The notes beneath the pieces were generated by a model. The model searched no databases, was not told where the DNA came from, and worked only from the letters and a program-made list of their open reading frames with translations. Below are positions 1 to 64,000 of a DNA stretch of 64,000 nucleotides, piece by piece. The translations under genes were made by a program, and so were the position numbers. Position 1 is the stretch's first letter, and the number at the start of each line of letters is the position of its first letter. This DNA is from Flavobacteriales bacterium (GTDB taxonomy: Bacteria; Bacteroidota; Bacteroidia; Flavobacteriales_F; PHOS-HE28), in assembly GCA_016788295.1 (NCBI GenBank), contig JAEUSY010000051.1, positions 1-64,000 on the forward strand. Direction: 5' to 3'.

Positions 1-246
1 CTTGTGCTTCTTGAGGATCTCCTCGATGCTCTCGGTGGTGAGGGGCTTGAGGTAGACGTTGTCGGCCGTGACCGGGTCGGTCATGATGGTGGCCGGGTTG
101 CTGTTGATCAGCGTGACCTCGATGCCTTCGTTGCGGAGGGACTTGGCGGCCTGACTACCGCTGTAGTCGAATTCACAGGCTTGACCGATGACGATCGGCC
201 CACTACCGATCAACAAAACGGACTTGATGCTCGTATCCTTAGGCAT
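1..246 (-). CDS. carB: Carbamoyl-phosphate synthase large subunit, N-terminal part (runs off left edge)
   Basis: Only the first 82 codons are in the window. CarB makes carbamoyl phosphate from bicarbonate, ATP and glutamine-derived ammonia for arginine and pyrimidine synthesis. The translation begins [17 protein letters not shown] and continues with [18 protein letters not shown] and [11 protein letters not shown], the conserved start of the first ATP-grasp half. The ATG at 244-246 matches the usual CarB start. A second copy of the first 31 codons lies immediately upstream and its reading frame stops over this start codon. Identity is clear; the rest of the gene cannot be judged. Confidence 0.95.
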
Positions 247-382
247 GCGAGCGAGATGTTAAGGTGAAGGCTGCCGGAGTAATCGAACCTGCCTGCCGGC
301 AGGCAGGCTCACAAGCTTGTCCGATGACGATGGGGCCGCTGCCGATGAGCAGGACCGACTTGATCGAGGTGTCTTTGGGCAT
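239..382 (-). pseudogene. Truncated duplicate of the carB 5' end with palindrome insert (47-codon upstream ORF)
   Basis: An ATG at 380-382 opens a frame whose first 25 residues match CarB exactly ([10 protein letters not shown], then [15 protein letters not shown]). A 20-bp palindrome at 288-307 then interrupts it. The codons that should follow (FDYSGS) resume beyond the insert in a shifted frame and homology ends near 271. The two copies encode the same peptide but differ at about 20 synonymous positions, so this is not a recent tandem copy. The shifted frame reads on as PACRQAGSITPAAF and stops with TAA at 239-241, inside the third codon of intact carB. It may be a recombination remnant or a leader ORF coupled to carB; the sequence cannot tell which. 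Confidence 0.75.
288..307. repeat. 20-bp perfect palindrome inside the carB duplicate
   Basis: CCTGCCTGCCGGCAGGCAGG is its own reverse complement over all 20 bases, and the flanking bases do not extend it. It is inserted exactly between the Glu and Phe codons of the CarB-like sequence. In the reading frame it encodes PACRQAG. From memory, similar LPAGRQ/ACRQAG-coding palindromes recur in Bacteroidota and metagenomic genomes. It is seen once in this window. Confidence 0.8.
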
Positions 383-674
383 GTCCGGAGGGTATCCGGG
401 CCGTAAAGGTAACCCCCCCACCCTGCTCTGGGCCGGATCGTGGATAAGGTGAGGGGATCGTGGAGAAGAAATGCACATGCGAGCATGTGCTCATGTGACC
501 ATGTGCTCATGAAATGCCCGGACCTAGCGATGGTGTGCAAGTCGCGAGGGCATTCCTGTTTGTGAGGTCGCTATGGAACGCAAGCCTACCGGAACCACAG
601 ACCTCGCTCGAAGCGCCCCATGGGCACATGAGCACATGCCCACATGAGCAATTGATGTTTCCCAACTTCGCCCC
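383..674. other. Spacer between carB and the hydrolase gene, containing inverted repeats
   Basis: No credible gene was seen. Reading toward carB, TACCTTTA at about 404-412 (complement strand) is one base from the Bacteroidota -7 box TAnnTTTG and may be the original carB promoter. The remainder holds CATGTGCTCATG-type repeats in opposite orientation on the two sides of an otherwise featureless stretch of about 110 bases. Confidence 0.5.
484..638. repeat. Inverted repeat pair CATGTGCTCATGTG / CACATGAGCACATG
   Basis: CATGTGCTCATGTG at 484-497, followed by a partial copy CATGTGCTCATG at 500-511, is matched in inverse orientation by CACATGAGCACATG at 625-638 with a partial copy at 641-650. The 14-base arms are exact and the flanking similarity is looser. 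They enclose about 110 bp without a gene. The arrangement could be a small non-autonomous element or intergenic repeat family. No target-site duplication was identified. Confidence 0.55.
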
Positions 675-1505
675 GTGACACAACCCTCGTATTTCACCCA
701 CGGCCCCACCCTCGCCTACCGCACCTACGGACACGGGCCAGTGCCGGTGCTGGCGTTCCACGGGTTCGGGCGCACAGGGGCCGACTTCCACATTCTGGAA
801 GGGCCGTTGGGGGACCTGTGCACCATCCACGCGTTCGACCTGCACTTCCACGGGCAGAGCCCCGGCTATCCGCATCGCGCCGATGAGCCCTTCACCCCAC
901 AGGAACTGGCCACCTTTTTCGCCGCTTTTGCCGATGAGCTGGGCCATGACAAGGTGACCCTGCTGGGCTACAGCCTTGGTGGTCGCTTTGTGTTGAACCT
1001 GCTGCAACAATTGCCCCATCGCTTCGACAGGGCCTTCCTGGTGGCCCCTGATGGGCTGAGGACGCGGCCGTGGTACCGCGGCCTGGCGGCTTCGAAGTTG
1101 GGGCGATGGGCCTACAAACGTTTCGTGGAGCACCCCGGCCGCATCCACCTGCTCATCGACGGACTGCGCGCCACGCGGCTGATGAACGAACGCATGCACC
1201 GTTTCCTGAAAGGCCAGACCGACAGCCGGGCCAAGCGCCAATTGGTGCACGATGTATGGCTGAGCTACCGCCTGATCGAACCCGACCTGGCCCGCGTGGC
1301 CGCGAACGCCCGCCAGTATGGCATTCCCGTTCATCTCGTCTTCGGCACCTTCGATTCGGTGATCAAGCCGGCCTATGGTTCGGCCCTGCAACAGCACGCC
1401 CCGGAGACCATCAGCCACCACGAACTACCCTTCGGGCATGTGCTGCTGACACGTGAACTTGGCGAGGCGATGAGGCCGCTCGTGGGCGGGAACGCAGGCC
1501 GCTGA
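675..1505 (+). CDS. Alpha/beta-hydrolase fold protein
   Basis: 276 residues from a GTG start. The alpha/beta-hydrolase layout is visible: oxyanion HG (FHGFGRTGADF, about residue 33), nucleophile elbow GYSLGG with Ser100, acid Asp227 in FGTFDS, and catalytic His255 in LPFGHVLL. These suggest an active soluble serine esterase, lipase or related enzyme. No signal peptide is seen. Substrate cannot be deduced. The gene stands alone on this strand, facing rpmH across a short terminator region. The GTG was chosen because the fold begins soon after it and no closer ATG exists. Confidence 0.85.
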   Translation: MTQPSYFTHGPTLAYRTYGHGPVPVLAFHGFGRTGADFHILEGPLGDLCTIHAFDLHFHGQSPGYPHRADEPFTPQELATFFAAFADELGHDKVTLLGYSLGGRFVLNLLQQLPHRFDRAFLVAPDGLRTRPWYRGLAASKLGRWAYKRFVEHPGRIHLLIDGLRATRLMNERMHRFLKGQTDSRAKRQLVHDVWLSYRLIEPDLARVAANARQYGIPVHLVFGTFDSVIKPAYGSALQQHAPETISHHELPFGHVLLTRELGEAMRPLVGGNAGR

Positions 1506-1530
1506 TGGACCGACCGACCGGGAACAAGAA

Positions 1531-1555
1531 AGGGCCGCCACATGGGCAGCCCTTC
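1531..1555 (-). terminator. Rho-independent terminator of rpmH
   Basis: AAGGGCCGCC and GGCAGCCCTT form a 10-bp stem with one mismatch and a 5-base loop. On the minus strand it is followed by TTCTTGTTC, a moderately T-rich tail. It lies between the convergent hydrolase and rpmH genes. Confidence 0.7.
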
Positions 1556-1579
1556 CGGGAGTTCACTGTTCGCAGACGC

Positions 1580-1735
1580 TTACTTGTGCGAAGGCTCGTC
1601 GCTCGTGGTGAGCTTGTGACGGCCTTGGCGGCGACGGCTGGCGAGCACGGCACGACCGGCTACGGAACTCATCCGCTTGCGGAAACCATGCTTGTTGGTG
1701 CGCTTGCGCTTGCTGGGCTGGTACGTACGTTTCAT
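1580..1735 (-). CDS. rpmH: 50S ribosomal protein L34
   Basis: 51 residues, [20 protein letters not shown] at the start followed by an Arg-rich segment ([19 protein letters not shown]), the standard L34 sequence at full length. It is a structural protein of the large ribosomal subunit. The short acidic/Ser tail TTSDEPSHK is typical of Bacteroidota L34. A TAnnTTTG promoter box lies 27 bases upstream and a hairpin terminator downstream, so it appears to be its own transcription unit. It is not beside dnaA or rnpA here. Confidence 0.97.
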
Positions 1736-1761
1736 CGCCTCGTGTCTTTCGTAAGGGACGG

Positions 1762-1769
1762 CAAAAGTA
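1762..1769 (-). promoter_or_regulatory. Promoter -7 box of rpmH
   Basis: On the minus strand the box reads TACTTTTG followed by CCGTCCC. TAnnTTTG is the Bacteroidota primary sigma factor element. The downstream CCGTCC extension is shared with the rpsT, tRNA-Glu and zinc-ribbon gene promoters. Confidence 0.75.
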
Positions 1770-1799
1770 GACCTTTTCCCGAAATGAACAACACCTTGT

Positions 1800-2561
1800 T
1801 CACCGGGCCGCAAATCGGAGGCGGTCCAGGCCGTAGGCGCCCACTCTTCCGTCCTCCAGTTCCACCACCAGCCGGCCCAGGGGATCAACATCCATGGGCC
1901 GCGCCAGCACTGGCTCTCCGTCCAGGAACATGTCCGCCCAACGCCCTCGGGACCACAATCGCTCCGAATAGGTGGCCTCCCACGCGTTACCGGCGCCGCA
2001 CCAGTCGTCCCAATACAGTTTGAACCGGGCCAGCAGGTCGTCCAGCACCACCTGCAGGTCCGCATGGCCGCCCGCCTCCAAGGCCAGGCTGGTGGCTGCC
2101 AGCGACTCGTCGAACACGCTGCTGTTCACGTTGATGCCAATGCCGATGATGGACCAGGCCACCCGGTCGCCCGCCAGATCGTTCTGGATAAGGATGCCGG
2201 CCACTTTGCGGCGCTCCACCAGCACATCATTGGGCCATTTGATCCGCACATCGCCCGGAATATGGGCCCGCACTGTATCGTACACAGCCAGCGCGGCCAG
2301 TTTGGAGAGCACGAACTGCGCGTCGGCACGGAGCCGGGGTGGCGCCACCACGATGCTTAATGTAAGGTCCAGCCCGGGGACAGATGTCCAGGTGCGGCCG
2401 CGCTGTCCACGCCCTTCCGTCTGCTCATGGGCCAGAATGACAGCCCCATGTCGCAACTTCGACAGGCCCAGCAGTTCGGCCGCCGTTTTGTTGGTGCTGG
2501 CCGCCGTTGCCAGTTCGATGAACGGACCGCCCAGTGCCGATATGCGCCCTTCGTGATGCAT
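1800..2561 (-). CDS. birA: Biotin--[acetyl-CoA-carboxylase] ligase
   Basis: 253 residues from the ATG at 2559-2561. It makes biotinyl-AMP and attaches biotin to the carboxyl carrier protein of acyl-CoA carboxylases. Motifs seen: [10 protein letters not shown], the ATP/biotin loop [17 protein letters not shown] and KVAGILIQ, then a C-terminal SH3-like segment. There is no N-terminal helix-turn-helix, so it should be a ligase only and not a repressor. A longer upstream frame would overlap the divergent rsfS start and adds no recognisable sequence, so the internal ATG is preferred. Confidence 0.93.
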
Positions 2562-2587
2562 GGATAGCCTGCCGGTAGCGGCGATGG

Positions 2588-2603
2588 TAACTTTGTACCT
2601 TTG
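2588..2603 (+). promoter_or_regulatory. Tandem promoter boxes before rsfS-ftsH
   Basis: TAACTTTG directly followed by TACCTTTG gives two exact TAnnTTTG boxes 8 bases apart, ending 20 bases before the rsfS start codon. A start site near 2608-2612 would give a very short leader. Either box could be used. Confidence 0.6.
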
Positions 2604-2623
2604 AACGGACCAAGATAGACCGG

Positions 2624-2998
2624 ATGAAGAACGCACAGGGCGCAAGCGCCGCCCGCTTAGTGGATGCCATTGTGAAAGGCATCCAGGAGGTCAAGGGGAA
2701 AGAGATCGTTCACCTGGACCTGCGGGGCGTACCGAACACCGTGTGCGACCATTTCGTTATCTGCCACGGCGATTCGGTCACCCAGGTGGGCGCCATCCAC
2801 GATTCCGTGGAGAAGTTCACCAAGGACCTGGTCGGCGAAACGCCCTGGCACACCGAGGGGCAGCGCAATGCGGAATGGGTACTGATGGACTACGTTGACG
2901 TGGTGGTGCACATTTTCCACCGTGACAAGAGGGGGCACTATGCCTTGGAGGACCTGTGGGGCGACGCCGCCCGCAAGACGTACGAGAACGTGGCGTGA
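2624..2998 (+). CDS. rsfS: Ribosomal silencing factor RsfS
   Basis: 124 residues, the usual length. RsfS binds ribosomal protein L14 and blocks subunit joining, lowering translation when nutrients are short. Conserved signatures are visible: KGKEIVHLDLRGV, CDHFVICHGDSVTQVGAI, EGQRNAEWVLMDYVDVVVHIF and YALEDLWGDA. The TGA stop overlaps the GTG start of ftsH (GTGA), suggesting coupled translation. Pairing of rsfS with ftsH and cdsA is common in Bacteroidota. Confidence 0.96.
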   Translation: MKNAQGASAARLVDAIVKGIQEVKGKEIVHLDLRGVPNTVCDHFVICHGDSVTQVGAIHDSVEKFTKDLVGETPWHTEGQRNAEWVLMDYVDVVVHIFHRDKRGHYALEDLWGDAARKTYENVA

Positions 2999-5019
2999 AC
3001 GACGAACTGAGGAACAGCAACGTGGAGAACACCGAACGCAACGAGAACAACGGCAAGGAGCGCCCCAAACGTTCCTTCAACTTCTATTGGATCTATGGCA
3101 TCATCATCCTGGTGATCCTGTCCATCAACCTGTTCAACTACACCGGCGGTGTGGTGCCCATCGACCCCACCGAGTACCAGAAGATGCTGGAAGCCGGTGA
3201 TGTGGAACGCATTGTGGTGGTGAACGAACAGCAGGTACGGGTATTCATCAAGAAGGACCGTCTGGCACAGCCGCCCCACAAGGACAAGATCAAGGATTCT
3301 TTTTCCGGTCCGAACACGGTTGGGCCGCACTACGTGTTCAACATCGGTTCCTCCAATTTCGAAAAAGACCGCCTGGTCGAGGGTGCTGAATCCCATGGCG
3401 TGGGATATCGGTATGAGAAACAGGACAATTTCGGCCGCGAGATCCTCCAGTGGGTGCTGTTCATCGGGATCATGATCGCCATCTGGATGTTCGTGATGCG
3501 CCGCATTGGTGGTGGCGGAGGCCCGGGCGGACAGATCTTCAACATCGGCAAGAGCCGTGCGCAGGTGTTCGAGGGTGGCAAGAGCACCAACGTCACCTTC
3601 AACGATGTGGCCGGCCTGGCCGAGGCCAAGGAGGAACTGCAGGAGATCGTGGATTTCCTGAAGAACCCCAAGCGCTATACCGACATGGGCGCGAAGATCC
3701 CCAAGGGCGCGCTGCTCGTGGGCCCTCCGGGCACGGGTAAGACCCTGCTCGCCAAGGCCATTGCCGGCGAGGCCAACGTACCCTTCTTCAGCCTCAGCGG
3801 ATCGGACTTCGTGGAGATGTTCGTGGGCGTGGGTGCCAGCCGTGTGCGCGACCTCTTCAAGCAGGCCAAGGAAAAGGCCCCTGCCATCATCTTCATCGAC
3901 GAGATCGATGCGATCGGTCGGGCACGTGGACGTAGCGTGAGCATGGGCGCCAACGACGAGCGCGAGAACACGCTGAACCAGTTGCTTACCGAAATGGACG
4001 GCTTTGGCACCAACAGCGGTGTGATACTGCTTGGCGCTACCAACCGCGCCGACGTACTTGACCGCGCACTGCTGCGTCCGGGACGATTCGACCGCCAGAT
4101 CTTCGTGGACATGCCCGACCTGAACGAACGGGCCGATATCCTGAAGGTGCACCTGAAGCCCCTCAAGTTGGACCTCACCGTGGATGTGGAATTCCTCGCC
4201 CGCCAAACTCCCGGCTTCAGCGGCGCCGACCTGGCCAACATCTGCAACGAGGCCGCACTGATCGCCGTGCGCAAAAAGAAGAGCACGGTGGACAAGCAGG
4301 ATTTTCTGGATGCCGTGGACCGCGTGATCGGAGGACTGGAGAAGAAGAACAAGATCATCACCACCGAGGAGAAGCGTGCCATTGCCTTCCATGAGGCGGG
4401 CCATGCCACGGTGAGCTGGTTGGTGGAGCACGCCTCACCGCTGGTGAAGGTGACCATCGTTCCCCGCGGACGCTCGCTGGGCGCGGCCTGGTACCTGCCC
4501 GATGAGCGCCACCTGACCACCGCCGAACAGATGATGGACGAGATGTGCGCTGCCTTGGGCGGGCGTGCAGCAGAGGACGTGATGTACGGCAAGGTGAGCA
4601 CCGGCGCCCTGAGCGATCTGGAGAAGGTGACCAAACAGGCCTACGCCATGGTGACCATGTACGGCCTGAACGAGCGCGTGGGCAACATCAGCTATTACGA
4701 CAGCTCGGGACAGAGCGAGTACTCCTTCGGCAAGCCGTACAGCGAGCACACCGCACAGACCATTGACGAGGAGGTGAGCAAATTGGTGGAAGGCCAATAC
4801 CAGCGCGCCAAGCACATCCTGAGCGAGAACAAGGACAAGCTGACCGCCCTGGCCACCCAGCTGCTGGAGAAGGAAGTGATCTTCAAGGAGGACCTGGAGA
4901 AAATCTTTGGCGACCGTCCGTTCCAGAAGCGCGAAGATGCGCCCGCCACCAACGGCCATCACAAGGCCCCGGAAGTGGACTCCACACCTGCCAGCACCGC
5001 TGGTACCACGACCGAGTAG
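2995..5019 (+). CDS. ftsH: ATP-dependent zinc metalloprotease FtsH
   Basis: 674 residues from the GTG that overlaps the rsfS stop. FtsH is a membrane-anchored hexameric AAA+ protease that degrades misassembled membrane proteins and regulators. Order: Asn/Glu-rich N-terminus, first membrane helix (about 24-44), periplasmic domain, second helix (about 160-178), Gly-rich linker, Walker A GPPGTGKT (Lys249), Walker [12 protein letters not shown], the second region of homology ending RPGRFDRQI, and M41 zinc site HEAGH (His466) with the third ligand in SDLEKV. All catalytic residues are present. A frame starting at 2956 would lie inside rsfS and is less likely. Confidence 0.96.
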
Positions 5020-5043
5020 GCCCCTGTTCGACCACACCATTAG

Positions 5044-5074
5044 AAGGCCCGGTGCGCGTAAGCCACCGGGCCTT
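5044..5074 (+). terminator. Terminator after ftsH
   Basis: A perfect 11-bp stem, AAGGCCCGGTG with CACCGGGCCTT, and a 9-base loop follow the ftsH stop by 24 bases. The T tail is short (TTTACCTT). The cdsA start codon lies only 32 bases further on. Confidence 0.7.
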
Positions 5075-5106
5075 TACCTTGCGGCACCACCCACACGAAC
5101 GCTCCC

Positions 5107-5916
5107 TTGAACGAACTCGCCCTACGCTCCATCACCGGGGCCGTGTATGTTGCCGTAACGCTGCTTGCCGCTTGGGCCGGACCGTTCACCACCATGCTGC
5201 TGTTCCTGCCGGTGTGCGTGCTCGCCGCCCGCGAAATGCGCCGCCTGGTATTGGAGACGGAGGACGATACCGTGGACATGTGGGGCATGTTGCTGGCCGC
5301 CACGGTGTATGTGGGCATTTCCATGATCGCCTTCACCGACCAATGGGGCTGGCTGGAAGTGATGGGGCTGGTGTTCCTGCTGTTGCTGGTGTCCAGCATC
5401 TGGCTCCTGTTCCGCGGTACCACCCGTCCCGAACAGGTGGTGGGCACCTACTTCACGCAGTTGCTGCTGGTGGGCGTACCCTTCGGCACCCTCACCCACT
5501 TGTTCTCCAATGGCAGCAGCCAGTTCGTGGCCTTCATGGTGATGCTGTGGACCAACGACACCGGTGCCTACCTGGTGGGCCGCGCCATTGGCCGCAACAA
5601 ATTGCTGCCTGCCGTTAGCCCGAAGAAGACCGTGGAGGGCTTCCTCGGGGGTGTGCTCTTCGCCGTGGGCGTTGGCTGGCTGGTGGCACGCTGGCTGCCC
5701 TACCTCACACCCATGGAGTGGATGGGCGCCGGTGCGTTGGTGGCGGTCACAGGAACACTGGGCGATCTGCTTGAATCATCTTTCAAACGTGCCCGTGGCG
5801 TGAAGGACTCGGGGCACTTGCTGCCTGGCCATGGCGGCCTGCTCGACCGGTTCGATGGCCTGCTCATCGCCGCACCGGCCATGGTGCTCTACCTGCACCT
5901 CATCGGCAAGGGCTGA
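5107..5916 (+). CDS. cdsA: Phosphatidate cytidylyltransferase
   Basis: 269 residues from a TTG start. It makes CDP-diacylglycerol from phosphatidic acid and CTP, the branch point of phospholipid synthesis, in the inner membrane. About seven or eight hydrophobic segments are visible. The C-terminal CdsA signature is complete: SSFKRARGVKDSGHLLPGHG followed by GLLDRFDGLL. Preceding TND and GRAIGRNKL segments are also typical. TTG is chosen because MNELALRSITGAVYV fits family starts. psd follows 32-38 bases later, giving a small phospholipid gene set. Confidence 0.94.
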   Translation: MNELALRSITGAVYVAVTLLAAWAGPFTTMLLFLPVCVLAAREMRRLVLETEDDTVDMWGMLLAATVYVGISMIAFTDQWGWLEVMGLVFLLLLVSSIWLLFRGTTRPEQVVGTYFTQLLLVGVPFGTLTHLFSNGSSQFVAFMVMLWTNDTGAYLVGRAIGRNKLLPAVSPKKTVEGFLGGVLFAVGVGWLVARWLPYLTPMEWMGAGALVAVTGTLGDLLESSFKRARGVKDSGHLLPGHGGLLDRFDGLLIAAPAMVLYLHLIGKG

Positions 5917-5927
5917 GGACCTGCGGC

Positions 5928-5935
5928 TATATTTG
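5928..5935 (+). promoter_or_regulatory. Promoter -7 box before psd
   Basis: TATATTTG is an exact TAnnTTTG match between the cdsA stop and the psd start. Transcription starting about 7 bases later would leave a leader of about 10-15 bases before ATG 5955. Confidence 0.55.
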
Positions 5936-5954
5936 GCAACGTTCAACCTTGGAC

Positions 5955-6617
5955 ATGCACCTGCACCGCGAAGGCACCCCCACCCTCTTATTGAGCACGG
6001 CCGTTGTTTTCGGCCTCCTCTTCTGCCTTTGGAACTGGCCTGTTCTGCCGCAGGCGCTCATCATCCTGCTCTCCGCTGCGCTGCTGGTGGTGTTCGCCAT
6101 CATCATCTGGTTCTTCCGTGTACCGGCACGCAGCTCACAGGCCTCCAGCGCACAGATCGTGGCGCCTGCCGATGGCAAAGTGGTGGCCATTGAGGAAGTG
6201 CATGAGCCCGAATATTTCAACGACCGTCGCATTCAGGTGAGCATCTTCATGAGCCCGCTGAACGTGCACGTGAACTGGTACCCCATCGGTGGCACCACCA
6301 GCTACTACAAATACCACCCCGGAAAATACCTGGTGGCCTGGCACCCCAAGAGCAGCACCGAGAACGAGCGCAGCACGGTGGTGGTGAAGCACCCTGCACA
6401 TGGCGAAGTGCTCTTCCGCCAGATCGCGGGTGCTCTGGCCCGCCGCATCTGCACCTACAGTCGCGAGGGAAGCCCGGCCCAGCAAGGCACCGAGTTCGGC
6501 TTCATCAAGTTCGGTTCCCGCGTGGATGTCTTCCTGCCCCTCTCCGCCAAGGTCGATGTGAGCATCGGTCAGAAGGTGACGGGCTGCAGCACCATCATTG
6601 GTCATTTTGAACACTGA
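5955..6617 (+). CDS. psd: Phosphatidylserine decarboxylase (short, archaeal-type)
   Basis: 220 residues. It converts phosphatidylserine to phosphatidylethanolamine, the main Bacteroidota phospholipid. Two N-terminal membrane segments (about 10-55) are followed by APADGKVV, SIFMSPLNVHVNWYP and YHPGKYLVA. The self-cleavage site FGS (Ser188, in IKFGSRVDVFLP) is where the pyruvoyl cofactor would form. Length matches the short PSD class, not the long E. coli type. ATG 5955 is used; a TTG at 5949 would add two residues. It follows cdsA in the same direction. Confidence 0.93.
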   Translation: MHLHREGTPTLLLSTAVVFGLLFCLWNWPVLPQALIILLSAALLVVFAIIIWFFRVPARSSQASSAQIVAPADGKVVAIEEVHEPEYFNDRRIQVSIFMSPLNVHVNWYPIGGTTSYYKYHPGKYLVAWHPKSSTENERSTVVVKHPAHGEVLFRQIAGALARRICTYSREGSPAQQGTEFGFIKFGSRVDVFLPLSAKVDVSIGQKVTGCSTIIGHFEH

Positions 6618-6621
6618 TCCC

Positions 6622-7122
6622 ATGTCGCGTTCCATTAAGACCGTGCTCGTTGTTGTCATCGCCGCGCTGTCGGTGTTGCTCCTGTTGCGCGAATTGCACC
6701 TGATGCCAACAGGCCAAGCACCGGCAACGACCGTTCCTGGAACTCCGGCCGGACCTTTCGCAGGCATTCCCTTGCGTTTCGATGGCCACTACCGAACAGA
6801 GAGCGGCGACGTGATCCGGTTGATGCGCTACTTCCCGGAAGGACGCGTGGTGGTGATCAACGGCACGCGTGAAATGGAGGCCGACCTGCCCAAGTTCCTG
6901 ATCCGCGAGACCAAGGGCGATCCCGCCATGGGCCTGCATAATGTGCCCGTGACCGTGAAAGGCGACAGCCTCCTGTTCACCGTGCACCCCGAAAAGGGCG
7001 ACATCGATTTCCGGGGAAAACCATCCAGCGGTTCGTCCCTGCTATTCGAGCGGTACAGCCACATCAATGGCCACCGCGAGAAGATGGAATACTTCTTCCA
7101 GCCGGACTCACTTCCTTCCTAG
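6622..7122 (+). CDS. Hypothetical single-pass membrane or secreted protein
   Basis: 166 residues starting 4 bases after the psd stop, so probably co-transcribed. One N-terminal hydrophobic segment (about 5-22, TVLVVVIAALSVLLLL) could be a signal anchor. The rest is soluble and beta-rich in appearance (FDGHYRTESGDVIRLMRYF, DIDFRGKPSSGSSLLFERYS). I do not recognise a family. Its 3' end overlaps the convergent HAD phosphatase gene by 15 bases. A function in the envelope is possible but unsupported beyond position. Confidence 0.75.
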   Translation: MSRSIKTVLVVVIAALSVLLLLRELHLMPTGQAPATTVPGTPAGPFAGIPLRFDGHYRTESGDVIRLMRYFPEGRVVVINGTREMEADLPKFLIRETKGDPAMGLHNVPVTVKGDSLLFTVHPEKGDIDFRGKPSSGSSLLFERYSHINGHREKMEYFFQPDSLPS

Positions 7123-7812
7123 GAGCAGGGCACCAAGCTCATCAAAGTGCGTGATGCGGTAGGTGGACTCCGCATCGGGCGTGGTCTCTGCGGCATAGTG
7201 CACGTGGTCCCAGCCGGCCTGGCGCGCACCGAACATGTCTGCCTCGTGGTTATCGCCAACCATCAGGCTTGATGCGGCCTCTGCACCGGCCAGCTTCAGG
7301 GCCTTCCCGAAAATGCGCGGATCGGGCTTTCGGGCCCCTGCCCGTTCGCTGCTCAGCACAACATCGAAATACCGGCCCAGGTCGCTGCTCTCCAGCTTCA
7401 CGCGCTGCACCGAATCGAACCCGTTGGTGATGATGTGCAGGCGGTAGTGCCCATGCAGCGCGTCCAACAACGCACGCGCACCGGGCATCAGTTGCGGCTT
7501 GGTGGGGCACCGTTCCAAATAGGCTTCTCCGATCCGCTCGGCAAGGCCATTGGTGCGCACGCCGAAATGCAACAGCGTATTTCGGAAACGCAGCACACGC
7601 AGCACATCCTTGTGCAGGCGACCGGCCTCGTAGCGCGCCCACAAGACCTGGTTCACTTCCTCATAGACCTCAATGAACGCCTGCGCATCGGGCACACCCT
7701 GGTCGGCGAGACGTTCATCGGCATGTAGCTCGGCCAGCGTGGCGCGCGAGTTGGTGCGGAAGTCCCACAGCGTGTGGTCCAGATCGAAGAAAATGTGGGC
7801 GTACTTCCGCAT
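7108..7812 (-). CDS. HAD-family nucleotidase, YjjG-like
   Basis: 234 residues. The haloacid-dehalogenase motifs are complete: motif I FFDLDHTLWDF (nucleophile Asp), motif II IITNG, a Lys in ARKPDPRIF, and motif IV MVGDNHEADMFGARQAG. DLDHTLWDF and an alpha-helical cap are typical of the YjjG group, which dephosphorylates non-canonical pyrimidine nucleotides. Substrate is inferred from family only. It is the last gene of the long minus-strand array that starts at radC. A GTG at 7816-7818 overlapping the upstream stop is an alternative start; ATG 7812 is preferred. Confidence 0.88.
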   Translation of the reverse strand: MRKYAHIFFDLDHTLWDFRTNSRATLAELHADERLADQGVPDAQAFIEVYEEVNQVLWARYEAGRLHKDVLRVLRFRNTLLHFGVRTNGLAERIGEAYLERCPTKPQLMPGARALLDALHGHYRLHIITNGFDSVQRVKLESSDLGRYFDVVLSSERAGARKPDPRIFGKALKLAGAEAASSLMVGDNHEADMFGARQAGWDHVHYAAETTPDAESTYRITHFDELGALLLGRK

Positions 7813-7817
7813 GATCA

Positions 7818-8294
7818 CTAGCCGGTGAACTGGCCCATGAACCCGGTGAGCACAGCAGTGACACCCAGCGCCTGCACCACCACCGACAACAACAACGCTG
7901 GTATGGCTCGGCGCTCATGGTGAAAGAAGCGCGCGGCCAGAATACCGCCCAGTGGGATGGTGAGCACCAATGGCGTGAGGGCGGCAATGCCCCAATAGCC
8001 GCTGGTGCGCTTTATGCGAATGATGCGACGGTTCAGTTTGGTGAAGATGGGCGCCACCTTGCCTTCACCCTTCGCAATGGCCAGGTTCCTTTTGCGAAGC
8101 CAACGCAAACGCGCACGCTCGGTTAGCCGCTCACTGAGCCCGTAAAAGACCAGCACGCCCAAGCAACCACCGACCGCTGTGCAGATGAAGTTCTGCAGGA
8201 AGCCGAACCCTAGCCCTGCGCCCAGGCCGGCGGCCACCAGCATTTTCAGCATGCCCCAAGCCACCACTGACAATATCTCGGCCAGCGGATGCAC
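7818..8294 (-). CDS. Hypothetical multi-pass membrane protein
   Basis: 158 residues with about four hydrophobic segments: two near the N-terminus (VVAWGMLKMLVAAGLGAGLG and FICTAVGGCLGVLVFYGL) and two near the C-terminus (ALTPLVLTIPLGGILAA and ALLLSVVVQALGVTAVL). A basic loop of about 45 residues (RARLRWLRKRNLAIAKGEGK) lies between. It sits 5 bases after upp and touches the HAD gene, so it is in the same transcript. The shape is somewhat like small-molecule export or DedA-like proteins, but I do not assign a family. Confidence 0.8.
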   Translation of the reverse strand: MHPLAEILSVVAWGMLKMLVAAGLGAGLGFGFLQNFICTAVGGCLGVLVFYGLSERLTERARLRWLRKRNLAIAKGEGKVAPIFTKLNRRIIRIKRTSGYWGIAALTPLVLTIPLGGILAARFFHHERRAIPALLLSVVVQALGVTAVLTGFMGQFTG

Positions 8295-8299
8295 GACGA

Positions 8300-8950
8300 T
8301 CAGAGCTTGTTGCCGTAGGCGAGATCACCCGCATCACCTAATCCGGGAACGATGTAGGCCTGTGCGGTCATCTCCTCATCGATGGCCCCGATCCAGAAGC
8401 GCGTACCCGGCGGCAGGTGCAGCTTGGCGTACTCCAGCCCTTCGGCACTGGCAATGGCCGATGCGACATGCAGGGCTTTGGGGCGCCCCAGACGGAGCAG
8501 CGCCTTGTACACCAGCACCATGCTCTGTCCGGTGGCAAGCATGGGGTCGCACAGGATCACCACACGGTCCTCCAGGGATGGACTGGACAGGTACTCCACT
8601 TGGATCTCGAATGAATCCTCGCCCTTGCGATGCTTGCGATAGGCGCTCACGAACGCACTGTCCGCGCGGTCGAAGTAGTTGAGCATGCCTTGGTGCAGCG
8701 GAAGGCCCGCACGCAGGATGGTGGCCAGAACGGGTTGTTCCTTCAGCAGGTCCACATGCGCCACGCCCAAGGGTGTGGTCACATCGCGCTGCTCGTACTC
8801 TAAGGTGCGGCTCAGTTCGAGGGCGATGACCTCGCCAACACGCTCCAGGTTGCGACGGAACCGCATGGGGTCCTTCTGCACGTTCACATCGCGCATCTCA
8901 GCGAGGAAATGCCCGACCACGCTCCGTTGTTTCACCAGTTCCAACACCAT
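8300..8950 (-). CDS. upp: Uracil phosphoribosyltransferase
   Basis: 216 residues. It salvages uracil to UMP using PRPP. The PRPP loop VVILCDPMLATGQSM and the C-terminal uracil-binding GDAGDLAYG are intact, with LATILRAGLPLHQGM in the middle, as in type I UPRTases. It begins 7 bases after the FemAB-like gene stop, so a housekeeping salvage enzyme is carried at the tail of a surface-polysaccharide operon. It is followed by a membrane protein and a nucleotidase-like HAD, giving a small nucleotide-linked end of the array. Confidence 0.95.
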   Translation of the reverse strand: MVLELVKQRSVVGHFLAEMRDVNVQKDPMRFRRNLERVGEVIALELSRTLEYEQRDVTTPLGVAHVDLLKEQPVLATILRAGLPLHQGMLNYFDRADSAFVSAYRKHRKGEDSFEIQVEYLSSPSLEDRVVILCDPMLATGQSMVLVYKALLRLGRPKALHVASAIASAEGLEYAKLHLPPGTRFWIGAIDEEMTAQAYIVPGLGDAGDLAYGNKL

Positions 8951-8957
8951 GGGACCA

Positions 8958-9860
8958 TCATCGTTTAAGCCAACGCAACGGCACGGGAAGTGCGTTCCTC
9001 AGCAGGTGTAAATATACCGTTGACCGCGCACCGAAGCCCGCATTGAAGCGCGCCACGGAAGGTGTGTTCGAGCCAGCGAAGTCCAAGAGCCGGATATCGG
9101 ACTTGGCGGTGGCAAGGTACTCGTCGATGAGGAGGAACATGGCATGCAGTTCCTGTCCACGTGCAGTGCTGGCCGACTTGAGCAGTATGGCCCGCCCGTC
9201 CCATTCCGCAAAGCAGGCGGCCGCTTGAAACACTCCGTGCTCCTTTATGCCGAGCATCCGCACATCACCCCGCGCTATACCGGCGGCGATAATGTGGTGC
9301 ATCATCACGAGGCTCCGCTCCGGAACTCCGTAGCGTGCGGCCGTGGTGCTGCGGAAAAGTGCGGTGAAGCTCGATGCTTCAATTTCCCATGTGAGCAGTT
9401 CCCTTGCAGCCTCAGCCTTGCGCAGATTGCGTCGATGTCCTTGCGAATAGCCTGCACGCTGGGCCTCCGCATCGTGCAGCACATCCAGCACCTGCTGTGT
9501 GCAAGGCTCCGTGCGTCCGATGGCAATGTCGGTCATTGCCTCATGGAGGTAGATGTCCCAATAACGATACTGCGCCGGCACCGCGGAAAGCATGTCATTG
9601 TCCAGATCCCGGTCACGCATTGGTGCGAACACGCCGAGCTGCTGCAGTCCGAACGGTTGGTGCAGGTAATGGATGCCCAAACGCGTGCGCCACGTGAGCG
9701 GCATCAATGCACCTCGCTCACGGTCCACCATGGCATTCCATCCGGGTGATGCGATATCGAGCACCCAGCTCTGCGCGTACCACGTGGGATCAACGCAACG
9801 CGAAAGCTGCGCATCCCACCACGCCTTGTCGATACCGCTATGTTCAAGATGCTCGATCAT
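8958..9860 (-). CDS. FemAB/GNAT-like acyltransferase
   Basis: 300 residues. The layout matches the Bacteroidota group related to FemAB peptidyltransferases: an N-terminal GNAT-like half, then GHRRNLRKAEA (about 140) and the C-terminal LLDFAGSNTPSVARFNAGFG motif. FemAB-type enzymes transfer an aminoacyl or acyl group onto amines of cell-wall or glycan precursors. Its ATGA overlaps the stop of the deacetylase-like gene by 4 bases. In this operon it is a candidate to transfer the group activated by the adenylation/carrier pair, an inference from position only. Confidence 0.72.
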   Translation of the reverse strand: MIEHLEHSGIDKAWWDAQLSRCVDPTWYAQSWVLDIASPGWNAMVDRERGALMPLTWRTRLGIHYLHQPFGLQQLGVFAPMRDRDLDNDMLSAVPAQYRYWDIYLHEAMTDIAIGRTEPCTQQVLDVLHDAEAQRAGYSQGHRRNLRKAEAARELLTWEIEASSFTALFRSTTAARYGVPERSLVMMHHIIAAGIARGDVRMLGIKEHGVFQAAACFAEWDGRAILLKSASTARGQELHAMFLLIDEYLATAKSDIRLLDFAGSNTPSVARFNAGFGARSTVYLHLLRNALPVPLRWLKR

Positions 9861-11158
9861 GAGCGTGCATGGGCGACCACGGTGTTCAATGCTTCAGGCC
9901 AACCACGCCAAGCCGCATATCCGCTAAGGAAGCGATCGTGCCACACGCTGACGAAGGTGCCCTTCACTGCGCGCACCGCATCGCTGACCGCGCACATGGT
10001 TCGGGCAGCGTCCTCGGGGCCCATACCCATGCGGTCGTGCAGCGCACTGTCCATCACGGCAAAGGGCCATAGCATCAGGTCGGTCTCGCGTTCGTGCTCC
10101 AGGTCGTACCACGGGAACGGCGTGCAGGTGCCTGCCCGGAATCCGGGGCGATCACTGAAACCCAGCGTATGGTCCTCGGTGAACGCCTGATCGTTCAAGT
10201 AGGCCAATGTACCGGGGAAGCGCCAACGCAGGAAATGCTGGCGATTGATGCGCACCGGATGCTTCACGATGCCTTCCAAACGCGCGCGATCTTCCTTTGC
10301 AATGGCGTGGTCCGCGCTGCTGGCGTAAGAAGGGTGAAGCCCCACATCGAAGGCTTCGTCCATCTCGACGACCCGCTTTCGCATCAGTGCATGCCGATGA
10401 TCGGATGCGTGGTCGAAGGCACCTTCACCACGCATCAACAAAAAGGCGATCAACCGATCAACCTGGCCCGACCTTGTCAGTTGCACCAACCTGTCGTAGC
10501 GATCGAAGGGGTCAGGCGCTCGGCCGGACAGCACCCGAACACGAGTGCTCACCTCGGCGAGATCACCTTTGATGAGCCCGCGAACGATGGTGCCCGCCTG
10601 CTTCCAACCCGGCCTGCCGAGGACCATTGTCCCGTTGTCCACATCAACGGTCATTACGTGGCGGTAGGTAGTGGTCGGCTCCGGCAGCTCCGGAAAACGT
10701 GCGCGCAATGCACCGACCAGTCGCCACATCCAATGATCGATCACCGGTAGTTGCTCGAACCCATGGCGTACCGCGAAATGCGCGTCCGAAGGCAAACGCC
10801 CATGCACATCGTGATGCGTAGCAAGGAACTCCTCACACCGCGAAAGCAGGTAAAAGGTGCCGGCCACGGGATCATCGCCGGCAGAGGAGGGATACAGTAT
10901 CGGAATGCCTGCCTCCATGCCTAATGAAGGTTCTTCGAGCACATTGCCCGTGGGTGCCAGTGCGCCCGATGCGTGCAACACCAATGCTGGATCGTTCGCA
11001 TCTGCACGAGCACCATAGCGCAACTTGGGCAGCGTGGTGCTCCTGAACTCCTCTTCGGAAGTCGCGAACTCCATGGACCAACCCGTCATGCGGCCCAGCA
11101 GGTGCTTCAGTGCGTACTGCGCACGAGGTGAGGGATCATCGACCCTGATGAGCAGCAT
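9857..11158 (-). CDS. Polysaccharide deacetylase-like protein (DUF7033 type)
   Basis: 433 residues. Segments resemble the Bacteroidota deacetylase-like family with an N-terminal DUF7033 region: GIPILYPSSAGDDP and GTFYLLSRCEE, then the core with MTVDVDNGTMV (Asp pair), FDVGLHPSYAS (His), RQHFLRWRFPGT and FRAGTCTPFPWYDL. NodB-family enzymes remove acetyl groups from amino sugars using a metal; the Asp and His residues here are plausible ligands. No signal peptide is seen. It overlaps the AAC(3)-like gene by 23 bases and the FemAB-like gene by 4. Glycan modification is the likely role. Confidence 0.75.
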   Translation of the reverse strand: MLLIRVDDPSPRAQYALKHLLGRMTGWSMEFATSEEEFRSTTLPKLRYGARADANDPALVLHASGALAPTGNVLEEPSLGMEAGIPILYPSSAGDDPVAGTFYLLSRCEEFLATHHDVHGRLPSDAHFAVRHGFEQLPVIDHWMWRLVGALRARFPELPEPTTTYRHVMTVDVDNGTMVLGRPGWKQAGTIVRGLIKGDLAEVSTRVRVLSGRAPDPFDRYDRLVQLTRSGQVDRLIAFLLMRGEGAFDHASDHRHALMRKRVVEMDEAFDVGLHPSYASSADHAIAKEDRARLEGIVKHPVRINRQHFLRWRFPGTLAYLNDQAFTEDHTLGFSDRPGFRAGTCTPFPWYDLEHERETDLMLWPFAVMDSALHDRMGMGPEDAARTMCAVSDAVRAVKGTFVSVWHDRFLSGYAAWRGWPEALNTVVAHARS

Positions 11159-11990
11159 GGGGCAACAGGGACTTGGCAGAGCGCGAAGCCCCGCGTGATC
11201 GAAGGAGAGGTCTCAGCGTATCGCGCAACCACAGGTCGAGGCTGAAGTGATGGATACTTCGTGCCCGGTTGTTCCGGATATCGTTGGCCACTGCGGCATG
11301 CGCTCCGTCCAGATCGATCATCAATGCAGCTGTGCCGTCAACATCCAGTTGACGCATCACGTCCGCACTGACCAACAAGGGTTCCAGATCGTGCAACACG
11401 TTGCTGTGCCCATGGCGTTTGGCGAAGCGCTTGAATTCCTTGGCGACCGATGGTCCCGACCCATCGCTCACATGCAACACCAACCGCTCCCAACGGCGAT
11501 AATTCACGTGCTCCATCTCCTCCACATGGTGCACATAGGTAAAGGAATCGTTCAACGAAAGATCGATCGCGACCTGCACGGCCTTATGTTCTCGAAGCAA
11601 CGCGAATACGGAGCGTGGACCGAAGCTGCTCACATCATCCGCCTGAACGAACTCGTTCACCAAAGCACCGGATACAGCGAACGAATGCAACGGGTGTGAG
11701 GTCCTGCGGAATGCCGGATGGGCCATTGCCGCAATGCCAAGAGCGCCGGTGATGGGTGGGGTCCGAAGCGGGTCATACGCTTCACCGGAACGAAGATCAA
11801 AGTTGTAAGTAGGCACCAGCACCGTGCCCTGTGGTCCCACTACATCAGCGAACGCATCGAGCAGTCCGGCAGCGCTGAACGCATGGCCTGACCTGCGGGC
11901 ACGCCATGCCATTCGGGTGAGATCGGCCATGAGCACCACCACCATGCCTGGCCTTAGGCCACACGTACGGGGTAGTTCCTTCAGGTCCAT
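11136..11990 (-). CDS. AAC(3)-family N-acetyltransferase, probably glycan-modifying
   Basis: 284 residues from the ATG at 11988-11990, 4 bases after the GNAT stop. The family signature of aminoglycoside 3-N-acetyltransferases is present: LRPGMVVVLMADLT, GPQGTVLVPTYNFDLRSGE, TGALGIAAMA and RTSHPLHSFAVSG with the conserved His. Members found in surface-glycan clusters acylate amino sugars, and the setting here points that way and not to drug resistance. The open frame extends 75 codons further upstream inside the GNAT gene, but homology starts at MDLKEL. Confidence 0.82.
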   Translation of the reverse strand: MDLKELPRTCGLRPGMVVVLMADLTRMAWRARRSGHAFSAAGLLDAFADVVGPQGTVLVPTYNFDLRSGEAYDPLRTPPITGALGIAAMAHPAFRRTSHPLHSFAVSGALVNEFVQADDVSSFGPRSVFALLREHKAVQVAIDLSLNDSFTYVHHVEEMEHVNYRRWERLVLHVSDGSGPSVAKEFKRFAKRHGHSNVLHDLEPLLVSADVMRQLDVDGTAALMIDLDGAHAAVANDIRNNRARSIHHFSLDLWLRDTLRPLLRSRGASRSAKSLLPHAAHQGR

Positions 11991-11994
11991 GAGA

Positions 11995-12471
11995 TCACCC
12001 GTTGCGCATTTGAAGAAGCTCCACCGCGAATCCCATGGAACGCCAGAACCGCAGGCCTTCATCGTTGCCCACAACGACCTGAAGCTCGATGGAAGAGACC
12101 TCCTTGGCCGTGAACCACGAACGCAGCTCAGCCACCATCTCCTTCCCCAGCCCTTGCCCACGCAATGCGGGATCCACAAAGACATGCGTAATGTGACCCA
12201 AGCGCACGCCACCAAGATGCTCGGGTGCGAGCTTCACCGCGCCGTGAGCGAATCCGACCACTGTACCATCGCGTTCCGCCACCACCAAGCGCCCAAAGCG
12301 CTCAGCGTTCCTTGCGGCATCCTCCACCCATTTCGACGCACCTCCGGGAACCAGTTTTAACTGCATGCCTTGGGCCTCCATGCCGTGATGCATGACTTCG
12401 AAAAGAACAGGCAGTTGAAGCAGCGCGGGATCATCGCTCGACCGGATACAACGGATATTGGCGCGTTCCAT
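11995..12471 (-). CDS. GNAT family N-acetyltransferase
   Basis: 158 residues. The acetyl-CoA loop is clear: ITHVFVDPALRGQGLGKEMV (motif A, R/QxxGxG/A), with EGLRFWRSMGFAVE as the closing motif B. It should acylate an amine using acetyl-CoA or another acyl donor. It lies 3 bases after the carrier-protein stop and 4 before the AAC(3)-like start. Together with that gene and the FemAB-like protein it makes three acyltransferases in one operon. The acceptor is unknown. Confidence 0.85.
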   Translation of the reverse strand: MERANIRCIRSSDDPALLQLPVLFEVMHHGMEAQGMQLKLVPGGASKWVEDAARNAERFGRLVVAERDGTVVGFAHGAVKLAPEHLGGVRLGHITHVFVDPALRGQGLGKEMVAELRSWFTAKEVSSIELQVVVGNDEGLRFWRSMGFAVELLQMRNG

Positions 12472-12474
12472 GCT

Positions 12475-12723
12475 TCAGGTGAAGAGGTCCAACAAGCCGC
12501 CGATGGTGCTCGCCTTGCGGTCCTCCAAGGCGTTCTCCAGGTCTAGTTCCTTGCCCGTTGCATCCATCAGGCCGGCCATCAGGTCAACGAAGGAGAGCGA
12601 ATCAAGCACACCCGATCGCAAAAGGTCCAGATCATCGGTCAACTCGGCATTGGTGAGCCCGAGCGCGCTCGAGCGACCTTCGATCCGCTTGCACAAGAGG
12701 GCTCGCAATTCCTTTCTATCCAT
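12475..12723 (-). CDS. Acyl/peptidyl carrier protein
   Basis: 82 residues from the ATG at 12721-12723, overlapping the adenylation gene by 8 bases. The phosphopantetheine site is GVLDSLSFVDLM with Ser in DSL. It is shorter than a full NRPS module and acidic around the site, like DltC. As the immediate partner of the stand-alone adenylation enzyme it should carry the activated acid as a thioester. A longer frame start (12765) would sit inside the adenylation gene. Confidence 0.88.
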   Translation of the reverse strand: MDRKELRALLCKRIEGRSSALGLTNAELTDDLDLLRSGVLDSLSFVDLMAGLMDATGKELDLENALEDRKASTIGGLLDLFT

Positions 12724-14200
12724 TCTGGGCAAGTGTGATAAGCGCCTTCCGGTCGAGCTTACCATGCGGACCGTAGGGGAAGGCTTCGACCTGTATGATG
12801 CGCGCTGGGACCATGTGCTCTGGTAGTCGTGACCTTAACGCGGCGAACATCGGTTCGGTATCCGCAGGCACGTCGATAAAAGTAACCAGCCTCAACCCGC
12901 CTTCAAGTTCCACGGCCACCGTGGCAGTGTTGCCGCCGTTCAGCAAGGGCTGCAGCACGGCATCCACCTCACCGGGTTCCACGCGGTGCCCGTTCAGTTT
13001 CACCTGATCATCCATCCGGCCTGTGAAATGCATCACGCCATCGGCATCCATGCGCACACGGTCGCCTGTGCGGTACCAGCGCACCTCATCAGGTCCGAGC
13101 GAATGGAAGCAACGTTCAGTGGCCGCTTCATCATTCAAGTAGCCTGCGTTCACCTGGGGCCCGGCCAGCACCAGCTCCCCTTCCCCCACAAGGGATGGCA
13201 TATCGTCATTCAGGACCTGTGCGTGATGGCCGGGGAACACCCTGCCCAATGGCACCACTTCGTCCGTTCCATCCAGCACAGCAGATGTGAGCGGTTGAAC
13301 AGCAATGGCGATGGTGGTCTCCGTTGGACCATACAAGTTGTAGGAGGCCGCCGATGGCACTGCATGGCACCAACTACGCGCGACCACTGTTGAAAGGGCT
13401 TCGCCACAGAAGAACGCCAGCCGCAGACCAGGCATACACCCCGGCACCAGACTGCGCATGCGTCGCATCAACGCGACCTGCGAGGGCACCGAGAACCAGA
13501 CCGATATCCGCTGCTCACGTACGTAGGAAACTGCGCGTAACACCGCGTCCGAGGGTGGCACGCACAAACACGCGCCCGCTCCCCAGCAGACGAACAGATC
13601 GTGCACGCTCAGATCGAACGAAAGCGCGAAGAACTGCGTGAACCGGTCCGTGTTCGTGAATGGGAAAGCACGCGCGACATGACCGAGATAGGCTGCCAAT
13701 TGCGCGCGACCCACCGGTACACCCTTGGGAACACCTGTGCTCCCCGATGTGAACATGAGGTAGGCCTCAGGACCAACATGCACTTCGACAATTGGCGCCA
13801 GGGCTTGGAACGCATGTTCATCAACCACCTTGAACGAGGGCGGCAATGAAACGGAGGAAGCGTGTTCCGATGTACAGAGCACCGTGCGCACCGCTGCCCT
13901 ATCAAGCATGGTGCACCAACGCTGCGGAGGATGCTCCGGATGCAATGGAACGTAGGACCTGCCCGAGCGGAGTATGCCGAGGATGGCCGCATAGGCCCAT
14001 ACAGTTCTGGCACCATGCACAGCAATGCGATCCTGACCGGAGCAATGTGCGTTGCACCAAGCCGCCACCTGAGCAGCAAGCCTGTCGAGCTCTGCGTATG
14101 ACCACTCCGTGTTGCCTATGGAAAGCGCAGGACGATCAGGAACCGCATGCACGGAACGAAGGAACTCTGCGATCGGATCGAACGTGCGGTCAACCACCAT
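12716..14200 (-). CDS. Stand-alone amino-acid adenylation enzyme, DltA-like
   Basis: 494 residues. ANL superfamily core motifs are in order: LMFTSGSTGVPKGVP (A3), ALSFDLSVHDLF (A4), NLYGPTETT (A5), YRTGDRVRMDADG (A7), FTGRMDDQVKLNGHRVEPGE (A8) and GPHGKLDRKAL (A10 Lys). The Asp in FDLS corresponds to the residue that grips the alpha-amino group in amino-acid adenylating domains, and FDLSVxDL is close to DltA. There is no condensation, thiolation or thioesterase domain. It should load an amino acid onto the adjacent carrier protein. The specific amino acid is not deduced. The start follows the toroid gene stop by 5 bases. Confidence 0.85.
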   Translation of the reverse strand: MVVDRTFDPIAEFLRSVHAVPDRPALSIGNTEWSYAELDRLAAQVAAWCNAHCSGQDRIAVHGARTVWAYAAILGILRSGRSYVPLHPEHPPQRWCTMLDRAAVRTVLCTSEHASSVSLPPSFKVVDEHAFQALAPIVEVHVGPEAYLMFTSGSTGVPKGVPVGRAQLAAYLGHVARAFPFTNTDRFTQFFALSFDLSVHDLFVCWGAGACLCVPPSDAVLRAVSYVREQRISVWFSVPSQVALMRRMRSLVPGCMPGLRLAFFCGEALSTVVARSWCHAVPSAASYNLYGPTETTIAIAVQPLTSAVLDGTDEVVPLGRVFPGHHAQVLNDDMPSLVGEGELVLAGPQVNAGYLNDEAATERCFHSLGPDEVRWYRTGDRVRMDADGVMHFTGRMDDQVKLNGHRVEPGEVDAVLQPLLNGGNTATVAVELEGGLRLVTFIDVPADTEPMFAALRSRLPEHMVPARIIQVEAFPYGPHGKLDRKALITLAQNG

Positions 14201-14205
14201 TCGGC

Positions 14206-15390
14206 TCAATAACGGGGCATGCTGCCCTCGGCGCAAAGTAGGGCATCGGCCAGGTACTTCTGCGCCCAGTTCGGGCAGGCGAACTTTTCATAGCGCCCCC
14301 ATAGCGGGAACGAACCAGTGACAGCACCATGCATATCCATCGGCCCCTTGCACGAAAGTGCCTGCACGGCCAACAGCCAACGCACCATACGGACACAGCC
14401 CTGCTGCCAGGCAACATCGCCGGTCAGTGCATGTAACCGGGCCCATGCGATGGCCAATTGCGCACAACCGGTGTTGATGGCCGCTTCGCTGCCAATCCAA
14501 TGTGCATCGTACCTGCCGTTCAGAACACCATGCTGCATGAACCTTTCGAGCAGCACACGCGCTGGTCGTTCGGCCGCTTTCAAGTACGAAGCGTCGCCGG
14601 TGTGTACGTGACACTCGATAGCTCCATCGATGGTATAAGCGATCGTATGGGTGATGGGACGGTCGTTGTGCTTGCGTGTATTGTCCGCATCGGCGAACCA
14701 CCCGTTCGCGGCCTGCCTGGAAAGCACCCACTCCAGATTGCGCAGTGCTGCAATACGATAGGTCTCATTCCCCGTCCGCTTGGCCATGTGAAGGAGCGGT
14801 GCGCTCACGTAGGTATCGTACACGCGTCGCTCGCCAAGGAAATTGTGGCGTGCCCAAGAACCATCAGGTTCCTGTACCTCCACGATCCAGTCGCACGCAC
14901 GGATGGCTGCATCGCGGTAACGCTTGTTTCCCGTTGCGTCCTCGGCGGCCATCATTCCTCGTACCACTTGGGCCGTATTGAACACCACCGCCGGTCGCTC
15001 CTCTCCTACACGACCACCCTGCCAGCCACCCTCCTTGCGTTGGATCCCAACAAGCCAATCCGCTGCTTCAAGCGCTCGCGAACGAAGGTCATCACGTCCC
15101 GTACGTTCGGCTGCCGCGAGCATGGTCGGTATGATATAGCCCGTGGTCTCCGGATAGGAAGCGCCCCAGCCATGCACAAGGTGGTAACTGCCCATGCCCC
15201 GATCGACGCCACTATCCTGGGCACGCGCCAAGTGGTCCATCACCTCGATCAATGCCATGGGCAATGCTTCGTCCAACGGACCTTCAAACGAGTGTGATCC
15301 GCGCGCATGCGTAACAACAAGCTTCCGGACATCGCTATCCATCAGTCCGGTCGCGAACAACCGTGCATATTGGACCAATGAGCGTATCAC
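14206..15390 (-). CDS. Alpha/alpha-toroid (six-hairpin) protein, possibly glycan-active
   Basis: 394 residues from a GTG that overlaps the wecB stop as GTGA. Regularly spaced helical repeats end in aromatic motifs: WLVGIQRKEGGW (about 115), CDWIVEVQEPDGSWARHNF (about 165), NLEWVLSRQAANGWFAD (about 220) and RMVRWLLAVQAL (about 340). These mark an alpha/alpha toroid as in six-hairpin glycosidases and polysaccharide lyases. No signal peptide is evident, so it would act in the cytoplasm or on lipid-linked glycans. Catalytic residues cannot be named. An ATG at 15342 is the alternative start. Confidence 0.65.
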   Translation of the reverse strand: MIRSLVQYARLFATGLMDSDVRKLVVTHARGSHSFEGPLDEALPMALIEVMDHLARAQDSGVDRGMGSYHLVHGWGASYPETTGYIIPTMLAAAERTGRDDLRSRALEAADWLVGIQRKEGGWQGGRVGEERPAVVFNTAQVVRGMMAAEDATGNKRYRDAAIRACDWIVEVQEPDGSWARHNFLGERRVYDTYVSAPLLHMAKRTGNETYRIAALRNLEWVLSRQAANGWFADADNTRKHNDRPITHTIAYTIDGAIECHVHTGDASYLKAAERPARVLLERFMQHGVLNGRYDAHWIGSEAAINTGCAQLAIAWARLHALTGDVAWQQGCVRMVRWLLAVQALSCKGPMDMHGAVTGSFPLWGRYEKFACPNWAQKYLADALLCAEGSMPRY

Positions 15391-16538
15391 CTGCGTGAAG
15401 TACTGTTCAAAAGCTCGGCACAAATGCGTTCAGCCGCATGGCCATCGCCGAACAATGGCTTCACTGCGGGCATGCCACTCGCAAGGAAATGGCGCCCAGC
15501 TTCAGCAATGCGCATGGGGTCCGCATCGGCCAAACGCGCCTGGCCATTAGCGACCAGTTCCACCCACTCCGTTTCCGGGCGAAGAATGACACAAGGCACT
15601 CCGAAGAAGTAGGCCTCCTTCTGTACACCGCCGGAATCGGTCATCACCAAACGGGCATGTTTCTCCAAGGCGATCATGTCCAGGAAACCGGCCGGCGGTA
15701 CCACGTGAAATCCGGTCGCTCGTTCGATACGGGCGGACAATTCAGGTGCAAGCAAGGCATTCATGCGTTGCCGGGTGCGCGGGTGCAACGGCAGGATCAC
15801 ATCCAGACCATGCTCCTCGTGGGCATGCAGCAGGGCGCCCATTACGGCATTGAGGCGCGCGGGATCGTCCGTGGTATTGTCGCGATGGACCGTGGCAAGG
15901 ATGTAACCTCCCTTGCGCACCCCGAGCTCTGCAAGTATGGCGCTCCGCTGCTCCGCTATGGAAGCGAAGTGCATGCTGTTATCATACATCACATCGCCGG
16001 ACAGAAGCACATGCGGTCGGTCCGCTGTGGGAGCATGTTCCGTTGACAGATCGAACCCTTCGTTACGGAGGTTGTCCACTGCGGTCTGCGTGGGACAGAA
16101 GAGCCATGTGCTGCAGTGGTCGCAGACGATGCGATTGACCTCTTCGGGCATGGCCTTGTTGAAGGACCGGAGTCCGGCCTCGACATGCGCCACAGGTATC
16201 CGCAGTTTGGCGGCGGCCACGGCACCGGCCAATGTGCTGTTGGTATCGCCATAGAGCAGGACCGCATCAGGCTTATGCTCCAGAAGAGCGGCCTCCACCC
16301 CTTCGATCATACGCGCGGTCTGCACGCCATGGCTGCCGGAGCCAACGCCCAACGCGATATCGGGCCGTGGAATGCCCAGTTCATCAAAGAAGACCTGCGA
16401 CATGTTGGCATCGTAGTGCTGCCCGGTGTGCAGGATGGTCTCGCGTATGGGTGATCCTGGTAGTGAGGCGATGGCGCGGCTCATGGCCGCGGCCTTGATG
16501 ATCTGGGGACGCGCCCCGATAATGGTGAGCAGGTGCAT
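15387..16538 (-). CDS. wecB: UDP-N-acetylglucosamine 2-epimerase (non-hydrolysing)
   Basis: 383 residues. It interconverts UDP-GlcNAc and UDP-ManNAc, a precursor for surface polysaccharides. Family motifs are plain: TIIGARPQIIKAAAMSRAI, LHTGQHYDANMSQVFFDELG, YGDTNSTLAGAVAAAKL, HVEAGLRSFNKAMPEEVNR, ATVHRDNTTDDPARL and VMTDSGGVQKEAYFFGVPC. All are at full length. It begins 12 bases after radC and overlaps the toroid gene. Its product would suit the WecG/TagA-type transferase at 19059-19829. Confidence 0.95.
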   Translation of the reverse strand: MHLLTIIGARPQIIKAAAMSRAIASLPGSPIRETILHTGQHYDANMSQVFFDELGIPRPDIALGVGSGSHGVQTARMIEGVEAALLEHKPDAVLLYGDTNSTLAGAVAAAKLRIPVAHVEAGLRSFNKAMPEEVNRIVCDHCSTWLFCPTQTAVDNLRNEGFDLSTEHAPTADRPHVLLSGDVMYDNSMHFASIAEQRSAILAELGVRKGGYILATVHRDNTTDDPARLNAVMGALLHAHEEHGLDVILPLHPRTRQRMNALLAPELSARIERATGFHVVPPAGFLDMIALEKHARLVMTDSGGVQKEAYFFGVPCVILRPETEWVELVANGQARLADADPMRIAEAGRHFLASGMPAVKPLFGDGHAAERICAELLNSTSRR

Positions 16539-16550
16539 TCCTCTCTACGA

Positions 16551-17258
16551 TCAAAGCATGCCGTTGTCGGCGAAACTGTAATAGCCCGTACCTGCTACGA
16601 TCAGGTGATCATGCACGGCAATGTCAAGCAGCCGCCCACCCTCCACCAGTTTGCGGGTCAAACGAATATCCTCTTCACTGGGGCGTAGCTGGCCGCTGGG
16701 ATGGTTGTGGCAAAGCACCACGCTGCTGGCGCGATGATCGAGCGCTTCGCGGAAGATGAGCTTCGGATCGGCCACGGTGCCATGCATGCCGCCTTGGCTC
16801 ACCTTGCAACGGCGCAACAGGCGGTTGCCTCGATCCAGCAGGATCAACCAGAACTCTTCATAGGGCAGGTCCTCCAAAACATCGCGCACCAGCTCGTAGG
16901 CCGACGCGCTCGTGGCGACGGTGCTCCGTTCGCGGGGCTCCACATCACGGCGTCTCCTGCCCAGTTCCAACGCGGCCACTATGGTGATGGCCTTGGTCTC
17001 ACCAAGGCCGCTCACCTTCATGCGGCGCAGGTCCGATACGCCCAAGCGACCCAGCTTGTGCAGGTCGTTCTCCGCATGCTTCAGAATGGCACGGGCCACT
17101 TCAATGGCATTGTTGGTGGTGCTGCCACTGCGAATGAGGATGGCAATGAGCTCGGCGTCGCTTAGGGCAGCCACCCCCTTGCTCAGGAGCTTTTCACGCG
17201 GACGATCGTCCTCGGCCCATTGGGCGATGCTCGGCTTTCGCGGTCCTACGGTCTCCAT
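16551..17258 (-). CDS. radC: RadC family JAB-domain protein
   Basis: 235 residues. An N-terminal helix-hairpin-helix-like region (LLSKGVAALSDAELIAILI, LRRMKVSGLGETKAI) is followed by the JAB metalloprotease-like domain with CHNHPSGQLRPSEEDI, the HxHx10D metal motif. The family was named for DNA repair but its biochemical role is unsettled. It is the first gene of the array running to 7108. Directly upstream lies the hairpin after rpsT, so its promoter would have to overlap or follow that hairpin. Confidence 0.92.
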   Translation of the reverse strand: METVGPRKPSIAQWAEDDRPREKLLSKGVAALSDAELIAILIRSGSTTNNAIEVARAILKHAENDLHKLGRLGVSDLRRMKVSGLGETKAITIVAALELGRRRRDVEPRERSTVATSASAYELVRDVLEDLPYEEFWLILLDRGNRLLRRCKVSQGGMHGTVADPKLIFREALDHRASSVVLCHNHPSGQLRPSEEDIRLTRKLVEGGRLLDIAVHDHLIVAGTGYYSFADNGML

Positions 17259-17263
17259 GTGGT

Positions 17264-17297
17264 GGAAAAAGAACAGGTCCCCGTTCGGAGGACCTGT
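17264..17297 (-). terminator. Terminator of rpsT, at the radC start
   Basis: ACAGGTCC (17273-17280) pairs with GGACCTGT (17290-17297) around a 9-base loop. On the minus strand it is followed by TCTTTTTCC. It ends six bases before the radC ATG. Confidence 0.75.
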
Positions 17298-17319
17298 CCA
17301 AGATAGCGTTCGGAGCGGC

Positions 17320-17574
17320 TTACTTGAGGCCGTTCACATGCTTCTTGATGGAGCTCTTCAAGTTGGCTGCCTTGTTCTTGTGGATCACGTTGGTCTTCGC
17401 CAACTTGTCCAGCATGGAGGTCACTTCAGGGAGCAGCTTCTCTGCCTCCTTCTTATCGCTGGTCGTACGCAGCTTGCGCACCGCATTGCGGGTGGTCTTG
17501 TGCTGGTAACGGTTGCGCTCGTTGCGGGTCTCGGTCTGGCGGACGCGCTTCAGGGCGGACTTATGATTGGCCAT
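17320..17574 (-). CDS. rpsT: 30S ribosomal protein S20
   Basis: 84 residues, [20 protein letters not shown] at the start, with [15 protein letters not shown] in the middle and [19 protein letters not shown] at the end. These match S20 over its full length. It is a helical protein that binds 16S rRNA early in small-subunit assembly. A TATATTTG promoter box is 33 bases upstream and hairpins lie on both sides, so it forms its own transcript. Confidence 0.97.
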
Positions 17575-17606
17575 GTCGTTCGTATTCCTTTTCCCGAAAG
17601 GGACGG

Positions 17607-17614
17607 CAAATATA
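17607..17614 (-). promoter_or_regulatory. Promoter -7 box of rpsT
   Basis: On the minus strand TATATTTG is followed by CCGTCCC, the same extension as at rpmH. A TTG lies about 17 bases further upstream on that strand, near the expected -33 position. Confidence 0.75.
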
Positions 17615-17644
17615 GGGTTCTTTCCACATCAACAAGCAATCGTG

Positions 17645-17675
17645 AAAAGAAAAGGCCGGGACGGTCCCGGCCTTT
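17645..17675 (-). terminator. Terminator of the priming sugar transferase
   Basis: AAAGGCCGGGA (17651-17661) and TCCCGGCCTTT (17665-17675) make a perfect 11-bp stem with a 3-base loop. On the minus strand it runs into TTTCTTTTC. It closes the exopolysaccharide block and isolates rpsT. Confidence 0.85.
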
Positions 17676-17693
17676 CCATGCGGAAGTGCTTGT

Positions 17694-18836
17694 TCAATAG
17701 GCATTGGGATCCTTGCCGAACATGTTGGTCACGGTCTTCACCACAATGCGCAGATCGAGCCAGAACGACCAGTTCTCCAAGTACCACACGTCCAGTTCCA
17801 CACGACGCTCCATCAATTCGGGGGTCTGCGTTTCACCCCGGAAACCGTTCACCTGTGCCCATCCAGTGATGCCCGGACGAACGAAGTGACGCACCATGTA
17901 CTTGTCGATGATATCGCGGTACTGGTCGTTGAGGCGCAGCGGGTGCGGACGGGGACCCACCACGCTCATGTGCCCGAAGAGCACGTTGAGGAACTGCGGC
18001 ATCTCATCCAAGTTGCTCTTGCGAAGGAAGCGCCCAACAGCTGTGACCCGTGGGTCGTTCTTGGTGGCCTGCTTCACATCGCTCTCCTTGTTCATGCGCA
18101 TGCTGCGGAACTTCCAGCACACGAATTCCTTGTTGTCCTTGCCCAAGCGCATCTGCTTGAAGAACACTGGACCCCGACTGGAAAGCTTCACCAGGATGGC
18201 AAGCAAGGGGAACAGCCAACTGAAGATGAACACGATGACACCGAGCGAGAACACGATGTCGAACGCGCGCTTCATGCGGCGGTTCATGGTGCGGTCCAGC
18301 GGCTCGCGACGCAGCTTGCTCACGGGCACGGCGCCATGGAACTCCAGATCGGTGGTCTTCACCACGGGGATGAAGCTCTCGGCACTGGGTATGACTCGGA
18401 AGCGGATGGTGTTCCGCTCGCAGAACTCCATCAACTCCGTGATGTCCTGGCGGCGTGTACCGGGCAGTGCGCAGTAAACGATGTCGATGCGGTTCTGGAT
18501 GGCGTAAGCCTTGGCAGCCTCCACATCACCCACACGACGGGCACCCAACGCACCATTTACAGGCGCGTCATTGAACAGGCCGCAGAAACGATATCCGCGT
18601 ACGGTCTGGTCCTCGCAGTATTGGAAGATCTCCTCAGCAGCAGGGCCATCACCAACAATAATGAGGTCTTTGACCGTGGTCAACGGCTCGAGGGTGAGCA
18701 CCCTGTTGATCCCGGTCTGCACGTTCTGAATGGATAAGCGGCTTGAGCGCAGCAATGTACTGAGTTCCGCACCAAGCTCGGCCGACCCTGCTCCCCCTAC
18801 TATCGCTCCATCCTTCGCGGTAATGGTCTTCTCCAT
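17694..18836 (-). CDS. Polyprenyl-phosphate sugar-1-phosphate transferase (priming glycosyltransferase)
   Basis: 380 residues from the ATG at 18834-18836. It should transfer a sugar-phosphate to undecaprenyl phosphate, starting repeat-unit synthesis. A Rossmann-like CoA-binding region begins at VKDLIIVGDGPAAEEIFQYC (about 55). The catalytic part begins after one hydrophobic segment (RAFDIVFSLGVIVFIFSWLF) with GPVFFKQMRLGKDNKEF, WKFRSMRMN, LRKSNLDEMPQFLNVLFGHM, VGPRPHPL and RPGITGWAQVNGFRG. Relatives of about 460 residues start with four or five membrane helices; here that bundle is replaced by about 50 polar residues. The promoter lies 40 bases upstream. Confidence 0.9.
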   Translation of the reverse strand: MEKTITAKDGAIVGGAGSAELGAELSTLLRSSRLSIQNVQTGINRVLTLEPLTTVKDLIIVGDGPAAEEIFQYCEDQTVRGYRFCGLFNDAPVNGALGARRVGDVEAAKAYAIQNRIDIVYCALPGTRRQDITELMEFCERNTIRFRVIPSAESFIPVVKTTDLEFHGAVPVSKLRREPLDRTMNRRMKRAFDIVFSLGVIVFIFSWLFPLLAILVKLSSRGPVFFKQMRLGKDNKEFVCWKFRSMRMNKESDVKQATKNDPRVTAVGRFLRKSNLDEMPQFLNVLFGHMSVVGPRPHPLRLNDQYRDIIDKYMVRHFVRPGITGWAQVNGFRGETQTPELMERRVELDVWYLENWSFWLDLRIVVKTVTNMFGKDPNAY

Positions 18837-18875
18837 GTTCCTGTGCGTTGATCCCCATCTTCCGTCCGGGGAGTC

Positions 18876-18883
18876 CAAATGTA
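18876..18883 (-). promoter_or_regulatory. Promoter -7 box of the priming transferase
   Basis: The minus strand reads TACATTTG, with TTGAC 21 bases upstream as a fitting -33 element. CGTCGA repeats overlap the spacer and the region just upstream. Confidence 0.72.
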
Positions 18884-18890
18884 TCGTGGT

Positions 18891-18937
18891 CGTCGAAGAA
18901 AAGTCAAGTTCGTCGAAATTATTTAACCATTCGTCGA
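18891..18937. promoter_or_regulatory. Three CGTCGA repeats at 20-21 bp spacing (candidate operator)
   Basis: CGTCGA occurs at 18891-18896, 18911-18916 and 18932-18937, in the contexts GTCGTCGAAG, TTCGTCGAAA and TTCGTCGACA. Spacings of 20 and 21 bases place the copies on one face of the helix. The first lies in the promoter spacer and the second just upstream of the -33 element. The same hexamer occurs twice, 20 bases apart, at 22052-22077. Confidence 0.5.
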
Positions 18938-19058
18938 CATGCTACAGCTTTCAAATTCGCCTTTTCGGCCGCATGGACCCGTATTCCGGACCCTTCTTTT
19001 CAACTGACCGCCAGCGAGTTATAACACCCTTGCACCCAACGAAGCACCTCACCATCAC

Positions 19059-19829
19059 CTATGCCACGTCGGACGTTCGTCGAAGCATTGCCTTCAAAAC
19101 GAGGAACAAGAAGATCGTATTGGTGACGAGGTAACGCTTCCAGAGCCTCCGGGGCTCCAACCAAAGTCGGTAGAGCCACTCCAGCGATAGGTCGCGCATC
19201 CATTTGGGAGCACGCGTATCCATGCCAGCGTAGAGCAGGAACGCCCCGCCGAGGCCGAGCATCACGGCATTCACCCTGCCCTTCATGGCCGCCATCCAGC
19301 GCTCCTGCTTGGGGCAGCCCAATGAGACCATGACAATATGGGCACCTGTTCCGTTGATGCGAGCGGCCTCCGCATCCATGTCCAAGGCCTCCAACGGGCC
19401 AAAAGGTGGCGCGTAGGTCCCGGCGAAACGAATTCCCGGTATCTCTTTGACCGCGCGTTCCACCATGCGCTGTTGCACCTCGGCTGATGCACCGTACAAG
19501 TAGACCAATAGTCCCTCGCGGGCGGCTTTCTCAAGGAGGGCTGGCAGGATATCGTTCCCGGCCACACGTTCTTGACCCACCTTGTGGAATGCGTTCAGCA
19601 CTTTCACCACCGGCATGCCGTCCGCGGTGGCAAGGTCCGCTTGGTTGACCACCTTCGCGAAGGCTTCATCACGTGCTTCCACGGTCATGTGGGCATTCAC
19701 GCAGCACACATACGATGACCGGTGAGCAGCGCCGAGGTCGGCCATGGTATTGATCTGGTCCTGGAACGACCCCAATGTGATGTCGGCCGTCAATACCCTG
19801 CGCTTGGGCGGATGAACCGGAATGTCCAT
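19059..19829 (-). CDS. WecG/TagA/CpsF-family glycosyltransferase
   Basis: 256 residues. The GT26 family adds ManNAc or ManNAcA (or related sugars) to a lipid-linked GlcNAc. Signatures: VCCVNAHMTVEARDEAF, ATADGMPVVKVLN, RVAGNDILPALLEKA, VYLYGASAEVQQRM, GTYAPPFGPLEA, and VMVSLGCPKQERWMA with LGLGGAFLLYAG. All catalytic-region motifs appear intact. It overlaps the epimerase gene by one base. The wecB product UDP-ManNAc, made in the neighbouring operon, is a natural donor. Confidence 0.9.
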   Translation of the reverse strand: MDIPVHPPKRRVLTADITLGSFQDQINTMADLGAAHRSSYVCCVNAHMTVEARDEAFAKVVNQADLATADGMPVVKVLNAFHKVGQERVAGNDILPALLEKAAREGLLVYLYGASAEVQQRMVERAVKEIPGIRFAGTYAPPFGPLEALDMDAEAARINGTGAHIVMVSLGCPKQERWMAAMKGRVNAVMLGLGGAFLLYAGMDTRAPKWMRDLSLEWLYRLWLEPRRLWKRYLVTNTIFLFLVLKAMLRRTSDVA

Positions 19830-20842
19830 TACCGGTCGGCGTTCTTTTGGCGTACATCCTTCAGCACCGGCGCTACGATGCGCTCACTACCGTTATCGTA
19901 CCAGCGCACCATGGCCTTCACTCCTTCCTGCATCGTCCATGGCGCCTCACCCACCACCTGAATGGTCTTGTCCATGGGCGTTACATAGTCGCTGGTCATG
20001 CTTCGGAAGCGACCACTGGAAATGGGGAACGGGATACGCACAGCCTTGAGGACATCGCCTCCCAAGGCCAATAACCGGATAAGTCCTGTGGGGATGTACC
20101 GCACCGGCTTGCCCGTGAGCTCCTTTGAAACGACCTCCACCCATTCCTTCAGATCGAAGGGACGATCGCCCACATAAAGGACCTGACGATCCACCAAGGC
20201 ACGGGGCAAGGTCAGCATGCGATCGATCTGCCAGACCACATTACCTACATATCCATAGCTGCGGATCACGCGGCCCTTTCCAGGATGGAAGTACAGCCCT
20301 TTGCGCATCACTTTGAACATGACATCGCGGTATCGCAATGACCACGGCCCCCAAATAGTCGTGGGCCTGATGATGGTCCACGCGCAGTTCAGCTTGGCCT
20401 CACGCGTCACCATCTCCGTCCTCCGCTTCGATTCGCCATACACGGTGAACGGCTTGAAATCGAGGTCGTGCGCGGGTTGGTAGCCGGCCTCGCAAACGAA
20501 CTGTGTGCTGGTGACAATGATGCGTTCGATGCCGGGGTGTTGCTTCACCACCTCCAACAGTATCCGTGTGCCCTCATGGTTCTGGCGGTAGGCATCCACA
20601 TCCACCAGCTCGTCCGTATCGGTGCGGGCCGCAAGGTGAATGACGTGCGTGGGCCCGAAGTCCTTGAAGGCCTTCTCCACAGCGGCCTGGTCCATGATGT
20701 CCAGCTCACGCCAGTAGGGCCGTTGGTCCGGATCGAGTGGAGGGTTCCAGTCGATGTTCATCAGCTGAACACCGCGCTCCCGATAGAACGCCACGAGATT
20801 GGTGCCGATAAAACCGGACCCGCCGGTAACGAGAATGCGCAT
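19829..20842 (-). CDS. NAD-dependent epimerase/dehydratase (extended SDR)
   Basis: 337 residues. The NAD-binding GGSGFIG is at residues 7-13, HLAARTDTDE follows near 70, the catalytic YGESK near 135, and RPTTIWGP near 160. It would act on a nucleotide sugar or lipid-linked sugar in polysaccharide synthesis. It lies between a GT4 and a GT26 transferase in one transcript. Substrate and exact reaction (4-epimerase, dehydratase or reductase) cannot be fixed from the sequence. Confidence 0.88.
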   Translation of the reverse strand: MRILVTGGSGFIGTNLVAFYRERGVQLMNIDWNPPLDPDQRPYWRELDIMDQAAVEKAFKDFGPTHVIHLAARTDTDELVDVDAYRQNHEGTRILLEVVKQHPGIERIIVTSTQFVCEAGYQPAHDLDFKPFTVYGESKRRTEMVTREAKLNCAWTIIRPTTIWGPWSLRYRDVMFKVMRKGLYFHPGKGRVIRSYGYVGNVVWQIDRMLTLPRALVDRQVLYVGDRPFDLKEWVEVVSKELTGKPVRYIPTGLIRLLALGGDVLKAVRIPFPISSGRFRSMTSDYVTPMDKTIQVVGEAPWTMQEGVKAMVRWYDNGSERIVAPVLKDVRQKNADR

Positions 20843-20850
20843 GGTTCTAA

Positions 20851-21981
20851 TTACTGCTCAAACAGTGCCATCAGTTCACGTTCCATGGCACGGTGAAAGG
20901 CGTTCAACGTAAATCGTTCCTGAAAGATGCGTCGTCCGGCCTCGCCCATGGTAATTCGCAACGCAGGGTCGCCCGCCAGCTGGACCAATCGATCGGCAAC
21001 GGCGTCCGGGGCCTGGATGGGGACCAGGTATCCGTTGACACCGTCCGACACGACAGAAGGAATTCCGCGCCATTGGGTGGAGACCACTGGTTTGGCGAAC
21101 TGCATGGCCTCGGCCAACACAAGGCCAAAGCTCTCCGCCTCGAAATAGGAGGGGAAACAAAAGATGTCGCAGGCAGCGAAACAGGCGAACTTCTCCAGGT
21201 CCCGTTTCACACCGAGGAATTCCACACGGGCCTCGAGGCCATGTTCCGTAACAAAGCCGCGCACTTCCGCCTCGAAACCTGCATCGCCCCACTTTCCCAT
21301 GAGCTGTAGTCGTGCATCAACACCGCTTGAGACGACCGTATGGAAAGCCTGCAACAGCACGCGCACACCCTTGCTGGGAATGAGCACCCCTGTGAACAGT
21401 ATGACCAATGGCTCTCCGGGGCCGGCCCTGCGCTCAGGGACCCGACCACGCACGTCCTCAATACCGTTCGGCACCACCACGTTCCTGGCCGCCCCCAAGG
21501 CCAACCCATCGTCCGGATTCTGTGGTGCGGTTCGAATGGCCAGTGCGGGCCTGCCATAGGCATAGCGGAACAGTGGACGTAACGCACTGGGCAAGGCGGG
21601 CGCGAACGTGGACACCCCGCCTGCATGGAAGTGGAACACCACTTTGCGGAACAACCAGCGTGTGGCGCAAAGAAGTACGATATCGCGCAGCACGGGCACC
21701 TTGTTGGGGCCACTGGGCGGATAATAAAGCACAGGCGTGCGCCACCGGAAACGGGCCCACCAGATGTGCAGGATGGTGGTGAACAGTACCCACACCTTGC
21801 GGAAGGCGAACTTGCCCACGCTCTCCATGTCCTCCGAGAACGCCATACGCACATGGAACAGGAGTATGTGTTCGAACCGACCCAGCAGGAGCTTTTCGAT
21901 CATTACGGCCTGCCCCCCGAACGGAGGTGGGGTCTGGCCCACCACGAGGATACGGTACCGGTGCGTGTGCATGAACGGCAA
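20851..21981 (-). CDS. Glycosyltransferase family 4
   Basis: 376 residues. GT-B fold motifs: LVVGQTPPPFGGQAVMIEKL near the N-terminus, then LVILFTGVLIPSKGVRVLLQ (donor-side start), VEFLGVKRDLEKFACFAACD and the E(x7)E segment EAESFGLVLAEAMQFAKPVV. It should transfer a sugar from a nucleotide donor to a lipid-linked acceptor at the inner face of the membrane. It is the first gene of the block ending with the WecG-like gene. Transcription begins in the 173-base region shared with the divergent beta-helix gene. Confidence 0.9.
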   Translation of the reverse strand: MPFMHTHRYRILVVGQTPPPFGGQAVMIEKLLLGRFEHILLFHVRMAFSEDMESVGKFAFRKVWVLFTTILHIWWARFRWRTPVLYYPPSGPNKVPVLRDIVLLCATRWLFRKVVFHFHAGGVSTFAPALPSALRPLFRYAYGRPALAIRTAPQNPDDGLALGAARNVVVPNGIEDVRGRVPERRAGPGEPLVILFTGVLIPSKGVRVLLQAFHTVVSSGVDARLQLMGKWGDAGFEAEVRGFVTEHGLEARVEFLGVKRDLEKFACFAACDIFCFPSYFEAESFGLVLAEAMQFAKPVVSTQWRGIPSVVSDGVNGYLVPIQAPDAVADRLVQLAGDPALRITMGEAGRRIFQERFTLNAFHRAMERELMALFEQ

Positions 21982-22051
21982 AACTACCCGGCGCCCATCT
22001 CAGCGCTCCGCTGCACGCCCCAGCTCCATCAACAGCCAGCCGTTGAGCATT

Positions 22052-22077
22052 CGTCGACAAAATCGCAGATACGTCGA
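22052..22077. promoter_or_regulatory. Two CGTCGA repeats 20 bp apart (candidate operator)
   Basis: CGTCGA at 22052-22057 (TTCGTCGACA) and 22072-22077 (TACGTCGAAA) lie between the divergent GT4 and beta-helix genes. Spacing and flanks match the set at 18891-18937. No exact TAnnTTTG box was found in this region on either strand. Confidence 0.45.
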
Positions 22078-22154
22078 AAAAGAGAGCCTTTCTGTCGGCT
22101 TCTAGTAACACAAAATGGGCATGTCGGGTTGAACGACCCCAAAGCAACGGACCC

Positions 22155-24890
22155 ATGCGGAATCCCATACTCGCCCACCTGCTCCTGATCATCGGCCTTC
22201 TGGCGGGAAAGTGCGCCATGGCGACCATCTACTATGTGTCGCCCAACGGTAGCGATAGCAACAATGGAACCTCGGCCGCAACGGCGTGGCAGAACATATC
22301 ACGGGTGAACCAGATCAGCTCCTCGCTTCAACCCGGCGATAAGGTGCTGTTCCAACGCGGAGGAACCTACCGTGGTAAGCTCACCATTTCCTCCAACGGT
22401 ACGGCCGCTGCGAAGATCGAGGTGGGAGCCTATGGAACAGGTGCACGTCCCATCATCAAAGGCAGCGTGGCCGTTGCGAACTGGACCAACCACTCCGGTA
22501 ATATCTGGCGCGCCCCGATCAGCCAATCCGTGAAGCATGTTTACGTGAATGGCCAGTTGATGACCATTGCGCGCTACCCGAACACCGGTTGGCTGCGCGT
22601 GGACCAAGGCACCAGCACCAGTACCACCGATAGCGAACTGACACAGGCCAACGGCTACTGGAACGGAGCCACCGCTGTTATCCGCACCACCAACTGGAGC
22701 TACGACACCGCGCGTGTGACCGCATTCACCGGCAACACGCTGACGCATACTGCAACAGGCAACAACCTGTACAGCCAGAACTGGGGCTACTTCCTGCGCA
22801 ACAAGCTAAGCGAACTTGACATGCCCGGCGAATGGTTCTTTGATAGCGCTGCGGGTCAACTGTACCTGTGGTGCCCCGCGAACGCCAACCCGAACCATGT
22901 ACTTGTGGAGGCCAGCGTTGTGGACAACGGGATATTCGTGAGCTGGCAACGTCAGCACATCAAGATCACGGAGATCGCCATGCAACACCAGTTCGATGCC
23001 GCCCTGCGTCTCAGTGGAAGCACCCAACTGGAAGCCTCCAACTGTTCATTCTCCGAGGTCTTCCAGGCCATCAAGAGCACGGGCAACAACCAGAACTTCC
23101 ACCACCTGGACATCGAGCGCACCTACGGCACGGCGGTCCATCTGATGGATAGCTACAGCAGTCTTACACACAGCACGTTCAATAACGTGTGCGTGGAGCC
23201 TGGCCTTGGAGAGAACAACTGGGGGTACTTCGGTATCCGTGCCACTGGTGCCGGGTTGGTGATCACCGACAACGTTCTTGAGGACATCGGCTACATCGGC
23301 ATCGGTGCCGATGGTAATGCGCTGATCGAACGGAACGTGGTGCGCAGGGCATTGCTCATACTCAATGATGGTGGTGGCATCGCCATTGACAATGCCGACG
23401 GCCTGATCATCCGGAACAACATCGTATCGGACATCAGCGGCAATATTGAAAGCACTGCGCCCAACTTCCAGGCCTACCATCCCATCTGCCATGGCATCTA
23501 CTTCGGCAACATCAGCATCAAGAACACGCTGGTGAAGAGCAACACAGTGGCCAATTGCCTGGGTAGCGGCGTGCACGTGGACCATACCATGGTAAGTCAG
23601 GGCAACCGCATCGAGGACAACGTGCTGTTCAACAACACCGTGCAGCTGAGCATCTCCGACTTCAGCAACTACAACGGCCCCGGGGCAACAGCTCCCTACC
23701 ACGTGCCCGCATTCAATGATGTTTACACGGGCAACGTGCTCTACAGCCTCACGAAGGACCAACTGTGCATGCAGCAATTGCACATGTACTCCAACAACTG
23801 GGTGGACTACGGGACCTTTGAGAACAACTACTACTTCAACCCCTACAACGACCGTAGCATCCGCCTGTTCAACACCTTCGGCGGGTTCGAGCGCTATTTC
23901 ACCCTAGAACGTTGGCAGGCCGAACGAGGCAAGGACCTGACCTCGAGCCGCAGTCCGCTTTACCTGGCTGACCAAGCGGTCACCGAGTTCTTTGGGGCCG
24001 ACCTGGTACCCAATGGGGCCTTCGGCAGCAACATCAACGGCTGGAGCGGATGGCCCACACAGGCACAGCTCACGCACGACCAGAACAACCTGGACAACGG
24101 CAGCCTGCGTGTGAGCTTCACCAACAACGCGAGCTACAATACCTTCAGCCTGAAGCACAATACACTGGTGCCCATCCAAAGCGGCAACTGGTACCGATTA
24201 CGATTCAGTATCGTCAGCCCAATGCATGGCGAAGTGCTGGTGGGATTCAAGGGCCAGACCCAACTGAGCGGACCGAACATGGAGGGCAAGCGTACCATTC
24301 CCTTCAGCACACAGCGCAGGGATGTGACCATCTTCTTCCAGAGCACCATCACGGACCAGGGTTACTGCTCGTTCACCAACAGCTACCTGGAGGGCATCTA
24401 CAACGTGGATAACATCCAATTGCATCGTGTCAGCGTAACACCGCTCGATCCCTTGGAGAAGCAACAGTTGTTCGTGAACGATGGACCCACTGCCCAGACC
24501 GTGAACCTGACCGGATGTTGGCGCGATGTACAGGGCGAACTACACACCGGTTCGTTCGTGCTGCCTGCTTACAGTTCAGCGGTACTGGTGAAGGAGGATG
24601 ACGCCACGTGCATCAGCACCGATGTAAATGAAGATGCCCCAAGCTCCGCTCACGACAGCTTCGCCTACCCCAATCCTGCGACCGCAGGAACAAGCCTGCA
24701 GATGAGCACCAACATCAACTCCCCTTGGAGCCTAACGGCCTTCAACATGGAGGGCAAGTTGGTGTGGAGCTTGAACGGAGCGGCCGGAGACCGAACGATC
24801 ACTGTTCCTGAAGCGCTGGACCCAGGCACCTACCTCCTGGTAGTGCGGAGCGCTGAAGGGACGCTGAGACAGCGACTGATGGTGCTTTAG
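22155..24890 (+). CDS. Secreted right-handed beta-helix protein with T9SS tail
   Basis: 911 residues. A signal peptide (about 1-22) is followed by IYYVSPNGSDSNNGTSAATA, the usual opening of parallel beta-helix polysaccharide-active proteins. Residues about 270-530 carry repeated turns such as ITDNVLEDIGYIGIGADGN and LIIRNNIVSDIS. Residues about 615-765 look like a carbohydrate-binding module (NGSLRVSFTN, NWYRLRFSI). The C-terminal 80 residues, from YPNPATAGTSLQMS to LRQRLMVL, are a T9SS type A sorting domain. It is likely a cell-surface or secreted lyase, hydrolase or epimerase for an acidic polysaccharide. Catalytic residues were not identified. It is the only plus-strand gene inside the polysaccharide locus. 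Confidence 0.85.
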   Translation: MRNPILAHLLLIIGLLAGKCAMATIYYVSPNGSDSNNGTSAATAWQNISRVNQISSSLQPGDKVLFQRGGTYRGKLTISSNGTAAAKIEVGAYGTGARPIIKGSVAVANWTNHSGNIWRAPISQSVKHVYVNGQLMTIARYPNTGWLRVDQGTSTSTTDSELTQANGYWNGATAVIRTTNWSYDTARVTAFTGNTLTHTATGNNLYSQNWGYFLRNKLSELDMPGEWFFDSAAGQLYLWCPANANPNHVLVEASVVDNGIFVSWQRQHIKITEIAMQHQFDAALRLSGSTQLEASNCSFSEVFQAIKSTGNNQNFHHLDIERTYGTAVHLMDSYSSLTHSTFNNVCVEPGLGENNWGYFGIRATGAGLVITDNVLEDIGYIGIGADGNALIERNVVRRALLILNDGGGIAIDNADGLIIRNNIVSDISGNIESTAPNFQAYHPICHGIYFGNISIKNTLVKSNTVANCLGSGVHVDHTMVSQGNRIEDNVLFNNTVQLSISDFSNYNGPGATAPYHVPAFNDVYTGNVLYSLTKDQLCMQQLHMYSNNWVDYGTFENNYYFNPYNDRSIRLFNTFGGFERYFTLERWQAERGKDLTSSRSPLYLADQAVTEFFGADLVPNGAFGSNINGWSGWPTQAQLTHDQNNLDNGSLRVSFTNNASYNTFSLKHNTLVPIQSGNWYRLRFSIVSPMHGEVLVGFKGQTQLSGPNMEGKRTIPFSTQRRDVTIFFQSTITDQGYCSFTNSYLEGIYNVDNIQLHRVSVTPLDPLEKQQLFVNDGPTAQTVNLTGCWRDVQGELHTGSFVLPAYSSAVLVKEDDATCISTDVNEDAPSSAHDSFAYPNPATAGTSLQMSTNINSPWSLTAFNMEGKLVWSLNGAAGDRTITVPEALDPGTYLLVVRSAEGTLRQRLMVL

Positions 24891-24907
24891 GGACATGAGC
24901 AAGAATG

Positions 24908-24936
24908 AACACCCTCCCCAGACCGGGGAGGGTGTT
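24908..24936. terminator. Bidirectional hairpin between the beta-helix and polymerase genes
   Basis: AACACCCTCCCC and GGGGAGGGTGTT pair perfectly over 12 bp with a 5-base loop. It lies 18 bases after the beta-helix stop and 20 before the convergent gene's stop. Neither side has a long T tract, so termination strength is uncertain. Confidence 0.65.
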
Positions 24937-24956
24937 CGCGTTCATGGCCTTATGTG

Positions 24957-26237
24957 TCAGGTCACTTGCAGAGGCAGGTCCGGTGCTCGCGGTTTGAGAC
25001 ACAGCGGGGCCAACATGCAGAATAGAATAGAGTGCCCGATATCCACGCCATAGCAGAATATGTCGATCTGCCAGATGAAAAGAATATAGACCAGGCCGGC
25101 GAACATCGGGGCGTACCGGGTCCCTTGGAGGTACTCTTGACGGTAGTACTTGAAGGCACGCCAGAGGATCACATATAAAAGCACCACACCGAACACCCCC
25201 TGGGCAGTGAGCACTTCGGTGAACGTACTATGCGAATGCAGGTTGTACGCGTGCGGCTCGCCCCAAAGCACAGCGACGAAATCGAGCAGATGCAACTTGT
25301 AATGACCCTTGTATCCATTGCCGAACAAGAGCCCTGTGCGATCATAGAAGGCCCAATCGGCAACAGCGTTCCAGATGTAGCTGCGACCATTGAAGGTGGT
25401 GACGTCCTCCTTGGACACGCGCTGGAGGATGCTCACGAAGAACGGCGTGCTGAGCACTTGGTAGACCAAGAGCGAAAAGCTCAGGAGCAAAGGCATGGTG
25501 AACAACGATATCGTGTAGAGCCCCTTCGCGAGCTTGACGGCACGGGTGAGGAACAACACGGCCAGCAAAAGGAAGATCATGAAGGAAAGACGGCTGTTGA
25601 TCTTCACCATGAAATACAGCCCGATGCCCAAAGCGGCCAGAACAAGCGCATAGGCCACCGGCCTTCCCCGCACTGAACCCAGCTGATACAAGCCCATCAG
25701 GCTGATCACAGAAAGCACATGGGCACCGGTGTAGATACCGCGCATGAAGGGAAAATTGGCTCTTCCTTCGAAACTGTGCCCGTAAGCCTGCACGCCGCCG
25801 AAATAGCCCAGGATATTGATGCCCACCAGGAGCATGAGGCTCTTCAGCAACAACCCGGCGAAATTGAATTCAGGATCGTCGCGGTTGTAGAAGTTCACGA
25901 TAACGGCGGACAGGAACGGCATGAGGAAGACCATGCAAGACAACAGGACGTTACCCGGATTCAGACCCGGGATACCGTTTCGAAGTCCCACGAACATGGA
26001 CACCACGAGGGTGGCGATGTAGAGCATGCAGAGCCACCAGGTGCGCGTCAACAAGTTGCCCACGCGTTTGCGATAAAGCGCATCCACGAGATAGATCAGC
26101 ACGATCGCCAGAAAGGGCGTCGAGGTAACGATCATGCCCTTGGATATACCCTGCTTGAGTCCGATATAGCTACCTATACCGAACAAGGGGAAGCCCACAA
26201 GGAAGAGGGCATTGACCAGTTGGTTCTTGCGGATCAC
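24957..26237 (-). CDS. O-antigen polymerase/ligase family membrane protein (Wzy-like)
   Basis: 426 residues with about eleven hydrophobic segments. A large extracytoplasmic loop near residues 265-340 contains FNGRSYIWNAVADWAFYDRT, LLFGNGYKG and NLHSHSTFTEVLTAQGVFG, the Wzy_C/O-antigen ligase pattern with the conserved Arg and His. It should polymerise repeat units or join the polymer to a lipid carrier in the periplasm. It is the last gene of the Wza-Wzc block, 31 bases after a glycosyltransferase. Polymerase is favoured because Wzx and Wzc are in the same transcript. Confidence 0.85.
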   Translation of the reverse strand: MIRKNQLVNALFLVGFPLFGIGSYIGLKQGISKGMIVTSTPFLAIVLIYLVDALYRKRVGNLLTRTWWLCMLYIATLVVSMFVGLRNGIPGLNPGNVLLSCMVFLMPFLSAVIVNFYNRDDPEFNFAGLLLKSLMLLVGINILGYFGGVQAYGHSFEGRANFPFMRGIYTGAHVLSVISLMGLYQLGSVRGRPVAYALVLAALGIGLYFMVKINSRLSFMIFLLLAVLFLTRAVKLAKGLYTISLFTMPLLLSFSLLVYQVLSTPFFVSILQRVSKEDVTTFNGRSYIWNAVADWAFYDRTGLLFGNGYKGHYKLHLLDFVAVLWGEPHAYNLHSHSTFTEVLTAQGVFGVVLLYVILWRAFKYYRQEYLQGTRYAPMFAGLVYILFIWQIDIFCYGVDIGHSILFCMLAPLCLKPRAPDLPLQVT

Positions 26238-26268
26238 AGGTTCGGCGAACGGGCAGGTGGCCCCGCTC

Positions 26269-27267
26269 TCAGGAGCCGAACTTACGCTTGACCTGCGATA
26301 TGCCCTTCATGAGCGCCCCCTGGGACCCACCCGGCAGCAATTCCTTGACCCGTTGCTTCAAGCGTTCCTTGGGCGTTGAGCCGATGTACTTCTCGAAATA
26401 CAGCTTGTCCCGGCGGGCATCGAGCATGATGAACCGAGGATGCACCACTGGAAAGGTCATTTCGGTAGCCGTGCGCTTGTTGCGCGGATCGCTCAGGCTA
26501 ACGGTATGTGTGCCATCATCACCGAACCCCACATTGTCAATGAGATTGGTGTTGGGTAGGATGTTCAACCCGTGGTTCATGATCCGCGTAATGTCCAATT
26601 GATAGGACCACGAGTTCATTCGCCCTTCATGCACGCGATCGAACATGGCATGCACATCGCGCTCCTCGCCCTCGCTCAGGAAGAAGTCCTTGAGGAACGG
26701 GCTTGCCTTGAGCGCGGGCCATTGCTTCATATCCACATCGTAGTACTTCCATACCCGGCGCCAGCTGGCCCACCCCCAGGGCGCACCGTAACCGTGCGAT
26801 GAGAAGTAGTACGATCCGTCCTTTTCACCGGGCCAATCCTCCATCAGGTTGTTGCCCATGACCACCCAGATCCGCTCATCGTTGCGGTAGTGCTCCAACA
26901 TCTCCTGGGCGAACCGGAAAAAGCTTGGCACGGGCAGCGTATCGTCCTCCAGCACAATGCCTTCCTCAACATTCTCAAAGAACCAAGCAATGGCCGAGCT
27001 GACGCCTTTGCGCAAGCCAAGGTTCCGCTCGTTGAAGCGCGTGTGGAGCTCACAGGGCCAGTCCACTTCCCGGGCAAGGGCCCTCACCTCCTCACAACGC
27101 GCCCGCTCCCCTTCGTTCCGTGGCCCATCGCAGGCGAAGTAGAGCTTGGTGGGTCGTGCTGCACGGATCGCCTCAAAAACCTGACGAAGCGGCCCTATGC
27201 GATTGAAGCCGATCAACAGGACAGGCGTGGTCAACTGAAAGGAAGTTCCATTGCCCATGGTGGACAT
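26269..27267 (-). CDS. Glycosyltransferase, GT-A/GNT-I-like
   Basis: 332 residues. The N-terminus VLLIGFNRIGPLRQVFEAI and YFACDGPRNEGER, then GIVLEDDTLPVPSFFRFAQE with the metal-binding EDD, match the nucleotide-diphospho-sugar transferase group that resembles GNT-I. SHGYGAPWGWASWRRVW is typical of the bacterial members. It should add a sugar to the repeat unit. The ATG shares its A with the stop of the upstream gene (TGATG), so translation is likely coupled. Confidence 0.82.
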   Translation of the reverse strand: MSTMGNGTSFQLTTPVLLIGFNRIGPLRQVFEAIRAARPTKLYFACDGPRNEGERARCEEVRALAREVDWPCELHTRFNERNLGLRKGVSSAIAWFFENVEEGIVLEDDTLPVPSFFRFAQEMLEHYRNDERIWVVMGNNLMEDWPGEKDGSYYFSSHGYGAPWGWASWRRVWKYYDVDMKQWPALKASPFLKDFFLSEGEERDVHAMFDRVHEGRMNSWSYQLDITRIMNHGLNILPNTNLIDNVGFGDDGTHTVSLSDPRNKRTATEMTFPVVHPRFIMLDARRDKLYFEKYIGSTPKERLKQRVKELLPGGSQGALMKGISQVKRKFGS

Positions 27268-28520
27268 CAGTAGATATTGATCCGGTTATTGCGGTAAAAG
27301 ACCGCGTAATCGTTGAACATGGAGACCGCATGGCGGGCCACAGCGGAAGGTGAAGCGAACTCATCCACGAAGCGATACAGGAAGACCTGCATGACGTCCG
27401 TCCAACGCGTGGTGACGTCCTGGGCCAGATTGCGGTACCGGTCGTGCGGCAGGATCTCGATGCAGCCCGCAGCGAATGCCGTTGGCAGCAACATGTTGGA
27501 CCCATGGACACCTACTACGAACTGGCTCTTTGCATAGGCGGCGCACCAGGCAAGCTCCGTTTCCACGGTCATCTTTCGCGTACGCAGGTCCACGACCCCA
27601 TGGGGCAACGGACGAGCATCGCCCAACCCCACCACTGTTGCCTCAACACCAGGACAGGACGTACGGACCTTTTGCAGTGCGCTCATGGCCAATCGTTGTT
27701 GATCGGCCAAAAGGAACCCTCGGAACACGTTCTTCAACCCGACCTTCCCGGCCACGCGGTCCAATAGCTTGTGCAGCGGTGTCCGGTACCACAAGCGGTC
27801 TTCTCGCAATACGAACGTAATGTGGCGTGGCGCAGTAGCATAGTGCTCCAGTTGGAAGGCCTGAACACCGGTGTAGCGCTCGATATCCACCTTGGACTTG
27901 TCCGGATGCGCGTAACCCTTGCCGAGATACACTTCATCATAGTCCGTAAGGAACGCGTTCACTTGTCGGTCAATGGACCGATACCATCCATGGGCCTTGC
28001 CCAAACGCTGGTCCACCGCCCAGACCTCGGCGGTACCGCGGGGCACCATCCACTCAAAGGACTTCGGGATGATGACGACAAGCCCGAGTTCCGGATGCGC
28101 TTCCAGATAATGCTGGGCATTCCAGAGCTTCAGCAGCACATGGCCGTAGAGGAAGTCGAGCGTGTTCAACACCACCACACGCTTGCCGGGGCGCAGCACG
28201 CGGCGCTCGATCACGACCTCCTCGTCCGAAGGCGACCTGAACCCCGTCATCAGCGGTGCAGTGACCCATGGCTCCGCACCGTGGGCATCATGCATCTCAC
28301 CATCATCAATACCAATAGCCACGTCGTGGTCCACGGCGAAACCAACGGGCAGGTCGTGCAGGAACCGGTAGCTGCAGGAAGCGCATTGGTAACTGCCCAG
28401 CACATGCACTCCAGGGAACACCACCCCGACTGGCGTTGGAGAACCTGCGCCACACTTCGGGCAGGAGCGTTCGGCGAACAGCTCGGGTCGTACAGGAACT
28501 AGGTGGCGGTCCTTCAACAT
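27267..28520 (-). CDS. GT61-like glycosyltransferase with N-terminal zinc ribbon
   Basis: 417 residues. The N-terminal 50 residues hold CPKCG and CASCS, two CxxC pairs about 28 apart, a likely zinc ribbon. The C-terminal half contains ELAWCAAYAKSQFVVGVHGS and NMLLPTAFAAGCIEILP, resembling the DUF563/GT61 or fucosyltransferase-type GT-B acceptor region. The middle (VVVLNTLDFLYGHVLLKLWN) fits the same group. Assignment is by motif resemblance and not certain. It starts 2 bases after the flippase stop. A zinc ribbon on such an enzyme is unusual. Confidence 0.6.
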   Translation of the reverse strand: MLKDRHLVPVRPELFAERSCPKCGAGSPTPVGVVFPGVHVLGSYQCASCSYRFLHDLPVGFAVDHDVAIGIDDGEMHDAHGAEPWVTAPLMTGFRSPSDEEVVIERRVLRPGKRVVVLNTLDFLYGHVLLKLWNAQHYLEAHPELGLVVIIPKSFEWMVPRGTAEVWAVDQRLGKAHGWYRSIDRQVNAFLTDYDEVYLGKGYAHPDKSKVDIERYTGVQAFQLEHYATAPRHITFVLREDRLWYRTPLHKLLDRVAGKVGLKNVFRGFLLADQQRLAMSALQKVRTSCPGVEATVVGLGDARPLPHGVVDLRTRKMTVETELAWCAAYAKSQFVVGVHGSNMLLPTAFAAGCIEILPHDRYRNLAQDVTTRWTDVMQVFLYRFVDEFASPSAVARHAVSMFNDYAVFYRNNRINIY

Positions 28521-28522
28521 GC

Positions 28523-29866
28523 TCAAGTCGCGCGGTGGAACTTCCAAAAGGTGAGAATGCCACGGACCATCAATCGCAGGTTCTCACGCGTGCGGGCCAG
28601 CAGGAGGTCCAGCAGGAAGATGCTCACGAGGAACGAACCGATGGTGGCCCAGATGGCGCCGATGGACTTGTACGTGGGAATGAGCAGATAGTTGATGCCA
28701 ATGTTCAATGAGGCGCCCACGATGGCCGTGAAGAGCGAATACTTGAACAGGCTCTCATTGGTAATGAAGCTCGATTTACCCGTACCCATGTTCGTGAAGA
28801 AGAGACGGATGGCGAAGAGCGAGAGCAGGAAACCTGCCGGCCTGAATTCCTCACCATAGAGCATGACAATGATCGGCTCGGCCATGAAATACAGCGGCAC
28901 TGCGGTGACCAGAAAGAGCAGGAACATCAGCCGATACTGGTTCAAGAGCCGATCCGCATACAAGGCTTGGTCCTGCACCTTGGCTCGCGTAATGGCCGGT
29001 GCGAGCGACTTCTGCACAATGACCGGCAGGAACCCGAGCGACTCGATCATCTTGAGGGCTACGGAATACTGGCCCACCTCGGCATAGGCCGAAGCATCCC
29101 CTTCTTTACTGCCCAGCAGGTCCTTGATCATCACCTGATCGATCCGCGCCTGGATGTACAGCGCCATACCATAGATGAGCATGGGCCACGATTGGTGCAG
29201 TAGGTGGCCCGACATGGCCCGTGTTACGCGCCAGCTCCTCCACGAGCCACCATGTCGTTGGTATATGACCAGGTATCCAATACTGATCACGGTGTTCTCC
29301 ACCACGTACACCCATGCGAACCAGATCAACGCATCCTCGGCAGAGAGCACATCGTTGGCGATCGCGGCCACCAGCCCCAGCTTCACGGCCGCGCTGGCGA
29401 ACACCTGCACCATCTGCACCTTCACCGCTTCGCCCGCCTTCACCTGCGACATGAACCAATGGTCGATCACACTGAACGGCCTTAGAAGTTCGGCACTGGC
29501 GATCACAATCACCAGCGAAGCGGTCAAACCGTCCATATCCTTAAGTACGGAACCAATAACCGCAAGCAGTACCATCACCACCGTACCGGCCAACTTGATG
29601 AACGCGCCTGTGCCCAAAAGCTCGTCGCGTTGTTCCGGGTGCTTCACCAGGTCGCGCACCAGGATATCGTCGATACCCATGGCACCGAGGGCGAAAAAGA
29701 GACCCACGAAGCCCGTGGCATAGTTCAGATGGCCGAAAAGGGTATCGCCCAGATAACGCGCAACATAAATGCCCGTTACGAGCACGACCAAAAGGCGGAT
29801 GATCCGCTCTGCGAAAAGCCAGGAAAAGTTCTTCAGGTACTTCCTGGAGCCTTCGGACCGGATCAT
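28523..29866 (-). CDS. Polysaccharide flippase, Wzx/MATE-like
   Basis: 447 residues with about twelve membrane helices. The N-terminus KNFSWLFAERIIRLLVVLVT, then GIYVARYLGDTLFGHLNYAT, is the standard opening of the polysaccharide biosynthesis/transport family, which flips lipid-linked repeat units to the periplasmic face. The later segment FAIRLFFTNMGTGKSSFITN is also typical. It begins 15 bases after the Wzc-like stop. Its presence with Wza, Wzc and a Wzy-like protein defines a Wzx/Wzy-dependent pathway. Confidence 0.92.
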   Translation of the reverse strand: MIRSEGSRKYLKNFSWLFAERIIRLLVVLVTGIYVARYLGDTLFGHLNYATGFVGLFFALGAMGIDDILVRDLVKHPEQRDELLGTGAFIKLAGTVVMVLLAVIGSVLKDMDGLTASLVIVIASAELLRPFSVIDHWFMSQVKAGEAVKVQMVQVFASAAVKLGLVAAIANDVLSAEDALIWFAWVYVVENTVISIGYLVIYQRHGGSWRSWRVTRAMSGHLLHQSWPMLIYGMALYIQARIDQVMIKDLLGSKEGDASAYAEVGQYSVALKMIESLGFLPVIVQKSLAPAITRAKVQDQALYADRLLNQYRLMFLLFLVTAVPLYFMAEPIIVMLYGEEFRPAGFLLSLFAIRLFFTNMGTGKSSFITNESLFKYSLFTAIVGASLNIGINYLLIPTYKSIGAIWATIGSFLVSIFLLDLLLARTRENLRLMVRGILTFWKFHRAT

Positions 29867-29881
29867 GCTCTGGTACGACCG

Positions 29882-32227
29882 TTACTTGGTGTAGTAACCG
29901 TAGCCATCACCATATCCATCGCCCGGCTTCACATCGTTCAGCAGGAGATCCACATTGGTGATCTTCCCCTGCTGCACCATTTCGTTCACCGTGCGCAATG
30001 CTCCACGACGCGTGTAGCCCCTGCGAACAACATACAGCGTGATGTCGATGTAGCGCGTAAGTATCACGAACTCACTTACGAGACCCATGGGTGAAGCATC
30101 GACAATGATCTGGTCATATCGCCCGCGCAACGTTTGGAACAGATCGGCGAAACGTGGCGACTCAACAAGTTCCAACGGATTGGGGGGCACCGGGCCAGCG
30201 GCGATCACATCCAAACCCGCCACGTCCGTGCTCCGAACGATCTTGTCCAGAGAGGTTTCGCCGATCAAGTAAGTGGAAAGTCCCTGGCCATCCTGAAGAC
30301 CGAGCAATTCCGCCACCCTCGGCCTGCGCATATCCGCATCGATCAGCAGCGTGCGCTTGCCGCTGATGGCCATCACTGTTGCCATATTGAGCGCACAGAA
30401 CGACTTACCCTCACCGCTGGTGGAGGACGTGAACCCGATAACCTGTCTGTGTGCGCCCATGTTCAGGTACTGCAGGTTGATACGTGCTGTCCGGAACGAT
30501 TCAGCGAGCATTGACTTGGGCTCATCGGGCGTGACACGCTTGCGTTTGCTCGTAGGGATCATGGCCAGGACCTGTATCGGGCTCAACCGTTTGAGCTCGT
30601 CGATGTCCGCGATCTTGTCATTGAAGAAATCGCGCAGGAGGATGACGACCAAAGGCAGCAACAGGCCGATCAACAGCGCACCACCCAGCACCATCTTCTT
30701 ATCGGGCGAAATGGGACTGCGGGAGTTGGCGAGCGGCTCATCCACAACGAACTTATCCAGCTGATCGGCGGCGATGGCAATGCCTGCCTCGGCCCGCTTC
30801 TCCATCAGATAGTTGTACAGGTTGTCGCTCAGTTTGAACTTCCGCTCGATGTTCACCAGGCGACGTTCGTTCTCAGGCAACTGACTGAACTGGTAGTTGA
30901 TACCGCCCAATCGACGGTTCACTTCGGACAGACTGATATCCGCTTGCTCCACCAGGCTTTCGGCGGTCTGTGCCAGGGAGGAGGTCAGGTTCTTGATCCT
31001 GCGTTCCATGGCAATGACCGTGGGATTGGACTTGGCACCGGTGCTCAGGTTCTGCGCGGCCAGGTCGGCGTACAAGCGGGTGATCTCAATGACCAGGTTG
31101 TTCAGTACGGGATCATCAATTCCCGATGAGGATGGAGCTGGCACGTTCCGTAGATCACTCGAGGTCCGGATCTTTTCCAGTACCGAGGCACAATAACTAC
31201 GCCGACGGATAATGGTCGAACGCTCATCCTCCAGTCGGCTCCGCTCCTGGAAGAGCGCATCGGATGTCCGGCCCACATCCACCAAGCTGCTCGATTGGCT
31301 GCGGAAGCTCTCCATGGAGCTTTCCACCCTGCGCAATGAATCGGAAACGTTCCCGATCTGATCATCAATAAAATTGATGGTCTTATAGCCCTTCTGCTGC
31401 TGTTTGTAAAGTTCGGACTCGCGATAGGTGTCCATCAGTTTCGACAGGAACGCCATTTCCTTCGAAGGCACCTGACCCACGATGGCGAGGTCCACGATAT
31501 GGCCATCCTTCTCTGGAGGCGCAACGGTCAAGCGGCTCCGGTAGTTCTCCAACAGCCCTTCCATGCTGTTGATCTTGAAGAAGTACTTCGAGCCTTCGCG
31601 ATACTTGCGGTCCTCCGGGAAATCAATGGAGAAACTGAGGTGCTCGGCAATGAACGGCTTGCCGATGGGCACGGTCTGATCGATCTTGTACTTCGGCAGG
31701 AACTCGTCCATGATCTCCTGCTTCTTCACGTTGTACAACATCACGTTCTTCCCTTCCGCCTTCACGTGATAGGTGCCCGCCGCCTTGTCAACCGCCACAT
31801 AAATGGGAATTCCGGTCACCTGCAGTGACATACTGTCAAGCTTGATGATAAAGGGCGGGTAATCGTATCGCTCCTGCGTAAGGAAATTATGGGTCTCATA
31901 ACAGCTCACGGCCAGGTCCATCCTGTTCAAGGTCTTCAGGATGTTGGTGCGGGAGGTCAACAAAGCGATGTCATCCTCGAGCTGCGAATTCCCCCGCATC
32001 AAGGACATGCCTTTCAAGAAATCCTCCTTCTGTCCCATGCCCGGTTTCGAGCTTTCGCCCATGAACATCTTGGCATGAACGAGATAGGTCTTCGGAGTGG
32101 TCTTCAGGTAAGCCACACCCAATGCACCCGAAATGGTGCAGGTGATGAGGAACCACCACCAATGGGACAGGAGCTTCCGGAAGATCGCTCGCAGATCAAT
32201 GATATCGCTGGGGCGTGCCTCGGCCAT
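29882..32227 (-). CDS. Wzc-like polysaccharide co-polymerase with tyrosine kinase domain
   Basis: 781 residues. An N-terminal Wzz region has a first membrane helix (about 25-45), a long periplasmic coiled coil (about 260-470), and a second helix near 505-525 (MVLGGALLIGLLLPLVVILL). The cytoplasmic kinase has Walker A TSSTSGEGKS (about 600), Walker A' LLIDADMRRPRVAELL and Walker B QIIVDASPMGLV. The tail GDGYGDGYGYYTK is a tyrosine cluster for autophosphorylation. It controls chain length and export with Wza. It starts 3 bases after the Wza-like gene. Confidence 0.94.
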   Translation of the reverse strand: MAEARPSDIIDLRAIFRKLLSHWWWFLITCTISGALGVAYLKTTPKTYLVHAKMFMGESSKPGMGQKEDFLKGMSLMRGNSQLEDDIALLTSRTNILKTLNRMDLAVSCYETHNFLTQERYDYPPFIIKLDSMSLQVTGIPIYVAVDKAAGTYHVKAEGKNVMLYNVKKQEIMDEFLPKYKIDQTVPIGKPFIAEHLSFSIDFPEDRKYREGSKYFFKINSMEGLLENYRSRLTVAPPEKDGHIVDLAIVGQVPSKEMAFLSKLMDTYRESELYKQQQKGYKTINFIDDQIGNVSDSLRRVESSMESFRSQSSSLVDVGRTSDALFQERSRLEDERSTIIRRRSYCASVLEKIRTSSDLRNVPAPSSSGIDDPVLNNLVIEITRLYADLAAQNLSTGAKSNPTVIAMERRIKNLTSSLAQTAESLVEQADISLSEVNRRLGGINYQFSQLPENERRLVNIERKFKLSDNLYNYLMEKRAEAGIAIAADQLDKFVVDEPLANSRSPISPDKKMVLGGALLIGLLLPLVVILLRDFFNDKIADIDELKRLSPIQVLAMIPTSKRKRVTPDEPKSMLAESFRTARINLQYLNMGAHRQVIGFTSSTSGEGKSFCALNMATVMAISGKRTLLIDADMRRPRVAELLGLQDGQGLSTYLIGETSLDKIVRSTDVAGLDVIAAGPVPPNPLELVESPRFADLFQTLRGRYDQIIVDASPMGLVSEFVILTRYIDITLYVVRRGYTRRGALRTVNEMVQQGKITNVDLLLNDVKPGDGYGDGYGYYTK

Positions 32228-32230
32228 GGT

Positions 32231-33010
32231 TCAATTATTCGAGTTCTGGATCACGTTGAACACCAAGGCGATGGTGCTGACCGTAGTAAGCAGGATCATG
32301 TAGATCTCCAGGTTCAAACGACCGGACCGCGCGCGCATTGCCGGCACGTACACCACATCGTTCGGTAGCAGGTAATAATACTCGGAGCTCAGGAGCGCCG
32401 TGTTCGAAACGTCCACGTAAAGCGCCTGCACACCACGGTCGCTTTGGCGGAGCAGGGTCACATGAGACTTATCCGCCAGCTCAAGTGGACCGCCCGCAGT
32501 GGCCAACGCGTCCATGAGGGTGAGCTGGTTGTTGTAAACCATGTAAGTGCCCGGACGCGAAACGGCACCCAGCACGCTCACCCGCCAGTTCACCATCTTC
32601 AGGATGACCGTGGCCGTGGTGAAATACTCATTGATCTTACGCTGAAGAAGGTCCTGCGCCTCGCCCACGGTCAAGCCCTGCAGTTTCACCTTACCGACCT
32701 GCGGCAATTGCACCTGACCGTTCTTGTCCACCGAGAATCCATTCACGTACATGGCCGCATCGCTCATGGCCGCCATGGCATTCTGCGTTTCCACATTGAA
32801 GTAGCGATGGGTCTGTTCGTCCAGACCAAGTACCCGGATCGACAGCACATCGTTCACCTGGATGCGGTACTCGAACTTTCGGTTCTCGAACAGCTTGCTG
32901 CTACCAACGCTGAGAGAGGGGTCGTTCAGGTAGTTGATGTTCTTTCGCCCTACACAGGAGCCCAAAAGGAGCAACATCAGGGGCAGATAGAACAGTTGAC
33001 GCTTGGTCAT
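32231..33010 (-). CDS. Wza-like polysaccharide export lipoprotein
   Basis: 259 residues. A lipoprotein signal ends at LLLLGSC. The export domain (YRIQVNDVLSIRVLGLDEQT) is followed by an SLBB-like repeat (VSVLGAVSRPGTYMVYNNQLTLMDALATAG). A final hydrophobic helix, LEIYMILLTTVSTIALVFNV, would cross the outer membrane. It is shorter than E. coli Wza (about 380 residues) and close to other Bacteroidota members. It is the first gene of the six-gene export block, with a TATCTTTG box 67 bases upstream. Confidence 0.92.
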   Translation of the reverse strand: MTKRQLFYLPLMLLLLGSCVGRKNINYLNDPSLSVGSSKLFENRKFEYRIQVNDVLSIRVLGLDEQTHRYFNVETQNAMAAMSDAAMYVNGFSVDKNGQVQLPQVGKVKLQGLTVGEAQDLLQRKINEYFTTATVILKMVNWRVSVLGAVSRPGTYMVYNNQLTLMDALATAGGPLELADKSHVTLLRQSDRGVQALYVDVSNTALLSSEYYYLLPNDVVYVPAMRARSGRLNLEIYMILLTTVSTIALVFNVIQNSNN

Positions 33011-33076
33011 GCGGCGATGTGGTTCGGGTTTGTTCAGGGCCGGACAATGTGCTTGTCAACCCTGCTGGTACAAGGC

Positions 33077-33084
33077 CAAAGATA
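33077..33084 (-). promoter_or_regulatory. Promoter -7 box of the Wza-Wzc block
   Basis: The minus strand reads TATCTTTG, an exact TAnnTTTG match, giving a leader of about 60 bases before the Wza-like gene. No CGTCGA repeat is present here, unlike at the priming transferase promoter. Confidence 0.65.
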
Positions 33085-33251
33085 CGTGCCGCGCTCACCC
33101 AAGGTTTCATGGACCGTAGCTGAAGATGACCACTTATCGACTTGGGGCTCAACGGTGAAGGCAGGTTTGATCGGCATGGCGACGACCGCCCACGAATGGA
33201 CGATGAACATTTGGCCCTGCGCTACCTTTCCGCTCAATAACCCGTTACGCT

Positions 33252-35435
33252 ATGCGCTCATTACTCTTCGCACTGATCCTCCCCTTCTCGTTCGTGACCC
33301 ATGCGCAGCTGCGCGTTCCAGCGACAACGGTAGCAGCCATGGCCGAACTCAAGGGTCTCGCGAAAGCCCATGCTGATGCCGCATCTCTGACGGCTGCGAC
33401 ACAAGGCTATTACCCTACTGCATTGGTAAAGGGGCGATGCATGGTGGGGTTCCTTTGTCTCACGAACGACACGTTCGACCCTGAAGCCACGCAGAATGAG
33501 GCCGTGCGCTTCGGGGCCAGGATCGGCCAAGTGTTGTCCCTGAGGATCGATGCCGCTCAACTGGATGTGCTGTACACGATCCCTGGCCTGACCTACGCCG
33601 AGCTGGCCGGGAAAGTGGCCCCCGACCTTGACAAAGTGCTGCGTGCCACCCGGGTGGATAGCGTACATGCAGGCATCAACCTGCCGCAAGGCTATGCCGG
33701 GAACAACGTGTTGATCGGCATTACGGACTGGGGATTCGACTACACCCACCCGATGTTCTACGATACGGCGCAGACCGCCACACGCATCCGTGCCGCATGG
33801 GACCAGTATCGCCAGGCCGGACCAGCACCCGCAGGATTCAACTACGGTACGGAATTGAGCACCGTGGCGGACCTCATGCAGGCCGGAAGCGACACGGCGA
33901 ACATTTACAGTTACCATACGCACGGCACCCATGTGGCCGGAATAACCGGAGGCAGTGGCGCAGGTACGAACTACCGTGGCATTGCCTTTCAAAGCCAGTT
34001 CCTGTTCACTTCCTTTCTCGTAGATGCCGCCGCAGTGCTGGACGCGTTCGCGTGGATGCGTTCCATTGCCGAACAGGACCAGAAGCGCCTTGTGGTGAAC
34101 ATGAGCTGGGGCCTCTACCATATGGGCACACTGGATGGCACCTCGCTGATCAGCCAGGCCATCGACCAGCTTTCCGACGAAGGTGTGGTGTTCGTTACCT
34201 CTGGAGGCAACAATGGAAGCGTGAACTTCCACATCCGCAAGGACTTCGCAGGCGACACGCTGCGCTCCCGCATCCAATTCTATTCCTACAGCGCCAACCC
34301 GAACATGTGGGGCCAGAGCATCAGCATGTGGGGCCAACCGGGCCAGGCCTTCTCGGCAGGGTTCGATGTGACCAACGCATCCAACCAAGTCTTGCAGACC
34401 ACGCCGTGGTACCACACGGCCACCCAACCGGCCTACCTGGACTCCTTCGTTGTGCAGGGGAACGACACGGTGTTCTTCAACCTAACGGCCGATGCCGCGC
34501 ATCCGCTGAACGGGCGCCCCCACTACCGCCTGCGTGTGAAGAACACGAGCAGCCAGCTCTTTGTGGCGTTGAAAGCGACCGCGCCGAACGGCACCGTGCA
34601 CTTCTGGAACGTAACGGAGCTGACCAACGATGTAGGGAACTGGGGACAGGCCTTTCAGGCACCGGTCTTCGGATGGACCGTGGGCAATGCGCTCTACGGC
34701 ATCGGCGAACCCGCATGTACGGAAAGCGCCATCAGCGTTGCGGCCTATTCCTCCGAGACCTACCTGTCCAATGGCAATGTTAGCGGCGGGGCTATTGCCA
34801 GCTTTTCATCCACCGGACCAACGCTCGATGAGCGCGTGAAACCGGACATCGCGGCACCCGGGGTCAATGTGGCCTCGTCCATCAGTTCGTTCACCGATGC
34901 CTCTTACACGGCGACAACGACAATCAGCTTCCAAGGCCGCACCTATCCGTTCGCTCGCTTCTCGGGAACCAGCATGTCCTCACCGGCCGTGGCGGGGATC
35001 GCGGCCCTGTGTCTCGAGGCCGACCCCGAAATGACACCTGCTGAACTGAAGGCGTTATTGATGTCCACGGCACGGACCGACAACCAGACAGGCACCATCC
35101 CGGTCGGAGGTAGCACACGCTGGGGCAGCGGTAAGGTGAACGCCTATCGGGCCATTCTTGAGGCCCTCGGCGTGGTGGGCGTTACCGGTTACGCGAATGA
35201 ACAGCTGCTCGTATGGCCGGTCCCAACAGATGACCTGGTGCATGTCCGCCTGCCTGATCTCATGCCCCAAGTACATCTCACCATGACGGACATTACCGGT
35301 CGCGTGGTGCGTACCCTGAACTATATGACCACAGAGCAGATCACTGTTCCGATGCAGGACCTTGGACCAGGTGCTTACTTGCTGCGACTGGATTATAACG
35401 GCACCAGCCAGATCGTAAGGGTTGTGCGCCACTAA
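33252..35435 (+). CDS. Secreted S8 (subtilisin-like) serine peptidase with T9SS tail
   Basis: 727 residues. A signal peptide (about 1-18, ending in THAQ) is followed by a propeptide-like region and the catalytic triad: Asp159 in ITDWGFDYTHP, His224 in HTHGTHVAGITGG, and Ser574 in FSGTSMSSPAVAG. The oxyanion Asn is in SGGNNGS. About 350 residues between His and Ser include a beta-rich insert. The last 70 residues end in QIVRVVRH, a T9SS type A sorting domain. It is an active-looking secreted or surface protease. It is divergent from the Wza gene. Confidence 0.92.
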   Translation: MRSLLFALILPFSFVTHAQLRVPATTVAAMAELKGLAKAHADAASLTAATQGYYPTALVKGRCMVGFLCLTNDTFDPEATQNEAVRFGARIGQVLSLRIDAAQLDVLYTIPGLTYAELAGKVAPDLDKVLRATRVDSVHAGINLPQGYAGNNVLIGITDWGFDYTHPMFYDTAQTATRIRAAWDQYRQAGPAPAGFNYGTELSTVADLMQAGSDTANIYSYHTHGTHVAGITGGSGAGTNYRGIAFQSQFLFTSFLVDAAAVLDAFAWMRSIAEQDQKRLVVNMSWGLYHMGTLDGTSLISQAIDQLSDEGVVFVTSGGNNGSVNFHIRKDFAGDTLRSRIQFYSYSANPNMWGQSISMWGQPGQAFSAGFDVTNASNQVLQTTPWYHTATQPAYLDSFVVQGNDTVFFNLTADAAHPLNGRPHYRLRVKNTSSQLFVALKATAPNGTVHFWNVTELTNDVGNWGQAFQAPVFGWTVGNALYGIGEPACTESAISVAAYSSETYLSNGNVSGGAIASFSSTGPTLDERVKPDIAAPGVNVASSISSFTDASYTATTTISFQGRTYPFARFSGTSMSSPAVAGIAALCLEADPEMTPAELKALLMSTARTDNQTGTIPVGGSTRWGSGKVNAYRAILEALGVVGVTGYANEQLLVWPVPTDDLVHVRLPDLMPQVHLTMTDITGRVVRTLNYMTTEQITVPMQDLGPGAYLLRLDYNGTSQIVRVVRH

Positions 35436-35449
35436 GAAGGATGGCCGGA

Positions 35450-35494
35450 AAACAAAACCGCCGCGATTTCTTGCACTGCAAGTATCGCGGCGGT
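35450..35494 (-). terminator. Terminator of tRNA-Glu
   Basis: ACCGCCGCGAT (35457-35467) and ATCGCGGCGGT (35484-35494) pair perfectly over 11 bp with an internal TTGCA/TGCAA mini-stem in the loop. On the minus strand it runs into TTTTGTTTT. It also separates the tRNA from the convergent protease gene. Confidence 0.88.
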
Positions 35495-35501
35495 CGTTCC
35501 G

Positions 35502-35573
35502 TAGCCCGTAGGGGAATCGAACCCCTGTTTCATCCGTGAAAGGGACGCGTCCTAACCCCTAGACGAACGGGCC
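35502..35573 (-). tRNA. tRNA-Glu (UUC anticodon)
   Basis: 72 bases. Read on the minus strand, acceptor GGCCCGT pairs with ACGGGCT, D arm and loop TCGTCTAGGGGTTAGGA, anticodon loop CTTTCAC with anticodon TTC, and the T arm AGGGGTTCGATTCCCCT all fold. The discriminator is A and CCA is not encoded. A promoter box (35614-35621) and a terminator flank it, so it is a single-gene unit. Confidence 0.95.
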
Positions 35574-35613
35574 ATCATGTCAATCCCCCGGAGGGGTCCC
35601 CGTTAAGGGACGG

Positions 35614-35621
35614 CAAATGTA
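35614..35621 (-). promoter_or_regulatory. Promoter -7 box of tRNA-Glu
   Basis: On the minus strand TACATTTG is followed by CCGTCCC. The 15-base string GGGACGGCAAATGTA on the plus strand is nearly the same as at rpmH, rpsT and the zinc-ribbon gene. Confidence 0.72.
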
Positions 35622-35651
35622 AACACTCCTGATCGAACCGTGCAAATGTGA

Positions 35652-36359
35652 TCAACCAATGTCGTCGACATCGGCCTGGAAGCGGAATCCAAGTCGCTTG
35701 CCGGTGCTCAGCTGAATGCCCGCATTGAGCTCATTCATCTCACTCACGGTCACTTGGTTCACTTGGTCGTAGGGCGGTGCAAGGAGATCGAACTCAAGCA
35801 CGTAAAGGATCACTGAATACAGCACTTCCTTGAGTTTGGCCCGGTCGAGTACGCCGCCAGCAAGGTCGTTGTAGAGGAAACCCAGCTGTCGCTTACCCTG
35901 CACGAAGAAGTGACCATCCTTGTTCATGAAAAGGCGGGACACGAGATAGCCCAGGTCACGTTCGCGGTTGAACTTGAACGAGTCGCTGAGGAAATTGTAC
36001 ATGTTCACCACCCCGAAATAGCCGCGCATTTCGTCCTCGGCCAGGTATTCGGTGCGCCAAAGGCTATGCTCCTGATCGAGCCGGAACACGTTGGTGTGCA
36101 TGTGGAAGATGATCACATCACCGGCCACTTTCAGCTCGCACGATGTGCCTCCTCTGTCGGTGAAACCCACGGTGAGCCTGCGGTCGTGGTCCATGACCTG
36201 TTGCTCCAGGTCAATGGCGATCTCCTGCAGGACCTCCTTCAACTGTGCAAATAGAGCGATAGTGCGGTGGTACACGTCCTGCTTCATGCACGACTTGGTG
36301 CGCAAGGTGTCCAGGATCAGGTCCCGCGGACCTTTGGTGGCGTTCGGCTTCTTGCTCAT
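35652..36359 (-). CDS. Conserved hypothetical protein coupled to proS
   Basis: 235 residues from the ATG that overlaps the proS stop (TGATG). No signal peptide or membrane segment is seen. Features include LFAQLKEVLQEIAIDLEQQV (helical), GGTSCELKVAGDVIIFHMHT and GYLVSRLFMNKDGHFFVQGK (beta-rich). I do not recognise a named domain. Tight coupling to prolyl-tRNA synthetase suggests co-expression; any role in translation is speculation. The frame upstream of this ATG lies inside proS and is unlikely to be used. Confidence 0.8.
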   Translation of the reverse strand: MSKKPNATKGPRDLILDTLRTKSCMKQDVYHRTIALFAQLKEVLQEIAIDLEQQVMDHDRRLTVGFTDRGGTSCELKVAGDVIIFHMHTNVFRLDQEHSLWRTEYLAEDEMRGYFGVVNMYNFLSDSFKFNRERDLGYLVSRLFMNKDGHFFVQGKRQLGFLYNDLAGGVLDRAKLKEVLYSVILYVLEFDLLAPPYDQVNQVTVSEMNELNAGIQLSTGKRLGFRFQADVDDIG

Positions 36360-37828
36360 CAGTAGGCACGTGCAAAGATCACCCGGCGTGCACTGGGCTT
36401 CCCGGTCACCATACAAACGCCGGGTGTGGCATCTCCGTTCAATGGGATGCACCGGATCGTTGCTTTGGTCTCGTCCTTCACCTTTTCCTCGGTCTCGGCG
36501 GTGCCGTCCCAGTGGGCCAGAATGAAGCCGCCTTCCTCAATGGCGGCCTTGAACTCATCGTAGGTATCCACCGCACGGGTGCTGGCCTCGCGCATGGCCA
36601 GGGCCTTTTGGTAAAGGTTGTCCTGGATATGGCCGAGCAAGTGCTCCACCTTGTCCGCCAGGTCGGCGACCTGCATCACCTGCTTTTCCATGGTATCGCG
36701 GCGGGCCACTTCAACCGTACCGTTCTCCATATCGCGCGGTCCTATCGCAATGCGCACTGGGCACCCTTTGAACTCGTACTCTGCGAACTTCCATCCCGGC
36801 TTCTTGGTGTCGTCATCATCGAACTTCACCGTGATGCCCTTGGCGCGTAGTTCCTTGATAACGGGTCCGATGTAGTCGCGGATGGCCGACAACTGTTCCT
36901 CGTTGCGGGCAATGGGCACCACTGCGACTTGGATGGGTGCCATTTTCGGCGGAAGCACCAGGCCGTGGTCATCACTATGGGTCATGATAAGGGCGCCCAT
37001 CAGGCGTGTGCTCACCCCCCAACTGGTGGCCCAAACGTGCTCCTGTTTATTCTCTTTGGTGGTGTACAGCACATCGAACGCCTTGGCGAAATTCTGACCA
37101 AGGAAGTGGGAGGTGCCTGCTTGTAGCGCCTTCCCGTCCTGCATCATGGCCTCAATACAATAGGTCTCTTCCGCCCCGGCAAAACGCTCACTGGCGGTCT
37201 TTATGCCTTTGATGACGGGAATGGCCAGCCATTCCTCTGCGAACCTGCGGTACACCTCCAGCATGCGTTCGGTCTCCTCAATGGCCTCTTCGCGGGTGGC
37301 GTGTGCGGTATGGCCCTCCTGCCAAAGGAACTCGGCGGTGCGCAGGAACAGGCGCGTACGCATCTCCCAGCGCACCACGTTGGCCCATTGGTTGATCAGC
37401 AAAGGCAGGTCGCGGTAGCTCTTGATCCAACCCCGGTAGGTGTTCCAGATGATGGTCTCGCTGGTGGGGCGCACAATGAGCTCCTCTTCCAGCTTGGCCT
37501 CGGGATCCACCACCACTCCATGGACCGGATCGCTCTTCAAACGGTAGTGCGTCACCACGGCGCATTCCTTGGCGAAGCCCTCCACATGGCTGGCCTCCTT
37601 GGCCAGGTAGCTCTTGGGGATGAAAAGTGGGAAGTAGGCGTTCACGTGGCCGGTCTCCTTGAACATGCCGTCCAAGGCGTGCTGCATCTTCTCCCAGATC
37701 GCGCAGCCGTGCGGTTTGATCACCATGCAACCGCGCACATCGCTGTGCTCTGCCAGATCGGCCTTGAGCACCAGGTCGTTGTACCATTGTGCATAGTCTT
37801 CGTTGCGCTTGGTCAGCATGTCCGCCAT
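36359..37828 (-). CDS. proS: Prolyl-tRNA synthetase (short archaeal/eukaryotic type)
   Basis: 489 residues. It charges tRNA-Pro with proline. Class II motifs: [20 protein letters not shown] (motif 1 region), [20 protein letters not shown] (motif 2) and [22 protein letters not shown] (motif 3). The anticodon-binding domain begins with [15 protein letters not shown]. There is no INS editing insertion between motifs 2 and 3, and the C-terminal extension ends in RAY, both features of the short class. Divergent from the downstream lipoprotein gene; coupled to the hypothetical gene after it. Confidence 0.95.
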
Positions 37829-37844
37829 GGCCCTTTTGTGGTAT

Positions 37845-37852
37845 TATTTTTG
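37845..37852 (+). promoter_or_regulatory. Possible promoter -7 box of the lipoprotein-porin pair
   Basis: TATTTTTG matches TAnnTTTG and lies 74 bases before the lipoprotein ATG. No good -33 element was seen, so the call is tentative. Confidence 0.4.
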
Positions 37853-37925
37853 TTCCGGTTCGGAAGGCGACGAAAGTACAAACCATGAGGGGCGCTCAGG
37901 CGTTCTTCAACAAAAGGGAACAGCC

Positions 37926-38933
37926 ATGCGGTCCATCCTCTCAACAACAGTGCTTCTCGCAGTGATCGGTCTGCTGGCAACGGGATGCGGCTCGTTGCAA
38001 CAGACCACTGCGGTCCGGGACGATGTTTATTTCAGCCCGGGCAGCGAGCCGATGGCAGCAGCCACCCCGATTCAGGCGGAAGAGCCCGCAGTTGCGGAAG
38101 CCACAGATGATTACTACTCCGCACAGGAAGCGCCGGCTGTAGGCTCCAGTGGGTTTTATGACATTGCGTACAACGACCCCTATTATTACAACTACGACCG
38201 CTTCGGTTTCGGCCAAAGTCCTTTCATGCAGGGTGGTATGTACATGGGCGGATTCGGCGTGCCGGGCGGCTACGGTGGTTGGAACAGCCGGTACATCGGC
38301 TTCGGAATGAGCTTCGGCATGGGTTGGCCATATCAAAATGGTATGACCGGCCCGCTCGCATGGTACGCCCCTTGGAGCTGGTACGACCCGATGACGAGCA
38401 ATCCTTGGGGATGGAGCTCGGGGATGGGATGGGGATACGGTTTAGGTCATGGGATGGGATGGGGATACGGCATGGGCTATGGTCCGTATTACGGTCCTTG
38501 GGGAGCCTGCATGACCTGCTACTGCCCTGTGGTGGTCGGCGGTGGAGGCAATGTGGTCTATGGCCCACGACCGGGCACCGGAGGCGCCGGCCGAACCGTA
38601 CCGAACGCATCCGGCATGCGCACCCGAGACCCGATCAGCCTGACGCGCACGATGCCGCGCACCTCCAAAGCCTCTGAAGGCGCGCGGCCCACCTTGAGCG
38701 AAGGCCGGCAGCTTTCCGGAACAAGGCCTGCGACCGGTGTCAATGAACGTTCGACCAGCCCACAAGCAAGGCCGGCCCAGAATGACCGAGCAAGGACACC
38801 GAGCACTACTTATGGTCGCCCGGCCACCTCTCCTGGCCGTAGTGGTGGTGCTGAGCGTGGCACCGAAATGCGCTCTTCACCCGGTGGAGGCGGTGGTGTT
38901 GGTCGTCCTTCAGTTCCAGGCCGCCCGCGTTAA
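37926..38933 (+). CDS. Low-complexity Gly/Met/Trp/Tyr-rich lipoprotein
   Basis: 335 residues. The signal peptide ends in a lipobox, LLATGC, so it should be lipid-anchored. Residues about 95-205 are rich in Gly, Met, Trp and Tyr, with near-perfect repeats such as GMGWGYG. Residues about 210-335 are rich in Ser, Arg, Pro and Gly and look disordered. There are two Cys in MTCYCP. It has no recognisable domain. The stop overlaps the start of the porin gene (TAATG). It may be a surface or structural component, but this is a guess. Confidence 0.8.
   Translation: MRSILSTTVLLAVIGLLATGCGSLQQTTAVRDDVYFSPGSEPMAAATPIQAEEPAVAEATDDYYSAQEAPAVGSSGFYDIAYNDPYYYNYDRFGFGQSPFMQGGMYMGGFGVPGGYGGWNSRYIGFGMSFGMGWPYQNGMTGPLAWYAPWSWYDPMTSNPWGWSSGMGWGYGLGHGMGWGYGMGYGPYYGPWGACMTCYCPVVVGGGGNVVYGPRPGTGGAGRTVPNASGMRTRDPISLTRTMPRTSKASEGARPTLSEGRQLSGTRPATGVNERSTSPQARPAQNDRARTPSTTYGRPATSPGRSGGAERGTEMRSSPGGGGGVGRPSVPGRPR
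38425..38472 (+). repeat. Direct repeat within the lipoprotein gene
   Basis: The 18-base string GGGATGGGATGGGGATAC occurs twice, about 31 bases apart, and encodes GMGWGY. Such repeats can change in copy number by replication slippage and here would keep the frame only in multiples of three. Confidence 0.65.
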
Positions 38934-40432
38934 TGAAGGCCTGTGGATCGCACAACCCGTCGAGGTCGTGGACGCTGCTGTTGGCAGCCGTTTTATTCGG
39001 CGCAGTAGCACAAGCGCAGAACGAAGAGGATGCATTGCGCATCAGTAGCTACCAGCTTGGCGGCACTGCGCGCAGCACCGGACTGGCGAACGCGTTCGGT
39101 GCATTGGGGGCTGATGGTGCGGCCATCGGCATCAACCCGGCCGGCATGGGCCTCTACAGGGTCACCGAGCTTTCCATCACCCCATCCTTCGAGGTGAACA
39201 CGGCGAAAAGCACTTACTATGGGAGCGCCGCCACGGATACCCGAACGAACTTCCACATCAACAACTTCACGCTGGCCATTCACAACCCGAGCGAGAAGAA
39301 CGGTCCGTGGCGCAGTAGTACCTACGGCATCGCCTTCGACCGGCAGGCCAGCTACCAATGGGACAGCAGGGCCTTGGGCACGAACATCCCCAGCACGGTG
39401 CTGCAAGGTTTCGTGAATGAAGCCGAGGGTACACGTTCCGCCGATCTCAGCACGGCATTCCCCTTCTCCGCCGGCCTGGCGTGGGACACTTACGCCATCG
39501 ACCCCTTGGACACGGTGGCCAACACCTACATCAGTGCCATCCCCTTCGGAAGCCTGACCACACAGGAACAGACCATCAAGGCGAAGGGAGCCTCGTCCAG
39601 CACATCGTTCTTCTACTCGGGCAGCTACTTGGACAAGGTCTATTTCGGTGCTTCCGTGGGTTTCACCAGCGACCGGTACGAGCGGCTCCGCACCCACACG
39701 GAGACCACATTGGACCAGGGCCTCGATCTGCGTGAACTGAGCTATACCGAGGAACTGAACACCACCGGCACCGGGGTCGACCTGAAGCTCGGCATCATCG
39801 CCCGGCTATCGGACAGGCTCCGGATGGGTGCGGCCTACCACAGCCCCAAGGGCATGGACATGACGGACGCGTACATCTACCGGATGACCACCTATTTCAG
39901 GACACCGGATGCATTGGGCAGGACCATCTACAACGCCGACTCACCCGATGGGCTCTTCACCTACAGGGTGCGCAGCCCTTGGCGCTTGGTATTGAGCGGG
40001 GCGTACGTGGCAGGTCAGAACGGTCTGGTGAGCGTGGACTACACGTACACCGACCCGCGCAAAATGGAATTGCGGGCACAGGATGCCAGTGTATACGACT
40101 TCGCGACCGAGAACATGGCGATCGCATCGAGCTTTCAGCCGGTGCATAGTGTTCGGGTGGGCACCGAATGGCGCCATGGTGCGTGGTACTACCGTGTGGG
40201 ATGGGGCTTCGTGGGAGACCCTTACCGCGACAGCGACCCGCGCCACGGCCAGGCACAACGCACCTATGCCGGAGGCCTTGGCTACCGCACGGACCACATC
40301 GGCATTGACCTCGGCCTGAACATGGTGACCAGCTCGAACAGCTATTACCAGTACGACCCTGAGCTTGTTGAGCCCACCGCGGAACAGCGGAACAGCTTCA
40401 GGACCATGCTGACCGTGAGCCTGCGACCGTAG
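38933..40432 (+). CDS. Outer-membrane beta-barrel, OmpP1/FadL-like
   Basis: 499 residues. A signal peptide (to about residue 29, ending AVAQAQ) is followed by DALRISSYQLGGTARSTGLA NAFGALGADG and INPAGMGLY, the conserved N-terminus of Bacteroidota OmpP1/FadL/TodX-type proteins. Alternating beta strands run to the end, which closes in an aromatic-poor LTVSLRP. It should import hydrophobic compounds across the outer membrane. Coupled by TAATG to the lipoprotein upstream, which may be a partner. Confidence 0.85.
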   Translation: MKACGSHNPSRSWTLLLAAVLFGAVAQAQNEEDALRISSYQLGGTARSTGLANAFGALGADGAAIGINPAGMGLYRVTELSITPSFEVNTAKSTYYGSAATDTRTNFHINNFTLAIHNPSEKNGPWRSSTYGIAFDRQASYQWDSRALGTNIPSTVLQGFVNEAEGTRSADLSTAFPFSAGLAWDTYAIDPLDTVANTYISAIPFGSLTTQEQTIKAKGASSSTSFFYSGSYLDKVYFGASVGFTSDRYERLRTHTETTLDQGLDLRELSYTEELNTTGTGVDLKLGIIARLSDRLRMGAAYHSPKGMDMTDAYIYRMTTYFRTPDALGRTIYNADSPDGLFTYRVRSPWRLVLSGAYVAGQNGLVSVDYTYTDPRKMELRAQDASVYDFATENMAIASSFQPVHSVRVGTEWRHGAWYYRVGWGFVGDPYRDSDPRHGQAQRTYAGGLGYRTDHIGIDLGLNMVTSSNSYYQYDPELVEPTAEQRNSFRTMLTVSLRP

Positions 40433-40454
40433 CCCACAGCACCCAGCCCAACGA

Positions 40455-40482
40455 AAAAGCCCCCGGAGATCCGAGGGCTTTT
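40455..40482. terminator. Bidirectional terminator between the porin and zinc-ribbon genes
   Basis: AAAAGCCCCCGG and CCGAGGGCTTTT form a 12-bp stem with one mismatch and a 4-base loop, with T/A runs on both sides. It lies between convergent genes and would serve both. Confidence 0.85.
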
Positions 40483-40505
40483 CTATTTCGAATGGTCGAT
40501 CGGAC

Positions 40506-41321
40506 TTACTGGGCGCCGCGCACGCGGTCCACCACGTACTCATCCACCAGAATGCGACCGCAGTGCTCGCAGACGATGATCTTCTTGTGGCTGCTGATGT
40601 CCAGTTGACGCTGGGGCGGGATGCTGTTGAAGCAACCACCGCAGCTGCCACGCTCCACAGGCACCACGGACAGGCCGTTGCGCGCATTGCTGCGGATACG
40701 GTGGTAGGCGTTCAGCAAACGCTCTTCGATGTGCTTGGCGGCGGCATCGCTCTGCTTCTGCAGCTCCTTCTCTTCCTTCTCGGTCTCGGCAACGATATCG
40801 TCGAGCTCTTTCTTCTTCACATCAAGGTCCTTGCGACGCTCGTCGTGCTTGGCCTTGCTCTCCTCCACCACGGACTTCTTGGCATCGATCTGGGCCTTGG
40901 CCTCCTTGATGCGCTTCTCGGCCAGCTGGATCTCCAGGTTCTGGAACTCGATCTCCTTGCTCAGGCTGTCGTACTCGCGGTTGTTCCGCACTTTGGCCTG
41001 CTGGCCTTCGTACTTCTTGATCTGGGCCTTGGCATCCTTGATCAGGTTCTGCTTGTCGCTCACCTGTCCTTCGATCTCGGCCAGTTCGTCCTGCAGCTTC
41101 TTCAGGCGGGTCTCCAGACCGGCCACTTCATCCTCCAGGTCCTGCACTTCCAAAGGAAGTTCACCACGCTGAACGCGGATCCGATCGATCTGCGAGTCGA
41201 CGTGCTGGAGGCGGTACAGTTCGACGAGCTTCTCGGCAACCGTGACATCAGCCTTTGATGCGGCACTGCTCTTGGTTGGCTTCACTTCCTTCTCCGGAGC
41301 CTTCACGTCGCTCTTCGCCAT
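40506..41321 (-). CDS. Coiled-coil protein with C-terminal zinc ribbon (CT398-like)
   Basis: 271 residues. A Lys-rich N-terminus is followed by a long Glu/Lys heptad-rich coiled coil (about 35-200). The C-terminus carries SCGGCFNSIPPQ and VCEHCGRILVDE, two CxxC pairs forming a zinc ribbon. This architecture matches a conserved bacterial family, with suggested roles in nucleic-acid binding but no firm function. It starts 3 bases after nif3. A promoter box inside the nif3 3' end may serve it separately. Confidence 0.88.
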   Translation of the reverse strand: MAKSDVKAPEKEVKPTKSSAASKADVTVAEKLVELYRLQHVDSQIDRIRVQRGELPLEVQDLEDEVAGLETRLKKLQDELAEIEGQVSDKQNLIKDAKAQIKKYEGQQAKVRNNREYDSLSKEIEFQNLEIQLAEKRIKEAKAQIDAKKSVVEESKAKHDERRKDLDVKKKELDDIVAETEKEEKELQKQSDAAAKHIEERLLNAYHRIRSNARNGLSVVPVERGSCGGCFNSIPPQRQLDISSHKKIIVCEHCGRILVDEYVVDRVRGAQ

Positions 41322-41324
41322 GGG

Positions 41325-42419
41325 TCAGTAATGGTATATGGGGTCCGTGACCTTTTCCGTCAAACGGACGGCAAATGTAGGGAAAAGTTCCCCTAACCTG
41401 CGCTGGATCAGGTGCATGGTGAACTGCTCGCTGCCATAGTGCCCGATATCGGCCAGCAACAGCCGCCCGTCCGCATCGAAGAACTCGTGGTATTTCACAT
41501 CGCCCGTCAGGTAGGCATCGGCCCCTGCGGCCTTGGCCTTGCCGATGAGGAAAGCCCCTGATCCTCCGCACAATGCGACCCTTTGAACGGGCCTGTCCAG
41601 CAACCGCGTATGGCGCACCACCTTCAGCCCGAACACCTCCTTCAGACGCCCCAGGAAGGCCTGCTCATCCATGGGACCTGGCAGGGTGCCGATCAGCCCC
41701 GAGCCGATGCTTCGGTCTTGGTTGGCCAGGGGCAGCAGGTCGTAGGCCACCTCCTCGTAGGGGTGCGCGGCCCGCATGGCGGCAAGGATGGCGCCTTCCT
41801 GTGGCACGCGGTAAATGAACTCCAGTCGGAACTCGGCCACTTGCTCGCGCACTCCCGCTTCGCCCAAGTGGGGGTTGGTGCCTTGGCCGGGCCGGAAGGT
41901 GCCCATGCCGCCCACCGTGAAACTGCATTCGTCGTAATTGCCCACGTGGCCACCACCGGCCTGGAAGATGGCGTTGCGCACGGCATCGGCATGGTCCATG
42001 GGCACGTACACCACCAGCTTGCGCAGCTGCCCGCCCTTGGGGGCCAGCACCTGCACGTTGGTAAGCCCGAGGCGCGCGGCGATCTCGCCATTGACCCCCG
42101 CCAGCACATTGTCCAGGTTGGTATGGATGGCGTACAACGCGATGTTGTGCCGGATGGCCGCGAGCACGGTACGCTCCACATAGCCCTTGCCAGCCAGGCT
42201 CTTCAGCCCGCGGAAGATGACCGGGTGATGGCTGATGACAAGGCCACAGCCCAGCCGGGCGGCCTCTTCCACCACTTCCTCGGTGCAGTCCAGGCAGACC
42301 AAGGCCGAAACCACCTCGGCATCGGGGTCGCCCACCTGCAGGCCGCTGTTGTCGTAATCCTCCTGCAGGGAACGGGGTGCCCAGGCCTCGAGGGCGGCGG
42401 CGAAGTCCTTGATCTTCAT
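41325..42419 (-). CDS. Nif3-like dinuclear metal-centre protein
   Basis: 364 residues from the ATG at 42417-42419. The Nif3/YqfO fold: LQEDYDNSGLQVGDPDAEV, CTEEVVEEAA, LVISHHPVIFRGLKSL (metal-binding His pair), YAIHTNLDNVLAGVN, and near the C-terminus LTGDVKYHEFFDADGRLL and DIGHYGSEQF with ligands. A middle insert (about 130-230) resembles the PII/CutA-like domain of long members. It forms hexameric toroids in relatives; GTP cyclohydrolase-like activity has been proposed. The frame upstream of this start has no homology. Confidence 0.92.
   Translation of the reverse strand: MKIKDFAAALEAWAPRSLQEDYDNSGLQVGDPDAEVVSALVCLDCTEEVVEEAARLGCGLVISHHPVIFRGLKSLAGKGYVERTVLAAIRHNIALYAIHTNLDNVLAGVNGEIAARLGLTNVQVLAPKGGQLRKLVVYVPMDHADAVRNAIFQAGGGHVGNYDECSFTVGGMGTFRPGQGTNPHLGEAGVREQVAEFRLEFIYRVPQEGAILAAMRAAHPYEEVAYDLLPLANQDRSIGSGLIGTLPGPMDEQAFLGRLKEVFGLKVVRHTRLLDRPVQRVALCGGSGAFLIGKAKAAGADAYLTGDVKYHEFFDADGRLLLADIGHYGSEQFTMHLIQRRLGELFPTFAVRLTEKVTDPIYHY
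41372..41379 (-). promoter_or_regulatory. Promoter -7 box inside nif3, before the zinc-ribbon gene
   Basis: The minus strand reads TACATTTG followed by CCGTCCG, the same extended pattern as rpmH, rpsT and tRNA-Glu. It lies within the last 18 codons of nif3, 51 bases before the downstream start codon. Confidence 0.5.
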
Positions 42420-42474
42420 GGTGGGCTGGCGGTAGCGATTACGCAAAGGAAACCAAGTGCCGGGCAGCTCGGCC

Positions 42475-42771
42475 TTACTCGCGAACCATCACATACCTGA
42501 ACCGCAGGTCCATCTCCCTGCCATCGAGCGTGTCCAGCATGGCGGGCGTAACGCGCAGCGGGTGGAGCGTGGCGCCATCGGGACCTTGCATAATGCGCAG
42601 CCACTCCTCCCAGGCGATGCCCTTGGGCTGGTTGGCGCGCAGCACGGCAAGGGTAACCGCATTGAGCGGTTCATGCGGCGCTGGTATCCGGGGCGATTGA
42701 GGCGGTGTTTGCGCAACCGCAAGAAACGGCAGCAGCAGTGATAGTACGAGTATGGTTGCGCGCGTGCTCAT
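42475..42771 (-). CDS. Small secreted hypothetical protein
   Basis: 98 residues. A signal peptide (about 1-20, ending LAVAQ) is followed by a Pro-rich stretch (TPPQSPRIPAPHEPL) and a short helical region (AWEEWLRIMQGPDG). No domain recognised. It overlaps the T9SS gene upstream by 4 bases and is followed by nif3 after 55 bases. Probably translated as the last member of the secreted-protein operon. Confidence 0.72.
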   Translation of the reverse strand: MSTRATILVLSLLLPFLAVAQTPPQSPRIPAPHEPLNAVTLAVLRANQPKGIAWEEWLRIMQGPDGATLHPLRVTPAMLDTLDGREMDLRFRYVMVRE

Positions 42772-44273
42772 GGCTCGGTGATGATGATGCGCGTGCTCGC
42801 CCGCTGATTACCCCAGCGCAATCGCGCGTGGTACATGCCCGGTGGCGCCTGCAAGTGCACGTTATGCACTGTGCTCCATGCGGGCAGGTGCGCGCGCAGC
42901 ACCACTTGCCCTGCGGCGTTGTACAGGGCCAACTCGCCGGCCTGCGCTTGCGCGGCATAGCCCAAGCTGAACACGCCGCTGCTGGGATTGGGATAAACAC
43001 GCAAGGCAGCAGCCATCTCTTCCTCCCTCACATGGCTGTCGATGCCCAGGCTGTCACACACGCTGCCATCCACCGGCCCCAAGTGGTAGTTGGGGTGGTT
43101 GGGCAGGGAGTTCATGAAATAGCGGGGCAGCTCCACGCCGTGCTGCACCATGCCGCAGTTGAAGCCCGGCAAATCGGGCTCGTTGATCACATGCAAGTGC
43201 AAGGTGCCGTTACCGGTGGCTATGTAGATTTTGCCATCCGGCGCCAGTTGCGCGATGTCGAACATGGTGGCGAAGGGCGGGCTGGGGGAGTAGAAGCCAT
43301 CCCATACGGCGATGGTGACTCGGGAGCTCGCGATGTCCGAGGCCCAGGTGTCGAACTGATAAACATGTTCTACAGAGGACACGTATAGATAGCGGCCGTT
43401 CGGCGAAAAGGCCAAGCCGCCTGCGATGTTGGCATCGTTGATGACTATCCGAAGCGGATTCGAGAGCAGCCCCGTGCAGCGGTCGAAGTCGAAGATATCC
43501 AGGTCGTCACCTTGATTGCCACGGTAACATGCAAAGCGGTCACCTTGCGGGGAGAAGCACGCCTGACCGCCGCTATATTGCCGCTGCTCGCCAATGGACT
43601 GCTGTTGAGCCTCTGAAATACCTGCGGGGGTTACAAGAAGTCGATGGTAAACATTGCTTGCCAACTGCTGGCAAAGCACCCACCAGTCACGGCCATTGGC
43701 ATGTCGCACCGCAGTAATCCTCCCAGCGGCCAAGGTGTCAGTGAGGAGAACGAGATTCTTGCTCACCGCGACCCCAAGACCATTGTTCTGGTTCATGTCA
43801 ACCGTGGTCAGATAGAGACGTTGAGCCGGGGACCCTGGTGTATAAAGGTCAACTGTGTTGTGAATGAGGAAGTAAATTCCGGGAGCTTCTGGCTTTGGCA
43901 GTATCAGGCATGCTTGTGAGATGTGCAATCCCTCCGGGTAATTGCTAGTGTAGTTGCTGGGATTGAGCCCCGTTCCATTCAGCAGCGTATCGCCCAGCGC
44001 ATTGCCCAGGAAGGCTCCGTTGGTGCTGAACTGCAGATTGCCCTCGCTGTCGGTGATGTTGGCGTTCGTGCGGAAGAAGTCGATGACCCGCGTGGCTGGA
44101 GCTACCGAGAGGCTCTCGCTCGTGAAACCGAGATCCACGCCGCCCCAAGGCGGAGGCGATTGGTCCTCGAAGCCGCCGAGCCACAGGTTGCTGCGGGATT
44201 GCGCCACCGCCTGCGGCGCGGAAAGGGTAGTGAAGGCCAAGAGCGCCGCATGAAGAGTTCGGGGAGTGTTCAT
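42768..44273 (-). CDS. Secreted T9SS type A protein, beta-propeller-like
   Basis: 501 residues from the ATG at 44271-44273. The signal peptide ends in APQAVAQ. Repeated blades such as FSPQGDRFACYRGNQGDDLD and LAFSPNGRYLYVSSVEHVYQ and LAPDGKIYIATGNG indicate a WD40-like or lactonase-type propeller. The last 80 residues start YPNPSSGVFSLGYA and are a T9SS type A sorting domain. It begins 26 bases after the giant gene's stop and may be co-transcribed with it, so it could share that gene's regulation. Ligand unknown. Confidence 0.85.
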   Translation of the reverse strand: MNTPRTLHAALLAFTTLSAPQAVAQSRSNLWLGGFEDQSPPPWGGVDLGFTSESLSVAPATRVIDFFRTNANITDSEGNLQFSTNGAFLGNALGDTLLNGTGLNPSNYTSNYPEGLHISQACLILPKPEAPGIYFLIHNTVDLYTPGSPAQRLYLTTVDMNQNNGLGVAVSKNLVLLTDTLAAGRITAVRHANGRDWWVLCQQLASNVYHRLLVTPAGISEAQQQSIGEQRQYSGGQACFSPQGDRFACYRGNQGDDLDIFDFDRCTGLLSNPLRIVINDANIAGGLAFSPNGRYLYVSSVEHVYQFDTWASDIASSRVTIAVWDGFYSPSPPFATMFDIAQLAPDGKIYIATGNGTLHLHVINEPDLPGFNCGMVQHGVELPRYFMNSLPNHPNYHLGPVDGSVCDSLGIDSHVREEEMAAALRVYPNPSSGVFSLGYAAQAQAGELALYNAAGQVVLRAHLPAWSTVHNVHLQAPPGMYHARLRWGNQRASTRIIITEP

Positions 44274-44298
44274 GCGGCGCATCATGGCAGAATCGTGG

Positions 44299-47200
44299 TT
44301 AGCGGACAATGGTCAGCTTGCCGCTGCAAAGGTTGCCAGAAGGCCCGCGCACCTGATAGTGATAGAGCGCTGGCGCCAAACCGCTTGTGCTGAATGCGAA
44401 GCGGGTTGCGCCACCGGGCACGGTCAGGCTCATCACCTCAGCTCCAAGCGCGTCGAAGACCACGAAGGCTATGCTCTCTTTCTGCTCTTCGCTTAGCATC
44501 AAGGTGGCTTCATCCACTGCGGGGTTGGGCACCACCAGGCCGCTCACCGTGGCTTGGGTTGCTCTGCTCTTGATCACATAGCCATCCTGCAAGCAGAGCG
44601 TGGCATCGTCGTAGGCCGCGGTGGCGTCGATCAGCTGGTAGAGGGCCCTTGCCTTGAACACGGCATTGCCGCCGCTGAGCGGGCATTGGTTCGCGATCTC
44701 GTGGAGCGTGGCGGCTTGGGCTGCGATGAAGCGGTCCACATCCTTGCCGATGGTGGCCAGGTGGATCTCGGTAACGGCCTTCTCGTTCGCTTCGATCAAC
44801 GCGCTGGTGCCAATGGCGGCGTTGGCCTGCTTCACGTTCTCGGCGGTGAGCGCTTTGGTGGTGCTGGCCAGGGTGAGGGCCGTAGTCTGGTAGGCCGTGA
44901 GCGCGGCAAGCGATTGCCGGTAGCCAGCGATGCTGCTCAGCAAGGCCGTACGCTGCCCAGGGGTGAGCGCAGGATCGGCCAATTGCTCCAAGGCATCGCG
45001 CATCAGCTCGAGGGTGGCCTCGGCCTGCACGCGGTTGGCTTGCAGCTGATCGGCCACCGTGTTGTCCAAGTCGTAGAGCCCCAGTTGCTCATCGGCCACC
45101 TCCTTCAGCGCTGCGATGGTGCTTCCGGCCAGCGCGTCGTAGAAATCCTGCAGGTCGGCTTCCCCGGCGAGCAGTTCCGGATGGTCGTGCAGCTTGGCGT
45201 ACAACTCGCCCTTCAATATCCAACGGCTCTCCGGGGTGTAGGGGTTGTTCTCGATCGCCCCGCTCCGCACGCGCTCATCCAATTCCGTGAGGCAGCCCTC
45301 GCAGCGCTCCGCGTAGAACTGGTTGCAGTAGTTCGCTTCACCGTCGGGCTCGCATTCGTAGTTGCTTCCGCTCGTGGTTGGCTGGAACCACAGCTGTGGC
45401 GACCACGACGGCGGTTGCGTATTGCCACCGCCGATGATGGCCGGGTTGTAGGTGAAGGGGTCGAACTCGGCTAAGGGATGCTGGTTCAACGCCCCCAGGC
45501 CATTGGCACCCACGGGCTGGTCATGCCAGAGGTTGCCCTTAAGCGCTTGCGGATCGATGATGGCGGTTGGCCCCAGGTGCAGGCCCCAGCGGTGCTTGCG
45601 CATGCGGTTGCCGCGCACATCGGTGTCGCTGGCAACGCCGTTGAAGAGCAGGCCGTTGGTGGTCCAGTTCATGTCGTTACAGCTGATCAGCGGCCTGCTG
45701 CCCATGAAATTGCGGATCGCGGCCTGCCTGTCGTTGATCAGGTTGTGGTCCGTGCTGGAGATGGTGTTGCAGCTCACCTCGGTTTTGTTGCAGCCATCGA
45801 GCTGCACGCCGTACTGGTTGAAGATGTTATTCACCATGTTCAACTGATTGTCGGCAACCAGCCAGTAATCGGACGCCAGCAGATTGAAACCCGTACGAGA
45901 GGAAGCCAACGGCAGGTAGTGGATGTAATTGTTGCGTATCACCGAGCTGGGGTTGTTGTAATTGCCCTCGGCTACGTTGATGCCGATATAGCCTGGGCAG
46001 TTGTTCGCGCAGGGGTCATCGCCAAAGGTGATGCTGTTGTATTGGATCAGGATGTGATCAGCGCCGTCGTTGGCCAGGAGATCGATGCCATTGAGCTTGG
46101 TGCGCACCTTGTTGTTCAGTACTTCAACGCCGCGATAGCCGCTACGCATGATGCGGTGTGCCGTACCCATCTCTGCCATGTGATTATCGCGCGATAGCAC
46201 GTTCATGAAGGCGGTGTGAACACCCCAGCGGCACCGCTCGAAGTTGGGTGCGGCCATCATTCCAGGCCCAACCTGCTTCAGGGTGTACCATCCCTTACCG
46301 CCATAGGCGTTGATGGCGGCGCCATTGCCGTCCAGTTCATCGTAGGCGGCATCGGGTTGGATGTCTGAGAAGTGGCAGTCCGTCACTTTGAGGTCGCATT
46401 GGTTGGCCACGATGCCGTTGCTCAGGTCGCGGATGGTGTTTCCGCCGCTGAAGTCGAGGTACATGTCGTTGAGGTCGAGCGCAGCATAGCCTTGCGCGCC
46501 CAGCACGCTCTGCTGGTTGGCATAAGGCTGTGCCAGCGGTCCCTCAGCGTGGAACTCGGTGCTGCTCACGGCGATGCTCACGCCGTTGAACTGGCCTTGC
46601 TCGGGCACGCAGATGCCCACGCGGTTGTTGGTGAACTCGGAGCTGCTGACCGAGAGGATGGCACTGTTCAGGGCCATCAGCGCATGCTCCGCATCAGCGA
46701 TGCTCGAATTGTCCATGACCACGATGCAGCCATCGTCTGCGGTGATGCCCTTCCAAAAGACACCGTTGCACGCTGCGAAGGAACTGTTCACGATGCGCAG
46801 GTAGCGTCCGGGCTCCATCACCACATGAGCGCCAGGCGCCACAGTCACCTCCGCGCTCGCGAAGGTCACGTCCTGGTCGAGGGTGAAATCGCCCTGGATG
46901 GCCACCGGGCCGCTGAAGAACGAGCCTACAACACTTGCGGCGCTGCCCGCCGGAATGATAGTGGCGGCCTCGCAGCAGGGGTAAATGTTCACTTGCTGGG
47001 TGCTGGTGTTGGCCACGCCGTTGAGGATCACGGTGTGCGTGATGGTGTAGGTGCCGGGCGGGGCTGGCGGAACGGGCTGCGGCAAGGGCCAGCCGGTGTT
47101 CTCGGTGATGGCGGCGAAGTAGTCGTAGGTGTAGCTCAGGGCTCCATTGATGGGCGTGGTGCGCTCATCGCCCCAAGTCCAGATGTGGATGGCGGCGGGG

Positions 47201-50200
47201 TCTTGCAGGGCGCCTTCAACGTGTACGGTGCCGGTGCAGGGGTCAACCACGGCAGTGAACTCGGCATCGGGGTATTCGATATCAGGGCAGTTGGTGAGGG
47301 TGATGTTGGCGGCCTGGGTCAAGAAGCCCGGATAATCCACCTCATTGCCTTGGCCGTCGAACACTGTGGTGAAGTTCAGCAGCCCCGCGTTGCCAATGGT
47401 GCCGGTGTAGAACACGTTCATGTCGGCGGGAGGCGCGCTGGTAAAGGTGAAGGGGAGGCAGGCCACCACGCCATAGCCGTAAAACTGCACAGGATTCAGG
47501 AACTCGATGTACACGGGCACCATGCTCAATCCGTATGGGAAGCCTTGGGATAGCCAACTGGGCGCGGAGATAGGCGTGCCGATGGAACTCGTGACGGTGT
47601 TGATCGCATAGGTGCTCGAAAGGCCGCTCAGGTCGCTTGGTGGGCTCAGGAAGCTTGGGTAGATCCAGTAGTACTGCACAGCGCCCACATCGGGTACCAC
47701 ACTGTGGTAGCCGAGGCAGAGCGTCACGGGGCCTTCCGTGCAATCGCCGGCCCCCGCCACCACCAAGGGGCAACCTTCAAGGATCTCCACGATGGCATTG
47801 TCCCATGGGTCGTCGTTGCCCGGGCCATCCACATGCACCTCATTCAAGTAGGTGCCCAGGTTGGTGAAGAAGCCCATGTAGGTGTAGCTCACGCAGCCCG
47901 GTGCCAGGTCGATGGTGACGCCGCTGCCCGCCAACGGGTTGGTGTAGCCCGGCCATAGCTGGAAGTACTGCGGGTTGCCGAAGACGATGGCGTCGGTGAT
48001 GGTGACGCCGGCGATAGTGCTACTGGTGTTGTTGCACACCGTAATGGTGTAGGCGACGGGCGAGCCTGCGTAGGTCTGCGCGGTGGAGACGGTCTTCTCG
48101 ACGGTAAGGGGCGGGAGTGGATCCACCGGGGGCTGGCAGAATTGGGCAATGAAGCCGTCGTTGCTCACATTGATGGCGAGTCCCGGATTGCCGAATGTGT
48201 CATCGTAGTAGGCAGGTGAGCCAGGGTTAGCATAGGGGAACGATGCTGTTGCGGTGGCCTTGCTGTGTGTGCCGAGGATGGTGGTGTTCTCAACGGTGCC
48301 GTCGGTGAGCACAACGTCCATGATGCTCGCGGCTTCCGTGCTTTCCTGTCCGCCGAAATAGGTGGACCAGTTGATGTTGTTCATGGAGTTAAACTCCATC
48401 AAGAGGCCGTCACCGAACCAATTGTTCGTGGTTACATCCGGCGCGATGGCGTTCTGCAGGTACCATCCCGGTGGTGCGCTCATCGGGTGCCCTGGGTAGT
48501 AGGTTCGGCCACCCAAGATGCAGCCACCTACTAGAGTGCTCGTGACGGCATTCGCTCTCACTGGAGCGTGCGTTGAGCCCCCGTTGCCACTGGGCGGCAT
48601 CGGGCTGCCGGAAACCTGTGTGGCCCAGAGCAGCGATCGGTTAACTCCCGAAAAGCGAGCGATGGTTCCCACCTCCGAAGTGGATCCGATAGGATCCGTG
48701 TATCCAGAGCCGACTATTGGAAACGTTGGTGGACCACCTGCAACTGGCAATGTGTAACCCGCCAAGTACACATCGCCCGTGACAGGATTGACATCAAGAC
48801 CGTTATCGCCAAGCCGATCTTGCGCGATGCCTCCGAGATAGCTGGACCAGATGCCGAGGCCGTTCACAGAGAACTCGGCCACGAAGAGATCAGACCCGCC
48901 TGCGTTTGCTTGCGAATAGGCGGCGCCCCCACCAAGATTGAACACGGGTAACACTGGGCTCGCGGCATTACCGGCCAGCACGATCTTGTTCGCGATGGCC
49001 TTCACCTCAATGCCATTGTCAGCGCCGCTGCCACCGAAATAGGTGCTCCACACAAGATCCAATTGCTGATCGAACATGGCGATGAACGCATCGAAGCCAC
49101 CGCCGTATGGCAGAACCGAGGCGCCGGGGAGTTGGGCTGCCGGCTGTGGCAAGGTATTGCCTGTGCTGCCGCACGCGACTAGCCTGTACTGTGCGTCGAT
49201 GGCCAGGCCTTGCACGGAATTGACACCATCGCCGAAGAAGGTGGCCCAGGTGCATGCGCCAGTGGCAGGGTCCAACCGGGTGATGAAGCCTTTCTGCAGG
49301 TTGCTGCCAGCCACATCCACGTAGGCCGGCACGGGTGGCTGGCCAGCGATGATGCTGAAGCTGGTCCAGTTCGTCTCACCTCCCATGAACACCTGGAAGC
49401 CAGATGTGACGATAGCGAACCCTTTTGTTGAAGGAGTGCCGCCGGTGGACGTAAGGCCCCCGATATATGTGAGCCACTGCAGGCTTCGGTCGGCTCCGAA
49501 GCCTGCTGCATAGGCCCTTTGCGCGCCACCGCCATAGGCTGCTGTCGTGGTGCCTATTTGTGTTGGAATGGCATTGACGGAATTCGTTGTGCCAGTGATG
49601 AGCAGAGCGCCCGCTCCATCCGTAGCGCCTTGATTGATCACGTCGGGTCCATTGCCTCCGAAGGTCGTGCCCCAGCACAACCCATTGCCGCCACCGCCTC
49701 CTGGCATTCCCTGGCTTTGTACGGGTGCCAAGAGCAAGGGCAGCAGCGGATCATAGGTTCCGGCGATCGGCGCAGCCGTGTTGCCGTTGACATTGAACCC
49801 GGCCTGCCAGCCCAGGCTTTGCATGATCCCGTTGCCGTCCGGCTGATAGGCGAGATTCTGGTGGATGACCAGGGTGTGCCCCACCAAGCCGACGGTGAGG
49901 TTGCCTCCCAAGCCACTGGTGACGGTGGTGGCGCCTTGGAATTGCAGTTGCACCTGTTCCGGATCCGTGCCGGCCTGCACGAGGAAGGTGATGTTCAATC
50001 CATCCGCTTCGGAGGCGATGCTCACGTCGACCCCGGCGAACATTCCGGGGTACCGCAACGTGCCATAGCTTCTCAGCCCAACGCAACCGGTCCCACAGGC
50101 CTCCGAATAACGGTTGGTCAAGTACGGCAGCTGATCAACGCCTGTGGGGTTCGACGTTTGCGCGAGCGGGCCCACGGCGACGATATCCATGCGATGGAAG

Positions 50201-50440
50201 ACGTCGTTCGTCAGCGGGTCGTCGTCGATCTCCTCGTACACAAGCGCGATGCGCGAAGCATCCATCGCGTAGACCTGCCAGCTGCCCGCGGCACCTGCGA
50301 AACGCACCGATGGCAATGCGGTGCCATTCAAATCAGTTACCCAAGAAGTATTCTCCGTAAATCCCCCCCCCCCCCCCCCCAACTTGGGCGTTGGAGCAAA
50401 GGGCGGCGCCGGCAAGGAGGGCAGCAAGATGGTGGCGCAT
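44299..50440 (-). CDS. Giant T9SS surface protein, frame broken by an 18-base G tract (phase-variable candidate)
   Basis: About 2047 codons. Starting at ATG 50438-50440 the frame reads MRHHLAALLAGAALCSNAQ, a complete signal peptide, then Val and a poly-Gly run encoded by the homopolymer. With 18 G it continues IYGEYFLGN and stops after 35 residues. The long frame enters from the other side of the tract as GGFTENTSWVTDLNG and is open to 44299. With 17 or 20 G the two join. Long-frame domains: DUF7948-like (to about 240), SBBP-type beta-propeller repeats (to about 760), DUF11-like (about 780-860, VEKTVSTAQTYAGSP), beta-helix repeats (about 1165-1650), coiled region, and a T9SS type A tail (about 1975-2049). 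The continuous long frame itself can only begin at TTG 50448 with an N-terminus lacking a signal peptide. Confidence 0.85.
50363..50380. repeat. 18-base C/G homopolymer in the giant T9SS gene
   Basis: Eighteen C on the plus strand (G on the coding strand) follow directly after the Gln-Val codons at the predicted signal-peptidase site. It is by far the longest homopolymer in the window. Slipped-strand changes here would switch frame; in-frame changes would only alter glycine count after cleavage, which is likely tolerated. Confidence 0.95.
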
Positions 50441-50538
50441 GTGTTCAAGGTTTTGGATGGTCAGGGTATAGCGAAGCTAATCTTCACTTCGGAGATCCCA
50501 AGCAATCCCTGTACATTTAACAATCAATCCCTATTGCC

Positions 50539-51258
50539 ATGCGCCCACTCCTCGCTGCCATCCTATTCTCCTCAAGTCTGGGCGCAGCAGCCCAGAACAC
50601 CAACACCGTATGCGGCATCCAGGAGTTCTGCTTCTGCTGGGATGATCCCGGGCTGGTGTCCTTCACCTTCCTGCCTTGCCCGGATAGCGTGGTCACCGAT
50701 GTGCACCTCCTGTTCTGCGTTGGACAGATGGCCTTAGTGGATACCCCTGTCATACGTGGCTTCAACGGCGTTGACAACACGGCTGAACCAATGCTTGCGC
50801 TGACAGGGCTATACCTAAACCTATCCAATGTCAGCGGTACCGGTTCAACAGCGATCCATCTGGAGGTCGAATTCCCTGATACCGTTCAGTTGGTCTGCCA
50901 AGCAGGGGACACACCGCCCTGGCGATGGCTGGTGTGGACCGGCTACCCGGCCACATGGCCCGTGGTGGGCGATTGTGCCAGCACGGCCCCCTACTGCCTT
51001 ACCACGGGCATGGCCGCACATCACCCGACACCCAACATCACTGTGCGCGACCGGGAGTTGTTGCTGCCCACATGGCTAAGCAGCGCAGCACGCATCGATC
51101 TTTTCGACACCAGTGGACGAAGCGTGGGGAGTATTCTTGCCCAAGGCCGAACCACCATAGCGCTACCTGTATCCCTTGGTCCGGGCATCTATGTCGCGGT
51201 CCTGGAGAATGGTGGTGTTCGCAGTAGCACGCGCTTCGTACTGGGCGAACAGCGGTGA
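50539..51258 (+). CDS. Secreted T9SS type A protein
   Basis: 239 residues. The signal peptide ends in LGAAAQ. The mature part is Cys-rich early on (CGIQEFCFCWDDPG, LPCPDS, LFCVGQ) and resembles a proprotein convertase P-like or beta-sandwich region (TGLYLNLSNVSGTGSTAIHL). The last 70 residues, from ELLLPTWLSSAARIDLFDTS to STRFVLGEQR, are a T9SS sorting domain. It is divergent from the giant gene and its stop abuts lpxK. Function unknown. Confidence 0.8.
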   Translation: MRPLLAAILFSSSLGAAAQNTNTVCGIQEFCFCWDDPGLVSFTFLPCPDSVVTDVHLLFCVGQMALVDTPVIRGFNGVDNTAEPMLALTGLYLNLSNVSGTGSTAIHLEVEFPDTVQLVCQAGDTPPWRWLVWTGYPATWPVVGDCASTAPYCLTTGMAAHHPTPNITVRDRELLLPTWLSSAARIDLFDTSGRSVGSILAQGRTTIALPVSLGPGIYVAVLENGGVRSSTRFVLGEQR

Positions 51259-52353
51259 ATGCGTTGCTTTGACGTGCGCTGCATTAACGCCGCTCATTCT
51301 TTGCGCACGCTGCTCACACCCTTCGCTTGGACATATGGTGCCCTATTGCGGGTGCGCCATGCGCTATACAACGCAAGCGTGCTCCGCTCCACACGCCCCA
51401 CCGTCCCCACCATCGCCATTGGCAACCTGGCCTTGGGCGGCACGGGCAAAACGCCCATGCTGGAACTGGTGCTGCGGGTGTTGGAAAGCGTGCGCCCCAT
51501 TGCCACGCTGAGCAGGGGATATGGCCGCAAAAGCACCGACATCCATGAGGTGCAGGCCACCGACAGCGCGGCGCACAGTGGCGACGAGCCCGTTCAGGTG
51601 AAGCGCAACTTTCCGGCGGCCCGTGTGTTCGTGGGCGCTGACCGGGTGAAGGCCGTGGACGTGATCCAGCAACAGGTGCCCGGGGTGAGGGCGGTGGTAT
51701 TGGACGATGCCCTGCAGCATCGCGCCCTGGATGCCGGACTGAAGATCCTGCTGACCACGGCGCAACGGCCTTATTGCGACGACGCGCTGCTGCCTGCGGG
51801 CACCCTGCGCGACCTGCGCTCCCGGGCCCTGGGCGCACAACTCGTGGTGGTCACCAAATGCGTGGATGTACCCACCGCGGCCGAGCAGCAACAGTGGCGC
51901 CAGCGCTTGGGACTACGCCAGGAGCAGCACTTGTTCTTTGCCGGCATGGCCTATGGCGAGCCCCGTTGGATGGACGGAACGGAGGTGCCCGCATTCCCCG
52001 GACAGGAAACCAGCGCTCTGGTGTTCACCGGCATTGTGCAACCTGAGCCGTTCGTGATGCATGTGCGCTCCCTTTGCGGACATGTGGAGCACATCGCCTT
52101 CGCGGACCACCATGACTTCACCACCCCGGAACTGCAACGGCTGGCGGACGTTTTTGATAGCTTCGCGGCCGGTCCGAAAATGCTGATCACCACGGAGAAG
52201 GATGCCGCCCGGCTACGGTCCGTGATCGCAGGCAGCCCGCTGGACGGGTTACCCTTGGCAACGATCGGTGTGCGGACCATCATCCTGAACGAACCGGAAC
52301 GCTTCGCCGACCTCATCCAACGCCATGTTGCAACGCATCAAGCGCATCGCTGA
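51259..52353 (+). CDS. lpxK: Tetraacyldisaccharide 4'-kinase
   Basis: 364 residues; the ATG follows the previous stop directly (TGAATG). LpxK phosphorylates the 4'-position of the lipid A disaccharide at the inner membrane. The P-loop IAIGNLALGGTGKTPM (about 54-69), SRGYGRKSTDI, SGDEPVQVKRNFPAARVFVG, VVLDDALQHRALD (Walker B) and LLPAGTLRDLRSRALGAQLV are typical. An N-terminal amphipathic helix may bind membrane. Its end overlaps the phosphorylase start by 29 bases, a common Bacteroidota order. Confidence 0.95.
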   Translation: MRCFDVRCINAAHSLRTLLTPFAWTYGALLRVRHALYNASVLRSTRPTVPTIAIGNLALGGTGKTPMLELVLRVLESVRPIATLSRGYGRKSTDIHEVQATDSAAHSGDEPVQVKRNFPAARVFVGADRVKAVDVIQQQVPGVRAVVLDDALQHRALDAGLKILLTTAQRPYCDDALLPAGTLRDLRSRALGAQLVVVTKCVDVPTAAEQQQWRQRLGLRQEQHLFFAGMAYGEPRWMDGTEVPAFPGQETSALVFTGIVQPEPFVMHVRSLCGHVEHIAFADHHDFTTPELQRLADVFDSFAAGPKMLITTEKDAARLRSVIAGSPLDGLPLATIGVRTIILNEPERFADLIQRHVATHQAHR

Positions 52354-53137
52354 CCACCTGAAACAGGCTACAAACGGCTTTGTACCCGAGACCGGGATCA
52401 TCCTTGGCACGGGGCTCAGCGGCCTTGGCAAGGAGATCGAGGTGAAGTATGCCATCCCTTACGGCGATATCCCCGAGTTCCCGGTGAGCACTGTGCAGGG
52501 CCACCCGGGCAAGCTGCTCTTCGGCATGCTCGGCGGAAAACCCGTGGTGGCCATGCAAGGCCGTTTCCACTTCTACGAAGGGTGGACCATGGGCGAAGTG
52601 GTGCTGCCCGTGCGCGTGATGAAATACCTGGGGATCCAGCGCCTGTTCGTGAGCAACGCCTGCGGTGGTGTGAACCCCGCCTTCGAGACCGGCGACCTGA
52701 TGATCCTCGACGACCACATCTGTCTTTTCCCCAATCCGCTGATCGGCCCCAACATCGATGAACTGGGACCGCGTTTCCCGGACATGAGCGAGCCCTATGA
52801 CAAGGCGCTGATCGCAAAGGCCATGTCCATTGCAGAGGCGCATGGCATCGGCCTGCAACAGGGCTGCTACGTGGGCCTTACGGGACCCACGTTGGAGACC
52901 CCGGCCGAATACCATTACGTGCGGGTGATCGGTGGCGATGCGGTGGGCATGAGCACCGTACCCGAAGTGATCGCCGCCCGCCAGATGGGCATCCCCTGCT
53001 TCGCCATGAGCGTGATCACCGACATGGGTGTAAAGGGCCGCATTGAAAAGACCACGCACGAAATGGTGCAGCGTGTGGCCGAGAAGGCCGAGCCGAAGCT
53101 CACGCTGATCATGAAGGAACTGATCGCCAGCTGCTGA
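52325..53137 (+). CDS. Purine-nucleoside phosphorylase (trimeric class)
   Basis: 270 residues. It cleaves purine nucleosides with phosphate. Family motifs: TGIILGTGLSGL, GHPGKLLFGMLGGKPVVAMQ, GRFHFYEGW (phosphate loop), RLFVSNACGGVNPAFETGDL, TGPTLETPAEYHYVRVIGGD and AVGMSTVPEVIAARQMGIPC. All active-site segments are seen, including ITDMGVKG near the end (the base-binding Asn replaced by Asp-type sequence should be checked). It overlaps lpxK and is followed by gatB after one base. Confidence 0.93.
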   Translation: MLQRIKRIADHLKQATNGFVPETGIILGTGLSGLGKEIEVKYAIPYGDIPEFPVSTVQGHPGKLLFGMLGGKPVVAMQGRFHFYEGWTMGEVVLPVRVMKYLGIQRLFVSNACGGVNPAFETGDLMILDDHICLFPNPLIGPNIDELGPRFPDMSEPYDKALIAKAMSIAEAHGIGLQQGCYVGLTGPTLETPAEYHYVRVIGGDAVGMSTVPEVIAARQMGIPCFAMSVITDMGVKGRIEKTTHEMVQRVAEKAEPKLTLIMKELIASC

Positions 53138-53138
53138 G

Positions 53139-54626
53139 ATGAGCACCACGAAGGAAGCCGTGACCGGCACCGGAGCGCCCCATTGGAGCGCGAAGTATGA
53201 ACTGGTGGTGGGCCTCGAGGTGCACGCCCAGCTGATCACCGCGAGCAAGGCGTACAGCAGCGACCCCAACGCCTATGGCGACCACCCGAACACCAATGTA
53301 AGCGCACTGACCCTTGGCCACCCCGGCACCTTGCCCGTGGCCAACAAGAAGGTGGTGGAACTGGCCGTGCGCATGGGCCTGGCGACGGATTGCACCATCG
53401 CCCCGTGGATGCATTACGCCCGCAAGAACTACTTCTACCCCGACCTGCCCAAGGGCTACCAGATCACGCAGGACCACACGCCCATCTGCACAAAAGGCCA
53501 TGTGATCATTCCCGTTGAAGGCGGCGAGAAGCGGATCGGCATCACGCGCATCCACATGGAGGAGGATGCCGGCAAGAGCATCCACGATGTGGACCCCTTC
53601 AACACGCTGGTGGACCTGAACCGCGCCGGTGTCCCGCTGATCGAGATCGTGAGCGAACCCGATATCCGCAGCGGACAGGAGGCCTACGATTACCTGGTGG
53701 AGATCCGTCGCCTGGTGCGCTACCTCGACATCTGCGACGGCAACATGGAGGAAGGCAGTTTGCGCTGTGATGCCAATATCAGTCTGCGTCCCATCGGTTC
53801 CGAGAAGTTCGGCACGCGCTGCGAGGTGAAGAACATGAACAGCTTCCGCAACGTGATGCGCGCCATTGAATACGAGGCGCAGCGCCAGAGCGAGATCCTG
53901 GACGCGGGCGGTGTGATCCACATGGAGACACGCACCTTCGATGCCGGCAAGGGCAGTACCGTGGGCATGCGCAGCAAAGAGCTGGCGCACGACTACCGCT
54001 ACTTCCCCGAGCCCGATCTGCAGCCCATTACGGTGAGCGAGGCCGCCAAAGAGGCCATCCGCAAGGAGATGCCGCCGCTACCCCGCGAGCTGCGCGCCAA
54101 GTACACGCAGCAGCTCGGCCTCAGCGACTACGATGCGGGCATCCTTACGGACGACAAGGCCACCGCGCTCTACTACGAGGCCGTGATCGCCGGCACCAAC
54201 AACTACAAGGGAGCGGCCAACTGGGTGATGGGCGATGTGCGCAGCTGGATGAACGAGCGCGGCCTGCCCATGGAGCAGTTCCCCATTTCCGCTGAACGCC
54301 TCGCGGGCTTGGTGCAACTGATCGACGCGGGAAAGGTGAGCCATACCATCGCCAGCCAAAAGTTGTTCCCACTGATGCTCGAACACGCATCGGGAACAGC
54401 GGAAGAACTTGCCGTGACACACGACCTGGTGCAGCGTACCAACGAGGACGAGATCACGGCCATCATGCAACAGGCCATGGCCCAATACCCGGACAAGGTG
54501 GAGGCCTATCGCAAAGGCAACAAGGGGCTGCTCGGCCTGTTCATGGGCGAGGTGATGAAAGGCACCAAGGGCAAGGCCGACCCGAAAAGGGCGAACGAAG
54601 TGGTACGCCGACTGTTGGAAGCATAG
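53139..54626 (+). CDS. gatB: Asp-tRNA(Asn)/Glu-tRNA(Gln) amidotransferase subunit B
   Basis: 495 residues. GatB with GatA and GatC converts misacylated Glu-tRNA(Gln) to Gln-tRNA(Gln). Motifs: VVGLEVHAQLIT, ALTLGHPGTLPVANKKVVEL, HYARKNYFYPDLPKGYQITQ, RCDANISLRP and the C-terminal YqeY-like helix domain with ANWVMGDVRSWMNERGLP. Metal-ligand region is intact. It starts two bases after the phosphorylase stop. gatA and gatC are not in the window. Use of this route implies no dedicated GlnRS, as is usual in the phylum, though that is not shown here. Confidence 0.95.
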   Translation: MSTTKEAVTGTGAPHWSAKYELVVGLEVHAQLITASKAYSSDPNAYGDHPNTNVSALTLGHPGTLPVANKKVVELAVRMGLATDCTIAPWMHYARKNYFYPDLPKGYQITQDHTPICTKGHVIIPVEGGEKRIGITRIHMEEDAGKSIHDVDPFNTLVDLNRAGVPLIEIVSEPDIRSGQEAYDYLVEIRRLVRYLDICDGNMEEGSLRCDANISLRPIGSEKFGTRCEVKNMNSFRNVMRAIEYEAQRQSEILDAGGVIHMETRTFDAGKGSTVGMRSKELAHDYRYFPEPDLQPITVSEAAKEAIRKEMPPLPRELRAKYTQQLGLSDYDAGILTDDKATALYYEAVIAGTNNYKGAANWVMGDVRSWMNERGLPMEQFPISAERLAGLVQLIDAGKVSHTIASQKLFPLMLEHASGTAEELAVTHDLVQRTNEDEITAIMQQAMAQYPDKVEAYRKGNKGLLGLFMGEVMKGTKGKADPKRANEVVRRLLEA

Positions 54627-54640
54627 AAACCGTTCCGATC

Positions 54641-55780
54641 ATGACCCGTTCGATCATTGCGCTCATCGCCACATCACTGACACTCGCCTCCTGCGAGAGC
54701 GGTCCCGCTAAACGGGCCATCACACTGTCCGTGGAAGGCGGCGGCGGAAAGACAGTCTATTTTGACCGTTTCGAGAACAACATGCCCTACCATGTTGATT
54801 CCGTGAAACTGGACGCGCAGGGCAAGGGGGTTCTGAAGACCATTGGCTTGCCGCTGGACTTCTACCGCATCGGACTGGACAACGAACAACTCATCGTTGC
54901 CCTGGACAGCGCGGAAGAGCTCACCATCGAGGCCAAGGCCGGCTCGCTCGCACAACCCATCAAGGCCAGCGGATCCGTCCACACCGATGCGCTGTTGCAG
55001 TTCTACAGCGATGCACGCGCGTATGACGCCCAACGCGAAGCACTGCGCGCCAAGATCAGCGCAACGCCCGGTGACACGGCCTCCATCAAGGCCTTCAATG
55101 CCATGAACGCCGCGTTCCACGAGCAATGCAAGCAGTTCGTGCTGCAGCACAGCAACACGCCCGCTGCCCTCACTGCCGTGAACAAGCTCAGCATCCAGGA
55201 CGAGTTCGAGCTGTTCAAGAAGGTGCGCAACGACCTGCGTCCGGTGATGGGCCGTTCGAGCTTCTTCGCCATGTTCCGCGACCAGGTGGACCGCATCGAG
55301 CAGCAGGAGGTCCAGATGAAGATGCAGGAAGAGGAAATGAAACGCCTCAGCAACCTGCTGCCCATTGGTGGTGAAGCGCCGGAGATCCGCCAGAACACGC
55401 CCGAGGGAGGCAGCTACGCATTGAGCGACCTGCGCGGCAAGATCGTCCTGATCGATTTCTGGGCCAGCTGGTGCCGTCCCTGCCGCATGGAGAACCCCAA
55501 TGTGAAACGCGTGTACGAGCGGTTCAACAAGAAAGGCTTCGAGATACTCGGCGTATCGCTGGACCGCGACCATGCGGCATGGGTGAAAGCCATCCAGGAC
55601 GACGGGCTGCCCTGGAAACACGTGAGCGACCTCGGTTTCTGGAACAATGCCGCAGCGCAGGAGTACGGGGTCACGGGCATACCATACACCGTGCTGGTGG
55701 ACCGCGAGGGCAAGATCCTGGACAAGGGCCTGCGCGGCGAACAGCTGGAGCAAAAGCTCGCCGAGCTGCTGGGCAAGTGA
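54641..55780 (+). CDS. TlpA-like thiol-disulfide lipoprotein with DUF4369-like N-terminus
   Basis: 379 residues. The lipobox TLASC (Cys18) follows a short signal. The N-terminal part (to about 120) resembles DUF4369 and the middle is helical (VQMKMQEEEMKRLSN). The thioredoxin domain starts at GGEAPEIRQNTPEG (about 242), with FWASWCRPCRMENPNVKRVY as the active site (CRPC) and GIPYTVLVDREG near the end with the cis-Pro. It acts as a periplasmic or outer-leaflet reductase in redox repair or cytochrome maturation. It follows gatB by 14 bases. Confidence 0.9.
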   Translation: MTRSIIALIATSLTLASCESGPAKRAITLSVEGGGGKTVYFDRFENNMPYHVDSVKLDAQGKGVLKTIGLPLDFYRIGLDNEQLIVALDSAEELTIEAKAGSLAQPIKASGSVHTDALLQFYSDARAYDAQREALRAKISATPGDTASIKAFNAMNAAFHEQCKQFVLQHSNTPAALTAVNKLSIQDEFELFKKVRNDLRPVMGRSSFFAMFRDQVDRIEQQEVQMKMQEEEMKRLSNLLPIGGEAPEIRQNTPEGGSYALSDLRGKIVLIDFWASWCRPCRMENPNVKRVYERFNKKGFEILGVSLDRDHAAWVKAIQDDGLPWKHVSDLGFWNNAAAQEYGVTGIPYTVLVDREGKILDKGLRGEQLEQKLAELLGK

Positions 55781-55812
55781 TCCTGTAACCCATGTGGCAC
55801 CAGGGCCGTCAC

Positions 55813-58800
55813 ATGAACACCCTTCGCCACATGTTCCGCTACCCGACCCTCGTCGCCGGTCTGCTGCCGGCATCGCTGTCCTTCGCACAGAACGATGGAC
55901 GCGCCACCTACTTCCAACAGCGGGTGGACCACACCATTGAGGTGAGGCTGGATGATGGCGGGCACTACCTGCATGCCAAGGAGACCTTCACATACACCAA
56001 CAACAGCCCGACCACGCTCGACACGATCTGGATCCATTTGTGGCCGAACGCCTACCGCGACAAACACACGGCGCTGAGCAAGCAGTTGGCCGCGTCCGGT
56101 GACCTGGACCTTCACTTTGCGAAGGAGGAAGAGCGCGGCTGGATCGACAGCCTGGACTTCACAACGAACGGATCGCGCCTAAGCTGGGGCTACCACCCGG
56201 AACACGGCGACATCGGCTGGATCAAGCTGAACACACCACTGACCACAGGCGCTACGGTGGCCATCAGCACACCCTTCCGCGTGAAGGTGCCCGACAGTAA
56301 GTTCTCCCGGCTCGGGCACACGGGCCAGGCCTACCACATCACCCAGTGGTTCCCCAAGCCTGCGGTGTTCGACCAGGACGGCTGGCACGCCATGCCCTAC
56401 CTCACACAAGGTGAGTTCTACAGCGAGTTCGGCAGTTACGATGTGACCATTACACTGCCTGACAACTACGTGGTCGGCGCTACGGGCCTGCTCCAGAACG
56501 CCGAGGAATTGGAGCGCATGGAACGCATGGCCTCGCCGGAATGGAAGTATCCGGAACCCATTACCGACCTGAACACAGGCAAGCCGCTCTACAACAAGTT
56601 CCCGGCCTCTTCAACCCAGATGAAGACCCTGCGCTACGTGCAGGACAACGTGCATGACTTCGCGTGGTTCGCCGACAAGCGCTTTGTGGTGCGCAAAGGG
56701 AAAGTGGTGCTGCCAAGAAGCGGCCGCACGGTGACCACCTGGGCCCTCTTCACCCCGAAGAACGCGGAGGAATGGGAAGCCATCGGCATTGAGTCGCTCA
56801 ACCAGAGCGTGCTGCGCTACAGCGAGTGGGTGGGTGAATACCCCTACGCCGTCTGCACCGCGGTGGATGGCACCATCAGCGCGGGTGGTGGCATGGAATA
56901 CCCGATGATCACCATCATCGGCAACATGGGCAGCACCGAGAGCCTGGACAACGTGATCGCGCACGAAGTGGGCCACAACTGGTTCTATGGCATCCTGGCC
57001 AGCAACGAGCGCGACCACCCCTGGATGGACGAAGGCATGAACAGCTTCGTGGAACTGCGGTACATGAGGCTCCGCTACCCCAACAGCGAACCCGGCGTCG
57101 GACTACCCGGTGAACAGAAGCTCTTCGGCCATGTGAAGGACGGGCACCGCTTCCGCAGCGAGGCCACGTACCGCCTGAACGCCCGGCGCAACCTGGACCA
57201 GCCCATTGAACAGTGCGCGCATGACTACACGCAGATCAACTACGGCGGTATCGTATACAGCAAGACCGCACTGGTGTTCGACCATCTGTTCGCCTACCTC
57301 GGCGATACGCTTTTCGATCGCTGCATGCACGCCTACTTCGACGAGTGGAAGTTCAGGCATCCGCGGCCGGAAGATGTGCGACGCGTGTTCGAGCGCGAGA
57401 GCGGCAAGGACCTTTCATGGATGTTCGATGAACTGATCGGCACGGATCGGAAGCTTGACATTTCGGCCAAGCAGTTGACCGGTTCGAATCTTACGCTGAA
57501 GTCCCGGGGAGTCAAACATCACGCCCCGCTACCGGTCACTGCATGGAATGGCACTGACTCACTCGGAATGATATGGATAGAGCCGGACACCATTCGATTC
57601 GACGAGCGCTCCGCAGCACGAGCGAAAGTCATCTTGGATGCTCATCCATCGAACAGTGTCTGGATAAGGACCGAGACCTTGCCCTGGCCTAACGCCGACC
57701 GCATCCGCATCGACGCCGGTGCCCGCACCCTCGACATCGACCGTCGCAACAACGAAGTGCGCAGCCATGGGCTTTTCTGTCGTTGGGCCAGACCCGAACT
57801 GAAGTGGTTCGGGGGCATCGAGAAGGACGACCGCAGAAGTGTGTACTGGACACCTGTAGCCGCTTGGAACGGACACGATGGTTTCCAATTGGGACTTGCC
57901 GCCTACAACACCCTCTTCCCCAGCCAGCGCACCGAATGGGTGGTGGCACCGCTCTACAGCTTCGCCAGTCAGCGGATCGGTGGTGCAGCGCGCATCGAAC
58001 GCCACTTCGACCGGCTGGAGAGCTCCCTGTTCCAGAACATCCACCTGGGCATCAACCTGCGCAGCTCGTCCATCTACCAGGACCATGGCAACGTGGCCGC
58101 CTATGAGAAGGTGGCCCCGCACATCATGTTCGACCTGAAACGCGATCCGCTCAGTCGTCCGTGGCAGCATAGCATCGGACTTCGTGGCATCTACATCAAT
58201 GCCTACGAGGCCATCCTCAGCGACCTCGACCACCAATTCCCGTCGAGCCTGCCGCTGTTCGAGCAATACAACGCAGAGCTGCAATACACGGCACGCAACG
58301 ACCGCAAGCTCGGACCCACGTGGATCCAACTGACCCTGTTGGCGCAGGACACTCCAGGAGAAGGCAACTTCATGCGCGCCTCCATTGAGATCAAGCGTGC
58401 CTTCACCTACAATGCCGATGGCAAACAGCTGCGCTTGCGGGCATTCGGTGGCAGCTTCCTTGGCGATCCTGGATTGCGAAGCACACTTCAAGCATGGGGA
58501 TTGACCTGGGGCCCGGAGGACCTGCTTTACGACCACGCCTATCTGGAGCGCGGTGCAAGCACTGGTTTCACTGGACAGCAGTTCAACAAGCAGCAGGGAG
58601 GCTTCAAGACACCGTTCTTACAAGGCGGCAGCGACTCATGGATCGCCTCATTGAACGCCGAGCTCGACTTCCCGTTCAAACTTCCCATCGCCGCGTTCGC
58701 CAGTGCGGGCTGGGTGCCCATGACCACCATCACCGAAGCAGGCAGTAGCACCAGCACAGCGACCTATATCGAAGCCGGACTGGGCGTTCCCGTGATCCGC

Positions 58801-58953
58801 GATGTGCTTGAGGTGTGGTTCCCGCTGTACGTGTCCGATCGGATCCGCAAGGAAGAAGAGACCGCCGGTCGTGAAATCGGCGACCGCATCCGTTTCGTAT
58901 TCGCCATCGAACGCTTGGACCCAACGAAGGCACTGCGCAAGTTGAAGCCCTGA
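55813..58953 (+). CDS. M1-family zinc metallopeptidase (aminopeptidase N-like), exported
   Basis: 1046 residues from the ATG at 55813. The signal peptide ends in LSFAQ. The M1 peptidase domain shows GGGMEYPMIT (exopeptidase GxMEN variant) and HEVGHNWFYGILASNERDHP followed by WMDEG, the HEXXH-X18-E zinc motif (His384). The catalytic Tyr should lie in INYGGIVYSKTALVF. The last 400 residues are a beta-rich extension (SLFQNIHLGINLRSSSIYQD, and FVFAIERLDPTK at the end), possibly outer-membrane associated. There is no T9SS tail. A frame start seven codons upstream is less likely. Confidence 0.9.
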   Translation: MNTLRHMFRYPTLVAGLLPASLSFAQNDGRATYFQQRVDHTIEVRLDDGGHYLHAKETFTYTNNSPTTLDTIWIHLWPNAYRDKHTALSKQLAASGDLDLHFAKEEERGWIDSLDFTTNGSRLSWGYHPEHGDIGWIKLNTPLTTGATVAISTPFRVKVPDSKFSRLGHTGQAYHITQWFPKPAVFDQDGWHAMPYLTQGEFYSEFGSYDVTITLPDNYVVGATGLLQNAEELERMERMASPEWKYPEPITDLNTGKPLYNKFPASSTQMKTLRYVQDNVHDFAWFADKRFVVRKGKVVLPRSGRTVTTWALFTPKNAEEWEAIGIESLNQSVLRYSEWVGEYPYAVCTAVDGTISAGGGMEYPMITIIGNMGSTESLDNVIAHEVGHNWFYGILASNERDHPWMDEGMNSFVELRYMRLRYPNSEPGVGLPGEQKLFGHVKDGHRFRSEATYRLNARRNLDQPIEQCAHDYTQINYGGIVYSKTALVFDHLFAYLGDTLFDRCMHAYFDEWKFRHPRPEDVRRVFERESGKDLSWMFDELIGTDRKLDISAKQLTGSNLTLKSRGVKHHAPLPVTAWNGTDSLGMIWIEPDTIRFDERSAARAKVILDAHPSNSVWIRTETLPWPNADRIRIDAGARTLDIDRRNNEVRSHGLFCRWARPELKWFGGIEKDDRRSVYWTPVAAWNGHDGFQLGLAAYNTLFPSQRTEWVVAPLYSFASQRIGGAARIERHFDRLESSLFQNIHLGINLRSSSIYQDHGNVAAYEKVAPHIMFDLKRDPLSRPWQHSIGLRGIYINAYEAILSDLDHQFPSSLPLFEQYNAELQYTARNDRKLGPTWIQLTLLAQDTPGEGNFMRASIEIKRAFTYNADGKQLRLRAFGGSFLGDPGLRSTLQAWGLTWGPEDLLYDHAYLERGASTGFTGQQFNKQQGGFKTPFLQGGSDSWIASLNAELDFPFKLPIAAFASAGWVPMTTITEAGSSTSTATYIEAGLGVPVIRDVLEVWFPLYVSDRIRKEEETAGREIGDRIRFVFAIERLDPTKALRKLKP

Positions 58954-59009
58954 GCAAGCCTCCGCACGTGCGGGATGCCTGTGCCACCTTATGCCGATCT
59001 TCGCGCCAC

Positions 59010-59810
59010 ATGCAGCCCGGCCAGAAGATCCATTTCCTCAGCGACTTCCACCTCGGCGTGCCCGATGCCGAGAGCAGCCTGGCCCGGGAGAAACGCATCT
59101 GCGCCTTCCTCGATGAAGCGGCGAAGGATGCAGCGGAGATCCACCTGCTCGGCGACCTGTTCGACTTCTGGTTCGAGTGGAAGCGCGCTGTGCCACGCGG
59201 CCATGTGCGCCTGCTGGGCAAGCTTGCGGAACTCACCGATCGCGGCATCCCCGTTCACCTCTTCATCGGCAACCACGACATGTGGATCTTCGATTATGTT
59301 CCGAAGGAGACGGGCGTTATCGTGCACCGCGAACCCATCGTGCGAAAAATCGCCGGCAAGCGCTTCTACATCGGTCATGGAGATGGCCTCGGCCCCGGCG
59401 ACCATGGGTACAAGTTCATCAAGGGTGTGTTCCGCAACCCGCTTTGCCAGTGGCTCTTCGCGCGGTTGCACCCCAACTTCGCGCTGTGGCTCGGCGATTT
59501 CTTCAGCGGCCGCAGCCGGAAGAAGAGCTATGAGAACGACCGCAGATGGCTCGGCGATGACAAGGAGTGGCTGGTGCAATACTGCCGCGACCTGCTGAAG
59601 ACCGAGCGCTACGACCACATGATCTTCGGTCATCGGCACCTGCCCATCGACATGGAGATAGCACCCGGATCACGCTATGTGAACCTCGGCGATTGGATCA
59701 GCTACTACACTTACGCCACCTTCGATGGTCAGGAGCTGAAGCTGATGAAGCGCACTAGCGATGGCCCCCTGAGCGGGGATGTGAGGATCACAGGAGGACC
59801 GGCGGCTTGA
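59010..59810 (+). CDS. lpxH: UDP-2,3-diacylglucosamine diphosphatase
   Basis: 266 residues. LpxH cleaves UDP-diacylglucosamine to lipid X in lipid A synthesis. Metallophosphoesterase motifs: FLSDFHLGVPD, LLGDLFDFWFEWKR, HLFIGNHDMWIFD, KRFYIGHGDGLGPGD and IFGHRHLPIDME. These hold the Asp, His and Asn metal ligands. Longer than E. coli LpxH but usual for Bacteroidota. The start at MQPGQK is chosen because homology begins there. It converges on gap across an inverted repeat. Confidence 0.9.
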   Translation: MQPGQKIHFLSDFHLGVPDAESSLAREKRICAFLDEAAKDAAEIHLLGDLFDFWFEWKRAVPRGHVRLLGKLAELTDRGIPVHLFIGNHDMWIFDYVPKETGVIVHREPIVRKIAGKRFYIGHGDGLGPGDHGYKFIKGVFRNPLCQWLFARLHPNFALWLGDFFSGRSRKKSYENDRRWLGDDKEWLVQYCRDLLKTERYDHMIFGHRHLPIDMEIAPGSRYVNLGDWISYYTYATFDGQELKLMKRTSDGPLSGDVRITGGPAA

Positions 59811-59821
59811 AGCTTCCAGTA

Positions 59822-59915
59822 GGAAGTAGGCAGTCCGCTGTCGGCAGTATGCAGTCGGCAATGCGACATGGCCAATTGCATACTGCCAATTGCATACTGC
59901 GGACTGCCTACTTCC
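59822..59915. repeat. 17-bp inverted repeat with internal direct repeats between lpxH and gap
   Basis: GGAAGTAGGCAGTCCGC (59822-59838) and its exact complement GCGGACTGCCTACTTCC (59899-59915) flank about 60 bases. Inside, CCAATTGCATACTGC occurs twice in tandem, and CAGTATGCA is present in inverse orientation. The right arm covers the gap stop codon. It can form a large hairpin and may act as a terminator for both convergent genes. GCAGTNGGCAGT-like intergenic repeats are, from memory, common in related genomes. Confidence 0.75.
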
Positions 59916-60912
59916 CAGTCGCCTCCAGCTTCACCACCAGGTCCACCAAGCGGCTGCTGTACCCATACTCATTGTCGTACCAGCCCATCACCTTCACCAT
60001 GTTGCCCACCACGCTGGTGAGCTGCGCGTCGAAGATGCAGCTGTGCGGGTCGCCCACGATGTCCACGCTGACGATGGGATCCTCGGTGTAGCGCAGGATG
60101 CCTTTCAACTTGCCCTCAGCGAGGGACCTGAAGTAGGCATTGATCTCGTCGGCGCTCTTCAAGTCCTTCACACGGCAGGTGATGTCGGTGATAGAGCCAT
60201 CAGGCACGGGCACACGGATGCCGCCGCCGCCCAAGCGACCATCCAGTTCGGGGAAGATGCGTGTGATGGCCTTGGCAGCACCGGTTGTGGTGGGAACCAT
60301 GCTCACCGTGGCCGCACGCGCGCGGCGCAAGTCCTTGTGCGGCGCATCGTGCAGGCGCTGATCGCCGGTGAAGCTGTGCACGGTGGTGATGAAACCGTCC
60401 TCGATGTGGCAGAGCTCGTGGATGCCCATGATCATCGGTGCAGCGCAGTTGGTTGTGCAGCTGGCGTTGCTGATGATGGCCTCGTCGCCTTTCAGGATGT
60501 GGTCGTTCACACCGAGCACCACGCTGGGGATGTCGGCATCCTTGGCGGGTGCGGAGAGGACCACGCGCTTGGCACCTGCGGTCAAATGCGCCGAAGCTGT
60601 TTCGCGCGTGAGGAAGTGGCCCGTGCTCTCGATCACGATGTCGATGCCAAGTTCCTTCCACGGCAGTGATGATGGGTCCTTGGCAGCAAAGGCCTTGACA
60701 GTGCGTCCTCCCAGGAACAAGTGTTTCTCATCGTGCCCCACTTCGCCAGTGAACACACCATGCACGCTGTCGTACTTGAACAGGTGCGCGAGGGTGCGCG
60801 TATCCGTGAGGTCGTTCACGGCCACGAGTTCCACATCGTTGCGTTGCAATAACAGGCGCGCTGTAACACGTCCGATGCGTCCGAATCCATTGATAGCGAT
60901 CTTCATGGGCAT
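59908..60912 (-). CDS. gap: Glyceraldehyde-3-phosphate dehydrogenase, type I
   Basis: 334 residues. It oxidises glyceraldehyde-3-phosphate with NAD+ and phosphate in glycolysis. The NAD fold INGFGRIGRVTARLLLQRND opens the protein; the catalytic Cys is in ISNASCTTNCAAP (about 150); HSFTGDQRLHDAPHKDLRRA, KAITRIFPEL and WYDNEYGYSSRLVDL follow. All are at standard length. The ATG at 60910-60912 or that at 60904-60906 may be used. It follows lipA by 78 bases, where CGGACAACT appears twice (about 24 bases apart). Confidence 0.96.
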   Translation of the reverse strand: MPMKIAINGFGRIGRVTARLLLQRNDVELVAVNDLTDTRTLAHLFKYDSVHGVFTGEVGHDEKHLFLGGRTVKAFAAKDPSSLPWKELGIDIVIESTGHFLTRETASAHLTAGAKRVVLSAPAKDADIPSVVLGVNDHILKGDEAIISNASCTTNCAAPMIMGIHELCHIEDGFITTVHSFTGDQRLHDAPHKDLRRARAATVSMVPTTTGAAKAITRIFPELDGRLGGGGIRVPVPDGSITDITCRVKDLKSADEINAYFRSLAEGKLKGILRYTEDPIVSVDIVGDPHSCIFDAQLTSVVGNMVKVMGWYDNEYGYSSRLVDLVVKLEATGK

Positions 60913-60990
60913 GGTGCTTCGTGTGGTCGATCGTGCTAGGTTTTCGTTGGGAGCGCGGACAACTCACAACCGTACACGGACAACTGCATC

Positions 60991-61860
60991 TCAGAACAAG
61001 TGCTTTTCCGCATGGTAGCTGCTCCGCACCAGCGGGCCGCTTTCCACGTAACGGAAACCTTTCTCCAGGCCGATGGCCTTGTACTTGGCGAAGGTGTCGG
61101 GGTGTACGAACTCCTGCACGGCGAGGTGCTCCTTGGTGGGCTGCAGATACTGACCCAGGGTGAGGATGTCGACGCCCACGCTCAGGAGGTCGTCCATGGT
61201 CTCAAGCACCTCTTGCTCGCTTTCGCCAAGGCCGAGCATCACACCGCTCTTGGTGCGCAATCCTGCACGCTTGGAGCGCATCAGCACCTCCAGGCTGCGG
61301 TCGTACTTTGCTTGGATGCGCACCTCCTTGGTGAGGCGGCGCACGGTCTCCAGGTTGTGGCTCAGGATCTCGGGCGCGGCATCAAGCACCACTTGCAGGT
61401 TCTCCCACTTCCCTTGGAAATCGGGGATCAGGGTCTCCATGGTGGTGCCGGGGCTGCGGCGGCGGATGGCGCGAATGGTCTTGGCCCAGATGTCGCTGCC
61501 TCCGTCCTTCAGGTCGTCGCGGTCAACGCTGGTGATCACGCAGTGCTTCACGCCCATGAGCTCCACGCTGCGGGCCACGCGGGCGGGCTCGAAGGGGTCA
61601 ACGGCCTCGGGCCTGCCGGTGGCCACGGCACAAAAGCCGCAGCTGCGAGTGCACACATTACCAAGGATCATGAAGGTGGCGGTGCCTTCGCCCCAGCATT
61701 CGCCCATGTTGGGGCAATTGCCGCTCTGGCAGATGGTGTGCAGCTTGTGCTCGTTCACAATACCTGCCACCTTCCTGAAATTCTCTCCGGTGGGCAGCTT
61801 CACCCGCAGCCAATCGGGCTTGCGTTGGCGCTCCTTCACCTCTATCACGCTCTCGCTCAT
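60991..61860 (-). CDS. lipA: Lipoyl synthase
   Basis: 289 residues from ATG 61858-61860. LipA inserts two sulfurs into octanoyl chains on lipoyl domains using two iron-sulfur clusters. The auxiliary cluster motif is [13 protein letters not shown] and the radical-SAM motif [10 protein letters not shown], with [29 protein letters not shown] and [11 protein letters not shown] also typical. The final conserved segment [17 protein letters not shown] contains the family Ser. It overlaps the upstream secreted gene by 4 bases (ATGA). Confidence 0.96.
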
Positions 61861-62609
61861 TGTGTGTACTTCTTGCCGAACTGAATGGCGAGGTAGAACT
61901 CCCAGAAGAACTGTTTGTTCGTCACCCCTTCCATCTCGGCCATGATAGGAACGACCGTGGGATAAGCATCCAGTGTGCATCCCACTTCAATGGCCTTGAT
62001 GCCGTCGGCATGGCCTGAATGTTCGAAGTTGAACCCGAAGCGGCCGAAACCGCCGATGTAAGGCCTGATCTCGCCCACACCCGTGAACCAGGAGGCCCGG
62101 CCATAAATGTTCTGCACGTCATGGATCGCCGGATCGTAGCGCTCCGTTACGATGTTCTGGTAAGGGATGGCATCCGGTTTTCCGATCTGCAGATAGACCG
62201 GCTTGGCCAGTCCGAGGGAAGGACCAATGCCCCACACATAATTCACTTCGACCCCGGACCGACGGATCTTGTCGGTGATCAGGTGCTTGCCACCAATGGT
62301 TGGCCGCAGAATGGTGAGCGCATTCAGTTTACCGTAGAAATAGCCCCGCGAATTATCGTAGTACGGATTGAAGCTCTTCACCTCCTTGGGGTGCTTCATA
62401 CCCACCATTTCAAAGCCGTAAAGGCGCACCACTTTGGCCGTTCGGTGAATGCCCCGGTACACCTGCACCCCCCATCCATCCCCATGGATAATGAGCCCTC
62501 CGGACCATTGGCTCCGATAGAGGACCCTCGTTTCATCATAAATGGTCTGCTGCCCCTTCGCGTGGAAGGCAAGCACCATCAGGGCAACAAGGGGAAAATT
62601 CCAACGCAT
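61857..62609 (-). CDS. Secreted hypothetical protein, conserved-looking
   Basis: 250 residues. A signal peptide (about 1-19, [14 protein letters not shown]) is followed by strands ending in aromatic pairs: [28 protein letters not shown], and [20 protein letters not shown], and [16 protein letters not shown]. The pattern suggests a small outer-membrane beta-barrel. No named family recognised. It overlaps lipA by 4 bases, so a secreted barrel and lipoyl synthase share a transcript. The promoter box lies 16 bases upstream. Confidence 0.78.
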
Positions 62610-62624
62610 GGTCAGAGCGACACA

Positions 62625-62632
62625 CAAAGCTA
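62625..62632 (-). promoter_or_regulatory. Promoter -7 box of the barrel-lipA operon
   Basis: The minus strand reads TAGCTTTG, an exact TAnnTTTG match. It gives a leader of about 10 bases before ATG 62609. The divergent osmC-like gene has only the weaker TACCTTGC at 62647-62654. Confidence 0.62.
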
Positions 62633-62676
62633 CGGTATGCCAACGTTACCTTGCCGCGATCAGTACACCCACGACC

Positions 62677-63081
62677 ATGGATACGGCACATGTGACCCAA
62701 CTGGAGGACCTACGCACCGAATGCCTGCACGTGCGCAGCGGCGAGCGATTTCCAACGGATGCCCCGGTGGATAACCAAGGAAAAGGGGCCGCCTTTTCGC
62801 CCACCGACCTGCTGGCTACCTCTTTGGCGGCCTGTATGATCACAACAATGGACATCGTTTCCCGCGCCAAAGGCTTTGTGCTTGCTGGGACCGAGGCCCG
62901 TGTGGTGAAACACATGGCATCGGACCCGCGGCGTGTACACCGCGTGGAGGTGCATCTGACCATGGATGCCGCATTGACAGCTGAACAGCGCGAACTAATG
63001 GAGGCCACGGCCCACGGCTGTCCCGTGGCCCGAAGTGTATCGCCGGACCTTATTCAGGAAGTGACCTTCACCTACCGTTGA
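62677..63081 (+). CDS. OsmC family protein
   Basis: 134 residues. The fold shows DAPVDNQGKGAAFSPTDLLA, TSLAACMITTMDIV (first conserved Cys) and TAHGCPVARSV (second conserved Cys), the two thiols used to reduce organic peroxides. It should be a cytosolic peroxidase of the OsmC/Ohr fold, closer to OsmC-like than Ohr by its short N-terminus. The ATG at 62677 starts the homology; a longer frame lies in the divergent gene. A GC hairpin follows about 30 bases after the stop. Confidence 0.9.
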   Translation: MDTAHVTQLEDLRTECLHVRSGERFPTDAPVDNQGKGAAFSPTDLLATSLAACMITTMDIVSRAKGFVLAGTEARVVKHMASDPRRVHRVEVHLTMDAALTAEQRELMEATAHGCPVARSVSPDLIQEVTFTYR

Positions 63082-63107
63082 CCAGGCTACACGATCGTTA
63101 ACAAACA

Positions 63108-63139
63108 GGCAAGCCCGAGCCGTCAGGCCCGGGCTTTCA
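63108..63139 (+). terminator. Hairpin after the osmC-like gene
   Basis: AAGCCCGAGCC and GGCCCGGGCTT pair with one mismatch around a GTCA loop. The T tail is short (TTTCAGG). It also lies downstream of the convergent small lipoprotein gene. Confidence 0.6.
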
Positions 63140-63169
63140 GGAAACAATGGATGACGTGAACGGCCCGGT

Positions 63170-63298
63170 TCAGGCGCGATGCTCGGCAGGCACCTTGGTG
63201 ACCTTGCCGTATGCAGGGCAGGAATGGGAACTACCGCAGGAACTGAGCAACACACTCGTGGTCACCACTGCAGCAAGAATCAGGAGCACCTTTTTCAT
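63170..63298 (-). CDS. Small lipoprotein, 42 residues
   Basis: Reads MKKVLLILAAVVTTSVLLSS, then CGSSHSCPAYGKVTKVPAEHRA. The signal peptide ends in a lipobox (LLSSC), leaving a 22-residue lipidated peptide with one further Cys. A TAACTTTG promoter box lies 49 bases upstream. Small lipoproteins with a CPAYG-like core are, from memory, widespread in Bacteroidota. It is not annotated by length-limited gene finders. Function unknown. Confidence 0.8.
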   Translation of the reverse strand: MKKVLLILAAVVTTSVLLSSCGSSHSCPAYGKVTKVPAEHRA

Positions 63299-63346
63299 CG
63301 TTCGTTCTTTTGTGTTCCGGGGCGGTCTATCGTCGAGGACACTCCC

Positions 63347-63354
63347 CAAAGTTA
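63347..63354 (-). promoter_or_regulatory. Promoter -7 box of the small lipoprotein
   Basis: The minus strand reads TAACTTTG, an exact TAnnTTTG match. It gives a leader of about 40 bases. Confidence 0.6.
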
Positions 63355-63418
63355 GCCCCTGTAACGGACGGCCCCGGAAAAAGTTTCAACAACCTGCGAA
63401 GAGCACCTGTGAATTGAA

Positions 63419-64000
63419 ATGAGCGACGATGCCCTACATACCAACGAACGTCGGCTACCGGATATTGGTGAGGGCTGGTATGAACCCTTGGAGGAGGCAT
63501 TCCGCTCACCATTGAACGCCCAATTGCGGGACTACCTGCTGCGCGAAAAGGCACAATTCCCGGTATACCCCAGGAACAGCGACATCTTCAATGCGTTCAA
63601 GCTGACCCCCTTTGGGTCGGTGAAGGTGGTGATCCTGGGCCAGGACCCCTACCACGGCCCAGGGCAGGCCCATGGCCTTTGTTTCTCCGTTCCGGACGGA
63701 GTACCGCCACCCCCTTCACTACAGAACATGTTCACGGAGCTGGAGCACGACCTGGGGGTGGCCCGTCCCACCAGTGGGAATCTAAGCCCGTGGGCGCGTC
63801 AAGGCGTATTACTGTTGAACGCCACACTGACCGTGAGGGCGAACGAGGCCGGCTCACACCAGGGCCGAGGCTGGGAGCCGTTCACCGATCTGGCCATCCG
63901 AAGGCTATCAGAACAGCGATCGGGCCTGGTCTTCCTGCTCTGGGGCCGCCATGCCCAGAACAAGGAGCCGCTGATCGACACGGGTAGGCACCACGTCCTG
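63419..64000 (+). CDS. ung: Uracil-DNA glycosylase, family 1 (runs off right edge)
   Basis: 194 of about 220 codons are present. It removes uracil from DNA to start base-excision repair. The catalytic water-activating loop is [20 protein letters not shown], with [35 protein letters not shown] and [16 protein letters not shown] following. The HPSP-type leucine loop lies beyond the window. The start at ATG 63419 gives [20 protein letters not shown]. No promoter box was seen upstream. Confidence 0.95.

Follow-up and report, generated by a model that had tools for sequence, protein, structure and literature searches.

The eight-gene operon described here, located in a 64,000-nucleotide stretch of DNA (the window), is read as a variant of the Wbp/Vim amino-sugar pathway, possibly for the anchor of type IX secretion system (T9SS) cargo, combined with an optional acylation module; we give this reading about an even chance. 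The genes overlap or nearly overlap on the minus strand between radC and upp (8958-16538) and run in the order epimerase, (alpha/alpha)6 toroid, adenylation enzyme, carrier, GNAT, AAC(3)-like enzyme, VimE-like deacetylase, and FemAB-like enzyme. The features of the locus and its borders are as follows.

8300..8950, minus strand: upp, downstream border of the exchangeable locus (NF001097, 192 bits); same border in relatives
8958..9860, minus strand: FemAB/VimA-like aminoacyl transferase (PF13480, Acetyltransf_6, 22.6 bits)
9857..11158, minus strand: VimE-like de-N-acetylase with a DUF7033 domain (NF053580, 138 bits, E 2e-40, below the 440-bit cut-off)
11136..11990, minus strand: AAC(3)-like acyltransferase, 284 aa, ATG at 11990 (PF02522, Antibiotic_NAT, 74.5 bits); proposed carrier-to-amino-sugar transferase
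11995..12471, minus strand: GNAT acyltransferase, 158 aa (PF00583, 59 bits); putative N-acetylating enzyme for the amino acid on the carrier
12475..12723, minus strand: carrier protein, 82 aa, phosphopantetheine site Ser42 in GVLDSL (PF00550, PP-binding, over cut-off)
12716..14200, minus strand: stand-alone amino-acid adenylation enzyme (TIGR01733, 337 bits, over cut-off); pocket code DLHFFCLIAK
14206..15390, minus strand: (alpha/alpha)6 toroid by predicted fold, motif YPETTGY, GTG start at 15390
15387..16538, minus strand: WbpI-like UDP-GlcNAc(3NAc)A 2-epimerase of the epimerase_2 family (best solved relative 8sxv, 385 bits; TIGR00236, 290 bits)
16551..17258, minus strand: radC, upstream border of the exchangeable locus (PF04002, 139 bits); same border in relatives and in other families
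17697..33010, minus strand: adjoining upstream polysaccharide locus (NCBIfam matches to WcaJ, a WecG/TagA-type transferase, a Wzx-like flippase, a Wzc-like protein, and a polysaccharide export protein)

The initial annotation had described these genes as tightly packed, either overlapping or no more than 12 bases apart. This was borne out, with all of them on the minus strand, provided that the toroid starts at GTG 15390, giving a 4-base overlap with the epimerase stop. Scanning for promoters and terminators returned sites no commoner than in shuffles. The same radC-to-upp gene order was observed in relatives at 45-60% identity of the adenylation (A-) domain, so the arrangement is not a product of chance. 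Inside the adjoining polysaccharide locus, a T9SS-type cargo gene was located on the opposite strand (22155-24890; Por_Secre_tail match at C13:24663-24884).

The label WecB previously given to the epimerase was replaced. The solved structure 8sxv is a UDP-2,3-diacetamido-2,3-dideoxy-glucuronic acid-2-epimerase, the next-best solved match was the UDP-N-acetylglucosamine 2-epimerase 4neq (256 bits), and the resulting 130-bit gap to WbpI ruled out a generic WecB identity. Genes resembling WlbA/WbpB, WlbB/WbpD, and TviB/WbpA were found next to one another elsewhere in the genome (G000:C39). The best solved relatives of the WbpB- and WbpD-type proteins were 3q2i (209 bits, next unrelated match 76) and 3mqg (246 bits, next 139), which we take to be WlbA and WlbB, respectively, and the WbpA-like gene, which is truncated, matched the TviB model with 347 bits. 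The WbpD-like gene belongs to the core of the genus (37 of 45 genomes, 75-92% identity), and replacement of WbpD by the AAC(3)-like enzyme is not favoured because this gene occurs in both module-bearing and module-less genomes.

Judged from its sequence, the deacetylase clearly belongs to the VimE family, whereas orthology with VimE is not clear; residues D172, H275, R306, and H308 were invariant in 32 sequences. The model of the FemAB-like protein matched Sbb17, an aminoacyl-tRNA-dependent peptide synthase (Z 23.0), and FemX (Z 21-22.6), with generic GNATs at about 13, and its putative likeness to VimA is one of family and fold. The genome encodes the type IX sortase PorU (1252 bits) and at least 150 CTD proteins matching Por_Secre_tail. 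Among 296 Bacteroidota genomes, a VimE-like gene was present in 35 of the 45 with a FemAB-like gene versus 53 of the 251 without one, and PorU in 41 of 45 versus 157 of 251; PorU was absent from 12 of the 88 VimE-like carriers and from 4 of the 45 FemAB-like carriers. The Wbp/Vim pathway of Porphyromonas and Tannerella makes an amino-acid-bearing sugar that anchors type IX cargo (PMC7468200), the linking sugars bearing Ser, Gly, or Ala (PMC7468200, PMC11969387).

The Asp of FDLSVHDL, described earlier as gripping the amino acid in the adenylation enzyme, was invariant in 17 of 17 sequences, as were all but one position of the pocket code, which was likewise kept in Bacteroidales. The invariant pocket residues D196 and C265 are common to DltA, where the Asp and the alanine-chirality Cys have roles in the pocket (PMC4176424). 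Scores against the DltA models (247-249 bits) lay below their cut-offs of 476 and 560, and that against the XrtA-associated ligase TIGR03098 (167 bits) below its cut-off of 592. The predicted substrate is alanine, perhaps in its D-form, or a comparably small amino acid. The carrier starts at 12723, in agreement with the claim that the adenylation enzyme overlaps its own carrier (by 8 bases), and its LDS motif was invariant in 16 sequences. As also stated earlier, no condensation or thioesterase domain was detected in the operon by domain-model search, which ruled out its identity as a nonribosomal peptide synthetase (NRPS), and neither DltB nor DltD is among the genes between radC and upp.

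The two remaining enzymes of the module were assessed in 80 toroid loci, where a GNAT gene was present in 22 of the 27 having an adenylation-like gene and in none of those without one, and an AAC(3)-like gene lay near the toroid in 44. Both a toroid gene and one of AAC(3) type were also found in Thermaurantimonas aggregans (L273), a relative that can be cultivated. Drug resistance was rejected as the role of the AAC(3)-like gene, which is fixed in a sugar operon and scored at most 31 bits against AAC(3) models with cut-offs of at least 270. The AlphaFold2 model of the toroid (pLDDT 97) had as its nearest solved folds an unsaturated glucuronyl hydrolase (Z 33.4) and cellobiose/GlcNAc 2-epimerases (Z approximately 31). 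Since both fold types score almost alike, no reaction was assigned to it and its naming as one specific enzyme was rejected. Pattern matches in genome contigs included 468 relatives of the toroid; this family forms a bridge between type IX-bearing bacteria and exosortase-type polysaccharide clusters.

Conservation was examined in 45 genomes of the genus, in which the epimerase, deacetylase, and FemAB genes were near-universal. The toroid and the adenylation-carrier-GNAT-AAC(3) module were observed to co-segregate, both being present in 24 genomes, neither in 17, and a part in 1-2, although independent switches of the module were few (5 supported pairs, p 0.125). In G027, and perhaps G018, the toroid and/or AAC(3) gene was present without the A-domain, and in 7 genomes the module was an unlinked, divergent copy while the toroid and deacetylase remained at the locus. 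In the deacetylase tree, a single branch with SH-aLRT 100 separated the module-less types from the others, and this split matched module presence exactly. The same order (toroid, A-domain, carrier, GNAT, AAC(3), deacetylase, FemAB) was found in Bacteroidales, so that the gene set is conserved in the genus and beyond it, contrary to the possibility raised earlier that the genes rarely co-occur.

In the predicted scheme, the WbpA/B/D-like enzymes would supply UDP-2,3-diacetamido-glucuronic acid, which the WbpI-like enzyme would epimerise, and the VimE-like deacetylase would expose an amine on the sugar. The FemAB/VimA-like enzyme would attach an amino acid donated by aminoacyl-tRNA, the free amine being the site at which PorU couples cargo proteins in T9SS bacteria. 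In genomes with the module, the adenylation enzyme would charge the carrier with alanine (perhaps D-alanine) or a similar small amino acid, which the GNAT would acetylate at its amine. The AAC(3)-like enzyme would move the resulting (N-acetyl)aminoacyl group onto an amine, either on that sugar or on an adjacent one, and the toroid may perform a sugar-handling step seemingly required by the module. All of these reactions are predictions, as are the identities of the amino acid and the sugar and the role in anchoring T9SS cargo. The aminoacyl-glycan system proposed in the initial annotation was retained in part: an amino-acid-type A-domain with its carrier sits in a surface-sugar pathway and the deacetylase type tracks the module, but the generic capsule/WecB pathway gave way to a Wbp/Vim-like, T9SS-tied one.

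The carrier-bound amino acid could instead end up on an amino sugar in the repeat unit of an O-antigen or exopolysaccharide, unconnected to protein anchoring. We regard this as rather unlikely. In its favour, the Wzx/Wzc/WcaJ locus lies directly upstream, O-antigens often carry aminoacyl amino sugars (PMC3210612), and outside the genus one cluster carrying the four-gene module contains NeuB and another contains CMP-sugar (cytidylyltransferase) genes, so the module is not confined to linking-sugar synthesis. The joint presence of WbpI-, VimE-, and VimA-like genes, together with PorU and at least 150 cargo proteins encoded in the genome, argues against it. The two models overlap, because the P. 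gingivalis linking sugar is itself part of the O-polysaccharide (PMC13086638).

It is quite improbable that the FemAB-like enzyme takes its amino acid from the carrier, with the A-domain standing in for aminoacyl-tRNA in a VimA-type reaction. The genes are adjacent, FemAB-type enzymes transfer amino acids, and the 2020 account of the pathway leaves the amino-acid source of VimA undiscussed, with tRNA, acyl carrier, and adenylation unmentioned (PMC7468200). However, 16-17 genomes of the genus carry the deacetylase and FemAB-like genes but have no A-domain module, the FemAB fold resembles FemX and aminoacyl-tRNA enzymes, the FemAB tree does not follow the module (the FemAB data reject the deacetylase split, AU p 2e-42), and the four-gene core was also found without FemAB alongside. 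This role was therefore downgraded, and the FemAB-like enzyme is probably not the carrier's partner. Least probable, and very much so, is a small secreted metabolite (a peptide or amide) made by the A-domain, carrier, and transferases separately from the adjacent sugar genes; the A-domain and carrier families are typical of peptide synthesis, but the operon has no condensation or thioesterase gene, and in both the genus and Bacteroidales the block sits among the genes for the toroid, deacetylase, and FemAB, with the deacetylase type following it.

Under the Wbp/Vim reading, the presence or absence of the block in related bacteria suggests that the anchor sugar exists in exchangeable chemical versions. 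In type IX secretion, cargo proteins are coupled to the surface at the amino acid carried by the linking sugar, and the linking-sugar literature examined contained no description of the diversity of this amino acid beyond a few oral species. A broader and rather doubtful proposal is that type IX (perhaps exosortase) anchor sugars are built by exchangeable cassettes, in which acyl-supply modules (adenylation-carrier for amino acids, SDR/fatty-acid-type for others) would combine with a shared toroid and AAC(3)-like enzyme in serotype-like switching between radC and upp. The chemistry is directly testable because the locus offers named genes and a predicted pocket, and because module-bearing and module-less genomes form natural pairs.

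A search of literature available without subscription returned no description of a sugar pathway with an adenylation-carrier-AAC(3) set, nor the biosynthetic genes for the N-acetyl-D/L-alanyl amino sugars of Pseudoalteromonas and Aeromonas O-antigens (PMC3210612), which show the chemistry predicted for the module, but on 6-deoxy amino sugars. Clusters of exosortase A (XrtA/PEP-CTERM) bring together a deacetylase, a FemAB-like protein, an AMP-forming ligase, and a toroid relative (Alkalilimnicola L315, L301); membership in this group was rejected, as the ligases there lack the amino-acid-binding Asp, and no GNAT relative was found there. The Dlt D-alanylation system shares the stand-alone adenylation enzyme with a separate carrier and the pocket Asp and chirality Cys, but the present operon has AAC(3)-like and GNAT enzymes in place of DltB/DltD and falls below the DltA cut-offs. 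With the Wbp/Vim pathway of Porphyromonas gingivalis and Tannerella forsythia (PMC7468200), whose VimA matches the pep-cterm FemAB family, it has in common the WbpI-like epimerase, VimE-family deacetylase, FemAB-type transferase, WbpA/B/D-like genes, and T9SS; it differs in its location between radC and upp, in a deacetylase below the VimE cut-off, and in the added toroid, adenylation enzyme, carrier, GNAT, and AAC(3)-like enzyme.

Eight genes, all on the minus strand, occupy positions 8958-16538 between radC (16551..17258, minus) and upp (8300..8950, minus). Gene starts were refined by homology, and the products were assigned by family scans as follows:

Epimerase, minus; epimerase_2 / TIGR00236
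Toroid, minus, GTG start at 15390, overlapping the epimerase stop by 4 bases; alpha/alpha protein
Adenylation enzyme (A-domain), minus; amino-acid type, TIGR01733, 337 bits
Carrier, minus, ATG start at 12723, overlapping the A-domain gene by 8 bases; PP-binding
GNAT, minus
AAC(3)-like, minus, ATG start at 11990; Antibiotic_NAT
Deacetylase, minus; VimE family, with a DUF7033 domain
FemAB-like, minus; Acetyltransf_6

The scans upheld the gene set described in the initial annotation, with a correction to the plain WecB call: the top solved match of the epimerase is 8sxv, a UDP-2,3-diacetamido-2,3-dideoxy-glucuronic acid 2-epimerase (385 bits), well ahead of the next, 4neq (256 bits). GC3 was 0.64-0.69 in the cassette genes and 0.76 in the carrier, compared with 0.73-0.77 in the immediate flanks.

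Conservation of the gene set, which the initial annotation had left to be checked, was found among 45 genomes of the genus. In state A (17 genomes including that of the window, with some loci divided over contigs), the same eight genes run in identical order from radC to upp, with A-domains just 45-60% identical to that of the window. In state B (7 genomes), the locus is epimerase-toroid-deacetylase-FemAB, and a divergent A-domain-carrier-GNAT-AAC(3) block (the module) lies at another site. In state C (17 genomes, one of which, G035, is on a short contig), only epimerase-deacetylase-FemAB is present, and no close A-domain relative was detected at other sites. Genome G027 has no A-domain but carries the toroid and AAC(3); G018, whose contig stops at the AAC(3) gene, may be alike. 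Toroid and module were both present in 24 genomes and both absent in 17 (G031 and G042 fall outside these counts); the Fisher p of 7e-11 overstates this association because the genomes are related. Five supported independent pairs were obtained on the radC+upp tree, and the toroid goes with the module in about four and opposes it in none (p 0.125); few independent events underlie these tree-based counts, and completeness differs among the genomes sampled.

The radC+upp tree requires 8 state changes for the module. In the deacetylase tree, a single branch separates all the module-less proteins from the others (SH-aLRT 100, or 98-99 with 31 outside proteins added). The module-less proteins require 5 changes in the epimerase tree and 4 in the FemAB tree, where their grouping as one clade was rejected (AU test, p 2e-42). 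On state B chromosomes, FemAB is as near to the deacetylase as the toroid is, and therefore linkage alone does not explain the contrast between the deacetylase and FemAB trees. We infer that the deacetylase cooperates with the toroid and module, and that FemAB performs a step common to states A, B and C. The G032 epimerase resembles those of its state-C neighbours (81%), whereas its deacetylase and FemAB belong to the window's lineage (62-66%, versus 40-44% to its neighbours), which points to cassette exchange within the locus.

Throughout the genus, unlinked modules included, and in Bacteroidales, the pocket code of the adenylation enzyme is always DLHF(F/A/L)CLIAK. In DltA, the Asp holds the amine and the Cys sets alanine chirality (PMC4176424); both are kept in the cassette code. 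Most standalone carrier-linked A-domains have Cys at that position, and none of 24 A-domains in long (NRPS-size) ORFs do, two cassette A-domains in long frames being set aside. Judged from this code, our best guess for the activated amino acid is alanine (perhaps the D form) or another of comparably small size. O-antigens are known to contain amino sugars bearing N-acetyl-D-alanyl or N-acetyl-L-alanyl groups (PMC3210612). A second stand-alone A-domain cluster, from other genomes of the genus (L057, L058, L063, L064, L065; ~34% identity to the window enzyme) encodes a GNAT of ~220 aa, a carrier of 80 aa and an MBOAT/DltB-like protein, has the code DLMLLCVIFK in some members, and looks Dlt-like. 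Long NRPS-type ORFs with A-domains (about 1320 and 2180-2200 aa) recur in most genomes of the genus, and two strong PP-binding domains were found on contig C50 of the window's genome.

The toroid scan gave 468 relatives among its pattern matches, and 80 loci were read. GNAT was present in 22 of 27 A-domain loci (of the other five, two are truncated by contig ends and three encode ligases without the amino-acid Asp) and in no locus without an A-domain; because in these loci it occurs only alongside the A-domain, its proposed target is the amino group of the amino acid held on the carrier. Bacteroidales MAGs carry toroid-A-carrier-GNAT-AAC(3)-deacetylase-FemAB in unchanged order. In six Bacteroidales loci (L260, L262, L266, L267, L259, L261), a VimE-like deacetylase of a type grouping with module-less Flavobacteriaceae deacetylases lies upstream of the module, and a second deacetylase is visible downstream in four. 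Schleiferiaceae/Cryomorphaceae have toroid-AAC(3)-SDR-deacetylase-FemAB with neither A-domain nor GNAT, and a Rubrivivax MAG has toroid, AAC(3), and FabA- and FabH-like genes. In Alkalilimnicola and an Ectothiorhodospiraceae MAG, the toroid is clustered with an XrtA polysaccharide deacetylase (over cut-off), an asparagine-synthase-type amidotransferase (TIGR03108-type in locus L315), a TIGR03098-type ligase and a FemAB-like gene. At L315 and L301, the toroid family adjoins a FemAB-like gene within exosortase A (PEP-CTERM) polysaccharide clusters. Outside the genus, the four-gene core A-carrier-GNAT-AAC(3) also stands beside cytidylyltransferase genes at loci L219 and L220, with NeuB at the former. 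The L219 cluster (8064-11100; Flavobacteriaceae, nonulosonic-acid type) includes a DUF4910 gene, and its differing pocket code, DLHCVCVVSK, suggests another amino acid.

For the predicted FemAB-like model (pLDDT 95), Z was 23.0 against Sbb17, a peptide synthase dependent on aminoacyl-tRNA (264 residues, rmsd 2.9), 21-22.6 against FemX/FemA, and near 13 against generic GNAT and NMT folds. The toroid model (pLDDT 97), an (alpha/alpha)6 barrel, resembled two groups to a similar degree: unsaturated glucuronyl hydrolases (Z 33.4) and cellobiose/GlcNAc 2-epimerases (~31).

The window's genome encodes PorU (1252 bits), at least 150 CTD cargo proteins, and WbpD/WlbB-, WbpB/WlbA- and WbpA/TviB-like genes side by side; three T9SS-type (Por_Secre_tail) cargo genes lie in the window (22155-24890, 33252-35435, 42768-44309). 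Of these, the WbpD-like gene belongs to the core set of the genus (37/45 genomes, 75-92% identity), and G042 has neither it nor the deacetylase. Across 296 Bacteroidota genomes, with kinship ignored, VimE-like genes occurred in 35/45 with FemAB-like versus 53/251 without, and PorU in 41/45 versus 157/251. The radC-(wbpI)-deacetylase-(FemAB) arrangement is present in other families as well.

In the proposed mechanism, WbpA/B/D, whose genes are present, would produce a diacetamido-uronic acid, which WbpI, going by its family, would epimerise; the VimE-like deacetylase, going by its family and invariant residues, would expose an amine. FemAB, judging from its fold, would add an amino acid from tRNA. 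The A-domain and carrier, to judge by family and pocket code, would form an aminoacyl-carrier, GNAT may acetylate it, as its co-occurrence with the A-domain suggests, and AAC(3) may transfer the acyl group from the carrier to a sugar amine. By analogy, PorU could couple cargo to the operon's sugar.

In the known pathway, VimE and VimA act together with WbpA/B/E/D, joined in some species by an epimerase, to produce the type IX secretion linking sugar, which is amide-bonded to the cargo C-terminus. P. gingivalis uses 2-N-seryl-3-N-acetylglucuronamide for this, and T. forsythia uses 2-N-glycyl-3-N-acetylmannuronic acid (PMC7468200). Prevotella intermedia, without VimA/VimE, uses an N-alanyl deoxyhexose (PMC11969387). 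The window operon likewise encodes a VimE-family deacetylase, with invariant D172, H275, R306 and H308, but its match to NCBIfam VimE (138 bits, E 2e-40) falls under the equivalog cut-off of 440 bits.

Follow-up and report, generated by a model that had tools for sequence, protein, structure and literature searches.

Organization of the locus

Within the window, by which we mean the whole stretch of 64,000 nucleotides analysed, a run of 18 guanines on the minus strand (G18, read as C18 on the plus strand) separates a putative signal peptide from the body of a giant surface-type protein (Table 1). Translation from the minus-strand ATG at 50440 gives MRHHLAALLAGAALCSNAQV-GGGGGG-IYGEYFLGN-stop, in which the stop codon lies 9 codons past the tract, or 15 when the glycines are counted. 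The N-terminal segment has a charged n-region, a hydrophobic core and an A-Q end, and was assessed as a signal peptide by eye, with no predictor. The frame of the body sits one phase off that of the signal peptide at G18. When the run was replaced by script with 14 to 22 G, the signal peptide was in frame with the body only at 14, 17 or 20 G, which yielded proteins of 2,045-2,047 amino acids, while 15, 16, 18, 19, 21 and 22 G yielded products of only 33-36 amino acids. A unit change in the run thus toggles the frame of the full-length gene in this simulation. The 2,020-codon open frame past the tract is not due to chance: in 200 shuffles of the body bases the longest open run averaged 155 codons and never exceeded 328.

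Table 1. Features of the G18 locus, in positions of the window.
Feature	Position	Strand	Remarks
G18 homopolymer	50363..50380	-	Proposed slipping element; glycine codons just past the predicted signal-peptidase site
Start codon and signal peptide MRHHLAALLAGAALCSNAQ plus V	50381..50440	-	Signal peptide judged by eye
Giant surface protein body	44299..50362	-	2,020 codons and a stop codon; its open phase is the one that 14, 17 or 20 G lead to
DUF7948 domain (PF25778)	49723..50199	-	Followed by SBBP-type propeller repeats; profile match and alignment
C-terminal module, residues 780-2049	44302..48111	-	DUF11, right-handed beta-helix-like part and tail
T9SS type A sorting tail	44326..44529	-	Under curated cut-offs
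Adjacent downstream gene	42768..44285	-	Own signal peptide and T9SS tail (TIGR04183, 39.7 bits)
98-nt intergenic region	50441..50538	.	Common to the divergent plus-strand ORF (50539-51258); presumed promoter region, none identified

The anatomy and frame arithmetic given in a preliminary description made from the sequence alone therefore held: a signal peptide from ATG 50440 followed by G18, a stop 15 codons later (glycines included), a frame of about 2000 codons in another phase, and the joining of both frames by the loss of one G or the gain of two (14 G joins them as well). One minor correction is that the body frame also runs upstream of the tract, for 33 codons to a TTG at 50448, with no ATG and no signal peptide. 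Because of this upstream continuation, an ORF finder reports a single ORF of 2,049 amino acids.

The tract stands out from its surroundings. In the window, no other run of G or C is longer than 7 bases, no other run of 14 or more G occurs in the genome (3,781,393 bp searched), and in 775 kb of the same genome only 12 repeats, whatever their type, are of similar strength. G18 lies in the interior of its contig, with sensible coding sequence on either side.

The giant protein and its secretion context

The DUF7948 match of the giant protein is above the gathering score (49 bits against a cut-off of 27). A search of solved structures gave no match. Its C-terminal module (1,270 residues) is kept at approximately 45-50% identity in at least a dozen relatives of the genus, which join it to differing N-termini. 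The preliminary description had also claimed a C-terminal type IX secretion system (T9SS) sorting tail, and this held in part: the tail is recognisable although slightly under the curated cut-offs (TIGR04183, 21.8 bits, cut-off 23; Por_Secre_tail PF18962, 25.8 bits, cut-off 27). In the relatives examined, homologues of the adjacent downstream gene (a protein of about 500 residues; 41-64% identity) directly adjoin the C-terminal module, and both genes are thus probably part of the same operon. Together with loci L146-L148 and L161-L176, the region 42768-50440 can be described as a conserved two-gene cassette, a giant T9SS-type protein followed by a secreted T9SS protein of about 510 amino acids, in which the giant protein has an exchangeable N-terminus and a constant C-terminal module.

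The genome encodes T9SS machinery (SprA, 2,560 bits; PorT, 178 bits) and at least 150 T9SS tails (TIGR04183). Three further repeats were observed in it (genome G000). A (TC)12.5 array lies a few hundred bases upstream of the PorT gene (NF052311, 178 bits; L180:948-972, G000:C49:38380-38404), leaving room for the possibility that the secretion machinery itself is under repeat control. A C11 run mid-way in a 1,801-codon frame of a T9SS cargo protein (L187:10852-10862, G000:C55) could conceivably act as a C-terminal truncation switch. Finally, an array of six GAATGTA units (L201:4060-4101, G000:C49) has no long ORF alongside.

Non-triplet repeats at the 5' ends of homologues

Homologues of the N-terminal half of the protein (DUF7948/propeller) are found genus-wide at approximately 25-33% identity. 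The 5' ends of 51 of them were read, 49 remaining after near-duplicate G001 copies were dropped, and a homologue was scored as positive when a strong repeat lay within a 360-nt stretch where the open frame begins. A non-triplet repeat with a period of 1, 2, 4, 7 or 8 was present in 20 of the 49 non-redundant homologues, in or beside the signal peptide, and absent from the other 29. These repeats comprise homopolymers (C9-C11 and G18), (CT)10-21, the 4-bp GAAG/AAGA, the 7-bp units GCAGAAC, GCATACC, ACGCCCA, CCTTCCG and AAAACGC, and the 8-bp units AGAACCGC and GCAACACC; no unit length is a multiple of three. A paralogue in the own genome (contig C30, locus L069) carries four copies of AGAACCGC straight after its ATG. 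At equal thresholds, a repeat was found at none of 89 5' ends of other own-genome T9SS cargo genes and in 1 of 381 other own-genome ORFs, and the rest of the homologous ORFs themselves (91.5 kb) contained none. The enrichment at the 5' ends of the homologues relative to the own-genome controls is highly significant (Fisher p about 1e-21). A limit of this test is that its cases are genus-wide but its controls, both cargo and ORFs, were drawn from a single genome, of which they cover 775 kb of stretches and not the entirety.

The residues encoded by the repeats fit their position in the leader, as judged by eye. The 4-, 7- and 8-bp units mostly encode a basic n-region, (CT)n the SLSLSL core, C runs prolines before the cleavage site, and G18 glycines after it. 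Arrays near the start codon also occur in two members of the C-terminal-module family, namely C11 in L171 and a 7-bp unit repeated 4.4 times in L174.

The distribution of these repeats is restricted. That they are a general feature of T9SS cargo was rejected on the absence of repeats from the 89 own cargo 5' ends. No repeat was found in out-of-genus homologues among L247-L276, a light sample in which several loci stop short of the gene start, and a class-wide family feature is thus unsupported on this small sample. The G18 tract itself is lineage-specific, since no homologue has a G run at that place, and no close orthologue with a matching G run was found in 45 genomes of the genus, the only genomes that family- and order-level searches brought up as well. 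Searches for near-relative orthologues of L016 or L145 returned only 65-70% matches over long stretches. According to the preliminary description, phase variation would be refuted if homologues lacked the tract and had a fixed frame. The former is true, as no homologue has the G run, but the latter is false: many homologues use a different non-triplet repeat in the same role, and about two thirds or more of these are out of frame.

Two assembly breaks were observed at 5' ends of DUF7948 genes, a contig that ends inside a C22 run (L145, G034:C52) and a scaffold gap inside a GCAGAAC array (L231, G001:C65), as expected if array lengths in the population are mixed.

Repeats in other surface-protein families of the genus

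In a genus survey, a loose signal-peptide-gate test was applied to 96 interior tracts of G or C with at least 11 bases. It scored 25 as signal-peptide-like, compared with 6% at random positions (permutation p 1e-9). This loose criterion lets in a few false hits (L056, L107, L132), and about twenty of the tracts are convincing on reading. Proteins with a tract include a SprB-repeat protein (L049, PF13573), which L062, L089, L121, L122, L134 and L137 resemble by eye, a subtilase (L087), a protein of beta-helix type (L110) that has a sorting tail and a C13 run after the cleavage site, with both of its Pfam hits under the cut-off, and a family for which Pfam gave no match (L084, L085, L109, L119). 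In L045, L065, L111, L114, L117, L135 and L136, poly-G or poly-C pile-ups occur mostly at or near contig ends of other MAGs; these look artefactual and are to be excluded from tract surveys.

Frame states, selection and tract-length differences

In nearly all repeat-bearing homologues the upstream ATG meets the mature frame after 0, 1 or 2 unit changes. Among the 23 loci whose state can be read, 6 are in frame and 17 out, which is consistent with free drift among three phases, under which one third would be in frame (binomial p 0.52), and each of the 17 becomes continuous with a change of one or two units (L232 was worked by hand). An excess of out-of-frame loci is also what decaying genes would give, and in this respect counts against a switch. 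Genes in the off state retain 500-2,000 open codons. Gene pairs whose members mostly have an out-of-frame consensus in the assemblies gave dN/dS values of 0.16 for L010/L175 (both out of frame), 0.16 for L121/L122 and 0.16-0.60 in the others, and this purifying selection indicates that the out-of-frame genes are not long dead. One DUF7948 paralogue of the own genome (L068, G000:C57, about 60.0 kb) has a signal peptide, MKNLLTLLAFSLVS, that is out of frame with its 820-codon body, and there is no long repeat at this frame break.

A difference in tract length is established at one homologous locus in two near-identical genomes. The signal-peptide C run of one homologue is C9 (in frame, on) in G001 and C11 (out of frame, off) in G002, a one-contig genome; the flanks are 99.1% identical over 3.7 kb, and C9/C11 is the only indel there. 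Both copies (L020 and L070) share an additional frame change in the DUF7948 region, downstream of C9/C11, and because of this break the gene may not be intact in either genome. Orthologous tracts also differ in G006 and G041 (G12 versus G21, in a gene 95% identical) and in G016 and G030 ((TC)21.5 versus (TC)13.5). In the strain pair G032/G034 no common repeat locus was found, and the ORF difference between these strains is due to a substitution and not to an indel. Length variation of G18 itself is inferred by comparison with such loci.

Proposed mechanism and alternative explanations

The G18 locus is probably a simple-sequence contingency locus subject to slipped-strand phase variation. This reading, already put forward in the preliminary description, is supported and has been much strengthened by comparative evidence, not by reads or a second strain. 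Points against it are the lineage-specific nature of the tract, the lack of repeats in 29 of the 49 homologues, the sub-cut-off score of the T9SS tail and a signal peptide recognised only by eye. In the proposed model, replication slippage in G18 would alter its length and produce descendants in three phases. One of these (14, 17, 20 G and so on) would put the 2,020-codon body in frame with the signal peptide, and the joined protein should then take the Sec and subsequently the type IX route to the surface, while the other two would stop at 33-36 codons and give no product. As the run lies just past the cleavage site, a varying glycine count is proposed to be tolerated. Slippage at G18 itself, mixed populations and reversible switching are inferred, as are secretion, surface display and any benefit of the protein.

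Three other explanations have to be weighed, all of which are very unlikely. One is a sequencing or assembly artefact, with 17 or 20 G in reality, or with a G run created by base-calling, so that the gene is in fact in frame. Long homopolymers are indeed error-prone, the assembled 18 may be off by one base or more, and several other MAGs of the genus have artefactual-looking poly-G at contig ends. However, G18 is unique in its genome and lies inside a contig between sensible stretches of coding sequence. Even at 17 or 20 G, a genuine run would be prone to slippage, and the dinucleotide, 4-, 7- and 8-bp arrays of relatives are not corrupted in this way by base-callers. Given the units of 2, 4, 7 and 8 bp in relatives, read error, which the preliminary description considered the main alternative, is unlikely to be the general cause. 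Whether the tract has exactly 18 G, and with it the OFF state, remains uncertain.

It could also be argued that the gene is a decaying pseudogene, killed by a frameshift to which the run is incidental. The out-of-frame consensus, the repeat-less frame break of the paralogue L068 and the stop codons in the relatives L164 and L167 favour this view. Against it stand the 2,020 open codons, compared with at most 328 in shuffles, the dN/dS of 0.16-0.6 in out-of-frame relatives, and the recurrence of the disruption at the leader repeat in many independent genes, which is not random. Lastly, programmed slippage of the RNA polymerase or the ribosome on the G run would produce a fixed mixture of frames in each cell with no DNA switch. 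Long homopolymers are able to cause RNA-polymerase slippage, and runs of eight or more are typical of programmed transcriptional realignment (PMC3711429). Yet this explanation does not account for the relatives that have 2-, 4-, 7- and 8-bp arrays in that position, nor for the differing DNA lengths in G001 and G002. Slippage of the RNA polymerase or ribosome at G18 remains conceivable as a source of leakiness.

Under slipped-strand phase variation, G18 would be one case of a genus-wide habit, in which slippage-prone repeats that shift the frame lie downstream of the start codon and ahead of the mature protein in surface-protein genes. A bolder reading, more likely than not, is that this whole uncultured genus controls its surface coat by repeat slippage in signal-peptide coding sequence, each cell showing one combination of many. 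As parts of this reading, repeats with no fewer than five different unit lengths appear to have originated independently in several families unrelated to one another (DUF7948 propellers, SprB-repeat, subtilase and beta-helix), and the residues encoded by the repeats suit, by eye, their site in the leader. If real, it would let an uncultured lineage randomise its secreted surface through the signal peptide, perhaps, and this is speculation, against phages, predators or competitors. It would also mean that gene callers miss or mis-start such genes: at about three quarters of the loci whose state can be read, the consensus is out of frame.

Comparison with known phase-variable systems

Repeat-based phase variation is mainly known in host-adapted pathogens, and Bacteroidota are chiefly known for DNA inversion. 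Among open-access papers that deal with both type IX secretion and phase variation, a search found none on repeat-switched cargo, as judged by title and abstract. The invertible promoters of Bacteroidota, e.g., those of the Bacteroides fragilis capsules (PMC3090145), resemble the proposed system in providing reversible surface variation in the same phylum. Capsule variation in B. fragilis is a site-specific DNA inversion and not slippage in a coding repeat.

The opa genes of Neisseria contain CTCTT repeats in the leader-peptide coding sequence and switch at approximately 1e-3 per cell per generation (PMC3745409). The likeness lies in a non-triplet leader repeat in a surface-protein family, the copy number of which joins or breaks the frame, and in the independent switching of many paralogues, which is inferred for the loci described here. 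However, Opa variation involves one pentanucleotide and one family in host-adapted pathogens, whereas the loci described here have units of 1, 2, 4, 7 and 8 bp in several unrelated families of uncultured Flavobacteriales, with type IX cargo-like products, and switching has not been shown. Phase-variable surface genes with poly-G or poly-C tracts are known in Campylobacter, Neisseria (pilC and hpuA/hmbR) and Treponema (tprL) (PMC8355987, PMC5320596, PMC3786947, PMC7864442). Like G18, their tracts are runs of G or C, about 8-20 bases long, that lie within or ahead of surface-protein genes and shift frame or expression; they differ from it in phylum and secretion route, and in that the G18 tract lies just past the predicted cleavage site of a protein of about 2,050 residues. 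By analogy, the G18 locus would work like opa and the poly-G/C loci of Neisseria and Campylobacter, to which it is not homologous.
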